The notes beneath the pieces were generated by a model. The model was not told the origin of the DNA, made no database searches, and was given only the letters and a program-made list of their open reading frames with translations. A DNA stretch of 42,786 nt, from IMG/VR virus record IMGVR_UViG_3300032092_000070, positions 1-42,786 of that record, one strand, 5' to 3'. Source of the DNA: a virus. Made by a program: the position numbers and the translations under genes. Of this stretch, positions 1 to 42,786 are shown one piece after another (positions within the stretch are counted from its first letter, which is position 1; each line of letters opens with the position of its first letter).

Positions 1-174
1 CACTATAGACAAGGTATCCATATCCTTTGCCTTGATGCTCTGGAGTAACTTCGGATTTTTCAATAGACACCTCATCTCCAAATCTTTCAAATCGAATGTT
101 TGCAACGACCTCTCCTTGTTTATCTCTTAAAGTAAGACCCTCTTGACCCATCCCTCCCTTGATTTCACCATAAA
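1..174. repeat. Left copy of the terminal repeat (circularisation overlap)
   Basis: Bases 1-174 match 42613-42786 in the same orientation except at 128 (t, versus c at 42740) and 170 (a, versus c at 42782). The first difference is silent (both Leu codons on the minus strand). The second changes a Tyr codon here to a TAG stop in the right copy. The simplest reading is the overlap of a circular or circularly permuted genome, giving a unit of about 42,612 bp. The mismatches lie near a contig end and may be population variants or end errors. A genuine duplication of the GNAT-coding segment is the alternative. Confidence 0.85.
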
Positions 175-3100
175 ATAATTTAAGTCCTTTCTTAAGGTGT
201 GGAACTTCTTCTGACCATCTTCCGATGAACTCTCCGTTCTTTTGCTTTTTAGTATAGGTTCTACCGCCTTCTGCTGGCTGATAGCGGGCTTTTGGGTCGA
301 GTTCATTATATACTCCAACGCCTTTAGATGGATAAACAGACTGAAGAGCCTGTATCTTCTTTGCGGCATCTTCTATAAACGCTGGTTTATTGTTTCCCTT
401 GTAGTATGTTTGACCAATGACTGTGTTGCGAACTTGCACAGGAACCCCTTCCTTATTTACAATAGTTCCATCAACATACTTTATCCCCATAGAGCGAAGA
501 CGCTCAGCCATTTCGCTGTAAAGGACGTTAGCCAACTTCTGACCTCTGAACTTAGGGTCTATATTAGAAGAAAGTTCAGCAACACCTTCTCCTGCAACTA
601 CAGACGATTCGTCAATCATAGCCGTGATTTGTCCGACCTTCTGGGTTTTACCAGAATTATCTGTCATCGTGATTCTATACGAACCATCTTTACGCTTAAC
701 AAACTGTATGTTCTTGTCCTTGATTTTGTCTTGGTTTTCTTCAGCCCATTTGCCGATGAACCCAAACTTAAATTGATTGCTGTTTTGGTCATAGACTCTG
801 CCTCCTCCAGCATCACCCTCTGATGGCTGGTGGCGAAGACCAAGTTCCTTTCCGTATCTGACCTTGTTTCCGTTGGCATCATTACCTCTAGGAACTCCTT
901 GCTCATCGAAGGTAGTATCAAGAGTCATAATCTTGCTGTCCATATGGTTCTTGAAGACTACATAAATATTGTCAAACTTACCTCCATCACGCATATTGCG
1001 GAAGATAACGCCATCGTGACCAGCATCCATCGCTGGCTTCATAATGTCCTTTAAGTGATATTCGCTGTAGTCTTTTCTTCCTTCAACAACCAAGGGATTG
1101 TCCATACGGATAGCCGCACGAAGTTCCATCGGTACATTTTTAAATTCGTTCTTTATTCTCTCACTATTTGCATCAATTGAATTTCTTACGCCTTCATAAT
1201 GAGGACTCCAAGCATCCTTCATTTCTCCAGAAATTTCAAATGCACCAGCATCAAAACCGATGTCTTTTCTTAACATATCAAGCATAGTAAAGTTTGATGA
1301 GATAATCTTTGCCATACTGTATCCGAGACCACCTCCTTCTTTTTCAGCCTCATATACTGACAGTTTAGGAGCATTGGTTTTCTTGTCTTTTCCAATACCA
1401 GCAAACATTTCAAGGCTAGAAGAAGAGCCGTATTCAAACACATCACGCAAGATTTCTCTCCTTACTTGTCTTAATGCTGTCCTTAATGCTCTTCCCTTTC
1501 CAACTTCATTATCTTTTTGGTTTGCAGTATACTCTTTAAGTTCAGACAATGTCTTCCCAGTATAAGAGAGAACTGTATCTTCAATCTTTTTCGTTACTTC
1601 TTCGCTTCTGAAATTTAATCCAGTAACTTGCATAAATACATACTCAAGTGCTGTATCTATAGCATAACCATCTTTTGTTTTTATAAAGAACTTCTTAGAT
1701 GCATCATATGCTGTCCCTCTTTCATTGACAATTAACATCGTCAATATTTCATCAAGGGTCATTTCTGTATGGAATCTTAAAGCATCAAATGCGTCTTTAA
1801 ATTCTTTAGAATGTCTTTGTGCCAAGTCTTCAAGAGTTATTCCACCAGAAGATGTTTTCTTGGAATATGTAACTGATGTTGATTGTTGACCAGCAAAGAA
1901 CACTCCATTTTGTGATGAGAAAATTGCGTGTTTAGAGCCAAGTTTATCTTGTCTAAAATCACGCCCTAACATCAAGTCCACACTACTAGTCCCGTGCGTA
2001 GCGATAGTAACAAACGGAACTCCAGTCTGGAATTGCTGATTGTATTCGTCAGAGTATATAGAAGAAATTACCTCTGGAAGACCAGTAGTGCTGTCGTTTT
2101 TATAAGACTCAATATGTTTTTTTGCAAAACGATTCAACTCATTGATTCCTATTTCACTAAGTTTAGGAACTTGTCCGTTAATTAATTGCTGTTTCCATTC
2201 GCCCTCAGCGTATGTTGAAAGAAATGTTTGTAACAGAGTTAACTGTTGTCTTGCAATTCTGTCTTCTGTGACAGAGAAGATGTCTGGGTCAGCCGCATTT
2301 TTTTCTTTTAATGCAGTTTTAAAAATTTGAGTCAATTGCTCACCTCTTTCCGTATATTCTTTTGCTGAAATTTCTCCTCTTCTATACGCTAAAGAATTAA
2401 GAGCGGATGCCTCCTCAGTCTCTTGTTTTATTCTTTCAAAATTAGCAAGAACTTGGTCGTATCTAGAAACATTGTTATAATGTTGAGCCAGCAATTCTAG
2501 ATTTTTTTGAAGCAATCTTTGGTAGAAAGCATCTGAGCCTTCGACCATCTCTACCTCTGCCTTATCAAGAACATACTCTTCTCTTGATTGCCTAATGATG
2601 TTCTCGATTCCACTTATGAAAGCCCGCATCTGAGGCACTCCAAACACATCCCCGTCTCTGATAGCCATATCACGCTGGCTACGCTCAAGGACTTGGAACA
2701 TAGCACCACGCTTCACCTGCTCAGAGGTTGTCTTGTTGATGGATTCAATGATGCCAGCCGTGTTGCTTTCTTTATGTTTCTTAGCCGCTTCTGAAGCCTT
2801 ATAGATGTCGTCGTATGAGCCAATTCTGTTTCCGTTTTCGTCAAAAGCGTGAACCTTTCCGTTACGCTCCGTGAATCTATAACCAAGAGGGTGGCTAATG
2901 ATTGACCCATTTGGAGTTTGCTCCCTGCTCATTTCAGACGGCTGGAAATTTCTAGACAAGTCTCTGAAGGCATTCTGAGGAACCACATCCCAGCGACTAC
3001 CAGAAGAGACTCGCATATTAGAAATGCCGTCCACGTTGAAGGTAGTAACGCTGTGTCTGATGCCGTATGGAATCTCAGCAATAGGTTTGTTAAGATAGGT

Positions 3101-6100
3101 TTCTCCATCTGCCTTAACTATACCGAGCATTTGGTGCAGAACATTTCTACGCATCGCACCCTTGCCTGTGCCATCTTCCAATAAGATTGAAGACTCAACT
3201 CTGGTCTTATCGGATGAAGCCTTAGAAGCGTTGCTGAGGTATCTGAAGAAGTCAGCCTCCATTGCCGCTCTGTCGTTGTTCCAGAGTTGACGAATGGCTG
3301 AATCGCTCCACAGGACATCCGCTCTGCCGTCAATAACAGCCTTATCAAGCGTGTGGAACAGGGCGTACATCTTGCCGTCCTTGCCGACCTTGAAGTCAAC
3401 ATCCAGAAGTACAGCCGCACGATTCTTGAACGGAACATCTGAACCAACGAGACGAGGCCATGCATAATCTCCTATTTGTGCCGTGCGACCAAGATAGCCA
3501 AAGTTGATTACATTAGAGCCATTGCCGTCTAAGATATTGTAGGCGTTCTGAATCTTGTCCACCCAAGCCCTATCGATGAGTCCAGACTGAACCATAGCCT
3601 CCATCGCTTCTGGTGACAGACGACCAGACAAATTACCTTCGCCATCAACAACAAGTCCTTGTCGATACTTTGGGTCGAGTCCAGAAAGAATCTTGTAGAT
3701 TTCCTTTCCGATACGAACTTGTTCTTGGACGACCTTACGCTGAGGAGAGCGAACTAGGTTGCCATTGGAGTCTCTAGTAACCGAAAGTCCACGGATTCCG
3801 TTGTTGCGGATAAATGTTTCTCTAGCCTCTGGAGACAGGCGACCAATATCAAAACTGCCCTGTCTATTCGCCATAGCCGTAGCCCTAACGAAGTCCCGCA
3901 TAAACAGGTCAAGAGCCTTGTTCTTCGTTCTGATGCCGTCCTTTTCAAACGCTTGGAAGATGTACTTGTTTGTAGCAGGGTCGAAGTTAAAGTCTGGATT
4001 GATGCCCTTTATCTTAGAACGCCAGAAGTCAAGGAAGCCCTGCTTGGCATTGCCCATAATTTCACGCATAGCACCAAGTTCGCCACCTCTAAACAAGAAG
4101 TCTACTGGCTTGTCATTGATAAACGCACCAAAGTAATAGGAGCCAAATTCCTCAAGAAGACCCTCAAGCGTATCCCTTGTGTCCAAGGAAATCTTGTTGG
4201 TAGAGCCTCTTGACTCATACTCCTTCATTGCCATCTCAAGACGCTGGGCTTCGTTTTTTGCTTCTGGGCTATTCTTGCCGTGCAAGGCATCAATATAACG
4301 CTGGAAGAACTGCTTTACTTGAGATGAACTGACGGAGGGCTTCTCAATCATCTTTCCGTTTGCATCGAACTTACCAAGCAAGTTTTGACCAAGTCTGTCG
4401 ATGAAGTCTGGCTTCATAACAGAATCCATCATAATAGCGTGGAATAGTTCGTGCGGTGCTGTTTCTTTGCCGAACTGGTTAAGGTTTATGTGGATTTCAA
4501 CCTGTCCAGTTGAGTCTCTTCTGAAGACGAATCCCTTGGCATTATTGTACTGTTTAGATGTCATCTCGACATCCTTAAGCCTAGACGGACGCATATTGCC
4601 GTCCTTGTCAAAATAACCTTCTGTAGCCAACTTATCCTTAAGCAACTTTCCACGCTCGCTGAGTTGTCCATTGACAGTCTCGTCCTTAAGGAACTGACGA
4701 ATCATCTCGTTTGCTCTGGTCTTGTTTCCAGAATCAAACATAGCATTCACACGGGCTACATTAGCCTCAGCATAGTTTAAGTTTCCATAGAACTCGTACG
4801 CCTTTTTTCCTCCGAAAATATTTTGAAGTTCTGGCGTGTTAGCCTTATCTATAGCCAAGAAAACGGCTTGCTTCTGTTCAGCACTAAGTCTGAAGAACTG
4901 CTTACGCATAGCGTGGTCTTGCGGAAGACCCTGCATATACGCTATTAACTTTTTGCTGTCGCCATCAAATCTATTTCCAAGCGTTGATAGGAACGAGAGA
5001 GCCTTTGCTCTTTCCGCTCTATTTGCACCAAAGTCTGGAAATAACGCCAAAGGTTCAATGAGACGACCAGTTGTAGGGTCTATTTTTTGGCTTAACAGCC
5101 AAGCCATATGCTCAACTTCACTTCTAGCAACAAACTTTGCGTTTGGAGCCAACACATCAATTCCAGTAATAATGCCGTCAACTTGGGCGATTAAATCCCT
5201 GTTGCCAGATAACTCAGCGGTCTTGGCGAAAGCCTCAAACGCAGAAGCCTTATCTGGGTCAATCTTCTTGAGAGCCTCAATGACTAGATTACGCTGAACA
5301 GCAATTCTGTCGTATAATCTAGCGTTGCCAACATCAGCAACAACAGCACCAAGTCCAGCACCAACAGTACCTAAGGCAAGACCAGCACCAGCACCGCTAG
5401 CCGCACCTTCTTCTCCAGCGGAAAGGTAACCAAGACCAGCACCGATAGCCATACCTTCGCCAGCACCTTTAGCCAAGTCAGCGGAATAAACGAACAATGG
5501 GTCAACCTTATCTAAGACATTAAGAAGAGCCCTAGCGTGTTTAGAAAGCGGAACTCCAGCCTTGTCAGCATCACGCAGAGCCTGTCCAGCATACGACAAA
5601 ACGCCCCGCCCTTGTGCAGATTGTTTGCTAATCTGCTCTCCAATCATCGACAGAGTTTCGCCAACTCCTCTGGCTGTTGTAGAGCCAACCATAGCCCCAG
5701 CGATGTTACCAACAAGAGGCAATCCAACAGTTCGTCCCTCAAGAGCCGCTGAAGCGGAATACCATCCATACATCTGAGCCGTTGTTCTGGCTTCAGCCGC
5801 TGGCATCCCAGTTACAGTTTCAAATGCCGTGCCAGCCTTTTCTAATCCAAAGTCAATTGTGTTTCTTGTGGCAGTACCCAAGAACTCAATAGGGGCTCCA
5901 ACGCCCCACTTGATAGCACCACCCAGAACCTTACGCTGAATTTCTGAGGCTCTAGCAGAAGCCTTTGCTAAGCCCTCTCCCATTCCAACAAGTCTAGCAC
6001 CTTTAGCGGCAATATTACCAAAAGGCACAAACAATGTAGGGTCTGCAATATAGGACATAACCTGCGTCATCTCTGGGTTGATGATATCCTTATCCATCAG

Positions 6101-6679
6101 TATTGTATCCTGCCCAGTAGCAAGACGCATAGAATGCACATTGAACGCTTGTGCATCCATAAACTGCTGGAACTCTGCTTGCTCATCATCTCCGTTGGCT
6201 GAAAGGGCATTCTTAACTCTGAAGAAAACGCTAGTAGGGTCTTGCGACTGAGCCGCCATACCATACAAACTTCTAGTTCCCTGTGTAAAAGCCTCGATTA
6301 ACGATGGTGTAAATTTAGCCAAAGCACCAGTAGGGTCATCAGCAATTGACCCACCAGCCTTCATAATCTCGTCAAACACAGCACCAGCGGCTTGACCCAT
6401 AGTATCGATAATATCCGTTTCCTTGTTTTTTATGTGAGCCTTGTATAACCGATACTGGTCAAGATTCATATTGAACACTTCACCTTTTGCGTTCTTTTCC
6501 TGCATCGCCCTGTAGATATCATCCCCAGTTGGGGCGGCTGTTATCTGCTGTCTAGCCGCCTCACGCTCCTCTGGTGGCAACTCTGCCAGCAAAGCCTCCA
6601 ACTCGCCATCAACCCCTTCGGTTGGCTGTGCAGTTGGTAATTTAGCGTATATCTTTTTTTGGTCGTATAGTTCAGCCAT
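1..6679 (-). CDS. Giant polyvalent ejection protein, N-terminal 2,226 residues (continues across the join into 39701-42786)
   Basis: The frame is open from ATG at 6679 to the left window edge and rejoins the frame at 42612-39701, giving about 3,196 residues if circular. Visible parts: a Gly/Ala-rich hydrophobic stretch near residues 406-449, possibly membrane-inserting; a zincin metallopeptidase motif HELFH at residues 743-747 (4439-4453); an ADP-ribosyltransferase-like domain, with HGT at about 1562 and a late GHDGVIF strand near 1880; and a GNAT-like domain with an FRGQKLA loop near 2040, followed by a second GNAT-like domain at the join. Short [FHY]QP[AS]E linkers recur near 1243, 1948 and 2135. 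Mixed effector modules of this kind define the phage 'polyvalent proteins'. The start overlaps the upstream stop (TAATG). Its place after two internal-virion-type genes matches T7 gp16, so it is probably packaged and ejected with the DNA. That role is inferred. Confidence 0.85.
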   Translation of the reverse strand, partial: MAELYDQKKIYAKLPTAQPTEGVDGELEALLAELPPEEREAARQQITAAPTGDDIYRAMQEKNAKGEVFNMNLDQYRLYKAHIKNKETDIIDTMGQAAGAVFDEIMKAGGSIADDPTGALAKFTPSLIEAFTQGTRSLYGMAAQSQDPTSVFFRVKNALSANGDDEQAEFQQFMDAQAFNVHSMRLATGQDTILMDKDIINPEMTQVMSYIADPTLFVPFGNIAAKGARLVGMGEGLAKASARASEIQRKVLGGAIKWGVGAPIEFLGTATRNTIDFGLEKAGTAFETVTGMPAAEARTTAQMYGWYSASAALEGRTVGLPLVGNIAGAMVGSTTARGVGETLSMIGEQISKQSAQGRGVLSYAGQALRDADKAGVPLSKHARALLNVLDKVDPLFVYSADLAKGAGEGMAIGAGLGYLSAGEEGAASGAGAGLALGTVGAGLGAVVADVGNARLYDRIAVQRNLVIEALKKIDPDKASAFEAFAKTAELSGNRDLIAQVDGIITGIDVLAPNAKFVARSEVEHMAWLLSQKIDPTTGRLIEPLALFPDFGANRAERAKALSFLSTLGNRFDGDSKKLIAYMQGLPQDHAMRKQFFRLSAEQKQAVFLAIDKANTPELQNIFGGKKAYEFYGNLNYAEANVARVNAMFDSGNKTRANEMIRQFLKDETVNGQLSERGKLLKDKLATEGYFDKDGNMRPSRLKDVEMTSKQYNNAKGFVFRRDSTGQVEIHINLNQFGKETAPHELFHAIMMDSVMKPDFIDRLGQNLLGKFDANGKMIEKPSVSSSQVKQFFQRYIDALHGKNSPEAKNEAQRLEMAMKEYESRGSTNKISLDTRDTLEGLLEEFGSYYFGAFINDKPVDFLFRGGELGAMREIMGNAKQGFLDFWRSKIKGINPDFNFDPATNKYIFQAFEKDGIRTKNKALDLFMRDFVRATAMANRQGSFDIGRLSPEARETFIRNNGIRGLSVTRDSNGNLVRSPQRKVVQEQVRIGKEIYKILSGLDPKYRQGLVVDGEGNLSGRLSPEAMEAMVQSGLIDRAWVDKIQNAYNILDGNGSNVINFGYLGRTAQIGDYAWPRLVGSDVPFKNRAAVLLDVDFKVGKDGKMYALFHTLDKAVIDGRADVLWSDSAIRQLWNNDRAAMEADFFRYLSNASKASSDKTRVESSILLEDGTGKGAMRRNVLHQMLGIVKADGETYLNKPIAEIPYGIRHSVTTFNVDGISNMRVSSGSRWDVVPQNAFRDLSRNFQPSEMSREQTPNGSIISHPLGYRFTERNGKVHAFDENGNRIGSYDDIYKASEAAKKHKESNTAGIIESINKTTSEQVKRGAMFQVLERSQRDMAIRDGDVFGVPQMRAFISGIENIIRQSREEYVLDKAEVEMVEGSDAFYQRLLQKNLELLAQHYNNVSRYDQVLANFERIKQETEEASALNSLAYRRGEISAKEYTERGEQLTQIFKTALKEKNAADPDIFSVTEDRIARQQLTLLQTFLSTYAEGEWKQQLINGQVPKLSEIGINELNRFAKKHIESYKNDSTTGLPEVISSIYSDEYNQQFQTGVPFVTIATHGTSSVDLMLGRDFRQDKLGSKHAIFSSQNGVFFAGQQSTSVTYSKKTSSGGITLEDLAQRHSKEFKDAFDALRFHTEMTLDEILTMLIVNERGTAYDASKKFFIKTKDGYAIDTALEYVFMQVTGLNFRSEEVTKKIEDTVLSYTGKTLSELKEYTANQKDNEVGKGRALRTALRQVRREILRDVFEYGSSSSLEMFAGIGKDKKTNAPKLSVYEAEKEGGGLGYSMAKIISSNFTMLDMLRKDIGFDAGAFEISGEMKDAWSPHYEGVRNSIDANSERIKNEFKNVPMELRAAIRMDNPLVVEGRKDYSEYHLKDIMKPAMDAGHDGVIFRNMRDGGKFDNIYVVFKNHMDSKIMTLDTTFDEQGVPRGNDANGNKVRYGKELGLRHQPSEGDAGGGRVYDQNSNQFKFGFIGKWAEENQDKIKDKNIQFVKRKDGSYRITMTDNSGKTQKVGQITAMIDESSVVAGEGVAELSSNIDPKFRGQKLANVLYSEMAERLRSMGIKYVDGTIVNKEGVPVQVRNTVIGQTYYKGNNKPAFIEDAAKKIQALQSVYPSKGVGVYNELDPKARYQPAEGGRTYTKKQKNGEFIGRWSEEVPHLKKGLKLFYGEIKGGMGQEGLTLRDKQGEVVANIRFERFGDEVSIEKSEVTPEHQGKGYGYLVYS

Positions 6680-9033
6680 TAGAGTAATCCTTTTTCTCTG
6701 AGATAGCGTTGACGAAGGTCATCGTATCTAGATTCCTTATTACCTGTATCTCTAATCTGAACTGTCAAGCCTCTAGATGATGATATGTTCTTAATTCTTC
6801 TGTCAATGCGATTGGCAAGGGCAAGAAGAATGGCTCTGTCTCTAGGTTCCATAGATAGGAACTCTGTTGGGTCTTTAATGACCTTATCAATTAACGCTTG
6901 TTCAAAGTTGGAAACTGTGCCGACTCCGATGATATCAGTACGAAGAGCCGCCTTAAGATTCATAACTTCAACAGCCGCCTCACCAGAATCCTTAAGCGAC
7001 AACGCCTCACCGAACTTGTCGTTGATTTCCTGCAATCTCTTAACGCCTCTTCTGGCATCAATTAATTGAGTGATTTCATCGGTAAACTTATCAGCACCTG
7101 CGTCAGTACCACGATAGAGACCACCAAGGTAAATTCCAGAACCTTCAACAAACTCTGTAGGAACAAGGCGACCATCGGCTGTCTGCTGACCAAACACTCC
7201 AATTCTTTCCTTGCGGACATCTTGGATGCTAGGGCGTTCTGGAGCCTTAACCTGCTCCCATTTGCCGTTAATTTGCAACAGGCGAGTGCCACCCTCAGTT
7301 GTGAACTCTCTGATTTCAGATTCTGGAACAGCCTTAGCAAAGAACTGGTCAAATCCTTGAACTGGAATCCTACGCTTGCCAGTCGGGTCAGTTGGGTCAA
7401 TTGCACCAAATCTCTGCGTAAGGAAATCCTGCACCTGTGATTTCTTTTCAGAGACTGTTAATGGTCTTGCTCTTTCTTGAGTTCCAACAACTACATCACC
7501 AACTGCAATAGTTGGGACTGGCTTTGCTTCTTGAACAGGTGTTTTTGGTTTGTTATCAACAAGGAACTTTTGCTTGCTGGCATCTGAAACATTCCTTTCA
7601 AGAACCTTCTTTCGTTCTTCAAGACTTGAAATGTTAGTAGGATTAAGTTTAAAAGCAGTTGTAAAATTATTAGCAATCTTGTTAAATGCCGCTTCTTCTC
7701 TAGCGGTAAATGTAGCAGACCGCTTACCCTTTACAGCCGCTCCAGTTTCAGAAGCAAGAGTAGAGGCAAAATCAAGGCTAAGAGGGTGAGACAGTTCTGT
7801 TAATGCCTGTATCATAAAGGTGTTAGCCTCACGATATTGAGTACGCATATATGCTTCCAGTTGCTCATCCGTCATCTTGCTTGTATCAATATTTGTTTGT
7901 CTCATCCAGTCTTGGATAGCATTTCTTGTCTGTCTATTGGCATACCAAGACGCAGTAGCCTTAGCACCCGTTTCAGTAGCCTTACCTGCTCCAGTAATAA
8001 ATCCAGTCCTACGCCTATTTCCTTCAGCATCAGAAGCCCTAACTGCTTCGATTTGCTTATTGATAGCATCAAGTTCAGCCTTATCTCTCTCAATTCTTAG
8101 CATTCTGCTTTTTTCAAATTCAGCATTTGCAGTTTTTTCTAAAGCATCTTGTTTTTGTTTTTCAGCCTTAACAGGAGCCTCTGAAGGTCTAGCCATCATA
8201 GCCTCATAATCCTTGACTGTGTTCATCTGTGGTTCCTGCATTTCTGGAGGCAGATATAGGTTAAGAGCCTCACCAGACGGAATGTCCGTGGCAGTCATTC
8301 CCTGTGCTAATCTGTTTTGTTTCTGGATGCTCTTCTCCGCTTGAATCGCCTCTAACTGAGCAGAGATAATTCTAGGGTCGATGTCTTTGGCGTTTGCAAC
8401 TTCTTGCTCAGCCTTAGACAGCCAGCGAGAATAAAACTCATCATTGTTGATTTGAGCATTAGGATTGAGTTTCTTGACTTCTCCAAGAATCTTAAAGAGT
8501 CTATCCTTAGTCTGTGTGATAGTCTCGTTAGGATTAACATTAAACATCGGGTCATTTACATCGATGCTTTCTGTTGTTGTAACAGTACCAGCAAACTTGC
8601 GAAGGGCATCAGAGATACCACGCTCAATTTGGCGACCACGCAGGAACGACCATTCTTGCAGTTGCTGACCAAAGCCAGCCAGTTTAGCCTCAGCATCGTG
8701 GACAAGTCCAAGTCGCTGGCTTAACCCCTTGGTTGGAGCATCCTGCAATGTAGCCGCAGTTTGCATAAGACCTTCAAGAACTCCAGACTGAGCGATTTCT
8801 GGGTCTTGGCTGTACATCGCTATCTTGTTGGCGACATCTTGGCTAAGGCTCTGAATCTTGGCGTTAGCAAGTTCGTTCTTTGCCGAGTTATCGTTGTACG
8901 CCTTGATGCCTTCAGCCAAACCTTTTCCAAGGTTAGACAAACCACTTTCATACATCCTGCCGATGTTTGCACCAGCCTCTGACATTCCAGTAACGGGCTG
9001 AATCCCGCTCTGGTATTGTTGAAACATTGCCAT
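6679..9033 (-). CDS. Putative internal virion / DNA-ejection protein (gp15-like position), 784 aa
   Basis: A long protein rich in Ala, Gln, Glu and Lys with extensive predicted helix and charged coiled-coil stretches (for example residues 290-335) and no recognisable enzyme motif. The N-terminus is Gln/Gly-rich and resembles the end of the preceding gene product. It lies between a 317-aa Gln/Ala-rich protein and the giant polyvalent protein, the order and size series of the T7 ejectosome genes 14, 15 and 16. The stop codon shares a base with the next ATG (TAATG), implying coupled translation. Assignment rests on position and composition, not on a seen motif. Confidence 0.7.
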   Translation of the reverse strand: MAMFQQYQSGIQPVTGMSEAGANIGRMYESGLSNLGKGLAEGIKAYNDNSAKNELANAKIQSLSQDVANKIAMYSQDPEIAQSGVLEGLMQTAATLQDAPTKGLSQRLGLVHDAEAKLAGFGQQLQEWSFLRGRQIERGISDALRKFAGTVTTTESIDVNDPMFNVNPNETITQTKDRLFKILGEVKKLNPNAQINNDEFYSRWLSKAEQEVANAKDIDPRIISAQLEAIQAEKSIQKQNRLAQGMTATDIPSGEALNLYLPPEMQEPQMNTVKDYEAMMARPSEAPVKAEKQKQDALEKTANAEFEKSRMLRIERDKAELDAINKQIEAVRASDAEGNRRRTGFITGAGKATETGAKATASWYANRQTRNAIQDWMRQTNIDTSKMTDEQLEAYMRTQYREANTFMIQALTELSHPLSLDFASTLASETGAAVKGKRSATFTAREEAAFNKIANNFTTAFKLNPTNISSLEERKKVLERNVSDASKQKFLVDNKPKTPVQEAKPVPTIAVGDVVVGTQERARPLTVSEKKSQVQDFLTQRFGAIDPTDPTGKRRIPVQGFDQFFAKAVPESEIREFTTEGGTRLLQINGKWEQVKAPERPSIQDVRKERIGVFGQQTADGRLVPTEFVEGSGIYLGGLYRGTDAGADKFTDEITQLIDARRGVKRLQEINDKFGEALSLKDSGEAAVEVMNLKAALRTDIIGVGTVSNFEQALIDKVIKDPTEFLSMEPRDRAILLALANRIDRRIKNISSSRGLTVQIRDTGNKESRYDDLRQRYLREKGLL

Positions 9034-9036
9034 AAA

Positions 9037-9990
9037 TTATCGTGGGCTATAGCCAGAGTAAGGAGTTCCAGACCTTGAGCCAAGAAGACCTCCATAGGTT
9101 GATTGTGCTGTGCTTAATCCACTTGCAAGAGAACCTCCAGTTGCGGCTGTTTTTGCTCCAGCAAATAACCCAGGATTTGAAAGGAATCCACCAGCCGCCA
9201 TTCCAGCCGCAGACAGAACTCCGCTAATCATACCAGTCTGTGCTTGCTGGTTAGCAATAGCCGCTTGCATCTGTTCTTGTCTATTGGCGGTAATTAATCC
9301 AGCGTTGTACTGAGATTCTGGCTGGAAGAGTTTAGCACCAAGTCCAGCATTGTAAGTACCCGCTTGACCTATCATTCCGCTTGCAGAAACAGCACCAAGT
9401 TGATTCATAAGAGGCTGACCATACATCGACATAGCCTGTGTAGCGTTCTGAGTCCCAAGACCATACATATTGGTAGCGAACTGTCTGGCTCTATCTTCTC
9501 TGGCGTTGGCAAGGTTATATGAGTTCAGAACTTCAGCCGCAATCGCTTGGTTGCCCATTTGCATACCCCTAGCCGCCATAGCCGCCCGAGCAGAGCCTTG
9601 AGCCAGACGGGTTTCTTGGTCGCTAAGGTTACGCCCACTAGCAAGCCCAGTAGCCGCCTGTGAAGCCATAGTATTGTACAGACCAGCCGTAGTGGGGTCT
9701 AGCGTGGCATTGTAGGCGTTTCTAGCCTCAGCCCCAAGCCCAGCATAGACTCGACCCTGCGAAGCCAGCATTTGGTTCTGTAAGAGTTCAGATTGAGGGA
9801 TAGCCTGTCCGTAAAGGGCATTGATGTTGCCCATAGCCCCCATAAGGTTCTGCTGTTGCAGTTGTTGCCATTGAGGGGTGTACTGCCTCTCAAGATTGAT
9901 TAAGTTCCCTTGGATGCCAGCCTGTGCGTTTAACGCAGACTGCATTTCATCCATATAGGAGCGGGGTGCTGGTGCTTTAACTTTTCCCAT
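9037..9990 (-). CDS. Putative internal virion protein (gp14-like position), 317 aa
   Basis: Very rich in Gln, Ala, Gly, Asn and Met, with a helical N-terminal half and a hydrophobic Gly/Ala-rich segment around residues 255-285 that could insert into a membrane. The C-terminus is Ser/Gly/Tyr-rich and disordered. This composition is typical of small ejected pilot proteins such as T7 gp14. It is followed after three bases by the 784-aa protein and the giant protein, completing an ejectosome-like trio. No specific family motif was recognised. Confidence 0.65.
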   Translation of the reverse strand: MGKVKAPAPRSYMDEMQSALNAQAGIQGNLINLERQYTPQWQQLQQQNLMGAMGNINALYGQAIPQSELLQNQMLASQGRVYAGLGAEARNAYNATLDPTTAGLYNTMASQAATGLASGRNLSDQETRLAQGSARAAMAARGMQMGNQAIAAEVLNSYNLANAREDRARQFATNMYGLGTQNATQAMSMYGQPLMNQLGAVSASGMIGQAGTYNAGLGAKLFQPESQYNAGLITANRQEQMQAAIANQQAQTGMISGVLSAAGMAAGGFLSNPGLFAGAKTAATGGSLASGLSTAQSTYGGLLGSRSGTPYSGYSPR

Positions 9991-9992
9991 TG

Positions 9993-10421
9993 TTATATAG
10001 TATTTAAAAGGTTGATGTATTTATTTGGCAGTTCACGGAATTTGCCGTTCTGCATCCCGACTTTTTTCTGATTCTCCCAGTTTGGGAACCTTCTCTTGAA
10101 GTCGGTAACAAGAGTTCTACGGGCTTCTGGCGTTGTAGCCATCCAGTCCATAATGCACAGAGGGTGCATCCCTTCTAATTTAAAGTCAACTACTTCAGAG
10201 AACTTGCATAGGTCATCCTCTGTAGGTGTATTGTTCTTTACAGGATAGGCAACGCCAAGTCCTGTAAGTTCGTTGCTTTCCCAGACCTCAAAGAGATATC
10301 CAAAATAGGAAGCCCAACGGAGGTAGGTTCTTAACTCGATTTCGTCAAACCCAAAGCAAACACGCTTACCCGCTTCTCTGCGGGCAAGGATGAAAGCCAT
10401 TTGTTTGTCAAATATCATCAA
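9993..10421 (-). CDS. Small virion-associated protein, 142 aa, unknown fold
   Basis: An ATG at 10421 overlaps the stop of the upstream fibre-like gene (ATGA). The protein is mixed alpha/beta with many aromatic residues and contains an HPLCIMDW stretch near residue 97. It sits directly before the ejection-protein genes, where T7-like phages carry a small internal core protein (gp13), so a related role is possible. No sequence motif proves this, and an acetyltransferase-like fold could not be confirmed by eye. Confidence 0.6.
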   Translation of the reverse strand: MMIFDKQMAFILARREAGKRVCFGFDEIELRTYLRWASYFGYLFEVWESNELTGLGVAYPVKNNTPTEDDLCKFSEVVDFKLEGMHPLCIMDWMATTPEARRTLVTDFKRRFPNWENQKKVGMQNGKFRELPNKYINLLNTI

Positions 10422-11425
10422 GCAGAAGCAGGTTTATATTTATAGATTCTAACCTCTCTGTTTAATTCTTTTGGTGAACCACCACCAATTTGAGAATCAA
10501 AAGTTATTGTTTCTGATGTAAGAGAAGTACCTGCTTGAACAACCCATTTTGCAGTAAGCATAGCAGGTTTTCCAACTCCATTAAATCTGGTATACCACCA
10601 TCTTGAACCACCAGCCTTAAAGATATATGTATAATCTCCAGAATCGTATGTAGGATAATAGTCTACTTCAAACTCCCAGATTTCATTGCTAGGCTTTGAA
10701 AACGATGAAGTTACATTAGTAATATTTGTGCTTGATTGGAAGTTTTGAACAAAAATTTCGTACAACCCATACAATCCTGTTGCAAGGGTTCCTTCAACAA
10801 TAGAATTCCAACCGCTACCATTATGAAACTCTAATCTTGATGTAGTAGTATTGAATCTTAAATCCCCGCTTGATGGTACAACAGGACGCTGAGAAGTTGT
10901 TCCTTGTGGCAATCTAACAGCATCATTTGTTGTGAATCTTGAATAACCACCAAACTCAATAGAAGGCGTATTGAACAACACACCTTGTGTAGAAATAAAA
11001 CTTATTCTGCTGTTTTGCAAACCAGTTGGAGATTGGGCTCTTAATACAATATCTCCTGCATTTAATTCAATCGTTCCATCCGTCACACCAACACCACCGC
11101 TAGAACCACCATTAAGAATTAAACTATTTTCATTAATACCATTACCTAGTGGCTGTATGGTAAGTGGGGCTCCAAGAGTTAAACCAAGTATTTTGTTGGT
11201 AACTACACCTGCTTCGTTAATGTTTTTTAATTGCGTTTTCTTTAACGCACCAGCCGTATCAACAACAAGTGTATACTCGTCATTGGTAAGCGTGGCAAGG
11301 TTAGATTGAGCAGTAATCGCTGACGGGTCAAGTGTAGCAGAATCAATCATTCCGTTAAGACCAGCGGCTGTGACGATTTCGCCAGAAACCCACGGAGGGC
11401 TTTTACCAGAGTTAATTTGTGGCAT
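10418..11425 (-). CDS. Tail fibre or appendage protein, 335 aa
   Basis: Begins with a proline-rich segment and a GEIVTAAGLNGMID stretch of the kind seen at the virion-attachment end of phage fibre and baseplate appendages. This is followed by Asn/Ser/Gly/Thr-rich beta-type sequence (residues 90-215) with an SSGDLRFNTTTSRLEFHNGSGW segment. The last third is a compact Tyr/Trp-containing beta domain that could bind the host surface. It sits between the tail nozzle-like gene and the small virion gene. Receptor binding is inferred from architecture. Confidence 0.65.
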   Translation of the reverse strand: MPQINSGKSPPWVSGEIVTAAGLNGMIDSATLDPSAITAQSNLATLTNDEYTLVVDTAGALKKTQLKNINEAGVVTNKILGLTLGAPLTIQPLGNGINENSLILNGGSSGGVGVTDGTIELNAGDIVLRAQSPTGLQNSRISFISTQGVLFNTPSIEFGGYSRFTTNDAVRLPQGTTSQRPVVPSSGDLRFNTTTSRLEFHNGSGWNSIVEGTLATGLYGLYEIFVQNFQSSTNITNVTSSFSKPSNEIWEFEVDYYPTYDSGDYTYIFKAGGSRWWYTRFNGVGKPAMLTAKWVVQAGTSLTSETITFDSQIGGGSPKELNREVRIYKYKPASA

Positions 11426-11426
11426 A

Positions 11427-13061
11427 TTATTTCTTTGAGATTAAGTTTTTGCTCTTTTGGCTAGCATAAGCATAGACAGAGCGAATGAAGGGTCGGAAGT
11501 TTCCTACGAACTGAAAACGAAGTCCAGTGCCAAATTTTCTGATTGGTGTTCTTCTAGTCTCGTCATTGTTGGTAGGTGAAGTGTAGTCGTCAATCAAGGC
11601 ATAGGAATCCTCATTTGAGACATCTACATAGGTTGCAATTTCTGAGCCAATCTGGAAATCGAAATCTATTTCGGCTGAACTGAATCGCTTGTCGTTAAAC
11701 GAGCCGAATGTATATCTTCTTGTCTTAAGTGACGAGTCAATGGTTATTGGAGTAAACGCCAAAGCCTCAAGTCTTGCCCCTTCCGTATCAAGTTTAAATG
11801 CAGGGTCGTTCAGTTTAGGCTTACCTATCTGAGAGCCGTATTCATCGTAGTCGAGTTCTTCGGTCAAGAATACACCCTCGTTTGAGTCAACAATGAAGAG
11901 CCGTCTGATGTTGTCTTTCTTGGCTACAATAAAATTAAATACATCTATCCCAGCAGGGTAAGTGTCAACAGACTCCCAAGCATTAAGGATGAAGTTGTAA
12001 ATAAGAACGGCATTGTTCTTGTCAGAGTTATCAAGAGGGACAGCGAGGTAATAACGATTATCCCAATAAACAGCCACAGAACGATAAGCGTAAGTTCTAT
12101 TGATTCGCTTAATGACATCGTTAATAGGGGCTGAGATTGGCTGGGCTGAGGTCAACAAACGCATCGCCTCGTTAGAGCCGACCTGCGTTGGATTCATTGC
12201 GTACACCCCGTTATCAGACAAGAAGATTATGCCTCCATTGGCTTGCACTACGCTACGCTTGGCTAAGCACCCGACATCCGTAACCAGCGTTTTGATAAAG
12301 CAGTCAGTAGACAGGGCATCACCAGTCACATAGCGACCAACGCCTAAGTTCACATAGAACACGCTGTGACGCATAAAGACAGTGAACTCATTCAGCGTCC
12401 AAGGAGCAATAGCAACCACCTCATCGTTACCTCCGTTATTAAAGGTAAACGCATCAAGCAAGTCCCAATGGGCGTATTCAAGATAATTGCTGACGCAGAC
12501 TGTATCTCTGTTTCTAGCCGCAACGCCTGTGCTAATATGTTTTCCTTGTGCAATCAATCTGTTGCCATAGTAGAGCAACTGAGAGCAGTTAGGAAATTCA
12601 TGTCCTGTTCCAGTCGGAGACGGCAACGCAATTATGGTTGTCGCCATATCCCACATAAGAGGACGCTTGCTGTACCCTCTAGTGATAAAAACCCTGTCAA
12701 TTGCTTGGATGACATCACAGCCATCGCTGGTAGTGATAGTTTCTCCAACAGGGAATGAGATTGGCAGAGACAGAATCTCAGTCTGTGGGTTATAATACCA
12801 CAGTTTATCTGTAGTAACTAGGACTATGATTTCTTGCCCGTTAGCGTCAATATAGGTGCAAGTTCCGTAGATATCTTGCCCAACAATACCACCAATGGTT
12901 TTACGCTGAAGCCCCCGTCTAGGGGTAGCAACGCCTCTATCTAAGCGATAGTTGATTGACTCAGAAACATATCCCTCTGGCAACGAGGACGGATTATCAC
13001 GACTATTTAAGCCAATGAATCCCTTGTCGCCATCACGAAGATATGTTCCTTGGTCAGCCAT
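11427..13061 (-). CDS. Tail nozzle / tubular protein B-like beta-propeller, 544 aa
   Basis: A 544-residue, beta-rich protein with repeated blade-like segments, for example residues 60-110 (a YNPQTEIL turn), 230-300 and 335-400. The beginning, which speaks of ground-state residues FIGLNSRDNPSSLPEGY, matches the opening style of podovirus tail nozzle proteins that assemble below the portal adaptor. It follows the adaptor-like and fibre-like genes. The ATG at 13061 overlaps the stop of the 45-aa gene (TAATG). The role as the distal DNA-conducting tube is inferred from family style and gene order. Confidence 0.65.
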   Translation of the reverse strand: MADQGTYLRDGDKGFIGLNSRDNPSSLPEGYVSESINYRLDRGVATPRRGLQRKTIGGIVGQDIYGTCTYIDANGQEIIVLVTTDKLWYYNPQTEILSLPISFPVGETITTSDGCDVIQAIDRVFITRGYSKRPLMWDMATTIIALPSPTGTGHEFPNCSQLLYYGNRLIAQGKHISTGVAARNRDTVCVSNYLEYAHWDLLDAFTFNNGGNDEVVAIAPWTLNEFTVFMRHSVFYVNLGVGRYVTGDALSTDCFIKTLVTDVGCLAKRSVVQANGGIIFLSDNGVYAMNPTQVGSNEAMRLLTSAQPISAPINDVIKRINRTYAYRSVAVYWDNRYYLAVPLDNSDKNNAVLIYNFILNAWESVDTYPAGIDVFNFIVAKKDNIRRLFIVDSNEGVFLTEELDYDEYGSQIGKPKLNDPAFKLDTEGARLEALAFTPITIDSSLKTRRYTFGSFNDKRFSSAEIDFDFQIGSEIATYVDVSNEDSYALIDDYTSPTNNDETRRTPIRKFGTGLRFQFVGNFRPFIRSVYAYASQKSKNLISKK

Positions 13062-13198
13062 TAATCCTTAGATTTAAGTTTGCGGAGGACTTCCTTGCCC
13101 CAGACAACTTTCTTGGATTCGGCATTCTTCACGCCAGCATAGAAGCCAGCAATAAAGAGGATAGAGCCAGAAATGAGATATAAAAGAAATTCAAACAT
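13061..13198 (-). CDS. Small membrane protein, 45 aa
   Basis: ATG at 13198, stop at 13061-13063 sharing a base with the next ATG (TAATG). The first about 22 residues are a hydrophobic segment (FEFLLYLISGSILFIAGFYA), followed by a basic tail ending in KLKSKD. It fills the gap between the fibre-like and nozzle-like genes with no spare bases. One-pass topology and basic tail recall small virion or lysis-associated peptides; function unknown. Confidence 0.6.
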   Translation of the reverse strand: MFEFLLYLISGSILFIAGFYAGVKNAESKKVVWGKEVLRKLKSKD

Positions 13199-13199
13199 A

Positions 13200-14057
13200 T
13201 TATGAAATATACCAAGTGTTAGCGGATACCTTTACGAGATTTGTAACATATGAAGTTATAGTTGCAAAAGAACTTCCATTTATAGTAACACCCATACCTC
13301 CTTGAACAGAATAAGAACTAAGGGTATCAACAACTATAGTTATTTCGTTTCCGTTTGACCAACCAGCGGATGAATCATCAAGAACAGTCATACTGAACCC
13401 CATACCACCGCTAGCAAGAAACGCAATGTTTCCAACATCGCTAGTTGAAAGATTTCCTCCAGATGTATATGTTGTGACTGTTTTTGCAACAGGTGGAACT
13501 GATGTTAAATATCCTGCTGGGTTCGTTGATAACGGATAAAAATTAGCCGTAGCGTAAGTTGAAACATCAGATGCTGTCTGATATCCAAGACCAGAGATAT
13601 ATGTAGTAAGGTCTGTTTGGCTTGTGACTGTGCCAGTTATAGAACCCCAAGCCACAGAGCCACCACCACCACCTGTAGCCACAGCCCAAGCCGCATTCTT
13701 ACGGACATACTCAGAACCATCGCTGGGAGCATCACCAATATAACCTTGAGAAGTCACATATGACTGCGTAGCATAATTACTCATTCCAGAAATTGTCTGG
13801 TAAGTGCTAGCCGCAGTTCCAATGGTTAAAAAAACGCTATTCGCTTGAGCAATAGTTAGATATCCGCTGATGCTAGCCCCAGCAGGAATCGTGACTGTGC
13901 CTGTAAAGGTAGGGCTCGCTTTAGGAGCAAAACCAGAAGTGACCCAAGTTTGGGTCGCCAGCGTACCAGCGTTGATTTCGTTGATTTTGGCTTGGGAAAT
14001 CTCGTTCCCAATCTCAACTACATTTGCAGGTAAATTTGGGCTAAGGAAGACAGACAT
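13200..14057 (-). CDS. Tail fibre-like protein with short repeats, 285 aa
   Basis: Low-complexity Ser/Thr/Tyr/Gly-rich protein. The middle carries recurring short units of the type YxTQSYVTSQGY / YISGLGYQT / TYATANFYPL (residues 85-180), typical of trimeric fibre shafts, with a five-glycine hinge near residue 135. The C-terminal 90 residues form a denser beta domain that could be a tip. The N-terminus (MSVFLSPNLPANVV) may be the attachment segment. Fibre assignment is from repeat style and its place among tail genes. Confidence 0.6.
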   Translation of the reverse strand: MSVFLSPNLPANVVEIGNEISQAKINEINAGTLATQTWVTSGFAPKASPTFTGTVTIPAGASISGYLTIAQANSVFLTIGTAASTYQTISGMSNYATQSYVTSQGYIGDAPSDGSEYVRKNAAWAVATGGGGGSVAWGSITGTVTSQTDLTTYISGLGYQTASDVSTYATANFYPLSTNPAGYLTSVPPVAKTVTTYTSGGNLSTSDVGNIAFLASGGMGFSMTVLDDSSAGWSNGNEITIVVDTLSSYSVQGGMGVTINGSSFATITSYVTNLVKVSANTWYIS

Positions 14058-14100
14058 ACGGGTTCGTTAGAGATGTTGTAATAGAAGTCGAAGCGTCTCA

Positions 14101-14400
14101 TTACACAACCGCATATGCGAGATGCACAGGGGTGGTAGCCGCAGAAGCCACAACACGGACTGTGCCGTTATAGTTATCAATATTGAAGAAAGTCGCTGGC
14201 TGGAGAATGATGCCAGTCGTATCGGTAGCAGACAGGATAACAGTCACAGTAGCAGTAGAGGACTGGTTCTGGATGATGATGCTGATACGCTTTTCGTGGG
14301 CTTGAGCCGCAGACAGCAATGTGACAATAGATGTATTGACATTGGTAGTCGAGTGCGTAAACGACTTAAGGAACGGGGATGATACGGAGATTATTGACAT
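14101..14400 (-). CDS. Small beta-rich head or tail accessory protein, 99 aa
   Basis: Almost wholly alternating hydrophobic and Thr/Ser residues, predicting a small beta-sandwich. It contains the typical decoration-type run ISIIIQNQSSTATVTV. It is placed between the adaptor-like gene and the fibre-like gene, 3 bases after the 255-aa gene. It could be a capsid decoration protein or a fibre adaptor; I do not recognise a named family. Confidence 0.55.
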   Translation of the reverse strand: MSIISVSSPFLKSFTHSTTNVNTSIVTLLSAAQAHEKRISIIIQNQSSTATVTVILSATDTTGIILQPATFFNIDNYNGTVRVVASAATTPVHLAYAVV

Positions 14401-14403
14401 AAA

Positions 14404-15171
14404 TTAGTAGGTGTTTCTCATATTGATTTTACCGAATTGACCCTGCTGACGGAGGAACTTGTCGTATTCTTGCTCAAGCACCTGCGTAGCCTTACCTTCG
14501 ATGACTGTAGCCTCGTTAATCATTGTTTCGGAGACATACCAGTTAGCCGCAGAGCCCCAAGCGAGGAATGAGCCAAAGATGTAGGGTATTTCGATTTTTG
14601 CCCAGAGAGTGGGGTGTGTGTTAGGATTCTGACCAGCCGTGGTTGATGTGGCTAGGCAGGTATAAAAATTGCCGTAGTGAGGTCTGCCAGCGACAGGGGT
14701 CTTAGAGCCTGTGCCAGAGCCAGAGTCAAAGTAGATTTGGCTACCTTGATAGTACGGGATTGTAGCGATATAGGGGTCGCCAGTAAGAGCAGGGCATTTA
14801 AGCCTGTACTGATATGTGCCTGTAGCAAGGATGCTAGGCAGAATGATTCTGATTTCAGAACCAGTATTGTAAATCTGATAATCGATTTGGACAGCCGTAG
14901 AGGTATCCTGCGGGTTCTTGTTCCAGACCCCTAAGATTTCAGATGCGGAAGCGGAAGGAACGAAGTAGTTCGTGCCGCTAGCGTCTTGTGTTGTGGTGAA
15001 GTCGTCCAGACGGCAGACCTCAAACCAGTTGTTGGATTCCCAAGCCTCACGCATTCTAGCGTTGGCGAAGTCACGGAACTGGGAAAATGTTTCGTCCGTG
15101 ATGTTGTGGCGGTCATTACCAGAGTATTGAAGTGCATCAAACAGCACTTGGCTGAAATCTGTAGTTCTCAT
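14404..15171 (-). CDS. Head-tail adaptor / tail tubular protein A-like, 255 aa
   Basis: The N-terminal 55 residues and the last 55 (around MINEATVIEGKATQVLEQEYDKFL) are helical, and the middle is beta, the arrangement of gp11-type adaptors that bind beneath the portal. Inserted at about residues 160-200 is a GNFYTCLATSTTAGQNP segment with a trailing Trp that resembles a small carbohydrate-binding module. Its ATG at 15171 overlaps the stop of the 121-aa gene (ATGA). The gene order capsid, unknown, adaptor, tail supports the call. Confidence 0.6.
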   Translation of the reverse strand: MRTTDFSQVLFDALQYSGNDRHNITDETFSQFRDFANARMREAWESNNWFEVCRLDDFTTTQDASGTNYFVPSASASEILGVWNKNPQDTSTAVQIDYQIYNTGSEIRIILPSILATGTYQYRLKCPALTGDPYIATIPYYQGSQIYFDSGSGTGSKTPVAGRPHYGNFYTCLATSTTAGQNPNTHPTLWAKIEIPYIFGSFLAWGSAANWYVSETMINEATVIEGKATQVLEQEYDKFLRQQGQFGKINMRNTY

Positions 15172-15533
15172 CTGGTAATGTATCCGTCAGCGGTGAATAT
15201 GGCTCCGTTAACGCAAGCCTTTTTAGCGTAGTTCTTTACAGCGGTTTCTGGGTTGTCTCGTAAGAATTCACGCATAAATGTCTTGTCCTCCCAGCAGTCA
15301 TAACCAAGGCGTTGACCCCAGTAATGCCACGCTTGAACAGGAATAGATGCGATTTTCTGTCCGACACCTTCTATGGCTTTGTTTTCATTGAAGCGGTCAA
15401 AATGCCCAGCCTGTTTCGCAACAGCCCTAGCCTTAACCTCTTCCTGTCTCCAGCCACGGACGAGTTCCTCCGTCACCCTCTTTTGAAGATGCGGAGGAAC
15501 CACCTCAGCCAGACTCCGTATAAAGTCTGACAT
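15168..15533 (-). CDS. Conserved-position head protein, 121 aa, unknown
   Basis: A helical, basic protein (about 120 residues) with a Trp-rich centre (VQAWHYWGQRLGYDCWEDK) located seven bases after the capsid gene and overlapping the adaptor gene by four bases. The position suggests a head-completion or connector component. No motif supports a more precise call. Confidence 0.55.
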   Translation of the reverse strand: MSDFIRSLAEVVPPHLQKRVTEELVRGWRQEEVKARAVAKQAGHFDRFNENKAIEGVGQKIASIPVQAWHYWGQRLGYDCWEDKTFMREFLRDNPETAVKNYAKKACVNGAIFTADGYITR

Positions 15534-15540
15534 CCGTTAA

Positions 15541-16569
15541 TTAGGAGGCGAAGTCGAAGACCCCGAAGGCGAGCGGGTTGTAGACGCAGAGTCCAGCAAC
15601 GGCTTCGATGAGGCGAGCCTCACCACCACCAGCGTTGGGCAGAGCAGTCACACCAGCGACATTGCCGCCATAGCGAACTTCAACTTGGTCGAACGGGATG
15701 ACATAACCAGCGAAGGTTGAGCCAACGCCAGCCGACACTCTGAGGAAGTGCGAAGGGTGCAGACGGAGTTTACCGAAGTCGCCTTCAAACACATCGACAG
15801 AGGAGATGTAGGACTGGGAGTCAGACTCTCTGTTGAGGGTGCGGATGGCTGTCATCGGGGCTGTGCCTGTGCCTTGGGTTGAGGTGTAGGCGAGGTTCGT
15901 GAACGCTCTCTTGAGGGCAGAGCCGCAAAGGAGGTCGAAGTCACGATACTGACCAGTCTGTGTGTAGATGCCTGTGAGGACATTCTGGACAGTCACTTCA
16001 GTCAGATTGGCTGTGCCAACAGACGAGCGGTTGGCGGCAGGGGTAGCGAACTGGGTGTCGTAAGGCAGGACTGTGTCAACAGAGCCCGAAGGAGCGAGCC
16101 ACTTGTCGAGACCACGGGTGATGTACGGAACTGTGCCGTTGTCCAGTTGGGCTCCCTGCGTACCGCAGAAAGTGGACTCCATATCACGCTTGAGGGCTTG
16201 GATGCCCTTGGCGACATTGTTGGCGAGTTCGTCACGGACACCAGCGACTGTGGAGATGTCCTGTGTCAGAGGCGACACACGGACGGCTCTGCGGAAGATT
16301 TGGATGTAGTTGCTGAGTTCAGCACGATAGACTTGGGCTCCATCCTTGACATAGTTTTCGTAGGTGGTGACATCCGTGCCATCGACTGTACCAGTTGTCT
16401 TGGGAGTCGGAAGGCGGTCAGCCTGCCATCTGAAAAGGGTATTGCCAGGTTTTGAGCCCTTCTTAGCCATCGATGTGAAAGGAGTATCCTTAGCATCGAC
16501 CAGCGAGATGAGGTCAGCGAGTTCTTCTCTCTTACCAGATGAGAAGGAAGGTTCTGTGAGATTTGCCAT
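15541..16569 (-). CDS. Major capsid protein, 342 aa (SU10/DUF5309-like)
   Basis: The N-terminal region VDAKDTPFTSMAKKGSKPGN followed by FRWQADRLP matches the style of the SU10-type (DUF5309) HK97-fold capsid family. The region LKRDMESTFCGTQGA near residue 125 is the spine-helix segment typical of that family. The length of 342 residues is normal. It follows the acidic scaffold-like gene by 20 bases. Codons here are richer in G/C than in the distal tail genes, as is common for a highly expressed capsid gene. No Shine-Dalgarno sequence is seen; the start is preceded by an A/T-rich stretch. Confidence 0.85.
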   Translation of the reverse strand: MANLTEPSFSSGKREELADLISLVDAKDTPFTSMAKKGSKPGNTLFRWQADRLPTPKTTGTVDGTDVTTYENYVKDGAQVYRAELSNYIQIFRRAVRVSPLTQDISTVAGVRDELANNVAKGIQALKRDMESTFCGTQGAQLDNGTVPYITRGLDKWLAPSGSVDTVLPYDTQFATPAANRSSVGTANLTEVTVQNVLTGIYTQTGQYRDFDLLCGSALKRAFTNLAYTSTQGTGTAPMTAIRTLNRESDSQSYISSVDVFEGDFGKLRLHPSHFLRVSAGVGSTFAGYVIPFDQVEVRYGGNVAGVTALPNAGGGEARLIEAVAGLCVYNPLAFGVFDFAS

Positions 16570-16589
16570 AGTATTATATAGGTTTTAGA

Positions 16590-17603
16590 TTACAGGAATC
16601 GGTTAGCGATAATAGATTGAAGGTCATCTCGGTTACCAGTAGCACCAAAACGCTTTTGGGCATCACGAACCTTAGCCTCTTGTGGAGGGACATAGGCAGG
16701 GGTTGCTGTACGCTTTGGCTGAGCAGGTGCTGTCTTGACGGGTGTACCAGAACGCTTTGAAGACTCTCTGGTCTTCACGCCTCTGATGTAATCGCCTAGC
16801 ACCATCTTGTAATCTGGGAATCTGGTAATCTCGGGGAAGTGCTTGAGGAAGGAATCGGCAATCTGCCGTTCGCTAGAACTCTTGTCTTTCCACCAAGGGT
16901 ACTCCTTGTGAGCCACTTGTTCAATCTGAGCGTATTGCTCGATGTATCTGGCTCGGGCTGGCAGATGTTCTTCCAGAGCGTCAAGGGCTTTAATCTTGAT
17001 TCTGCGAATATCTTCAGCGGAGTAATCCGTCTCATTACCATCTTTATCAGTTACAGTTGCACCATCGGGGTTCATTTCGCACCAGCGTCTGATTTGCTTG
17101 GCTTGTTCAGCCTCACGGCTGACTTCGTCAATAGTCTTAAGGTTGGTGTACGGGTTATCGGACTTAGGAGTTTGTGCTGGCTTTTCAGCCTCTTGCGACA
17201 ATCGCTCAACTTCAGTCCGTAATCTTTCCACTTCTGCTTCCGCTTCTCTCCGTTTGGCAGAGAGTTTATCAATGCGTTTCTTTACACCCTTTGGCAGTCC
17301 ACGCTCAAGTTCATCATCTTCAGACTTGGTTTCTTCGGTTTCCTCGGAGTCTTCTGACTGTTCTTGCTCGCTTTCTGTATTGGTTTCCTGTGAAAGAACT
17401 TCACTATCTTCTTCGGAGGTCGCTTGACCCTCCGTCTCGGTCTGTTTCTGGGAGTCCGAATCCTCCGCTACTTCCTCACCTCCTAGGAAGGTCTTGCCAA
17501 TAATATCGGCAAGTTTTGATTGGTCAAAGGCTGAGGGTGTGCCTTCGTTTGTCGTGGGGTTATTTGATTCCGTCCCAAGGTCGGATTGATTTTCTGTATT
17601 CAT
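16590..17603 (-). CDS. Capsid scaffold-like protein, 337 aa
   Basis: Residues 1-100 are extremely acidic (Glu/Ser/Asp/Thr repeats), residues 100-150 are a charged coiled coil, and the C-terminal third is basic with Pro-rich stretches. This acidic/coiled/basic plan, and its position between portal and major capsid protein, are typical of scaffolding proteins. No protease motif is visible. The ATG at 17603 follows a 127-bp gap that contains a possible promoter. Confidence 0.75.
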   Translation of the reverse strand: MNTENQSDLGTESNNPTTNEGTPSAFDQSKLADIIGKTFLGGEEVAEDSDSQKQTETEGQATSEEDSEVLSQETNTESEQEQSEDSEETEETKSEDDELERGLPKGVKKRIDKLSAKRREAEAEVERLRTEVERLSQEAEKPAQTPKSDNPYTNLKTIDEVSREAEQAKQIRRWCEMNPDGATVTDKDGNETDYSAEDIRRIKIKALDALEEHLPARARYIEQYAQIEQVAHKEYPWWKDKSSSERQIADSFLKHFPEITRFPDYKMVLGDYIRGVKTRESSKRSGTPVKTAPAQPKRTATPAYVPPQEAKVRDAQKRFGATGNRDDLQSIIANRFL

Positions 17604-17670
17604 TAGAGAAAGGTCTAAAGTCCTATATTGTTATAGCAGGGTTTTATAGTCCCAGAACTGTTGGCAAAAT

Positions 17671-17699
17671 CTTTTATTTTTAGGCGTAAGCAAGTTCAA
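17671..17699 (-). promoter_or_regulatory. Possible promoter for the scaffold-capsid genes
   Basis: In the 127-bp gap before the scaffold gene the minus strand reads TTGAAC, 17 bases, TAAAAG, a moderate match to sigma70-type boxes. A dyad CAAACT-N2-AGTTTG lies at 17698-17711, overlapping the -35 edge. Only sequence resemblance supports this. Confidence 0.3.
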
Positions 17700-17730
17700 A
17701 CTACAGTTTGTACCATTTTCGCACGAAACA

Positions 17731-17973
17731 TCACTCTGGAGGTCTGCCTAAATCCTTCAGAACGGCATCACGGGTGGTCAGCAAGACAGCCTTGAATGAG
17801 TTCAAAGCCTCCGCTCGTCCGCAATGATACGCTCGGTCTTCGCCTCTATTTTCCTTCTGCAAGGCGTAAGCCGTCTCAGATTCAATAGAAGCATCAAGCA
17901 ACATAAGAGTCGCCTTCCAAAGAGGAGTATCTTTGTCAAAAGCGAAGCCGTGAATGATTTCTTGTGGTAGCAT
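17731..17973 (-). CDS. Small helical protein downstream of portal, 80 aa
   Basis: Begins three bases after the portal stop. Helical throughout, ending in a DAVLKDLGRPPE tail. Placement between portal and scaffold suggests a head-morphogenesis role. No family is recognised. Confidence 0.6.
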   Translation of the reverse strand: MLPQEIIHGFAFDKDTPLWKATLMLLDASIESETAYALQKENRGEDRAYHCGRAEALNSFKAVLLTTRDAVLKDLGRPPE

Positions 17974-17976
17974 AAA

Positions 17977-20190
17977 TTACATTCCCATCTGGGATTCCTG
18001 CTCCTTCTGCATCTGCTCCGCTTGCTGTAGTTGACCCTGCAACGCACCAGCGGCTTGCTCACCGACAGGCGTGACACCAGTTCTGCCAATCTGCTTGTTC
18101 TGCTGTTGGCTGACTGACATCTGGAGGTTCTTGATGTAGTTTTCCATCAAGGCACGGAAGTGCTGGTCGCCCTGCATCTGCTGTTGAGCCTTCGGGTTCT
18201 TGCCCAAGATGTCTTGGAGGTACTGCAACTTAGTCGGGGCAGTCGGGTCGTTCTCGACATAGTTAGCCTCATTACCAAGCATCATCAGACCGATGTCTGA
18301 CTGGATGTCCTTATAGAGCAGTTGAGAAGCAGAAGCCTGTTCGACAATTAAGTCCTTCGCCTTGTCTGGGTCGATAGCCTCGACAGCCGCACGAACCAAC
18401 TTGCTCTTGTCAATGACACCAGCGGAGTCCAGAGGCATAACGAACTGCATAATCGCCTGTAACTTCTGCATAACGAAGTCGGTATCGATTTCACGCACAT
18501 CGTACTTAATCTGGAAGTCGAACTGGTTTGAGTTAGCCGACATATTGGTAGCCATCGGCTTGTTGGTGATGGACTCGATTTCAGCAGGGTCGAGATACTG
18601 CAAGCACAGGCTAAACAGCATATTAAATGTCTCGCTCCAGACATCCAGCCAGTTGTTCACGACATATTGCTGTGTGACCTGTGTTCTCTGGGCTGGAACA
18701 TTCGGGTGATAAATGCCGAAGTAGGCGGCGTGGTTTTGCTCAACGATGTTAATGAGGTTAAACGCAGTATTCGTCTCCGACTGCGGAGGTGTCATAAACT
18801 TGTAGTCATCTGGCGTGGTGACAGGTAAGTGAACCCCCGGAGCAATTTTATTGATACCACCCAGTCTCTTCTTAACGAGAATAGGAGGCATAGTCGTAAA
18901 CGCTGTGCGGTCACGGATAGAGTCGTGCTGAGCCTTGATTTCAAACTGGTCAGTCATCGCAATCTCGGGAACGCCTCTGGACTCTTGGATAGGTCTGCGG
19001 AGACGCTCTCTGCGGTAGATGACGAACGGATACTTGTTGTGGGCGTAGCCAAGGAGTTCGTGGCTAGCGTAGATATCCGAACCAGCCCGTGGGCAGAAGA
19101 TGGTGCAGTAGATGCCCTGTGTGCCGTCTTCGTTGATGAGGCGGGAGTAGGCATAAACGACCTCAATCAAGTGCATATTGCGGTTAATCTGATAGTTGAT
19201 GAGCGTAGCCGCTGGCAGGATGTTCGGGTCGTGGAAGTTCGTGCGAAGTCCAGCAACGCTGACCGCTTGGTTGACGAAGTCTTCACCCCATCCGTATTGA
19301 GCCGCCTGTGAGCGAATCTCCATCTCCGTCATAAATACTCTGCGGAAGATGACTCTGGCGTTCTGGATGTCGATGGTCTCTGGAGGAAACGAAATTTCAT
19401 CGAATGGCTTGAGAGCCGTAACGGACGGAAGGTTCTTTGAGGTGTAAGCCTGTGGAATCTCAGCCTTGCCTTCCTTGCGAAGGTCACGGACAGCCTTCTT
19501 GATGTCCTTCGGGCTCACATCAGCGATGTACTGAGAAATGAGGTCGATGGCATAGTCTTCCTGCTCTTCCTGCATAATGGCGTTAGCCAAGTCCTGCAAT
19601 GATGAGCCACTCTGCTTAGCCTGTTCCGACAGTTGCTGAATTTCCTCGATTCTGATGGTTTGGTTACGGAAGGCGGTTTCCTGCTCCCAAGTGATGTGAA
19701 GACCAGACCAGCCGTACTGCTGAGTGTACTGGGCGAGCAGTTCAGCCTCCGAACGGAGTTCCTGTCGCATCTTGGATTGGGTCAGCCAGTCCATCAGCAC
19801 ATTGGCTGAGCCAGCGAAGTCGTAGTCGTTGTACTCGGTTCCCTTGACCTTGACCTTACAGCGGTCAAAGGTTGTCATCAGCATCGCAACGATGTCATTG
19901 ATTGTGCGGTCAACCAGACGGCAACGGACATCAGAAGCACCCTCAAACGGGAAGGCGGCATCGCCCTCCATTCGTGAGGAACTGTGCTTTTTGCCATCGG
20001 AGGTCTGACCAGCCCATCTGGAAAGACGAATGTCATCGTTTTCCATAATGTTGGCGACATTGCCACCATTCTGCGTAGAGCGGTTGTATTCCTGCCAGAG
20101 GTACGGGATATCTGGCTTGCTCGTAGCGTATACCAGTTTATCTTGATTAGGATTGTACTTGGTAGAAAGATTGTTCTTAGTTATGCTCAT
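17977..20190 (-). CDS. Portal (head-to-tail connector) protein, 737 aa
   Basis: A large protein with the helical and beta blocks of a podovirus portal: an N-terminal strand-rich region, a long helical middle (IEEIQQLSEQAKQSG near residue 180), a conserved-looking PIQESRGVPEIAMTDQFEIK segment near residue 410 that marks portal stem-clip regions, and a Gln-rich C-terminal tail (QLQQAEQMQKEQESQ) of the barrel/tail type. It directly follows the terminase and winged-helix genes, the usual place for a portal. Its ATG at 20190 overlaps the small gene by 14 bases. At 737 residues it is longer than the T7 connector and nearer N4/P22-size portals. Confidence 0.85.
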   Translation of the reverse strand: MSITKNNLSTKYNPNQDKLVYATSKPDIPYLWQEYNRSTQNGGNVANIMENDDIRLSRWAGQTSDGKKHSSSRMEGDAAFPFEGASDVRCRLVDRTINDIVAMLMTTFDRCKVKVKGTEYNDYDFAGSANVLMDWLTQSKMRQELRSEAELLAQYTQQYGWSGLHITWEQETAFRNQTIRIEEIQQLSEQAKQSGSSLQDLANAIMQEEQEDYAIDLISQYIADVSPKDIKKAVRDLRKEGKAEIPQAYTSKNLPSVTALKPFDEISFPPETIDIQNARVIFRRVFMTEMEIRSQAAQYGWGEDFVNQAVSVAGLRTNFHDPNILPAATLINYQINRNMHLIEVVYAYSRLINEDGTQGIYCTIFCPRAGSDIYASHELLGYAHNKYPFVIYRRERLRRPIQESRGVPEIAMTDQFEIKAQHDSIRDRTAFTTMPPILVKKRLGGINKIAPGVHLPVTTPDDYKFMTPPQSETNTAFNLINIVEQNHAAYFGIYHPNVPAQRTQVTQQYVVNNWLDVWSETFNMLFSLCLQYLDPAEIESITNKPMATNMSANSNQFDFQIKYDVREIDTDFVMQKLQAIMQFVMPLDSAGVIDKSKLVRAAVEAIDPDKAKDLIVEQASASQLLYKDIQSDIGLMMLGNEANYVENDPTAPTKLQYLQDILGKNPKAQQQMQGDQHFRALMENYIKNLQMSVSQQQNKQIGRTGVTPVGEQAAGALQGQLQQAEQMQKEQESQMGM

Positions 20191-20359
20191 TTTTTATAAA
20201 ATTGATTAAATCGTCACGGAAGTATCGTTTATGACCGCCCTTGGTGGTATAAGTTCTTACAATTCCATCTATAGCAAGGGACTCTAACTTGCGTCTTGTC
20301 AAGCCCATAAGTAACATTGCCTTTGAGCGTGTTAATAGGATAGGGTAGTAGACCTCCAT
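20177..20359 (-). CDS. Small MerR/excisionase-type winged-helix protein, 60 aa
   Basis: The ATG at 20359 shares bases with the large-terminase stop (TAATG). The sequence has the MerR-like pattern of a helix-turn-helix followed by a GGHKRYFRDDLINFI wing. The start at 20359 is preferred to the upstream in-frame ATG at 20518, which would duplicate terminase coding sequence. It overlaps the portal gene. A structural-gene neighbourhood suggests a packaging-accessory or regulatory DNA-binding role; no excision function is implied because no integrase was found. Confidence 0.7.
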   Translation of the reverse strand: MEVYYPILLTRSKAMLLMGLTRRKLESLAIDGIVRTYTTKGGHKRYFRDDLINFIKNEHN

Positions 20360-21966
20360 TAGTAACTGCCCCCACCCGTACCTTTTAAGGATTCCGAACT
20401 CAGATACTCTGGGTTCATAGTGATTAAGTAGCGGAGGCAGTCGATGGGGTCTTTGGTTGCTCCCTTTTCCCCATCCATCCCAGTCCATTCCTTTAGACAA
20501 TAGATAAGATTTTGACATTCTTCTGAAATATAGAGTTTAGGTTTGTTTAGCGGTGAAAGTTCTTGCGAGTAGTCGTAGGCAAAGCCGTCATTAATCATTG
20601 ATACGCCCTGTTCGATACGGATGCCAGCGGCTGGCTGAAAATGCATAGGGACTTCCCCGTCATCCAACATATCAATCAAGGTAACGCCCCCGTCTTCGGT
20701 CACAGCCTTGGAGCCGCCAGCCCTAGGGTCGATATAGCGTTCATTTATGACCTCTTCGCCCTCTAGGGACAGGATTAGGCTCTTATATTCCGCAAGAGAG
20801 CGTCCAGCCCCGTTACGCTGTGCAGTACCCATCTTCCCATCGGGGTCAGCAGAAGGTAATGCCCATTCACCTTCAGACGAATCTGGAAACTCTCGATATA
20901 CATAGAGGCAACCATCCGAAGATGCTCGTAGCCATAGCATAAACCAGTTTCTAGCCCCAGCAGGGTCAACAACCATATAATTAGTTCCGTCTCTCGGTAC
21001 ATTATCCGACTTGATGATGTTGATTTCTGGGTTGAATCTGGGGAATTGGTTACCGCTGATATTGTCTGCCCATCCGTACGCTCTAATTTTGATTTCATAA
21101 GGTTTCTTGCCCAACAGGGTTTTCTTTAACTGTTCAAACGGGTTGTATGGGTTCAGTTCGCTATGGAACCACATAACCCCAGCGGGACGGACATAGGACT
21201 TCGCCTTATACGGCATTGTACCCCTAGGGCATCCCATCACATTGATATTGTCTGGCAAAAGCGGTGACGGCTTGTGTTCGATTATCTTAGCCCCGCTGAT
21301 GTACTCCTTGACTACGGAACTATAGCCCGTGATTGGCGTGAAGGTCACGATTAACTTACCGCTACGGGTCACGATGCGGTATCTGAGCGTCTCAATCCAG
21401 TCCAGAGGCACAAGTTCATCGCACCAGATGAGGTCTACTTCGCCACCTTCGATGACATCACGCTTCTGGGCGTAATTCATAAAGATGCATTGGCTCTTGT
21501 TCGGCAGAATGAAGGTGTTATCGCTGAATCCGTTCTTCTGCGTGTACGATACATTCTGAATCTTGTTTTTTCGCAGTTCCTTGAACTCGGATGGCAAATA
21601 CTTATGGATAATCGGCTGTTGCATCTGGATGCTCGACTGATTTGTCGTGTGCAAGCACCAGACTCTGGCGTTTTCCATATTGCAGAGCGTCTGGACGACA
21701 CGCTTTGCCGCCCATTCCGTCTTGGAGGCTCGATTGCCCCCTAAAATTAGTACCTCATTGTTAACCTTCAGCAGTTCGTCCGCTTCTTTCCAATGCGGGA
21801 GGTCGAATCCGTGCCTATAAGGGTCTGTTTTTTCCGCTAGAATCTTATCCTCACGAAGATTCAAGATTTCCAGCGTCCTTTCCTCACCGACCTTGTCCAC
21901 CAACCGCTTTATATCGTCCGAAGTGGGCGTTATAAGAATTGGGTGGGGTGTCGGGGCGAAAGCCAT
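20359..21966 (-). CDS. terL: Terminase large subunit (packaging ATPase-nuclease), 535 aa
   Basis: Walker A GGNRASKT at residues 76-83 (the deviant form common in phage terminases) and a Walker B ending in DE at 183-184. A coupling/arginine-type region TFTPITGY lies near 209. The C-terminal RNase H-like nuclease domain shows MVVDPAG with D334 and YIDPRAGG with D413, likely metal-binding acids. Length and order fit the large terminase that drives DNA into the portal and cuts concatemers. It is followed by the winged-helix gene and portal and preceded by a 52-base gap. Confidence 0.95.
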   Translation of the reverse strand: MAFAPTPHPILITPTSDDIKRLVDKVGEERTLEILNLREDKILAEKTDPYRHGFDLPHWKEADELLKVNNEVLILGGNRASKTEWAAKRVVQTLCNMENARVWCLHTTNQSSIQMQQPIIHKYLPSEFKELRKNKIQNVSYTQKNGFSDNTFILPNKSQCIFMNYAQKRDVIEGGEVDLIWCDELVPLDWIETLRYRIVTRSGKLIVTFTPITGYSSVVKEYISGAKIIEHKPSPLLPDNINVMGCPRGTMPYKAKSYVRPAGVMWFHSELNPYNPFEQLKKTLLGKKPYEIKIRAYGWADNISGNQFPRFNPEINIIKSDNVPRDGTNYMVVDPAGARNWFMLWLRASSDGCLYVYREFPDSSEGEWALPSADPDGKMGTAQRNGAGRSLAEYKSLILSLEGEEVINERYIDPRAGGSKAVTEDGGVTLIDMLDDGEVPMHFQPAAGIRIEQGVSMINDGFAYDYSQELSPLNKPKLYISEECQNLIYCLKEWTGMDGEKGATKDPIDCLRYLITMNPEYLSSESLKGTGGGSY

Positions 21967-22017
21967 ATTAGTTCCTCAAAAGGAATCTCCTCTTCAGCAT
22001 CATCTTGGTCATCTGGG

Positions 22018-22416
22018 TCAGTACTTTCCATTGAACCTAGGGTGACGGACAACGCACCAGCGATTGCCATCCCATCTGACATCCACAGGCATACCCTTAT
22101 GGAACTTAGATGAGTCCTTACAAAGCACATTATGGAAGACACCATCGATGGTGACCCCCATAACCTTTGGATTCTTGAACTTGTTGAACACAATGCCACG
22201 CTTCTTCTCTGGAGGATTGATGTTCTCTGGCTCCTTGAAGCCGATGTTCTCCTTAAGACGGGCAATTCCAGCCTCCGTCCACTCGACCTCCCACATATGC
22301 TGTGGCTTTCTGGATTCAATTCTAGTCCAGTCAACGCCCTCCTCGTATGATGACCTAAATTCCTTGAGGATATCACGGGCAAGACCTAGTGCAATAGAAA
22401 GTTGTTTTTCTCTCAT
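22018..22416 (-). CDS. Unknown protein upstream of terL, 132 aa
   Basis: The ATG at 22416 (MREKQ...) is preferred over an in-frame start at 22476, whose extra 20 residues would come from a control-like region with repeated ATCGACACAT motifs. Residues 1-60 are helical. Residues 75-132 form a beta-rich C-terminal domain ending PRFNGKY. The position suggests small terminase, but the sequence lacks the usual helix-turn-helix, so I leave it unnamed. Confidence 0.65.
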   Translation of the reverse strand: MREKQLSIALGLARDILKEFRSSYEEGVDWTRIESRKPQHMWEVEWTEAGIARLKENIGFKEPENINPPEKKRGIVFNKFKNPKVMGVTIDGVFHNVLCKDSSKFHKGMPVDVRWDGNRWCVVRHPRFNGKY

Positions 22417-22467
22417 ATCGACACATTCGCAGTAATGTGTTGATTTTGTCAAACTAAATCGACACAT
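22417..22467. promoter_or_regulatory. Repeated dyad ATCGACACAT upstream of the late operon
   Basis: ATCGACACATT at 22417-22427 faces AATGTGTTGAT at 22434-22444, an 11-bp inverted repeat with one wobble mismatch. A third direct copy ATCGACACAT is at 22458-22467. It is immediately upstream of the first packaging gene, suggesting an operator or promoter element controlling the virion operon. Confidence 0.5.
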
Positions 22468-22488
22468 CCATATCAAATTTTTTTACAG

Positions 22489-22561
22489 TAGGGATGGAGG
22501 GAATCGAACCCTCGACTTAGCCCTTATAAAGAGCCCACTCTGACCGCTGAGTTACACCCCC
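22489..22561 (-). tRNA. tRNA-Ile (UAU)
   Basis: Full cloverleaf: a 7-bp acceptor (GGGGGTG with CATCCCT, two wobble pairs), an ACTC/GAGT D stem, an anticodon loop TTTATAA giving UAU, and a T arm with GGTTCGATTCC. It decodes AUA. It is the last tRNA of the cluster in transcription order. Confidence 0.92.
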
Positions 22562-22570
22562 CTGTCAAAA

Positions 22571-22643
22571 TACGGCAAGCGGGGGTCGAACCCGCAACAT
22601 CCAGTTTGGAAAACTGACACTCTGCCAATTGAGTTACTGCCGT
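22571..22643 (-). tRNA. tRNA-Gly (UCC)
   Basis: Acceptor ACGGCAG with TTGCCGT, D stem ACTC/GAGT, anticodon loop TTTCCAA (UCC), T arm GGGTTCGACCC. It decodes GGA. Confidence 0.92.
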
Positions 22644-22661
22644 GAAAGAACTGTTAAAGTA

Positions 22662-22742
22662 TGCGGAAGGCGGGACTTGAACCCGCAAGCCTTTGGGCAA
22701 CTGATTTTAAGTCAGTCGTGTATACCATTTCACCACATCCGC
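22662..22742 (-). tRNA. tRNA-Leu (UAA)
   Basis: Anticodon loop CTTAAAA in a 5-bp stem ACTGA/TCAGT gives UAA (TTA codons), with the long variable arm expected of a leucine tRNA. Acceptor GCGGATG/CTTCCGC has one mismatch. Confidence 0.92.
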
Positions 22743-22748
22743 TAAGAT

Positions 22749-22821
22749 TGGAACCGACTGGACTTGAACCAGCAACCAACCGCTTAAAAGGCGGCTACTC
22801 TGACCATTGAGTTACGATTCC
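22749..22821 (-). tRNA. tRNA-Lys (UUU)
   Basis: Acceptor GGAATCG/CGGTTCC, anticodon loop CTTTTAA (UUU) on a GCCGC/GCGGT stem, T arm GGTTCAAGTCC. It decodes AAA. Confidence 0.92.
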
Positions 22822-22828
22822 TAAAGGG

Positions 22829-22899
22829 TGGAGGCGGGGAGAATCGAACTCCCATTGCCCCGATGCAAACGGGGTTTCCTGCCATTGAAAGAAGCCCCC
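22829..22899 (-). tRNA. tRNA-Ala (UGC)
   Basis: Anticodon loop TTTGCAT in a strong CCCCG/CGGGG stem gives UGC (GCA codons). Acceptor GGGGGCT with CGCCTCC has one mismatch at the inner pair, and the D stem has three pairs. It starts one base from tRNA-Gln. Confidence 0.88.
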
Positions 22900-22900
22900 A

Positions 22901-22971
22901 TAGACCCGCAGGGAGTCGAACCCCGACAGAGAGAACCAAAATCTCTAGTGCTACCATTACACCACGGGTCT
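22901..22971 (-). tRNA. tRNA-Gln (UUG)
   Basis: Perfect acceptor AGACCCG/CGGGTCT, anticodon loop TTTTGGT in stem AGAGA/TCTCT gives UUG (CAA codons), T arm GGTTCGACTCC. Confidence 0.92.
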
Positions 22972-22977
22972 GTGAAA

Positions 22978-23049
22978 TCACCGAGACAGGACTTGAACCT
23001 GCAATCCCCTGCTCCCAAAGCAGGTGCGATGCCATTACGCTACTCGATG
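22978..23049 (-). tRNA. tRNA-Pro (UGG)
   Basis: Acceptor CATCGAG/CTCGGTG, anticodon loop TTTGGGA in stem CCTGC/GCAGG gives UGG (CCA codons), T arm GGTTCAAGTCC. Confidence 0.92.
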
Positions 23050-23054
23050 TACAA

Positions 23055-23126
23055 TCGACCCACTAGGAATCGAACCTAGATAACCCGCTTAGAAGGCGGG
23101 TGTTCTATCCGTTGAACTATGGGTCG
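23055..23126 (-). tRNA. tRNA-Arg (UCU)
   Basis: Perfect acceptor CGACCCA/TGGGTCG, anticodon loop CTTCTAA in stem CCCGC/GCGGG gives UCU (AGA codons). Confidence 0.92.
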
Positions 23127-23131
23127 TAAAG

Positions 23132-23216
23132 TAGAGGGGGTCGGATTTGAACCCACGAGGCTTTTACACCTAACAGTTTTCAAGACTGCCGCAATAGACC
23201 ACTCTGCCACCCCTCT
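23132..23216 (-). tRNA. tRNA-Ser (UGA)
   Basis: Acceptor AGAGGGG/CCCCTCT, anticodon loop CTTGAAA gives UGA (TCA codons), with the long variable arm typical of serine tRNAs. Confidence 0.9.
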
Positions 23217-23220
23217 AAAT

Positions 23221-23477
23221 GATGCCGTTCCTTCGTCTTATTCAGGTCTGTTCTTCGTTAGGTTGATATGGACGCACTAGCGGCATCCAAGGTACTTATG
23301 GCTTGATATCAAAGCCAACCGCTATCCTTGCATCGTCTCTGCATACCTACGGCATCGAGCCGCAAGCCTGTTCAGCCGTTACATACTGTATGCTTCATAG
23401 ACTTTGCTTTATTATCCTCCATAGAAGCCGTAGGACTGACACCTACTTTCGGAGTAATTACCTCCACGGCTTAGTTG
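23221..23477 (-). ncRNA. Structured non-coding stretch inside the tRNA cluster
   Basis: No gene, but many stems, several closed by exactly 7-nt loops: AAGCCGT/ACGGCTT (23425-23431, 23466-23472) encloses GTAGG/CCTAC and GGAG/CTCC. GGCTT/AAGCC lies at 23300-23316, inside AGGTA/TACCT (23290-23294, 23344-23348). GATGCCG/CGGCATC (23221-23227, 23281-23287) competes with GGACGC/GCATCC. Transcription with the tRNA operon seems likely. It lacks the conserved marks of tmRNA, RNase P RNA or a group I intron that I could look for by eye. It may be a new small RNA, or the remains of several decayed tRNAs. Confidence 0.45.
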
Positions 23478-23593
23478 GTGGGTGTGTGGGATTTGAACCG
23501 CACAGTCATAACTTATATATAATCTGGACACATACATTAGGCATTTACTCCTGTATATATTCGTTATGCCTAGCCACATTAGGCTAGCACCCA
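23478..23593 (-). pseudogene. Interrupted tRNA-like element
   Basis: The minus strand has a 5' acceptor TGGGTGC pairing with ACACCCA (6 of 7), a D arm GCCT/AGGC with a GG-containing loop, and a T arm with loop TTCAAAT in which one stem side has a bulged C, followed by CCA. The anticodon stem ATAAC/GTTAT is separated by about 50 bases instead of 7; part of that insert pairs as ATATATA/TATATAT. A 9-base repeat GCCTAATGT occurs in the D arm and again in the insert, suggesting duplication. It may be a dead tRNA or a tRNA needing processing. Confidence 0.45.
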
Positions 23594-23598
23594 AATGG

Positions 23599-23670
23599 AG
23601 CCTTGTGTTGGGATTGAACCAACGACCTACTGTTTACAAAACAGTCGCACTACCGCTGTGCTAACAAGGC
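23599..23670 (-). tRNA. tRNA-Thr (UGU)
   Basis: Perfect acceptor GCCTTGT/ACAAGGC, anticodon loop TTTGTAA in stem ACTGT/ACAGT gives UGU (ACA codons). First tRNA of the cluster in transcription order, 21 bases after the promoter candidate. Confidence 0.92.
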
Positions 23671-23691
23671 GTTTCAAAGAACAACTTACCC

Positions 23692-23720
23692 TTTATTCCC
23701 AAGAGAATCCTTTAAGTCAA
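23692..23720 (-). promoter_or_regulatory. Promoter candidate for the tRNA cluster
   Basis: On the minus strand TTGACT, a 17-base spacer and AATAAA (4 of 6 to TATAAT) lie just upstream of tRNA-Thr and just downstream of a terminator-like hairpin. Position and spacing make this the best promoter candidate in the window. Confidence 0.5.
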
Positions 23721-23758
23721 CAAAAAATTCTAAAACCCGTCCCCCGAGAATACGGGGG
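23721..23758 (-). terminator. Terminator-like hairpin before the tRNA promoter
   Basis: Minus-strand hairpin CCCCCG/CGGGGG with a 6-base loop (23741-23758), followed by two U-rich runs (TTTT and TTTTTT) before 23721. It would insulate the tRNA operon from transcription coming from the DUF932 side. Confidence 0.5.
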
Positions 23759-23794
23759 ATTGAGGGGGTTGAAGCCACGGGGGTTATTAGGGGG
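23754..23794 (+). other. G-quadruplex motif
   Basis: Four runs of five G at 23754-23758, 23764-23768, 23779-23783 and 23790-23794 with loops of 5, 10 and 6 bases, on the strand opposite to late transcription. The first run also forms the terminator stem, so the two structures exclude each other. Confidence 0.55.
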
Positions 23795-24185
23795 TTGCAA
23801 TACATCTCTGTCAACACGAATCGTACTAAATCGGTACAGCCGCCTCATTTCGCTTGACCACATACCCTTTATACTCCCTTAACAATCCCTCTTCTATAAG
23901 CCATAAGCCTACACCTTAAGCCTTATTGGGATAAAAAATTTATCTGGGGCTATCGGTTAAAACAAAGCCTAGCAAAAAGTAAAAGGACTCCCCCCCCCGT
24001 GGGGGTGGGTTCTATAATAATCTAGTAGAATTATAAAAGGACTATTATAAAAAGGATATTATAAAAGTATAAAAGGATTATAATAGAATTATATAAGGAT
24101 TATTATAAAAGTGTCCAATGGGACTGAACCCATCCCAATATAAAGATATTATATAATTATACTATAATGCAAAAAGGATATGAAT
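23795..24185. repeat. Non-coding A/T-rich repeat tract with flanking C9/G5 hairpin
   Basis: No gene. A run of nine C (23990-23998) followed by GT and five G makes a strong hairpin with T-rich sequence beyond it on the minus strand. From about 24011 to 24185 imperfect copies of ATAAAAGGAT and TTATTATAAAA alternate, giving an easily melted tract. A hairpin ATGGG/CCCAT with a 6-base loop at about 24117-24132 looks like a T-arm remnant. Together these suggest an origin or control region; nothing proves it. Confidence 0.4.
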
Positions 24186-24364
24186 CCAAGGGATTGTAAA
24201 AGGAAAGTAAAACAGGCTATCAAGGGCTCTGCCCGAAAATAGGCAGGTGAATAGAGGGGTCTGGGAGGCTCTAGGAGGCGGGATTAGGGGCTGGGGTATG
24301 GTAGGGTATAGGCAAGGGGATTGCAGGGGCGTAGGGAGGCAGGGAGATGGCTAGAAACGAGGAA

Positions 24365-24387
24365 ACCCTAGCGGGTTAGGCTAGGGT
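24365..24387 (-). terminator. Hairpin downstream of the DUF932 operon
   Basis: Perfect 8-bp stem ACCCTAGC (24365-24372) with GCTAGGGT (24380-24387) and a 7-base loop, followed on the minus strand by a short TTTCC and T-rich stretch. Suitably placed to end the DUF932, zinc-ribbon and peptide transcript. Confidence 0.45.
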
Positions 24388-24397
24388 CTCGGGGTGG

Positions 24398-24413
24398 CAG
24401 TCTACTAGGAATC
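24398..24413. repeat. Left arm of a 16-bp inverted repeat bracketing the DUF932 operon
   Basis: CAGTCTACTAGGAATC here is the exact reverse complement of 25787-25802. A shorter direct relative, TAGGAATCTGA, is shared with about 25711-25721. The pair encloses exactly the small DUF932 operon. Confidence 0.7.
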
Positions 24414-24417
24414 TGAA

Positions 24418-24492
24418 TCAGAGGCTGAGGAGGGCGTAGGCGAACGCCCAGCCAGCGAGGGCGAGGGCGATGCCGAGGAGGGCTTCACGCAT
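24418..24492 (-). CDS. 24-residue membrane peptide
   Basis: ATG at 24492 overlaps the stop of the zinc-ribbon gene (TAATG) and TGA is at 24418-24420. The peptide is a single hydrophobic segment, LLGIALALAGWAFAYALLSL after MREA. Coupled translation and the clean transmembrane pattern support it despite its size. Function unknown. Confidence 0.45.
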   Translation of the reverse strand: MREALLGIALALAGWAFAYALLSL

Positions 24493-24683
24493 TAGGATTT
24501 GGATTTGAGGGTCTGGTAGCGGTGCTTCCCGTACAGCGAGAGGCAGGGCTTGCAGTAGGAGTGAAGGTAGCCCTTAGCCTTGTGCGTGACGGGGAAGGCT
24601 TCCATACGCTTCCGCTTCTCGCAGATGGGGCAGACCTTCGTGAGTTCAGATTTCTGAGCCTTGCGAGGGAACAGGAGTTTCAT
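24492..24683 (-). CDS. Small zinc-ribbon protein, 63 aa
   Basis: Two Cys pairs, CPIC (about residues 18-21) and CKPC (about 44-47), separated by a basic segment with His residues, with a Lys/Arg-rich tail. This is a zinc-binding nucleic-acid-associated small protein pattern, also seen in degenerate HNH/endonuclease VII heads, but the catalytic His pair is absent. Located between DUF932 and the membrane peptide. Confidence 0.6.
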   Translation of the reverse strand: MKLLFPRKAQKSELTKVCPICEKRKRMEAFPVTHKAKGYLHSYCKPCLSLYGKHRYQTLKSKS

Positions 24684-24755
24684 TTTCTGTAGTTAGGATT
24701 TGGATATGGTGACAGAGGGCAGGGGGCTTTCGCCCCACTGCCGTGTCAGTTGATG

Positions 24756-25646
24756 TTAGTTCAAATCGCCCCGCTTCGGGAGCGTATCGACGAACAGGGA
24801 TTCAATGCCGTGGTAGACGCCCGTACGCAGGTGACGGGAGACTTGGTCATTCACACGCTCGCTGAGGTTGAACCGCTTCGGAGCGACATTGTGCGTGAGG
24901 TGTTGAGTGGTCGCATTGTACAGACTCCACACGCTCCGCTCGCTGTCCTGCTCATAGGAGGGCTTATCCCAGATTTCACGTACCCCGTCAGACATCCTGG
25001 CAGTCATAGCCTTCGCCATCACGAGCCCGTTCAGAACCTTGTGACCTTGCGTCTGAGTGAGACGGGTTTTGCTCCAGAGCGTGAAGGTCTCACGGGCATC
25101 GCCAACGCTGGCAATGGACTGCTCCAGAGCGTGTGCGGTGAAATCCAGATTCAGCGAAGCAGTGTGCTTTTTCATCAGCGAGAAGGTGCTACCCTTGAAC
25201 AGGGGAACTTTGAGTCCGTTGGAACAGATGAAGCGGAAGAACCCGAGGTCGAAGGCAACCTTGAGGCTACCATCGAAGGAATTCTGAACCAGAATCTGGA
25301 GACAGGATTCATCGCCCTTCCCGAGGTTCACAGTGATGTCGGGGAAGCGGAACTGAGCCCGCACCTGCCGACCATCGTCCACGACCTTGAAGCCCTTCGC
25401 TTCGAACCTGTGACCGCTGGAGCGGAAGACCTGCTCCACAGCGGGGAACAGGACGCTGTTCTGCATCGGGGTGTAGCGTTCGCCGACCACGCCCAGAACC
25501 TTGCCGTTGTCCTTACGGACAGTGGCGAAGGCAGGGGTGGGCGTCCCGTTGGACAGGTTGAGACGCTCCAGCCCGACTTCGAAGTCCACGCTATCCAGCG
25601 TGTCCACGATTTCGAGGTCTTCGATTTCGTCGTTAGGATTGACCAT
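24756..25646 (-). CDS. DUF932-family phage protein, 296 aa
   Basis: The sequence follows the DUF932 pattern: GERYTPMQNSVLFPAVEQVF near residue 56, then CLQILVQNSFDGSLKVAFDLGFFRFICSNGL around residues 115-145, and a helical C-terminal half. The family is common in phages and plasmids, usually next to recombination genes; its biochemistry is not settled. Its codons are markedly richer in G/C than those of the late genes. A long plus-strand frame across it is an antisense shadow. Confidence 0.8.
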   Translation of the reverse strand: MVNPNDEIEDLEIVDTLDSVDFEVGLERLNLSNGTPTPAFATVRKDNGKVLGVVGERYTPMQNSVLFPAVEQVFRSSGHRFEAKGFKVVDDGRQVRAQFRFPDITVNLGKGDESCLQILVQNSFDGSLKVAFDLGFFRFICSNGLKVPLFKGSTFSLMKKHTASLNLDFTAHALEQSIASVGDARETFTLWSKTRLTQTQGHKVLNGLVMAKAMTARMSDGVREIWDKPSYEQDSERSVWSLYNATTQHLTHNVAPKRFNLSERVNDQVSRHLRTGVYHGIESLFVDTLPKRGDLN

Positions 25647-25786
25647 ATTTCTAGTTTACTGTCACCCCAGCGTTGGCTAGGGGCTCGACCCGAGCAGGGT
25701 GCTTTAGGAATCTGATGTGGGCTCATCAGTAGCGGATTGACCGCTAGACAAGGGACGCACCTGCGTCCCGCTTGTTTCGCCCTATG

Positions 25787-25802
25787 GATTCCTAGTAGAC
25801 TG
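25787..25802. repeat. Right arm of the 16-bp inverted repeat
   Basis: GATTCCTAGTAGACTG, exact reverse complement of 24398-24413. On the minus strand it continues a TTGACA hexamer, so this arm may also carry a promoter for the DUF932 operon. Confidence 0.7.
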
Positions 25803-26062
25803 TCAAAGTTCTGGGCGAGGGTTTGGCAACCCGTAGGTCAGCCTCGCTTGAGAAGACAGAATCAGAATCCTTGCACGGCATCAAGCCCTATCTCATTTTT
25901 TTCTAACTTTTTTTTGAGCCCAGATTCGCCCCCTAGCAAGTATCGTGCCAAGTCCCTGTGTAGATTTTTGCACATATGCCCGAATCCTCGTTTCCCTATG
26001 CAAGACCCTTGGCAAATGGGATACCCCCCTAGAATCGCCTCCTAGACCCCTAGGATTGCATT

Positions 26063-26086
26063 TTTACATTCTCTTTACATTATATG
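26063..26086 (+). repeat. Paired TTTACA repeat, copy 1
   Basis: TTTACA at 26063 and again at 26074, 11 bases start to start, followed by TTATATG. The one-helical-turn spacing suggests a protein-binding site. Confidence 0.55.
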
Positions 26087-26141
26087 ATTGGTATATGAAC
26101 CATACATAGGTTCTTGGGTCACGATTAGATGATTAGGCTTC

Positions 26142-26165
26142 TTTACACTTTTTTAACATTATATC
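26142..26165 (+). repeat. Paired TTTACA repeat, copy 2
   Basis: TTTACA at 26142 and TTAACA at 26153, again 11 bases apart, followed by TTATATC. Confidence 0.55.
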
Positions 26166-26269
26166 TTAGGTCAGGATATCAGGATTCAGAGCGTCTGGTC
26201 GTGCTAGCAGGAGTCTTGCCAAGTCCATTGCAGGGCGACACCTATTAGCAATTCTTATGCAGGGTATTA

Positions 26270-26293
26270 TTTACAATCTCTTTACAATTACAC
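26270..26293 (+). repeat. Paired TTTACA repeat, copy 3
   Basis: TTTACA at 26270 and 26281, 11 bases apart, followed by ATTACAC. The three copies begin 79 and 128 bases apart. Confidence 0.55.
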
Positions 26294-26678
26294 GCTGTAA
26301 GTCATTGAGTTTCAACGAGTTACGATGCGTGTTCTTTTGCCCCTAGGAGGCTGTTTGATGGGGTGGTCAAGGGTCTTACACGGGCGGGAGAAGCCACCCT
26401 CCTAGGGCAATCTAGACCTTTGCAGGTGCTTTGGCATAGTCCCTGCTATAGCCTTGCAAGGCTGGATTATAACTTGTAATCATAGGTAATGTTATAATGA
26501 TTAGCCGACCAGAATCCTGTTCTAGATTCCTGTCTCAAGTTAGTCTCATTATTTTATAATTCTATAATATTCTGGGGGCAGGATTAGTAAATCTTATATG
26601 CCAATTAGCAAATCTACTGCGTGCAGAATCCTTGAATGAGGGCTTGAGACTCCCGTCAAAGTTCTTTCAATTGGGTAC

Positions 26679-26739
26679 GTAGGGTGAATAACCCTACTGC
26701 TCTTTGAAATCAATTTCCGTAAACCAGCAAACTCGCTGG
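26679..26739 (+). promoter_or_regulatory. Structured leader of the first early gene
   Basis: Hairpin GTAGGGT/ACCCTAC with a 5-base loop (26679-26697), then CCAGC/GCTGG (26724-26739), then an A-rich stretch directly before the ATG at 26772 without a Shine-Dalgarno sequence. It may stabilise the message or attenuate transcription. Confidence 0.4.
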
Positions 26740-26771
26740 AGCGGGATACCAAAAAACCAAAACACAAAAAG

Positions 26772-27218
26772 ATGAAAACGCTGATTATGAAACTGCTGGG
26801 TCTGAACACGCTCGCTGAGGAAATCGCTGAACTGAAAAAGTTCCAGCGTGACCTCACCACCGCTCAGGAAGGCTTGTCCGCTAAGGTGGACGAGGTGACC
26901 GCTAAGGTGGACGATATGGAGGAGTTCGACCCGTCTCAGTACGTTAGCGAAGACGAAGTTAACGACCGCATTGAGTCTTATATCTATGATAACGATATCG
27001 CTTCCCAGTCCTATGTGGACGACGAAGTCGAAAGCAAGGTTTCCGACAAGGTCGAAGAGGCTATCGAGGAACTGGATATCGAAGATAAGGTTAAGGAGGT
27101 CGTGGACAATATGGATAAGGCTTCCTTCGGCGATACGGAGGAACTCAAGTCCATCGTGCGTGAGCAGGTGAAGTCCTTTATGCTCAATAGCGTGAAAGTT
27201 GACTTCATCGTCCGCTAG
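26772..27218 (+). CDS. Acidic coiled-coil early protein, 148 aa
   Basis: After a short basic N-terminus the protein is nearly all acidic helix: Glu/Asp/Val/Lys heptads from residues 15-55 and 85-125, giving a very negative charge. First gene of the early operon, with a structured leader and its own terminator, so probably strongly expressed. An acidic coiled coil in that position could be a DNA mimic or an inhibitor of a host protein, but no known family is recognised. Confidence 0.7.
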   Translation: MKTLIMKLLGLNTLAEEIAELKKFQRDLTTAQEGLSAKVDEVTAKVDDMEEFDPSQYVSEDEVNDRIESYIYDNDIASQSYVDDEVESKVSDKVEEAIEELDIEDKVKEVVDNMDKASFGDTEELKSIVREQVKSFMLNSVKVDFIVR

Positions 27219-27252
27219 TTACGAGGGGGGAGGTAACTAACCCCTTCTTTTT
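27216..27252 (+). terminator. Terminator after the first early gene
   Basis: Perfect 7-bp stem TAGTTAC (27216-27222) with GTAACTA (27233-27239) around a G-rich loop, followed by CCCCTTCTTTTT. The stem begins inside the stop codon. Partial readthrough is needed if the following genes share the promoter. Confidence 0.6.
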
Positions 27253-27308
27253 GGTTGCAATGGTATTACAAATTGATTCTCTAACTTTACGTTCTTTCAC
27301 ATCCGCAT

Positions 27309-27518
27309 ATGCTATACTACATCAAAGCCAGAAACATCCGTGACAAGGCTAAGGGCTTCAACAAGCGAGTCTCGAAAGAGTTCCTTGAGTCGCTTGACCG
27401 CTACGTTCACGATAAACTGCTGGACTGCCTAGAGGAACATAATGGTGGCAAGAAGACGCTTGATGCGGCTCTGGCTTCCTATATGCTGGGCAACGGCAGG
27501 AACAAGGTTAAGAAGTAA
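27309..27518 (+). CDS. Small basic protein with histone-fold-like pattern, 69 aa
   Basis: Helix 1 around residues 6-16, then NKRVS, a long helix at about residues 21-44 (RVSKEFLESLDRYVHDKL), a loop GGKKTL and a short helix DAALASYML, then a basic tail. The RVS start of the middle helix and the KKTL loop are placed as in the R-[ST] and K-T elements of single histone-fold proteins (HMf type, and bacterial histones). If so it is a DNA-binding dimer. The call is inference from pattern and spacing. No Shine-Dalgarno sequence. Confidence 0.65.
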   Translation: MLYYIKARNIRDKAKGFNKRVSKEFLESLDRYVHDKLLDCLEEHNGGKKTLDAALASYMLGNGRNKVKK

Positions 27519-27521
27519 AGC

Positions 27522-27594
27522 AGGGGGTAACTCCCCTTTATGCGGAAAATTTAGCAAGAAGCCCGAATGGGTTTTAAAAAACCATCTTGCTTTT
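27522..27594 (+). terminator. Two hairpins ending the histone-like gene
   Basis: AGGGG/CCCCT at 27522-27537 followed by TTTA, then AGCAAGA (27553-27559) with TCTTGCT (27585-27591) around an ATGG..CCAT and TTTT..AAAA inner stem, ending in TTTT. The second is the better factor-independent terminator. Confidence 0.5.
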
Positions 27595-27648
27595 AGGTTC
27601 TGTTTCTTGCGGGTGGTATTCATCATTAAACCCTAAAATAATAGAAAC

Positions 27649-27760
27649 AGGTAAAAGCCAAGAGGCTTTCCTAATCACCTTTGACGGCAGGAAGCCTTCT
27701 GGATTTAGAAATAACCAGAGCGATGTTGTTCATACGCTAGTGGGGCTGAACCTGCCGTCT
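27649..27760 (+). ncRNA. Structured RNA or riboswitch-like element between terminators
   Basis: Stem AGGT/ACCT (27649-27652, 27677-27680) encloses AAAGCC/GGCTTT with an AAGA tetraloop. A 9-bp perfect stem GACGGCAGG (27683-27691) / CCTGCCGTC (27751-27759) encloses AGCC/GGCT, which opens into TCTGG/CCAGA and AGCG/CGCT hairpins. No convincing gene overlaps it (an open frame exists but lacks a good ATG start). The element is flanked by terminators at 27594 and 27798, suggesting a separate transcript of about 150-200 nt. Confidence 0.5.
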
Positions 27761-27797
27761 CCCTTTAACCCTAAAAACTAAATGGGCATAATACCAC

Positions 27798-27816
27798 GGG
27801 GAGGAAAAACCTCCCC
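27798..27816 (+). terminator. Terminator after the structured RNA
   Basis: Perfect 7-bp stem GGGGAGG/CCTCCCC with an AAAAA loop, followed by ATAACTTTCTCC. Strong hairpin, weak U tract. Confidence 0.55.
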
Positions 27817-27874
27817 ATAACTTTCTCCTAAAAAAGACTTGTATCACAAAAAGAAAAAAGCATAACTATTACCT

Positions 27875-28054
27875 ATGATTATCGTCCTAAAAGACCGAGA
27901 CATCGATTTTGTTGACAACCGAATCGACACCTGCCGAACCATCCTGCTCTCGCAATGGTTCGACGACACGCAGGACAAGTGGACTAGCGTCCAAGCCGAG
28001 CGGATGTACAAGGAACTTGAATCCCTAAAAGAATTTCTCATCACCAAAGAATAA
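27875..28054 (+). CDS. Small early protein, 59 aa
   Basis: ATG at 27875 after an A-rich leader, stop at 28052-28054, two bases before the next ATG. An acidic helical protein with a beta start (MIIVLKDRDIDFVDNRI). Unrecognised, typical of small host-modulating early phage proteins. Confidence 0.6.
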   Translation: MIIVLKDRDIDFVDNRIDTCRTILLSQWFDDTQDKWTSVQAERMYKELESLKEFLITKE

Positions 28055-28056
28055 AT

Positions 28057-28230
28057 ATGAAAAACAAAAACAAGAAGAACAAGAACACAATTGACGCTCA
28101 AATGGTCGAGGCGTGGATGGGTAGCGATGCTACCCTGTCAGACTACGCTGAGATTATCGCTGACCTAGCAAACGGGGACTACGAGCCCAGCGATTGCCAA
28201 ACCGAAGTTAACGATTATAACGACGAATAA
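28057..28230 (+). CDS. Small early protein, 57 aa
   Basis: Starts with a Lys/Asn-rich tail (MKNKNKKNKN), then an acidic helical body with MVEAWMGSDATLSDYAEI and an acidic end. Tightly packed between its neighbours (2-base gaps), with the A/T-rich ATAAATATG start context. Function unknown. Confidence 0.6.
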   Translation: MKNKNKKNKNTIDAQMVEAWMGSDATLSDYAEIIADLANGDYEPSDCQTEVNDYNDE

Positions 28231-28232
28231 AA

Positions 28233-28535
28233 ATGGAATACTCACATCACTTCAATCGACTCAAAGTCCCCTATGGGGATGAGTTCATCAAGGTCAGCGG
28301 GACTGCTACCTACCAGTTGGAAGACCTGTCTTCTGGCGAGTATGGCGAGCCCGAGGAACTCCACGCCTTCTTTTTCAAGGCTACGATTCGCTATTACGAG
28401 ACCAAGGAGGAAAATCCTATCTCTGGTCTGACTAAAAAAGACTTGGAAAAAATTGAGGAAATTGTTGTTGAAACCCTCAACGATGACTACGAACTTTGCT
28501 CTACTCTCCCTAACGACCACGAAACCAACCAATAA
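28233..28535 (+). CDS. Early protein, 100 aa, paralogue of the 29162-29440 product
   Basis: Two-part protein: a beta-rich N-terminal half (HHFNRLKVPYGDEFIKVSGTA) and a helical C-terminal half with VVETLNDDYELC. The order YxFxxL...VxGxAxY and the closing VxTLNxDxxLC recur in the minus-strand gene at 29162-29440, so the two appear to be paralogues despite opposite orientation. Function unknown. Confidence 0.65.
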   Translation: MEYSHHFNRLKVPYGDEFIKVSGTATYQLEDLSSGEYGEPEELHAFFFKATIRYYETKEENPISGLTKKDLEKIEEIVVETLNDDYELCSTLPNDHETNQ

Positions 28536-28539
28536 AAAT

Positions 28540-28827
28540 ATGGACTACGATAAAAAGTTCGATGAATACACCTACGGCTACACGCTGATTGTCGTGCAGG
28601 TCTGCGGTGGTGTCATCAACATCTTCACTAACGACCACAAGACCGCTGAACAAGCCCTTGCTGGTTACGAGGAGTGGACGCAACACTTCAAAGGGCTGTA
28701 CGAAAAGTACCCCGAGTCCGACTCGATTCACAAAATTGAAATCAAGCGGACGCTCAACTGGACGCTAGATAAAAGTTATACTCTTTTCGATATGACTCTG
28801 GACGAACTCAAGTCCAAGGTGTCCTAA
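28540..28827 (+). CDS. Early protein, 95 aa
   Basis: ATG at 28540 follows an AATAAAAAT leader. A Tyr-rich beta start (MDYDKKFDEYTYGYTLIVVQ) leads into an amphipathic helix. The upstream in-frame start at 28453 would overlap the preceding gene, so it was not chosen. Unrecognised. Confidence 0.6.
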   Translation: MDYDKKFDEYTYGYTLIVVQVCGGVINIFTNDHKTAEQALAGYEEWTQHFKGLYEKYPESDSIHKIEIKRTLNWTLDKSYTLFDMTLDELKSKVS

Positions 28828-28829
28828 TT

Positions 28830-29060
28830 ATGGAACAGCAAAAGATTCTCGCCTACGGGAAGAAGATTGGAATCACGGATGCGTCCGTCTTCCGTGTGGA
28901 GGAACGCAAACTCCCAAAGGGCTCTTACGAGGGGCTCTACGCCCACAAGGACATCCACAAGAGCATCAACTATTACGACAACACGCCCGTGAAGCAGGGC
29001 TATATGGTTCGGCTGGTGAAGGACGGGGACGAGTTTATCGTAATCAATAAACGCTCTTGA
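28830..29060 (+). CDS. Early protein, 76 aa
   Basis: Small alpha/beta protein with a strand-rich end (YMVRLVKDGDEFIVINKRS) resembling an SH3-like or beta-barrel closure. Two bases after the previous stop. Its own stop overlaps a TTG start for the next small gene. Confidence 0.6.
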   Translation: MEQQKILAYGKKIGITDASVFRVEERKLPKGSYEGLYAHKDIHKSINYYDNTPVKQGYMVRLVKDGDEFIVINKRS

Positions 29061-29254
29061 GTACCTGCTCCTCCTGCGGTGAAGATTGTTTCGTAATCTT
29101 CAATGTCGGTACTCCCGTAATCAAGTTCTGCCCAGCCTGTATGCTGGAGCAGAAACCTTGGTTAAATCTTCCCGCCAAGGATACGGCAGAGGTGGCTGTC
29201 GTTGTTCAGCGTAGCGACTGTGCTGTCGGACAGGTAGCCAAGCACCTCCTTTGA
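29057..29254 (+). CDS. Putative zinc-ribbon protein with TTG start, 65 aa
   Basis: TTG at 29057 overlaps the upstream TGA. The first 33 residues carry CSSCGEDC and CPAC, a four-cysteine zinc ribbon that looks real. The remaining half overlaps the convergent gene at 29162-29254, so the true protein may be as short as the ribbon plus a tail, or the overlap may be genuine. Confidence 0.45.
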   Translation: MSTCSSCGEDCFVIFNVGTPVIKFCPACMLEQKPWLNLPAKDTAEVAVVVQRSDCAVGQVAKHLL

Positions 29255-29440
29255 GGTGATGAAGCCGTCCTTGCCCAAGGCATCGTAAAGTTCCGCTGTT
29301 TCAAATCCAGCCTGTCTGCCGTCTTCTTCGTAATCTTCGATTACATACTTGGCGACCCCGTTGACGAGGAAGTCCATTCCTTCGTGTTTAATGTTTAGGT
29401 TCTTGAACCGATACTGATACATAGCGGGCTCAGTATTCAT
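29162..29440 (-). CDS. Paralogue of the 28233 protein on the opposite strand, 92 aa
   Basis: ATG at 29440. It shares with the 28233-28535 product the N-terminal Y-x-F/K-x-L block, the V-x-G-x-A-x-Y block and the closing V-x-TLN-x-D-x-x-LC block. Together with the 155-aa gene it forms a two-gene minus-strand island inside a plus-strand operon, and its 3' end overlaps the zinc-ribbon frame. Confidence 0.65.
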   Translation of the reverse strand: MNTEPAMYQYRFKNLNIKHEGMDFLVNGVAKYVIEDYEEDGRQAGFETAELYDALGKDGFITSKEVLGYLSDSTVATLNNDSHLCRILGGKI

Positions 29441-29458
29441 AAACTAGTATTACCGATG

Positions 29459-29926
29459 TCAATCCTTATTTTCGGCTGGGGGTATGTCAATGATGTCCCC
29501 TTTAATCATAGCGTTGATGTCTTCGTGGCGAACCTTAAGGCGATGCTCCACGATGACGCTGGGAGCGTCCTGCAACTGCATCACCTTGTCGGTCATAATG
29601 GCGATGGCAAGGGGCAGTTGACCAGCGGGGATGTTGTCGATTTCGGACATCAGCCTCTGCGAGCCTCTGGTCACAATCTCAGACATAATCCTAGCGGTGT
29701 TCTTTTTCCAAGTTCCAGATTGAAATCCGTTTGCATCCTCCATCCTTTTCTGAATCCCTATTACGGAGTTGTTACAGACTCCTGTTTCCTCTGCGACAGC
29801 CACGATGCCCTTGCCCTGTTTAAGAAGTTCCTCGACTTGAGTTATCTTTTCCTTGGGCAGGTTCTTACCACGATTCTTTTTTGCGTGGTTGGTGGGGAGG
29901 CGTTCTGGCGATGATTCGTATTCCAT
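29459..29926 (-). CDS. HTH protein, candidate small terminase subunit, 155 aa
   Basis: Residues 25-55 form a helix-turn-helix of resolvase-like pattern (EKITQVEELLKQGKGIVAVAEETG). Residues 70-125 are helical and may oligomerise, and the acidic C-terminal tail ends IIDIPPAENKD. DNA-binding head, oligomerising middle and acidic tail fit a small terminase subunit, but terL is 7.5 kb away, so a repressor-type regulator is equally possible. Confidence 0.55.
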   Translation of the reverse strand: MEYESSPERLPTNHAKKNRGKNLPKEKITQVEELLKQGKGIVAVAEETGVCNNSVIGIQKRMEDANGFQSGTWKKNTARIMSEIVTRGSQRLMSEIDNIPAGQLPLAIAIMTDKVMQLQDAPSVIVEHRLKVRHEDINAMIKGDIIDIPPAENKD

Positions 29927-29979
29927 TTCCTGTCAACTATTCTTATTGACCCACAAAAGCAAGCATTATCATACATTTT

Positions 29980-30081
29980 ATGGAGTTCCTAGTATTCACC
30001 TTCCTCTGCCTAGTGGCTGGCTCTGCCCTGCTACGGCTAATCGGCTGGCTCGGAGTCCTGTTCACACCAGACGACAAATGA
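29980..30081 (+). CDS. 33-residue membrane peptide
   Basis: ATG at 29980, stop overlapping the endonuclease VII ATG (ATGA). One transmembrane segment (FLVFTFLCLVAGSALLRLIGW) with an acidic end. Translational coupling to the nuclease supports it. It could be a small holin or antiholin-type peptide; function not known. Confidence 0.5.
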   Translation: MEFLVFTFLCLVAGSALLRLIGWLGVLFTPDDK

Positions 30082-30443
30082 GAATTAAGATTAAAGACAT
30101 CCCGCTTTTTAGAAATAAAATTGCACAGGAGCAGGGAGGCAAGTGCTGGCTGTGCGACATCGACCTGTCCAAGGTCACGCCCTGCCTCGACCACGACCAT
30201 CGCTCTGGGCGTATCCGTGGGGTGCTGTGCGGGAACTGCAACGGCATCGAGGGTAAGATTGCAAATCTGGCGAACAGGGCTAAAAGGGAAAAGACCAGAT
30301 ACGATTTCGTGAACAGGGTGTTAAGGTATTGGAATTTCTTTTCAGCCTGTCAGCGTGAGGAGATTCACCCTTCGCACAAGACCGAAGACGAGAAGCGTTT
30401 GAGCAGAAATAAAAAGGCTAGAGAGAGAAGGAAAAAGGCTTGA
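30078..30443 (+). CDS. Recombination endonuclease VII, 121 aa
   Basis: The family pattern is complete: CWLC (C23, C26), LDHDH (D38-H41), RIRGVLCGNCN (C51, C54, N55). These make the zinc site and the beta-beta-alpha metal nuclease that resolves Holliday junctions and other branched DNA before packaging. The C-terminal half is basic and helical. Shorter than T4 gp49 but typical for the phage group. Coupled to the upstream peptide. Confidence 0.9.
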   Translation: MRIKIKDIPLFRNKIAQEQGGKCWLCDIDLSKVTPCLDHDHRSGRIRGVLCGNCNGIEGKIANLANRAKREKTRYDFVNRVLRYWNFFSACQREEIHPSHKTEDEKRLSRNKKARERRKKA

Positions 30444-30458
30444 CGCTTTGTGATACAC

Positions 30459-30476
30459 GCTCCAGCCTGTTGGAGC
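30459..30476 (+). promoter_or_regulatory. Hairpin over the exonuclease start region
   Basis: GCTCCA/TGGAGC with a 6-base loop ends one base before the ATG at 30478, so it could occlude initiation or reshape coupling to the nuclease upstream. Confidence 0.35.
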
Positions 30477-30477
30477 A

Positions 30478-31287
30478 ATGCACACGCTCATCAAACAGTT
30501 CATCGCTGGCAAAGACGCTAGCGTTCTCACGGACATCAGCGAGCAGGACTACCGCAAGGCTCTCGGGCTTAGCCAGTCCTCTCTCAAGGATTTCCTAACC
30601 AGTCCCGCCCACTACCTCTCGGCTACGGAAGAGGTGCAAGAGCCCACCAAGGCTATGCAGGTGGGTACTGCGTTCCACGCTCTGATGCTACAGGACAACC
30701 CTCTCGCCTTCTACGCTGTCAAGAAGAAGGTCGATGGTCGTACCAAGGATGGTAAGGAGTATAATGAGCGGTTTGCCGTAGAGAATGTCGGCAAGGCGAT
30801 TATTGATTCTGAAGATGAGGAGACCATTCAGCGGATGCGTGAATCCATCCTGCGTCACCCTCTCGCCCGTGAATTGATTTCCAAAATCACGCACAAGGAA
30901 CTTGCTGTCTTCGGGACGACCAAGGACGGCAATGTTCGGCTGAAGGGTCGCTTGGATGCCTACTGCGAAGAAGAAGGATTCATCATTGACTTCAAGTCGG
31001 CTGAGGATGCCAGCCCCGATGGATTCAAAAAAGCCATCTTTGAAAGGCGTTATGATTTGCAAAACATTCAGTATCCTTGGCTGATTCATAATGCTGGCAA
31101 GAAGTTCACCAAGTTCTATTTCATCGCCTGTGAGAAGAAGCCCCCGTATGCGGTTGGCGTTTATTCTATCTCAGAAAACTGGCTGACCTATACGGCTGAT
31201 GTCTGGGCTAAGGCGGTCTATCGCTACTCTGATTGCCAAAAGAGCGGTGTCTACCCTGCCTACTCTGACGAAGAAGTCGTACTCTGA
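30478..31287 (+). CDS. RecE/exonuclease VIII-like PD-(D/E)XK nuclease, 269 aa
   Basis: Metal site order of the family: H67 in GTAFHALML, then E141, D160 in GRLDAY, D171-F-K173 as the D-x-K core, and Q198/Y199 in the closing helix. It would chew 5' ends of double-stranded DNA to give 3' tails for the ERF annealing protein at 33554. The stop overlaps the next ATG (TGATG). This pair makes a single-strand annealing recombination system. Confidence 0.85.
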   Translation: MHTLIKQFIAGKDASVLTDISEQDYRKALGLSQSSLKDFLTSPAHYLSATEEVQEPTKAMQVGTAFHALMLQDNPLAFYAVKKKVDGRTKDGKEYNERFAVENVGKAIIDSEDEETIQRMRESILRHPLARELISKITHKELAVFGTTKDGNVRLKGRLDAYCEEEGFIIDFKSAEDASPDGFKKAIFERRYDLQNIQYPWLIHNAGKKFTKFYFIACEKKPPYAVGVYSISENWLTYTADVWAKAVYRYSDCQKSGVYPAYSDEEVVL

Positions 31288-31943
31288 TGAGCGAACCTAA
31301 GTTCACGGGAATCTGGATTCCCAAGGCTGTGTTCCAGCACCCAGACCTGTCCACCTCCGCAAAACTGCTCTACGGGGTCGTGGCGGGCTTGGACGGGGAG
31401 GATGGGTGCTACGCCTCCAACGCCTACCTCCAAGCGGTTCTGGGGGCATCTGAGAGGGCTGTACAGGGGTTGCTGGCTGAGTTGGATGGGCAGGGTCTCA
31501 TCCAGCGGGAAGATTACAGGGGCAAGCGGGTCATCCGAACTGTGGAGTCCATCGCCCTAGGGGGGTGCAAAAAACTGCGGGGGGGGGTGAAGAAATCTGC
31601 GGGGGAGGGGTGCAAAATTCTGCACCCATATAATAAAGAGTATAATAAAGAGGATAAAGATACAAGGGCTAACGCCCCTTGGGTTGTTGAACTCCCCTTT
31701 GAATCTGAAGCCTTCAGCAAGGCTTGGCTATCTTGGATTACCTACCGAAAGGAAATCAAGAAGCCCATCAAGGAATCTACAGTCAAAGCCCAATGGCGAG
31801 AGTTCGCCAAGTGGGGCGAGCAGAAGGCAATCATCGCCATCGAGCAATCCATCAAGAACGGATGGCAGGGTCTTTTTGAACCTGCTCGCTCTGTTGGCGG
31901 TAATACAAATACCTTGACATCTAAAGACCACGACTCATTCTGA
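31287..31943 (+). CDS. Replication initiator-like winged-helix protein, 218 aa
   Basis: Residues 1-85 form a helix-turn-helix 36/DnaD-type winged helix (FTGIWIPKAVFQHPDL, then GASERAVQGLLAEL). A low-complexity linker with G-rich codons follows, then a helical C-terminal part with WLSWITYRKEIKK. In phages such a protein with a DnaC-like ATPase two genes downstream is the origin-binding and loader pair (lambda O/P-like). The linker is encoded by unusual G5-G9 runs. Confidence 0.75.
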   Translation: MSEPKFTGIWIPKAVFQHPDLSTSAKLLYGVVAGLDGEDGCYASNAYLQAVLGASERAVQGLLAELDGQGLIQREDYRGKRVIRTVESIALGGCKKLRGGVKKSAGEGCKILHPYNKEYNKEDKDTRANAPWVVELPFESEAFSKAWLSWITYRKEIKKPIKESTVKAQWREFAKWGEQKAIIAIEQSIKNGWQGLFEPARSVGGNTNTLTSKDHDSF

Positions 31944-31948
31944 CGCAT

Positions 31949-32197
31949 ATGACCCAAGGAGAACACATCAAACAGCAAGTTAACCGCCTAGGCTTTGGTG
32001 CTTGGGCTGAGAACATCATCGTGAACTTCATCGAAGACTGGGGCAACACGATGCGTACCAGCGAAGGTAATATGAGCATCGAGAACGATGTTTATAATAT
32101 TAATGCACAGTTCCGTGATGGCTCTGTCAGCATCAGCGTCCGTGCCTATGTCGAGGGCGAAGGCTGGCAGACCCTTGACCAGAACATCAAACTCTAA
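31949..32197 (+). CDS. Small protein between initiator and loader, 82 aa
   Basis: Alpha/beta protein with an N-terminal helix and a C-terminal beta half (VSISVRAYVEGEGWQTL). The stop shares a base with the loader ATG (TAATG). Position suggests a role in replication initiation; not recognised. Confidence 0.6.
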   Translation: MTQGEHIKQQVNRLGFGAWAENIIVNFIEDWGNTMRTSEGNMSIENDVYNINAQFRDGSVSISVRAYVEGEGWQTLDQNIKL

Positions 32198-32865
32198 TGA
32201 GCGACATCGCCTGTCATTGCGGACGCAAGGGAGCATTGTTCGTAAATCAAGAGAACAGGCTCGTCCGCTACCACCTCTGCCGTGACCACCTAGACCTGTC
32301 TAGGGTCGAGGGTGACGGGCTGTCCAAGCCTAAGTTCCCTACCCAGATGCCAGCGGTCTTCCAAGACACGGACATCAATCGCCTTCACGAAAAAATCCAG
32401 CAGGTCATCGATTGGCGACCCGAAGGAGATAAGACTGGATTGCTCATCCACGGAACTACGGGCGTGGGCAAGACCAGAGCCCTCTGGGAAATCGTCCGCA
32501 GGATGTGGGTCGAGAAGGCTAATCAAGATATCAATATGCCTTACCTGTTCCTCACGATGCGTAAAATCGAATCTATGATTGAGCAGGGCTTCGACACCAA
32601 GAAGCACGGCACGATGCTGGACAGCCTCATCGAGCATCCCCTGCTGGTCATCGATGACTTGGGCAAGGAGCGTCTGACCTCCCGTATGGCTAGCGACCTA
32701 TTCGCCATCGTGGACGAGCGTACTGTCAACCGCAGGACTACCATCATCAGCACGAACTTCAACGGCACGACCCTGCTGGAGCGTTTCGAGAATAAGGACA
32801 AGGAAACGGGCGTTGCCTTCATCCGCAGACTGAAAGACTATTTCAGAATCGTAGGTTGCTCATAA
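32197..32865 (+). CDS. DnaC-like helicase-loader AAA+ ATPase, 222 aa
   Basis: An N-terminal putative zinc head (C6, C8, H26, C28, H31), then Walker A GTTGVGKT at 86-93, Walker B VIDD at 151-154, and sensor 1 STN at 185-187. The pattern and length match DnaC/IstB-type loaders. With no phage helicase or polymerase visible, it presumably loads the host DnaB. Confidence 0.9.
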   Translation: MSDIACHCGRKGALFVNQENRLVRYHLCRDHLDLSRVEGDGLSKPKFPTQMPAVFQDTDINRLHEKIQQVIDWRPEGDKTGLLIHGTTGVGKTRALWEIVRRMWVEKANQDINMPYLFLTMRKIESMIEQGFDTKKHGTMLDSLIEHPLLVIDDLGKERLTSRMASDLFAIVDERTVNRRTTIISTNFNGTTLLERFENKDKETGVAFIRRLKDYFRIVGCS

Positions 32866-32908
32866 TCCACTTGACTTGTAATACCATTTGTTTTTACCTC
32901 GATTTCCA

Positions 32909-33388
32909 ATGAAACGCCTACTCGCCCTGCTGATTGGTTGTTCCTGCCTCAAAGCCAAATCCATCGTTACCGATGAACTTGTGGATAAGTTCGCCATCAT
33001 CGAATCCAACTACAACCACGAAGCCGTTGGCGATGGGGGCAAGGCTCTTGGTGCTTGGCAGATGCACAAGGCGGCTGTCTACGAATCAGTCACAAACCTG
33101 TATCGCAGGACTGGAACGGACTTGCGTGGAAGATACTTTGACTTCACTTTCAATATGAAGTTTATGAAAGAGCCTGTCATCTCTAGGATGCTTGCTAAGG
33201 AATATATGTGCATCTTAGAAAAGCAGTTCACCACGCTCAAGGTAAAGGTCACGCCCATCAAACTCTATATGGCTTGGAATATGGGATTCTCTGGTGCTAA
33301 GAATTACGACTTCAACATCAATTCTTATGCCCTTGACGGCAAGCGAACATCCATCCTCAAGCGAGCCAACTACATTCTCTCCCGATGA
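32909..33388 (+). CDS. Lytic transglycosylase-type endolysin with signal sequence, 159 aa
   Basis: ATG at 32909 opens a hydrophobic signal (RLLALLIGCSCLKA) with a possible lipobox-like Cys. The domain has IIESNYN, with E32 as the candidate catalytic acid, then GALGAWQMH in the pattern of goose-type/SLT lysozymes. A TTG 21 bases upstream would add residues before the signal and is less likely. A cell-wall hydrolase exported by its own signal, unusually encoded inside the replication operon, while the holin and spanin candidates are 4-6 kb away. Confidence 0.8.
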   Translation: MKRLLALLIGCSCLKAKSIVTDELVDKFAIIESNYNHEAVGDGGKALGAWQMHKAAVYESVTNLYRRTGTDLRGRYFDFTFNMKFMKEPVISRMLAKEYMCILEKQFTTLKVKVTPIKLYMAWNMGFSGAKNYDFNINSYALDGKRTSILKRANYILSR

Positions 33389-33537
33389 AAACCAAACACA
33401 TCAACAAAGAAATTATGCTGACTGTCCGAGTGACCGAACGCCTTCTCAACCGCATCAACGCTGTGTCAAGAAGTAAATACGCAACCCGCTCAGATTTTAT
33501 TAGGGATGTCTTACAGAAAAGCGTTGACAACAAGTAA
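33385..33537 (+). CDS. Ribbon-helix-helix (CopG-type) protein, 50 aa
   Basis: ATG at 33385 overlaps the endolysin stop (ATGA). A strand MLTVRVTERLLNRINAV and a second helix SRSDFIRDVLQKSV fit the RHH fold. Likely an early DNA-binding regulator. Too short for most gene callers. Confidence 0.7.
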   Translation: MKTKHINKEIMLTVRVTERLLNRINAVSRSKYATRSDFIRDVLQKSVDNK

Positions 33538-33553
33538 CCCCTACTTATCACCA

Positions 33554-34309
33554 ATGAAGTACGACAAATTCCTCCAACCTCTCCTTCCTATGCATACCAA
33601 TACTCCCGAACAACAGACCGCCATCAACAAGGCTCTCATCGGTTTCATCTCCGAGACCTCCGACATCCTTGCTGACGATTACAATCCGCACTTCCGCTCC
33701 AAGTTCGCCAGCCTCTCCAAGCATCTTGAGGTTCTGAAGCCCCTGCTCAAGAAGCACGGCTTGACTGTCCTCCAGTTGCCCTCTGGCGATTATGAATCCG
33801 TGGGTGTCAAGACCATCATCCTGCACGAATCTGGTGCTTCGATTGAGGAGCGTTGCCTAATCCCCTGCGAGAAGGGTATGTCTGGTCAACAGGGTGGTGC
33901 AATCGTAACTTATCTTCGACGCTATGCTCTGGCTTCCCTTGCTGGCGTGGCTACGGAGGATGACGATGCAGAGGCTGACCGCCAAGCCAAGGCTTCCAAG
34001 CCCGTTGCCAAGACTCCTGTGGCTGTTGCCAAGACTCCCTCTGCCCCTGCCCCTGCTGTCGCTGGTGGCGTTGTCCTCACCCCCTTCGGTGACCGCAAGG
34101 GTCAGCCCCTGTCCAGCCTCCCGCTTGAGGAACAAGACCGAGCCGTCAAGTTCGGTGACTTGAAGTACTTCGCCACCAAGTGGCAACCCAAGCCGTACGG
34201 GGATAATCCTAATCCTTCTGCCAAGGACTTGGCTGTCAAGGCTGAGGCTGTCCGTCTCTGGAACGCTTCCCAAGGCTCTGCTCCCGCCAGCGAAGACAAT
34301 CCCTTCTAA
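33554..34309 (+). CDS. erf: ERF-superfamily single-strand annealing protein, 251 aa
   Basis: The N-terminal domain has the ERF pattern: helix, NPHFRSKFASLSKHLEVLKPLL, then the beta segment GLTVLQLPSG and the GAIVTYLRRYALASLAGV motif near residue 120. The second half is Ala/Pro/Val-rich, tethering a compact C-terminal domain. Works with the RecE-like exonuclease in annealing-type recombination and DNA circularisation. ATG at 33554 follows the RHH stop. Confidence 0.9.
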   Translation: MKYDKFLQPLLPMHTNTPEQQTAINKALIGFISETSDILADDYNPHFRSKFASLSKHLEVLKPLLKKHGLTVLQLPSGDYESVGVKTIILHESGASIEERCLIPCEKGMSGQQGGAIVTYLRRYALASLAGVATEDDDAEADRQAKASKPVAKTPVAVAKTPSAPAPAVAGGVVLTPFGDRKGQPLSSLPLEEQDRAVKFGDLKYFATKWQPKPYGDNPNPSAKDLAVKAEAVRLWNASQGSAPASEDNPF

Positions 34310-34327
34310 TCCTAACCCATAAATAAT

Positions 34328-34522
34328 ATGTCCAACCAGTATATCACAGTTCCCAATACCTCGTACATCCTCCTGTCCGATGGTACTGTCGCTCGCCTCC
34401 TCAAGCCCTGCCCGATTCATCGGCAGGTCTACTTCAACCTCATCATCAATGGCAAGATGAAGCGGATGAACAAGCAGGATGTCCTGTCTGCGTTCAAGAA
34501 GGACGAGCCGTCCAATGGCTGA
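34328..34522 (+). CDS. Small early protein, 64 aa
   Basis: Beta-rich start (YITVPNTSYILLSDGTVARLL) and a basic tail, a pattern of a small HNH-like or DNA-binding beta fold, but no catalytic residues are visible. A/T-rich leader; overlaps the next gene by eight bases. Confidence 0.55.
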   Translation: MSNQYITVPNTSYILLSDGTVARLLKPCPIHRQVYFNLIINGKMKRMNKQDVLSAFKKDEPSNG

Positions 34523-34925
34523 TTACCAGCCTAAAACCGAAGGCATCACCTACCTGCGTCACGCAATCATCTCCCAGAAGAAGCGTCCCGTTTCTAAGTT
34601 CTTAACTATTCCTATGGAACAAGCAGAGAAAATCATCAGCCAAGCCGAGGGGTTCGTCCCTCGTAAGGCTGGCTGGGACGCTCGCAGGAACTCTGAGCGA
34701 GCCGCCGCCCTTATCTTGGGTCTTGAGCCCAAGGAACTTGTCTCTAAACTGGAGGCTCCCGACTTGGCTAAACTCCAAGCCGACCTTGCCGAAGCCAGAA
34801 CCAAGTTGAAGGCTTACGAAGAAGCAGGAGATAAGATGTTTGAGTACCTCAAGCGTCTTGACGGCACGACCAACGGGATGCTCAAGTGCAGGGCTGAATG
34901 GTACGACCTCCGCACCAAGAAGTAA
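34515..34925 (+). CDS. Coiled-coil early protein, 136 aa
   Basis: ATG at 34515 within the preceding gene. Residues 35-60 are helical with RRNSERAAALILG; residues 80-115 form a coiled coil (LAKLQADLAEARTKLKAYEEAG). The stop shares a base with the next ATG (TAATG). Unrecognised. Confidence 0.6.
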   Translation: MADYQPKTEGITYLRHAIISQKKRPVSKFLTIPMEQAEKIISQAEGFVPRKAGWDARRNSERAAALILGLEPKELVSKLEAPDLAKLQADLAEARTKLKAYEEAGDKMFEYLKRLDGTTNGMLKCRAEWYDLRTKK

Positions 34926-35215
34926 TGACCCTCAAGGAAATCTATCGCATCGCCCTAGCCCGTGGCTTGACAGCAAAGCAAGCGGGGGCAGAGTTCAATG
35001 TACGCCACGATTCTCTGGCAAAGATGAAGGGCAAGTACAACCTGCCTCCGCTAATCACGGAGTACGAGTACGCTGACAGGAAGTCTATGCAAAGTATGAG
35101 CGACAGAGACCTTGATTCCTTTATCAAGAACCTTGAGAAGTCCAACCACAAGGACAACAAGGAATACAAATACGCCATCGATGAACGAGCCCTACGAGCC
35201 CAGCGAAACAAATAA
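34925..35215 (+). CDS. Helix-turn-helix early protein, 96 aa
   Basis: N-terminal helix-turn-helix (TLKEIYRIALARGLTAKQAGAEF then VRHDSLAKMKGKY) and a basic C-terminal half. Suggests a DNA-binding regulator. Coupled to the previous gene (TAATG) and overlapped by the next by 35 bases. Confidence 0.6.
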   Translation: MTLKEIYRIALARGLTAKQAGAEFNVRHDSLAKMKGKYNLPPLITEYEYADRKSMQSMSDRDLDSFIKNLEKSNHKDNKEYKYAIDERALRAQRNK

Positions 35216-35387
35216 GTTCTTCAACGAACTGAAGGGTCTTGCTGACGACATGGAGTCGCTCCGCAAGGAGAACGAAGCCCTACGACACGAAGTCAAGTAC
35301 TGGCGTATCGAGGCTCAGACCGACCACGAAAGATGGTTGCGTTGCCTTTATGACCTTGAGATGATGCGAAAGGAAAACAGGCTGTGA
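35181..35387 (+). CDS. Small coiled-coil protein, 68 aa
   Basis: ATG at 35181 overlaps the previous gene. Helical, with MESLRKENEALRHEVKYWR forming a clear coiled coil. The stop overlaps the next GTG (GTGA). Confidence 0.55.
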   Translation: MNEPYEPSETNKFFNELKGLADDMESLRKENEALRHEVKYWRIEAQTDHERWLRCLYDLEMMRKENRL

Positions 35388-35746
35388 GCGAGCCGAAGCG
35401 ATACCAGCCCGTGGTTCAATGCGTTGAGCCGTCCTACCAAGCCCAAATGATTGAACCCAAAGTGATGGAGTTTTCCGAAGGCGAGTATGTCCTGCACGCC
35501 GACTACGCCCGCCTCAAGGACGAGTGCCAAGCCCGCCAAGCGGAGAACAGCGTGCTGGCAGTCGAGTGCGATAGCCTCAAGTCCGAGGTCGAGCGGCTGA
35601 CCTCCGACCTTCAGATGGAGAAGGAAAACGAGGACAGGCTGGTTCGTGAATGGCAGAAAGCCAACAACGAGGTCTATGGCTTGAAGACGCAGGTTGCCGC
35701 CTTGATTGATGAACTTGAACGCCTACGCAAGGGGGTGCAGTCGTGA
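35384..35746 (+). CDS. Coiled-coil early protein with GTG start, 120 aa
   Basis: GTG at 35384 overlaps the previous stop (GTGA). Residues 1-40 are mixed, and residues 45-115 form one continuous coiled coil (VLAVECDSLKSEVERLTSD, later LIDELERLRKGV). The stop overlaps the next GTG. It may form a scaffold or a host-protein clamp. Unrecognised. Confidence 0.6.
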   Translation: MSEPKRYQPVVQCVEPSYQAQMIEPKVMEFSEGEYVLHADYARLKDECQARQAENSVLAVECDSLKSEVERLTSDLQMEKENEDRLVREWQKANNEVYGLKTQVAALIDELERLRKGVQS

Positions 35747-35946
35747 TTCACGAATTCAGAAACCCCATCCCAGTCAGCACCGACATCGGCTATGGCTGGC
35801 TGATGTATGTTCGTGACGGGGGTACTTGGTCTAACGATATCTTTGCTATTGTGTTTGAGAAAGACGGGGTTATCCGTCATATGCGTACTGACCAGTTCAA
35901 GGTCTTGCGTAACGACACCTTCGATATTTCCAATGAGCAAACCTAA
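35743..35946 (+). CDS. Small early protein with GTG start, 67 aa
   Basis: GTG at 35743 overlaps the previous stop. Compact beta-rich protein (GYGWLMYVRDGGTWSNDIF). The stop lies inside the phosphoesterase gene. Unrecognised. Confidence 0.55.
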   Translation: MIHEFRNPIPVSTDIGYGWLMYVRDGGTWSNDIFAIVFEKDGVIRHMRTDQFKVLRNDTFDISNEQT

Positions 35947-36676
35947 GAGAATCAAATTTGTATATGCCTCCGATAACCACGGAGACAAGGTAGACAAGAA
36001 GGCGGCTGAAGCCCTGTTTGCTTTCTGCAAAGACTTTAAACCAGATGTTCGTATCCACGGGGGTGACTGCTTCGACATCCGTCCGTACCGCAAGTCCGCT
36101 GATGCTGAAGAAAAGAATCAGTCTTTGAAGGACGACATCAAGTGGGGCAAGTGGTTCATCGAGAACTATAAACCTACTGTGATGCTGATGGGCAACCACG
36201 AATACAGATTGTACGAGGGCATCGAGAACAACATCGGACGCAAGCAGGAACTCATCCAAGAAATCCTAGACGAGATTCTGACCTGCCTCAGAGCCAATGG
36301 GTGCAAGAAGATTATCCCATATCACGCTGACAAGGGCGTGTACTCCCTAGGCAAAGTCCGTGCCTGTCACGGCTACAAGTGCGGCAAGAATGCCGTAGAG
36401 GAACACGCTATCCACTATGCCGACAGGGGTGGTGCTGTTATCATCGGTCACATTCACTCTATGCAGATGGTCACGGCTCAACGCTGGGGCGGTTGCGTAG
36501 GCTTCACGGGCGGTTGCCTATGCCTCAAGGATGAAATGTCATATGCCCAGAATAGATTCGCCACTAGCAAGTGGGCTACGGGCTGGCTCTATGGATACAT
36601 CGAGGGCAACAACTGGAAGATTTGGCAAGCCCACAAGGTAGGCAAGAAGTGGATTTATTCTCACACAGACATCTGA
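35933..36676 (+). CDS. Calcineurin-like metallophosphoesterase, 247 aa
   Basis: The five family blocks are in order: D14-x-H16 (YASDNHGD), GD at 44-45, GNHE at 87-90, a histidine in RACHGYK and GHIH near 200. Two metal ions would be bound. Substrate is uncertain: phage relatives cleave DNA ends, nucleotides or RNA. ATG at 35933 overlaps the preceding stop region; the upstream in-frame start at 35807 lies in the previous gene and was rejected. Confidence 0.88.
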   Translation: MSKPKRIKFVYASDNHGDKVDKKAAEALFAFCKDFKPDVRIHGGDCFDIRPYRKSADAEEKNQSLKDDIKWGKWFIENYKPTVMLMGNHEYRLYEGIENNIGRKQELIQEILDEILTCLRANGCKKIIPYHADKGVYSLGKVRACHGYKCGKNAVEEHAIHYADRGGAVIIGHIHSMQMVTAQRWGGCVGFTGGCLCLKDEMSYAQNRFATSKWATGWLYGYIEGNNWKIWQAHKVGKKWIYSHTDI

Positions 36677-36960
36677 TGACTCCAAGCAAGTACAAGGAAC
36701 TACAGTTCCTGTCCCAGAAGGGTGACTTAGATATCATCCCAAAGGGCTGGCTCACCCGCCAGCAGGTCTGTGCTTTATTTAAGAAGTCCCAAGTCACAAC
36801 CGACAAACTGCTCAAGCGTCTTCTGGACAAGAACCTAATCCAACGCAAGTTGTTCAGAGCCAGAATTAGGTCTGGGGTTCGACCCGTGCCTTACTTCTTT
36901 TTAACTGCCAGCGTAGCGTCAGCCAAAGCAAATCCAAGACAGCCAAGACGGAAACGCTAA
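36676..36960 (+). CDS. Winged-helix-type early protein, 94 aa
   Basis: ATG at 36676 overlaps the phosphoesterase stop (TGATG). Residues 20-55 form a helix-turn-helix (GWLTRQQVCALFKKSQVTTDKLLK) followed by a wing, then a basic C-terminal tail. The last 95 bases overlap the convergent spanin-like gene, an unusual arrangement. DNA binding likely; target unknown. Confidence 0.6.
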   Translation: MTPSKYKELQFLSQKGDLDIIPKGWLTRQQVCALFKKSQVTTDKLLKRLLDKNLIQRKLFRARIRSGVRPVPYFFLTASVASAKANPRQPRRKR

Positions 36961-37582
36961 TCAATATATACTTGAACCAGTCGCTGTCAAGTACCCAGAC
37001 TGACATCACCGCAAGCGACCCTCCTCCGATAAGGATTAACCCCCTAGTCTTCCACGGAGTAAAGGCTATTACAAGCAAGCCGCCTGTTGATACTGCAAGC
37101 CCCACGCAGGTAAGAAGCCAGAGAACCTTCTCCTTGAACTCACGCTTCTTCTCCTCAATCGCCAAGTCACGCTCAGCCTTGGCTTCATCTAGTTCTACCT
37201 CCCTATCCAAGACCATCTGGTAAAGCGTATCGGTCTCAGCGTCTACCTTCAATGCCTCTTCTTTGTCCTTCTTGACGGCTTTGGAGTCGTTTTCTTTAAC
37301 CATCCGAGCGTATCGTCCGACTGATTCGACTGACGGCTTGGCGACCCCAGAGAGCCTTGTTCCTTGCGATTCAATAATGTCCCTAGGTATTCCAGCAGGA
37401 AGGGAAGGAGCGACAGCCACGATTGCTGAGGCTGACTCCGAGACGATTTCCTCGACCCTTTGAATGTACTTGTCTTTTTCCTCATTGGTTAATGTAATAA
37501 CCTTAGGTTGCTCTGGAGTTACGCAACCAACCAAGTATCCAAATGCAAAGAAGATTGCTATGATTTGGAAACTATTGCTCAC
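36866..37582 (-). CDS. Lipoprotein with three C-terminal membrane segments, spanin-like, 238 aa
   Basis: The N-terminal signal ends in LVGC, with Cys20 the probable lipidated residue. A helical periplasmic-type region (residues 30-145) has EVELDEAKAERDLAIEEKK coiled coil, and three hydrophobic stretches lie near residues 152-175, 180-198 and 205-225. A lipid-anchored start with a membrane-embedded end is the plan of a unimolecular spanin, which would disrupt the outer membrane of a Gram-negative host. Three segments instead of one is odd. Overlaps the convergent gene. Confidence 0.6.
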   Translation of the reverse strand: MSNSFQIIAIFFAFGYLVGCVTPEQPKVITLTNEEKDKYIQRVEEIVSESASAIVAVAPSLPAGIPRDIIESQGTRLSGVAKPSVESVGRYARMVKENDSKAVKKDKEEALKVDAETDTLYQMVLDREVELDEAKAERDLAIEEKKREFKEKVLWLLTCVGLAVSTGGLLVIAFTPWKTRGLILIGGGSLAVMSVWVLDSDWFKYILISVSVLAVLDLLWLTLRWQLKRSKARVEPQT

Positions 37583-38478
37583 TTCTCAAACCACTTAGGA
37601 TTAAACTTTCTACGCATAGCATCAGTAATTTCTGGATGCAGGTCAGCGTTGTCTGGATGGTATCTTGCGATTGTCTCTAGGTCTGAATTAGAATATGTCC
37701 TGCCGTCAACAGTAGTTACTTCATCTTTCTTATAGACTTCTCCAGTTACAGGATTCTCAAAGTCTGCCTTCTGTCTTCTAACTTCAGATGTGACAAGAGG
37801 AACAATGCCAGCATAGTTCATAAATGTTCCAGCACCCCTAATGGCACTAGTAACTTCTGGTTGTTCAACTAAAGTATTTGCTATATGAGTTAAGTTTTTA
37901 GCGTGAGTTAATGGAGCAGTTTGAAAGAATGGTTTAGTGTAATCAAACTTAACATTGCTTTTTGGGGCTCCTCCTTCAAAGCCAACCCTGTTACCAGCAA
38001 AATAAGGAGTTGATGGAAACTCAGTAACCTTTAAACCTGTTTGATTCAACGGATTTACTCTTTCAAAAAATGTAGGATTTGCTTTTGGTGTTAACGCTTG
38101 CCAATGTCCGTATCGTGCATTGTTAGACCACTCTAAACCATTATGACCAGTACCGCTTGGCATATAGAGTTTGTTATTATCTAAGTTAAATCTTTTGCTG
38201 GCTTCTATTAAAACATTACTTACATTAGCCCTTCCTTTGTCTAATGAATTTCCAAGGAATTGAGTGGCTGGGGCTCCTTTTGCAAAGTAAGCATCACCTG
38301 TTGATGTTTCAATTCCTCTTATTTGACCAGTTCTAAGGATATCTTTGTAGACTGGCGGTGTTCCATCGTTAAGCCAATCAACGGAGATTCTATAACTTGA
38401 TGTATCTGGGATATCAATTCCCCACATACCTTTTTGATACGCCTCTGTTCTAAAGTTATTGTAAGAATATGGCTCCAT
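37579..38478 (-). CDS. Unknown late protein, 299 aa
   Basis: Coupled to the spanin-like gene (ATGA). Tyr/Asn/Pro-rich, apparently globular, with DGRTYSNSDLETIARYHPDN near the end and FNPKWFEK as tail. Codons are A/T-rich. Its place next to the holin-like gene suggests lysis or a virion-associated role. No family recognised. Confidence 0.6.
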   Translation of the reverse strand: MEPYSYNNFRTEAYQKGMWGIDIPDTSSYRISVDWLNDGTPPVYKDILRTGQIRGIETSTGDAYFAKGAPATQFLGNSLDKGRANVSNVLIEASKRFNLDNNKLYMPSGTGHNGLEWSNNARYGHWQALTPKANPTFFERVNPLNQTGLKVTEFPSTPYFAGNRVGFEGGAPKSNVKFDYTKPFFQTAPLTHAKNLTHIANTLVEQPEVTSAIRGAGTFMNYAGIVPLVTSEVRRQKADFENPVTGEVYKKDEVTTVDGRTYSNSDLETIARYHPDNADLHPEITDAMRRKFNPKWFEK

Positions 38479-38479
38479 A

Positions 38480-39394
38480 TTACTTTATAAAGAATCTAGA
38501 AATCTTTGAAAAGAAAGACCCATCATCTTGAGATGCTGGTTGAGGATTTGGATTACTTGCTGGCACATCTGGCTTTAACTGAGTATGACTGTATTCTGGA
38601 TAGTTATCTTTAATTGCTAAAGTTCTTAAAAACTGACGATGTTTATCAAGTTCTCTTCCTGTTAATGACTGTGGTTGATTTATATAATCCAATGTTGCTA
38701 GTTTGTTGTCAAACTCAACAGGTGGCAATGATGTATTCTCTCTTATGAACTGTTGTCTTAACGGGTTGCCTACCCCCCAAGGATTATAAGGATTTGAAAC
38801 TTGAAGGAATATAGGATAAGTAGGGTCTATTGTTTGAGCGTCATAAGCCTTTCCTGCCAACAACATTGCTCTTGAAGGTTGAAATGATTGATTGCCTTCG
38901 GCTGTAAACTGTGGTTTATAGTTCCACGATTCATATTCTTTTTTAGCATTTTCATTATAAGACCTAGATGCCAAGTCTCTTAATGATTCGTAATTTGTGG
39001 GTTTAAGAAGGTTAAATCTACCAGCAAGCAAGAAATTTCTATCAACAGGGCTAATTTCATCTATTGTTTTTATTCTCTTTTCATTTGAACCAAGACGAGA
39101 ATTGTAATCTTTTACTAATGCTTCATCTAAGTTGTCTTCATCATCAAACAATAAATTGTCTGGTATCCCGCTTCTAAATATAAGAGGGTCACTGTCAAGA
39201 ACCCTACCTATAACAAGGTCTTCGTAATATTCTTTTGCCCTGTCCTCTACTATGTGAGGGTTCGCTGTGTAATATTGAATTCCTCTATATGAATCTCTGT
39301 ATTTTTGTACTAAATCAGAAAGTTCTGGAACTTGCCATTCGTGTTCTTTGTCACGAAATGTAATTGGACTTGGTTTCTTTTTTTCTTCAGCCAT
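38480..39394 (-). CDS. Unknown late protein, 304 aa
   Basis: Contains FQPSRAMLLAGKAYD and TYPIFLQVSNPYNPW near residues 175-215, a strand-and-NP pattern that also appears in ADP-ribosyltransferase-like modules of polyvalent proteins, plus the QPS linker seen in the giant protein. It ends in a Pro-rich segment and FFSKISRFFIK. It may be a relative of one of the giant protein's modules; evidence is weak. Confidence 0.6.
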   Translation of the reverse strand: MAEEKKKPSPITFRDKEHEWQVPELSDLVQKYRDSYRGIQYYTANPHIVEDRAKEYYEDLVIGRVLDSDPLIFRSGIPDNLLFDDEDNLDEALVKDYNSRLGSNEKRIKTIDEISPVDRNFLLAGRFNLLKPTNYESLRDLASRSYNENAKKEYESWNYKPQFTAEGNQSFQPSRAMLLAGKAYDAQTIDPTYPIFLQVSNPYNPWGVGNPLRQQFIRENTSLPPVEFDNKLATLDYINQPQSLTGRELDKHRQFLRTLAIKDNYPEYSHTQLKPDVPASNPNPQPASQDDGSFFSKISRFFIK

Positions 39395-39395
39395 A

Positions 39396-39704
39396 TTATT
39401 CTTTTACTGTTTTGATAAATTTTTTTCTGATGATGTCAAACAATTCTGGAGCAATGCTACCAGCGACAGCAATGATTACGCTACGATACAGCGGAGCGAT
39501 GTCAGCCTCGTATAGTCCAAAGTAGCACAGCACACCAACGATACCGCCAGCGATAGCCTTCCTAGTCCAGATAGCCCAGACGAACTTCTCGTTGGTCAGT
39601 ATCAGACGGGCAATCATCCCAAGCATTCCTAGGATAGCCATCACCCAGCCAGTCCGCTTGAACTCCTCCACGACAGACTGGAGGGTTGGGTCATCGACAT
39701 TCAT
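39396..39704 (-). CDS. Holin-like membrane protein, 102 aa
   Basis: A helical N-terminus (residues 1-18), then three hydrophobic stretches (WVMAILGMLGMIARLIL, AIAGGIVGVLCYFGLY and SVIIAVAGSIAPELFDII) and a short basic tail, typical of holins of the LydA/class I type. The start overlaps the giant gene's stop (ATGA). Next to unknown and spanin-like genes, it would form a lysis cassette with the early endolysin. Confidence 0.75.
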   Translation of the reverse strand: MNVDDPTLQSVVEEFKRTGWVMAILGMLGMIARLILTNEKFVWAIWTRKAIAGGIVGVLCYFGLYEADIAPLYRSVIIAVAGSIAPELFDIIRKKFIKTVKE

Positions 39705-42700
39705 CGCTTAGGCTCCTCACGCTGGACTCTACGCTTAGCCTGTTCCTCGCTGTCGAAGACCCCGATGACAGCCTTGTACGGATTGTACACCCTGTACTTG
39801 CTACCAATCCTAGAGATGACGAAGCCAGCAGAGTTCTTGATGAGCGAGCCAGCAGTTGTCTGCTCAGCCTTCCAGTCTCTGAAGCCTTCAGCGGGTTGCC
39901 ACTTAAGACGCTCTTTGCCTTCTGGAATCAATGACGCTTCCTTTACATATCCGTAGGCTTCTCCGACTTGATTGCTACCAAGTTTTGTAGCACCTCCCTT
40001 TCTTGGTACTTCCTTCTTTTCCTTATTCAAGAATACATCAGTAACGTGGTTTGTCTTATCTGGAATAAGCATCCTAGGTCTAATCTTATTTCCATTTTCA
40101 TCACGCTGGACGATATGCCAAGGGTAACTCTTATGTCCATTCTCGGTCTTCTCAACCGATATCTTTCCTGTTACCTCGATATAAGCATAGACATAACTAG
40201 GGTCAACATTAGCCCTCTTGTCCGAAAGCATTAGACCAATAGCCTCACGAATACCAGTAGGTGCAAACTGAATCTTTTTCCCAAGCCTGTCAGCACCAAG
40301 GGCGTTTGAAATCTTTTCTATGTTCTTATGTCCAGACTCTCCATTTTCCGCAAGATGAGTGATGACATCCTTTACGAAATCTCCTCTTCTTTCAAATGTA
40401 GAATCAGAGACACCAAAAAACTTGCTGGCAATTTCAGCCTGTATAGCCTTCGCTGATTGAGTAGCGTTGAATTCTATTCCGTACTTTCTTCCAGAATCCT
40501 TGAGTGCATTTCTGAATTCCTCAAGGCTGATATAGCCTTGCTCAACAAAGTACTCAAGTATTCCCATTCCAGCCTTAGCACCTGTATGCGAGTTCAGAGC
40601 GTTCTCAAATGAGCCTCTTGTAAGCGAAAGATATGCAACTCCTCCGTTTTCTTTTTGTGCTTTCTCTAGATTTCTTGCTGTTGTTCTAGCCTTGGATTCC
40701 TTTGAGTTAGCCCAGATATCTCCGAACTTCGATACAAAGTTAAGACCTCCTTCTCCTTCGGCAAGAATTCTGCCGCTAGGAGTCTCAAGAGTACCAGTCA
40801 TCATTGTGTCTGGATTGTTGATTACGACAGCCTTTCCAGCCAACTCACGCTCATCAAATCCAAGCACGATATGACCAGAGTCAACCAACCGCTTGTTTAA
40901 TTCAGATTTTTCAAATCCATTCTGAACAAGAGCGGCATCTCTTTCCGCTGGCTGGAAGTTATATCTAGTATCCGTCTTTGAAAAGTCTCCGTAATTGCTA
41001 GAGGCTTTAACGCTGGCTGTTTCTTGAGGAATTACAATAGTTGGAGATTTTCTGCTAACAGAGTTATCTTGTATAACAATACTGTCGTATCCTTTTCTTA
41101 ATAGGTGTTCGTGGAAATCAATCCAGTTATCCATTCTCCAAGATTCACCAAACGGCTTAAGCATTGTTTGCTCCTTCTTCGGGCTCAACCAATTGCCAGT
41201 TGCTATCTCAAGCAAGAATCTATCAATGGATGTTCTTGGGTCTAATACATCGTGACCTTGTTCCTTGATGTTCTTGTTCCAGAACTCTTTTATAGCCTCA
41301 AACAGTTTAGGATTGGCTTGTTCCAACTTGTGTGCGGAAAGAAGATTTGCAGGGTTTTTGCTCTTAACATAATACATATCAGCGTTGCCTCTGCTAGCAA
41401 CCTTTTGTGCGTCTTCATTGAGACCGCTGATATCAGTGTGACCGCCTCCAGCATATCTCTTAGCCGCAGATTCATCGGCAATAAAGAAGTTCGGGTCTGT
41501 CGTTAATGAACGCTCATTTCTATCAACTACACTTCTTTCTGAAAACCTATCAAAAGAGCGGACATTAACTCCTTTGTAAACAGTAGTGACAAAACCCTTG
41601 TCGTAATTTGAAGCCTTATTAGAGTCTTCTTCGCTTCCAATAAACTTAAGTCTTTCTGCCCAACTTCTAAAGTTTTTAGTATCTGGATATCTCCATAATT
41701 CTCTTGGTTGATTTTCTCTTGCTTTAATTGCCCTCGCTGTATTCCAGTCAGTTTCGCCTTCCGCTGGCTGGAACTTAACAGGCAAGTTGTCCCTAGAACC
41801 ATAACCTAATTGTTTTTTAAGTTCCGAGTTTGCTCCAAAATAAAACGCATCAACATCTTCTGGGTTAACGCCAAGTTTCTTTGCTATCTTGTTCTTGTAT
41901 TCATACACTTCGCTCATACTGCTGAAGTGGTCAGAGTATCTAGAAGTTATGCTAAACTTGCCACGCTCTAATAATTTTCCTTTAGAATCATATCTTGGCT
42001 TTTCATATCTTCCATAGACTGGGGGCTTATCTTCGTCGTACTGATATGTCTCCATCCATTCGCTATGCGTATAGCCTGTGTTATCAGAGGTTGACGCTGG
42101 ATTCTTAGTAAGAATTCCCTTGTTAATGTCATCAACCCAAAGTCCAGAATTTTCAATTTCCCATCTGTTTAACTCTTTGGTTTTTCTAATTTGTGGATAA
42201 TGACCAATGTCAGTCCAGTCTAGATTATAATCTGCTGGATTGCTTAAATATCCTCTGGCATTCTTATCTCCAGTAATCTCGTCATTGCCAACAAATGGTC
42301 TACGAACAAGGAGACCTTCTTGGTCTTTGTATTCAAAGATATTTTTCTTGGGCTTCCAATAGTCGTCCCCGCCTTGGTATTCGGAAGGTTGGTAGCGGGC
42401 TTTTTGATGCAGATAAGACTCTACATCTATTTGTTTATTTCCTTCTTGGTCGAGTCTTTTATCTAGTATTTCAGTTCTTGAATCTTTCTCTCCTATTCTA
42501 AGATTCTCAACATCGATAAGACGCTTTCTAATCTTTATTGGTCTTTCGGCATTGTCGATTACCATTCCAGAAACAGTCTTAACGCCTTCGCTTCTCAGCC
42601 TTTCAAGCAATTCACTATAGACAAGGTATCCATATCCTTTGCCTTGATGCTCTGGAGTAACTTCGGATTTTTCAATAGACACCTCATCTCCAAATCTTTC

Positions 42701-42786
42701 AAATCGAATGTTTGCAACGACCTCTCCTTGTTTATCTCTCAAAGTAAGACCCTCTTGACCCATCCCTCCCTTGATTTCACCCTAAA
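39701..42786 (-). CDS. Giant polyvalent protein, C-terminal part (full residues about 2177-3196 from ATG-equivalent 42763)
   Basis: Within the right-edge repeat the frame carries a TAG at 42782-42784 (Tyr in the left copy), so as written the frame opens at ATG 42763 and encodes 1,020 residues. In the circular reading it is the tail of the 3,196-aa protein that starts at 6679. Local residues: GNAT-like loop PEHQGKGYG at about 30-45; an ART-like domain opening with VYKGV near 390 and closing with YDSIVIQD near 560; an unassigned polyvalent module around 610-930; and repeated QP[AS]E linkers near 120, 330, 602 and 955. The product ends at the holin overlap. Codons are A/T-rich. Confidence 0.85.
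42613..42786. repeat. Right copy of the terminal repeat (circularisation overlap)
   Basis: Matches bases 1-174 with two differences (see the left copy). The difference at 42782 makes a TAG in the frame of the giant gene only in this copy; all four sequence bases after it are at the window edge. Confidence 0.85.

Follow-up and report, generated by a model that had tools for sequence, protein, structure and literature searches.

An all-U34 tRNA array and a previously undescribed tRNA-shaped RNA in an IMG/VR virus genome

The locus described here lies on an IMG/VR virus record of 42,786 bases (G000), the whole of which was analysed and is referred to as the window. Its first and last 174 bases are identical at 172 of 174 positions, so the record probably represents an entire genome whose ends overlap. 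Close relatives are present on many IMG/VR contigs. A DNA-level search of window 1–25000 against deposited phages gave no match, and the capsids of deposited phages are at most 33% identical to the major capsid gene. The gene used as the terminase marker has a weak PHROG match and was assigned from its sequence and position. A Pfam search with the longer ORF of the small gene adjoining the tRNA array returned no match. A giant open frame on the minus strand spans both record ends (1–6679 and 39701–42763), with 2226 codons open at the left end and 1020 amino acids at the right end. As the two halves overlap in the terminal repeat, the encoded protein may exceed 3000 amino acids. The right part of this frame has a weak acetyltransferase match.

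Table 1. Features of the tRNA array and of the genes used as markers.
Feature	Position	Strand	Basis
Major capsid protein	15541..16569	-	PHROG 1328, 8e-50
Large gene used as terminase large subunit marker	20359..21966	-	sequence and position
Small conserved gene (MREKQLSIALGLARDIL...) directly downstream of the array	22018..22416	-	homologues adjoin the array in relatives
tRNA-Ile(UAU), reads AUA	22488..22561	-	ARAGORN; Rfam
tRNA-Gly(UCC), reads GGA	22571..22643	-	ARAGORN; Rfam
tRNA-Leu(UAA), reads UUA	22662..22742	-	ARAGORN; Rfam
tRNA-Lys(UUU), reads AAA	22749..22821	-	ARAGORN; Rfam
tRNA-Ala(UGC), reads GCA	22826..22900	-	ARAGORN; Rfam (44.7 bits, lowest score)
tRNA-Gln(UUG), reads CAA	22901..22971	-	ARAGORN; Rfam
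tRNA-Pro(UGG), reads CCA	22978..23049	-	ARAGORN; Rfam
tRNA-Arg(UCU), reads AGA	23055..23126	-	ARAGORN; Rfam
tRNA-Ser(UGA), reads UCA	23131..23216	-	ARAGORN; Rfam
Rest of the Thr-Ser gap, ~260 bases	23217..23476	-	no annotation
Type A tRNA-like RNA	23477..23594	-	covariance models R1 and R2, covariation, folding
tRNA-Thr(UGU), reads ACA; transcribed first in the array	23596..23670	-	ARAGORN; Rfam

ARAGORN places exactly ten tRNAs at 22488–23670, all on the minus strand and all ten with U34 (anticodons UAU, UCC, UAA, UUU, UGC, UUG, UGG, UCU, UGA and UGU). The Rfam tRNA model RF00005 independently matches the same ten at 44.7–69.5 bits, all above the Rfam cut-off. An earlier note on this DNA had listed ten intact tRNAs with these anticodons, and the scans changed none of them. 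A T-arm-like stretch outside the array, at 24105–24140 on the minus strand (GATGGGTTCAGTCCCAT then TGGACACT), suggests a tRNA remnant.

Such uniformity is unlikely to arise by chance. Across 80 unrelated IMG/VR tRNA loci, which were drawn by a T-loop/CCA pattern and are thus not a perfectly random sample, U34 accounts for 204 of 465 tRNAs (43.9%). At that background rate the chance of ten U34 tRNAs is 0.439^10 = 2.6e-4. Of the 30 unrelated arrays that have five or more tRNAs, not one consists of U34 tRNAs alone, the highest share being 86%. Among 49 deduplicated related loci, which are partly fragments and are not independent of each other, U34 is found in 219 of 242 tRNAs. The remainder comprise 18 tRNAs with CAU, four Asn-GUU, one Ser-GCU and others lacking a clear call. 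The CAU tRNAs form two families, and the commoner one occupies the same terminal slot as Ile-UAU. No related array carries both Ile-UAU and a CAU tRNA, and ATA use is equal in loci with and without Ile-UAU. Position, non-overlap and equal ATA use point to, without proving, an AUA-reading Ile tRNA in this slot, as in T4. The terminal-slot CAU tRNA has neither of the C4-G69 and C5-G68 pairs, which are TilS determinants in E. coli. In two relatives (L008 and L072) the array is rearranged, since more than 1.1 kb separates tRNA-Thr from the other tRNAs; this interval encodes a relative of the small gene that adjoins the array in the window.

The codons read by the array are used unevenly along the genome. 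The late/tail set comprised the minus-strand ORFs from 2–22476 and 36866–42610 and the early set 16 ORFs between 24756 and 36676, these classes being inferred from gene content (capsid and terminase versus ERF, AAA/DnaA-like and nuclease genes) and orientation. Taken together, the ten decoded codons have a frequency of 184 per 1000 in the presumed late genes, compared with 73 per 1000 in the early set. The four other NNA sense codons (GTA, GAA, CTA and CGA) serve as an internal control. In late/early log odds, each of the ten decoded NNA codons lies above all four undecoded ones (exact one-sided p = 1/1001), and the contrast persists when each NNA codon is set only against its NNT or NNG partner. 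Given this control, the pattern is not plain AT enrichment. The signal belongs mainly to the tail-side and right-end genes, most of which place about 0.25–0.55 of the relevant residues in decoded codons, as the major capsid (0.16), portal-like (0.14) and terminase (0.19) genes make hardly more use of these codons than the early genes do. The proposal in the earlier note that A-ending codons are frequent in late genes and rare in early ones thus holds for the presumed late set as a whole and specifically for the decoded NNA codons; its term "late genes" was too broad, as it takes in these three poor genes.

Only a hint of the host was obtained. When 84,980 species genomes were scanned with the terminase, two relatives were found, both in Verrucomicrobiota metagenome-assembled genomes (MAGs), one assigned to Pedosphaera (51%) and one to Opitutae (33%). 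At only 13 kb, the Pedosphaera contig concerned may be a phage binned in error. With that phylum alone compared, a relative at E <= 1e-20 was present in 11 of 387 Verrucomicrobiota genomes. These matches hint at a host in Verrucomicrobiota. In sampled stretches of four genomes of this putative host phylum, the decoded codons amount to 67 per 1000 (Pedosphaera MAG), 48 (Opitutae MAG), 44 (G130) and 163 (G275). They are rarer than in the phage late genes in three of the four, and the early genes resemble the Pedosphaera MAG, the Opitutae MAG and G130.

The relatives allow tRNA content to be compared with codon use, and 31 of them have complete arrays. In this sample TCA makes up 19% of Ser codons where Ser-UGA is present and 9% where it is absent. 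When nearest relatives by terminase identity were paired, TCA was higher in the member with Ser-UGA in 11 of 12 pairs that differ in this tRNA (Wilcoxon p = 0.0005), and the contrast survives correction for GC3. Leu-UAA gives a weaker result, with p = 0.013 after GC3 correction and only 3 of 13 raw differences positive. The Gly, Lys, Pro and Ile tRNAs show no significant co-variation with codon use in the relatives, nor does the number of U34 tRNAs predict overall decoded-codon use among them.

The gap between tRNA-Thr and tRNA-Ser (23217–23595) holds a second kind of element, the type A RNA of 118 nt on the minus strand; the earlier note mentioned neither this RNA nor the ~260 bases beside it. 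It is a previously undescribed tRNA-shaped RNA, and the existence of a family of such RNAs is well supported. The fold has a 5-bp acceptor stem and a T-like arm; a 6-bp hairpin without a linker takes the D position, and the middle arm is long and has no 7-base anticodon loop. Folded alone, the sequence forms a cloverleaf with z = -3.4 against dinucleotide shuffles. The covariance model R1, built from six relatives, matches the window (E = 8e-4) and further loci. The model R2 matches the window and 24 relatives, including the largely different sequences of L024, L040 and L073. It matches L062 only at E = 0.1, and one extra match in L024 (E = 5.4) overlaps a tRNA; T4 and control viral loci gave no match to R2. 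The same architecture is found on largely different sequence in L024, L144, L040 and L073, and wherever checked the copies lie in or beside the tRNA array.

Covariation bears out this structure. Changes on both sides are seen in 32 of the 35 pairs, and pairing is kept in 93% of cells. On an alignment fitted to the model, which favours the structure, the score for covariation is 0.569; shuffles give 0.159 (sd 0.012), and controls in which partners were shifted by one to three columns give 0.062 at most. The outer helices read by hand agree (CATAAC/GTTATG, CGTTCT/AGAACG, CTATAT/ATATAG and GATG/CATC). RNAalifold found no structure in a raw MAFFT alignment of 19 divergent copies because that alignment was poor, a problem solved by building covariance models from a tight subgroup.

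Searches of Rfam and of deposited phages gave no match to the type A RNA. At 23477–23594 neither Rfam (RF00005) nor ARAGORN reports a tRNA, and neither reports a tmRNA. Most members carry AGG...AATG in the apical loop followed by a short frame to a stop. This ATG is absent in L073, L040 and L144, and as it is not conserved a tmRNA-like reading was dropped. Without an anticodon loop, the type A RNA should not decode. From its position and strand, it probably shares a transcript with the tRNAs of the array.

Other small elements surround the type A RNA here and in relatives. In L082, the closest relative, other elements take the place of the rest of the gap (23217–23476), which may hold further tRNA-like pieces in the window. 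On the minus strand this stretch contains a 46-base element resembling a tRNA that lacks the D arm (AGCCGTGGAGG...CCTACGGCT), as well as a stem of 7 bp, GATGCCG/CGGCATC; no copy of either was seen in L082. Further recurring modules in the arrays of relatives were termed B (7 distinct copies), C (9), D, E and F. Module B (L009:653-722, L024:2404-2473) and module F (L082, in the gap after tRNA-Thr) are of tRNA size and cloverleaf-like, with middle loops of 5 and 3 bases respectively and no 7-base anticodon loop. Module C is a hairpin of ~50 bases (L048:774-826, L050:3740-3792, L096:1104-1156) whose stem shows compensatory changes (CTGTCCT/AGGACAG, CCACCCC/GGGGTGG, CCCTCCC/GGGAGGG) and whose loop, GCCCTCTNNACRATGGTTTCTCT, is conserved.

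The ten genes are probably a codon-supply tRNA array. Bacteria rely chiefly on U34 tRNAs to read the NNA codons of these boxes, so an array selected for NNA codons is all-U34. Under this proposal, the tail-side, right-end and giant-ORF genes would be those served, using A-ending codons far more than the early genes and, if the Verrucomicrobiota hint is right, also more than the host. The tRNAs would be expressed, charged and limiting. The array of T4 is of the same kind, and the array here also carries a non-decoding tRNA-like RNA, probably from the same transcript. The suggestion that the U34 set was selected to serve A-ending codons, made in the earlier note, gains from the specificity for decoded NNA codons and from the co-variation of Ser-UGA with TCA; it finds no such backing in the Gly, Lys, Pro and Ile tRNAs. 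Weighing further against codon supply, the genes for capsid, portal-like protein and terminase make little use of decoded codons though probably highly expressed, the number of U34 tRNAs does not predict overall use of these codons in relatives, and G275 already uses them at a high rate within the candidate host phylum.

It is quite unlikely that the U34 bias is incidental or reflects the targets of anticodon nucleases, with phage tRNAs replacing those of the host. Nuclease escape (PMC10264068) and loss of host tRNAs (PMC12482277) have been described for other phages, and the array includes Lys-UUU, the target of PrrC. Against this, a general replacement set would be expected to contain other anticodons too, but the array supplies NNA readers alone. 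With the Pedosphaera MAG as a stand-in for the host, which is a candidate and not established, the anticodon loops are identical in 5 of 7 shared isoacceptors, Gly differing at one position and Gln at two, and so there is no sign of systematic nuclease-escape changes. Replacement of cleaved host tRNAs, which the earlier note had offered as a second explanation, gained no support from this comparison; it also predicts neither the decoded-codon specificity nor the Ser-UGA/TCA co-variation. An AT-shifted mutation bias in part of the genome could produce both the tRNA set and the codon use with no selection on decoding, and the lower GC3 of the late genes (0.37–0.45 versus 0.65 in the early genes) is in its favour. 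This reading is very unlikely, as the four undecoded NNA codons lack the enrichment seen in the ten decoded ones, decoded NNA also increases against NNT, and the Ser-UGA contrasts remain after GC3 correction.

For the type A RNA, it would be most improbable that a decayed tRNA is all that is seen. Its place in a tRNA array, its tRNA-like acceptor and T arms and its missing anticodon loop are what decay might leave; yet decay would break pairs, and here nearly all have changed on both sides, with a score far above that of the shuffles and the same architecture kept on largely different sequence. The RNA might serve as a decoy or sponge for a host factor that binds tRNA, for example a defence enzyme directed at tRNAs. 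This is an unlikely reading, consistent with tRNA-like ends without an anticodon, with a sequence that changes fast while its shape is kept, and with the variation of the other modules between relatives. A wider reading, doubtful but possible, would see the array as two systems, namely NNA-supplying tRNAs and a new family of tRNA-shaped, non-decoding RNAs acting on the tRNA machinery. As a guess, such RNAs could, for instance, act as decoys for defences that target tRNAs or as ligands of a host protein that binds tRNA.

The clade offers a natural experiment on why phages carry tRNAs, as single U34 tRNAs come and go between close relatives and a single genome allows decoded NNA codons to be compared with undecoded ones. 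The type A RNA provides a second example, independent and widely sampled, of unexplained non-tRNA RNAs like those of the T4 tRNA cluster, with covariation sufficient to define the structure and to design tests.

The eight tRNAs of T4 (NC_000866; Arg-UCU, Ile-CAU, Thr-UGU, Ser-UGA, Pro-UGG, Gly-UCC, Leu-UAA and Gln-UUG) match eight of the ten here in amino acid, and seven of them also in anticodon. Lys-UUU and Ala-UGC are additional in the present array, Ile is read by UAU here and by CAU in T4, and the phage is an unrelated virus of ~42.6 kb. With these matching isoacceptors in T4, the principle of the array was already known. The T4 cluster too contains stable RNAs that are not tRNAs: species 1 and 2 (RNAC and RNAD; 139 and 119 bases), of unknown role (PMC3014915) and with late expression shown by Northern blot (PMC9697503). 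The fold of species 1 includes a T-like arm and one long arm. By comparison, these RNAs are the nearest analogue of type A, being similar in size, in place within a phage tRNA cluster and partly in anatomy; R1 and R2 do not match T4 (L164), so by these models type A is not a homologue. For the Shigella phage Sf14, late genes have been argued to match the phage's own tRNA pool more closely than that of the host (PMC12482277), although its 26 tRNAs cover 19 amino acids and are not restricted to U34. The tRNA array of cluster C1 mycobacteriophages has been explained by anticodon-loop mutations that evade nucleases (PMC10264068), whereas no such pattern of loop mutations is seen here against the candidate host. 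The U34 array therefore belongs to a known kind, and what is new is the array and the tRNA-like RNA together.

Follow-up and report, generated by a model that had tools for sequence, protein, structure and literature searches.

A lineage-specific motif at the module seams of a giant phage polyvalent-type protein as a candidate site for a co-inherited reader

The giant polyvalent-type protein of this phage carries a short motif, [FYWH]QP[AS]E, between its modules, and each phage lineage uses one word of the form aromatic-z-y-x-[ED] at nearly all of its seams, imported modules included. We read this seam motif, with middling confidence and from sequence comparison, as a short linear recognition site placed in flexible seams of a protein that is probably carried in the virion and injected, and recognized by a factor inherited with the giant protein. 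The likeliest reader would be the zincin-like domain of the conserved N-terminal core, which would cut at the motif and so free the effector modules, either while still in the head or once injected, with modules being traded between phages as cassettes whose ends would have to be recoded to the dialect of the host protein.

The window is the whole stretch of DNA analysed, 42,786 bases long, and its first and last 174 bases (1-174 and 42613-42786) are identical at 172 of 174 positions, so that the genome is closed or end-repeated, with a size of ~42,612 bases, and its two long open reading frames are one gene. A contig from a separate sample (L009) spans the joint of the window ends uninterrupted at 100% identity. 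The giant gene lies on the minus strand, as do all of its own features located below by window position, and joins the frames 2-6679 and 39701-42763 into about 3196 codons. Its N-terminal part (residues 1-2226; 1..6679) is an open frame contiguous in L009 with the C-terminal part (to residue 3196 and the stop; 39701..42786), in which 42613-42786 repeats 1-174. The record is not labelled circular although its ends overlap, and gene callers will therefore split the giant gene and start the second piece at an internal methionine of the protein, the ATG at 42763. The phage encodes an SU10-type major capsid protein (PF17236, E 2e-46), and matches to terminase and other virion proteins in the window are weak. 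Lying on the same strand as the SU10-type capsid and structural genes and downstream of them, the giant gene stands among virion genes, as expected of a polyvalent protein, and a holin gene adjoins it. Ten tRNA genes are clustered at 22488-23670 of this ~43-kb genome.

The strict motif [FHYW]QP[AS]E occurs seven times in the giant protein: FQPSE closing the conserved core (motif 1, residue 1245; 2933..2947), HQPSE (motif 2, 1950; 818..832), YQPAE (motif 3, 2133; 269..283), YQPSE (motif 4, 2300; 42380..42394), FQPAE (motif 5, 2507; 41759..41773), FQPAE (motif 6, 2779; 40943..40957) and WQPAE (motif 7, 3131; 39887..39901). All seven copies claimed in the original prediction, spread over both parts of the protein, were thus verified, and the interval given for them there, 39701-42763, holds four, the other three lying in the N-terminal part at 2-6679. 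An eighth, degenerate copy, FQVLE (motif 1b, residue 1328; 2684..2698), aligns with FQPLE, FKPLS and FSPRE in relatives, and the protein holds 8 matches to a loose form of the motif, whereas 300 residue shuffles averaged 0.15 and never exceeded 2. NQPRE at residue 2527, 20 residues past motif 5, is probably due to chance and could be a motif remnant. No other open reading frame of the window contains [FYWH]QP[AS]E, and this speaks for a reader whose only target is the giant protein. The related FQPS that had been predicted in the neighbouring 304-residue protein (38480-39394; matched by neither Pfam nor PHROGs, and unmatched in the records of four relatives) reads FQPSR and is missing the acidic residue; because of this misfit and the absence of the motif from the other frames, the match is probably chance and we rejected it as a further copy.

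The giant protein has a core followed by a series of modules. The core carries HELFH (residues 743-747; 4439..4453), a zincin-like active-site motif, and EEFG (843-846; 4142..4153), which is conserved in all complete cores and is a candidate third zinc ligand. Between motifs 1 and 1b, an AlphaFold2 model places a small beta domain and long helix (1250-1327; 2699..2932), and in the core model (mean pLDDT 68) motif 1 is coil preceding this well-predicted beta domain and motif 1b is coil behind its long helix. Two GNAT modules follow, the first (1955-2132; 284..817) matching Pfam PF00583 and the second (from 2138, with 2138-2227 in the first part; 1..268, continuing at 42612-42395) matching PF14542/PF00583, and both matching PDB GNAT folds; in a model of this tandem (mean pLDDT 77) its three motifs, motifs 3 and 4 among them, coincide with low-confidence linkers between folded GNATs. 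The remaining modules comprise a GGDDYW module (2305-2506; 41774..42379), found by alignment to be common to the QP, SP and KP lineages described below, one at 2512-2778 (40958..41758) bounded by motifs, and one at 2784-3130 (39902..40942) that is 96% identical to its counterpart in the relative L011, whose upstream module differs; none of these three has an assigned fold. Last comes a C-terminal domain of ~61 residues (39704..39886), which alignment and a scan revealed to be common to 55 viral loci and which could mark this class of protein; by eye it looks like the small beta domain that follows the core. With two GNATs recognized by Pfam and by fold, a zincin signature and further modules, the protein holds the two or more disparate effector domains that define polyvalent proteins.

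Searching 50,697 phage genomes returned zero records matching the core, the C-terminal part or the GGDD module, and a query with the ART module matched only weakly related Helicobacter cinaedi phages there, while contigs from viral metagenomes do match the giant protein. These relatives, at 33-80% identity, have the core in common and differ in their module sets, which include ART-PolyVal-type modules. When the regions beyond the core were compared all against all as protein, homology blocks started within 5 residues of a motif in 30% of cases versus 3.5% at random positions (the highest of 200 trials being 6.0%), and ended that close in 23% versus 3.4% at random. The boundary peaks are sharp, at -1 to +1, with ends piling on the acidic residue; a shared motif lets blocks extend to it, which sharpens such a peak and cannot create a boundary. 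DNA breakpoints likewise coincide with the motif, often to the nucleotide, such that the block of 96% DNA identity with L011 starts 2 nt into motif 6, with unlike modules upstream, and a block of 89% DNA identity between L019 and L022 extends from one motif to the next. The original prediction had placed the motif at module boundaries, to be checked by its conservation there in homologues, and because homology blocks and DNA breakpoints fall on the motifs, that placement is strongly supported. The protein thus has a repeated conserved site between modules, as polyproteins do.

The first seam is orthologous in all relatives, reading RN-[FWYM]-z-y-x-[ED]-M, where z-y is QP, SP, KP, MP, KV or HI depending on the lineage and QP in the window phage, and the words at the seams take the forms QPxE (window phage), SPxD, KPxE, MPxE and KVxD. 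In 30 giant proteins taken together, the word of a protein's own first seam recurs in 125 downstream copies, against 30 copies with another word; 10,000 label permutations gave a mean of 36 and a maximum of 71 own-word copies, and 3 would be expected from residue shuffles. Near-identical contigs were removed from this count, but relatives sharing a dialect are still not independent of one another, which makes the tree important; the tree of cores requires at least seven changes of dialect, with QP, MP, SP and KP needing two each, and some of its long branches make the exact placement of these changes unsure. The dialects are impure, with QP copies in MP phages and FMPAE in one QP phage, and in L164, of the HI lineage, a downstream repeat was looked for and none was seen. 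Of 98 hand-listed seams in 14 QP, SP and KP proteins, 87 start with F, Y or W, 91 have proline as their third residue and 94 end in an acidic residue, figures that are descriptive rather than a test since a pattern helped to choose the positions. A rigid proline spacer between domains, with no reader, would suit a motif lying between folded domains, proline being common in linkers, and yet it leaves unexplained the fixed aromatic and acidic residues and the single z-y word per lineage, and proline is missing from the KV-dialect seams; we consider it a very improbable account.

Related modules with protein identity of up to 77% are present in phages of differing dialect, and their ends carry the host word: the ART module of L010 and L011 is 72-77% identical to that of L026, and ART modules end in DIRFQPTE (L010), DIRYQPAE (L011), DIRYKPVE (L026) and DIRYSPAN (L023). 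The GGDD module ends in NLPVKFQPAE, TLAIKFKPTE or KLPVKFSPAD according to dialect, and a GNAT-type module ends in FKDRHYQPSE (L017) and FSDRHYSPAD (L013). In L010, a QP phage, YQPTEG directly precedes FKPREEVV, at a place that in KP phages holds only [AF]KPRE, such that residues 2293-2305 of its protein run from a QP site into a KP-type site, YQPTEGFKPREE; the FKPRE is apparently a fossil of the site of a KP-dialect donor, left beside a new host-type site.

These exchanges also bear on whether the motif is a recombination seam in the DNA only, where brief stretches of DNA in common at the ends of modules would direct the exchange of cassettes, each lineage retaining its own seam by descent. 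Breakpoints that meet the motif to the nucleotide are what this predicts, the motif copies of one protein resemble each other in codon choice a little beyond expectation (311 of 592, with 274 expected; p 0.016), and the left ART seam of L011 resembles a crossover within the motif, with TACCAG before and CCTAGGGAA after the joint. Most synonymous sites vary, however, and what is conserved are amino-acid features, the aromatic and the [ED], built from unlike codons; cross-dialect exchanges moreover keep the host dialect on both sides of a module, an arrangement that random crossovers would often break. As synonymous codons are only weakly homogenised, selection acts mainly on the peptide, and with its codons varying the pure DNA seam is disfavoured and in our judgement improbable.

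Because the word is uniform within a protein, specific to a lineage, changed in concert over 5-8 seams and imposed on imports, we infer that its reader is co-inherited with the protein. The candidate reader is the zincin-like domain, since the zincin-like signature, an invariant HExxH with a downstream EEF, is present in every complete core examined, across all dialects, in line with the HExxH and later Glu on a second helix by which zincin-like metallopeptidases are recognized. Substitutions specific to the KP lineage are densest around HExxH (hypergeometric p 0.002; scan-corrected p 0.21), a clustering that is only suggestive of covariation with dialect. The zincin region is poorly predicted in the model, a structure search with it found no PDB match, and a profile comparison of the core with the zincin of phage N4 was likewise unmatched. 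As a specific cutter of the motif, the zincin is plausible.

The main rival to cleavage is that the seams are docking tags and not cut sites, bound by a core domain, the portal, the scaffold or an internal virion protein for packing or for threading through the tail, with the tag co-evolving with its partner. The dialect evidence suits any cognate reader, the motifs stand in exposed linkers, and the virion RNA polymerase (vRNAP) of N4, which is likewise giant, ejected and equipped with a zincin, is packaged unprocessed and remains whole (PMC5512222). It also has no repeated motif, so a zincin need not cut. Docking nevertheless leaves the exact position between modules and the motif-free N-terminus unexplained, and no partner protein was found; we think it rather unlikely. 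The original prediction had left the choice between cleavage site and docking tag open, and of its claims the recognition role at the protein level is well supported by the dialects while the link to the 304-residue neighbour is not.

Returning to cleavage by the embedded zincin, we tentatively propose that the linkers act as a password: effector modules would be freely swapped, each seam being rewritten to the dialect of the peptidase embedded in the host protein, and peptidase and 5-8 seams would change together, in a code that may be general. Less related phage polyvalent proteins with an ART module carry repeats of their own, RFSRAD-like in L048 (five copies), RYSVSGD-like in L044 (three) and R[FY]S[DN]R[DE], of the RYSDRD type, in L037 (four), and in L048 and L044 these copies stand ~8 residues behind Pfam ART domains. 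Such [RK][FY]S-type repeats suggest that the code reaches beyond this family. An ART-PolyVal search of 391 genomes of one bacterial class matched 19, and in the 10 regions read only some proteins repeat [RK][FY]S, so we treat generality beyond the giant-protein family as a lead only. Since 2017 the cutting of polyvalent phage proteins into their parts, and its location, has stood as a prediction only, and the seam code supplies exact predicted sites, with the five dialects as a built-in control for specificity. With the code, module boundaries can also be read from nothing but the sequence in proteins largely devoid of domain annotation.

Among known systems, the polyproteins of eukaryotic RNA viruses offer an analogy (partly drawn in PMC5512222) in their repeated cleavage-site sequences between modules and their embedded, co-evolving protease, whereas their peptidase is of another type, their domains are unrelated and cleavage of the giant protein is only proposed. 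N4 vRNAP is similarly a giant virion protein, of ~3500 residues, with an HExxH domain and flexible linkers and is ejected into the cell (PMC12633501), and differs in having no repeated seam motif and a core that is unrelated by profile comparison. DdrB of phage P1 shares a zincin-type domain in a polyvalent protein and is proteolytically processed before packaging (PMC5512222). The closest likeness is to the phage polyvalent proteins of Iyer et al. 2017, a class already known together with its predicted processing by an embedded zincin, which are multi-domain, carry an HExxH zincin-like domain and GNAT/ART-type modules and are strongly mosaic (PMC5512222). The main text of that study never mentions linkers, and the open-licence papers searched yielded no description of a seam motif specific to a lineage; the repeated seam motif with its dialects is what the giant protein described here adds to the class.
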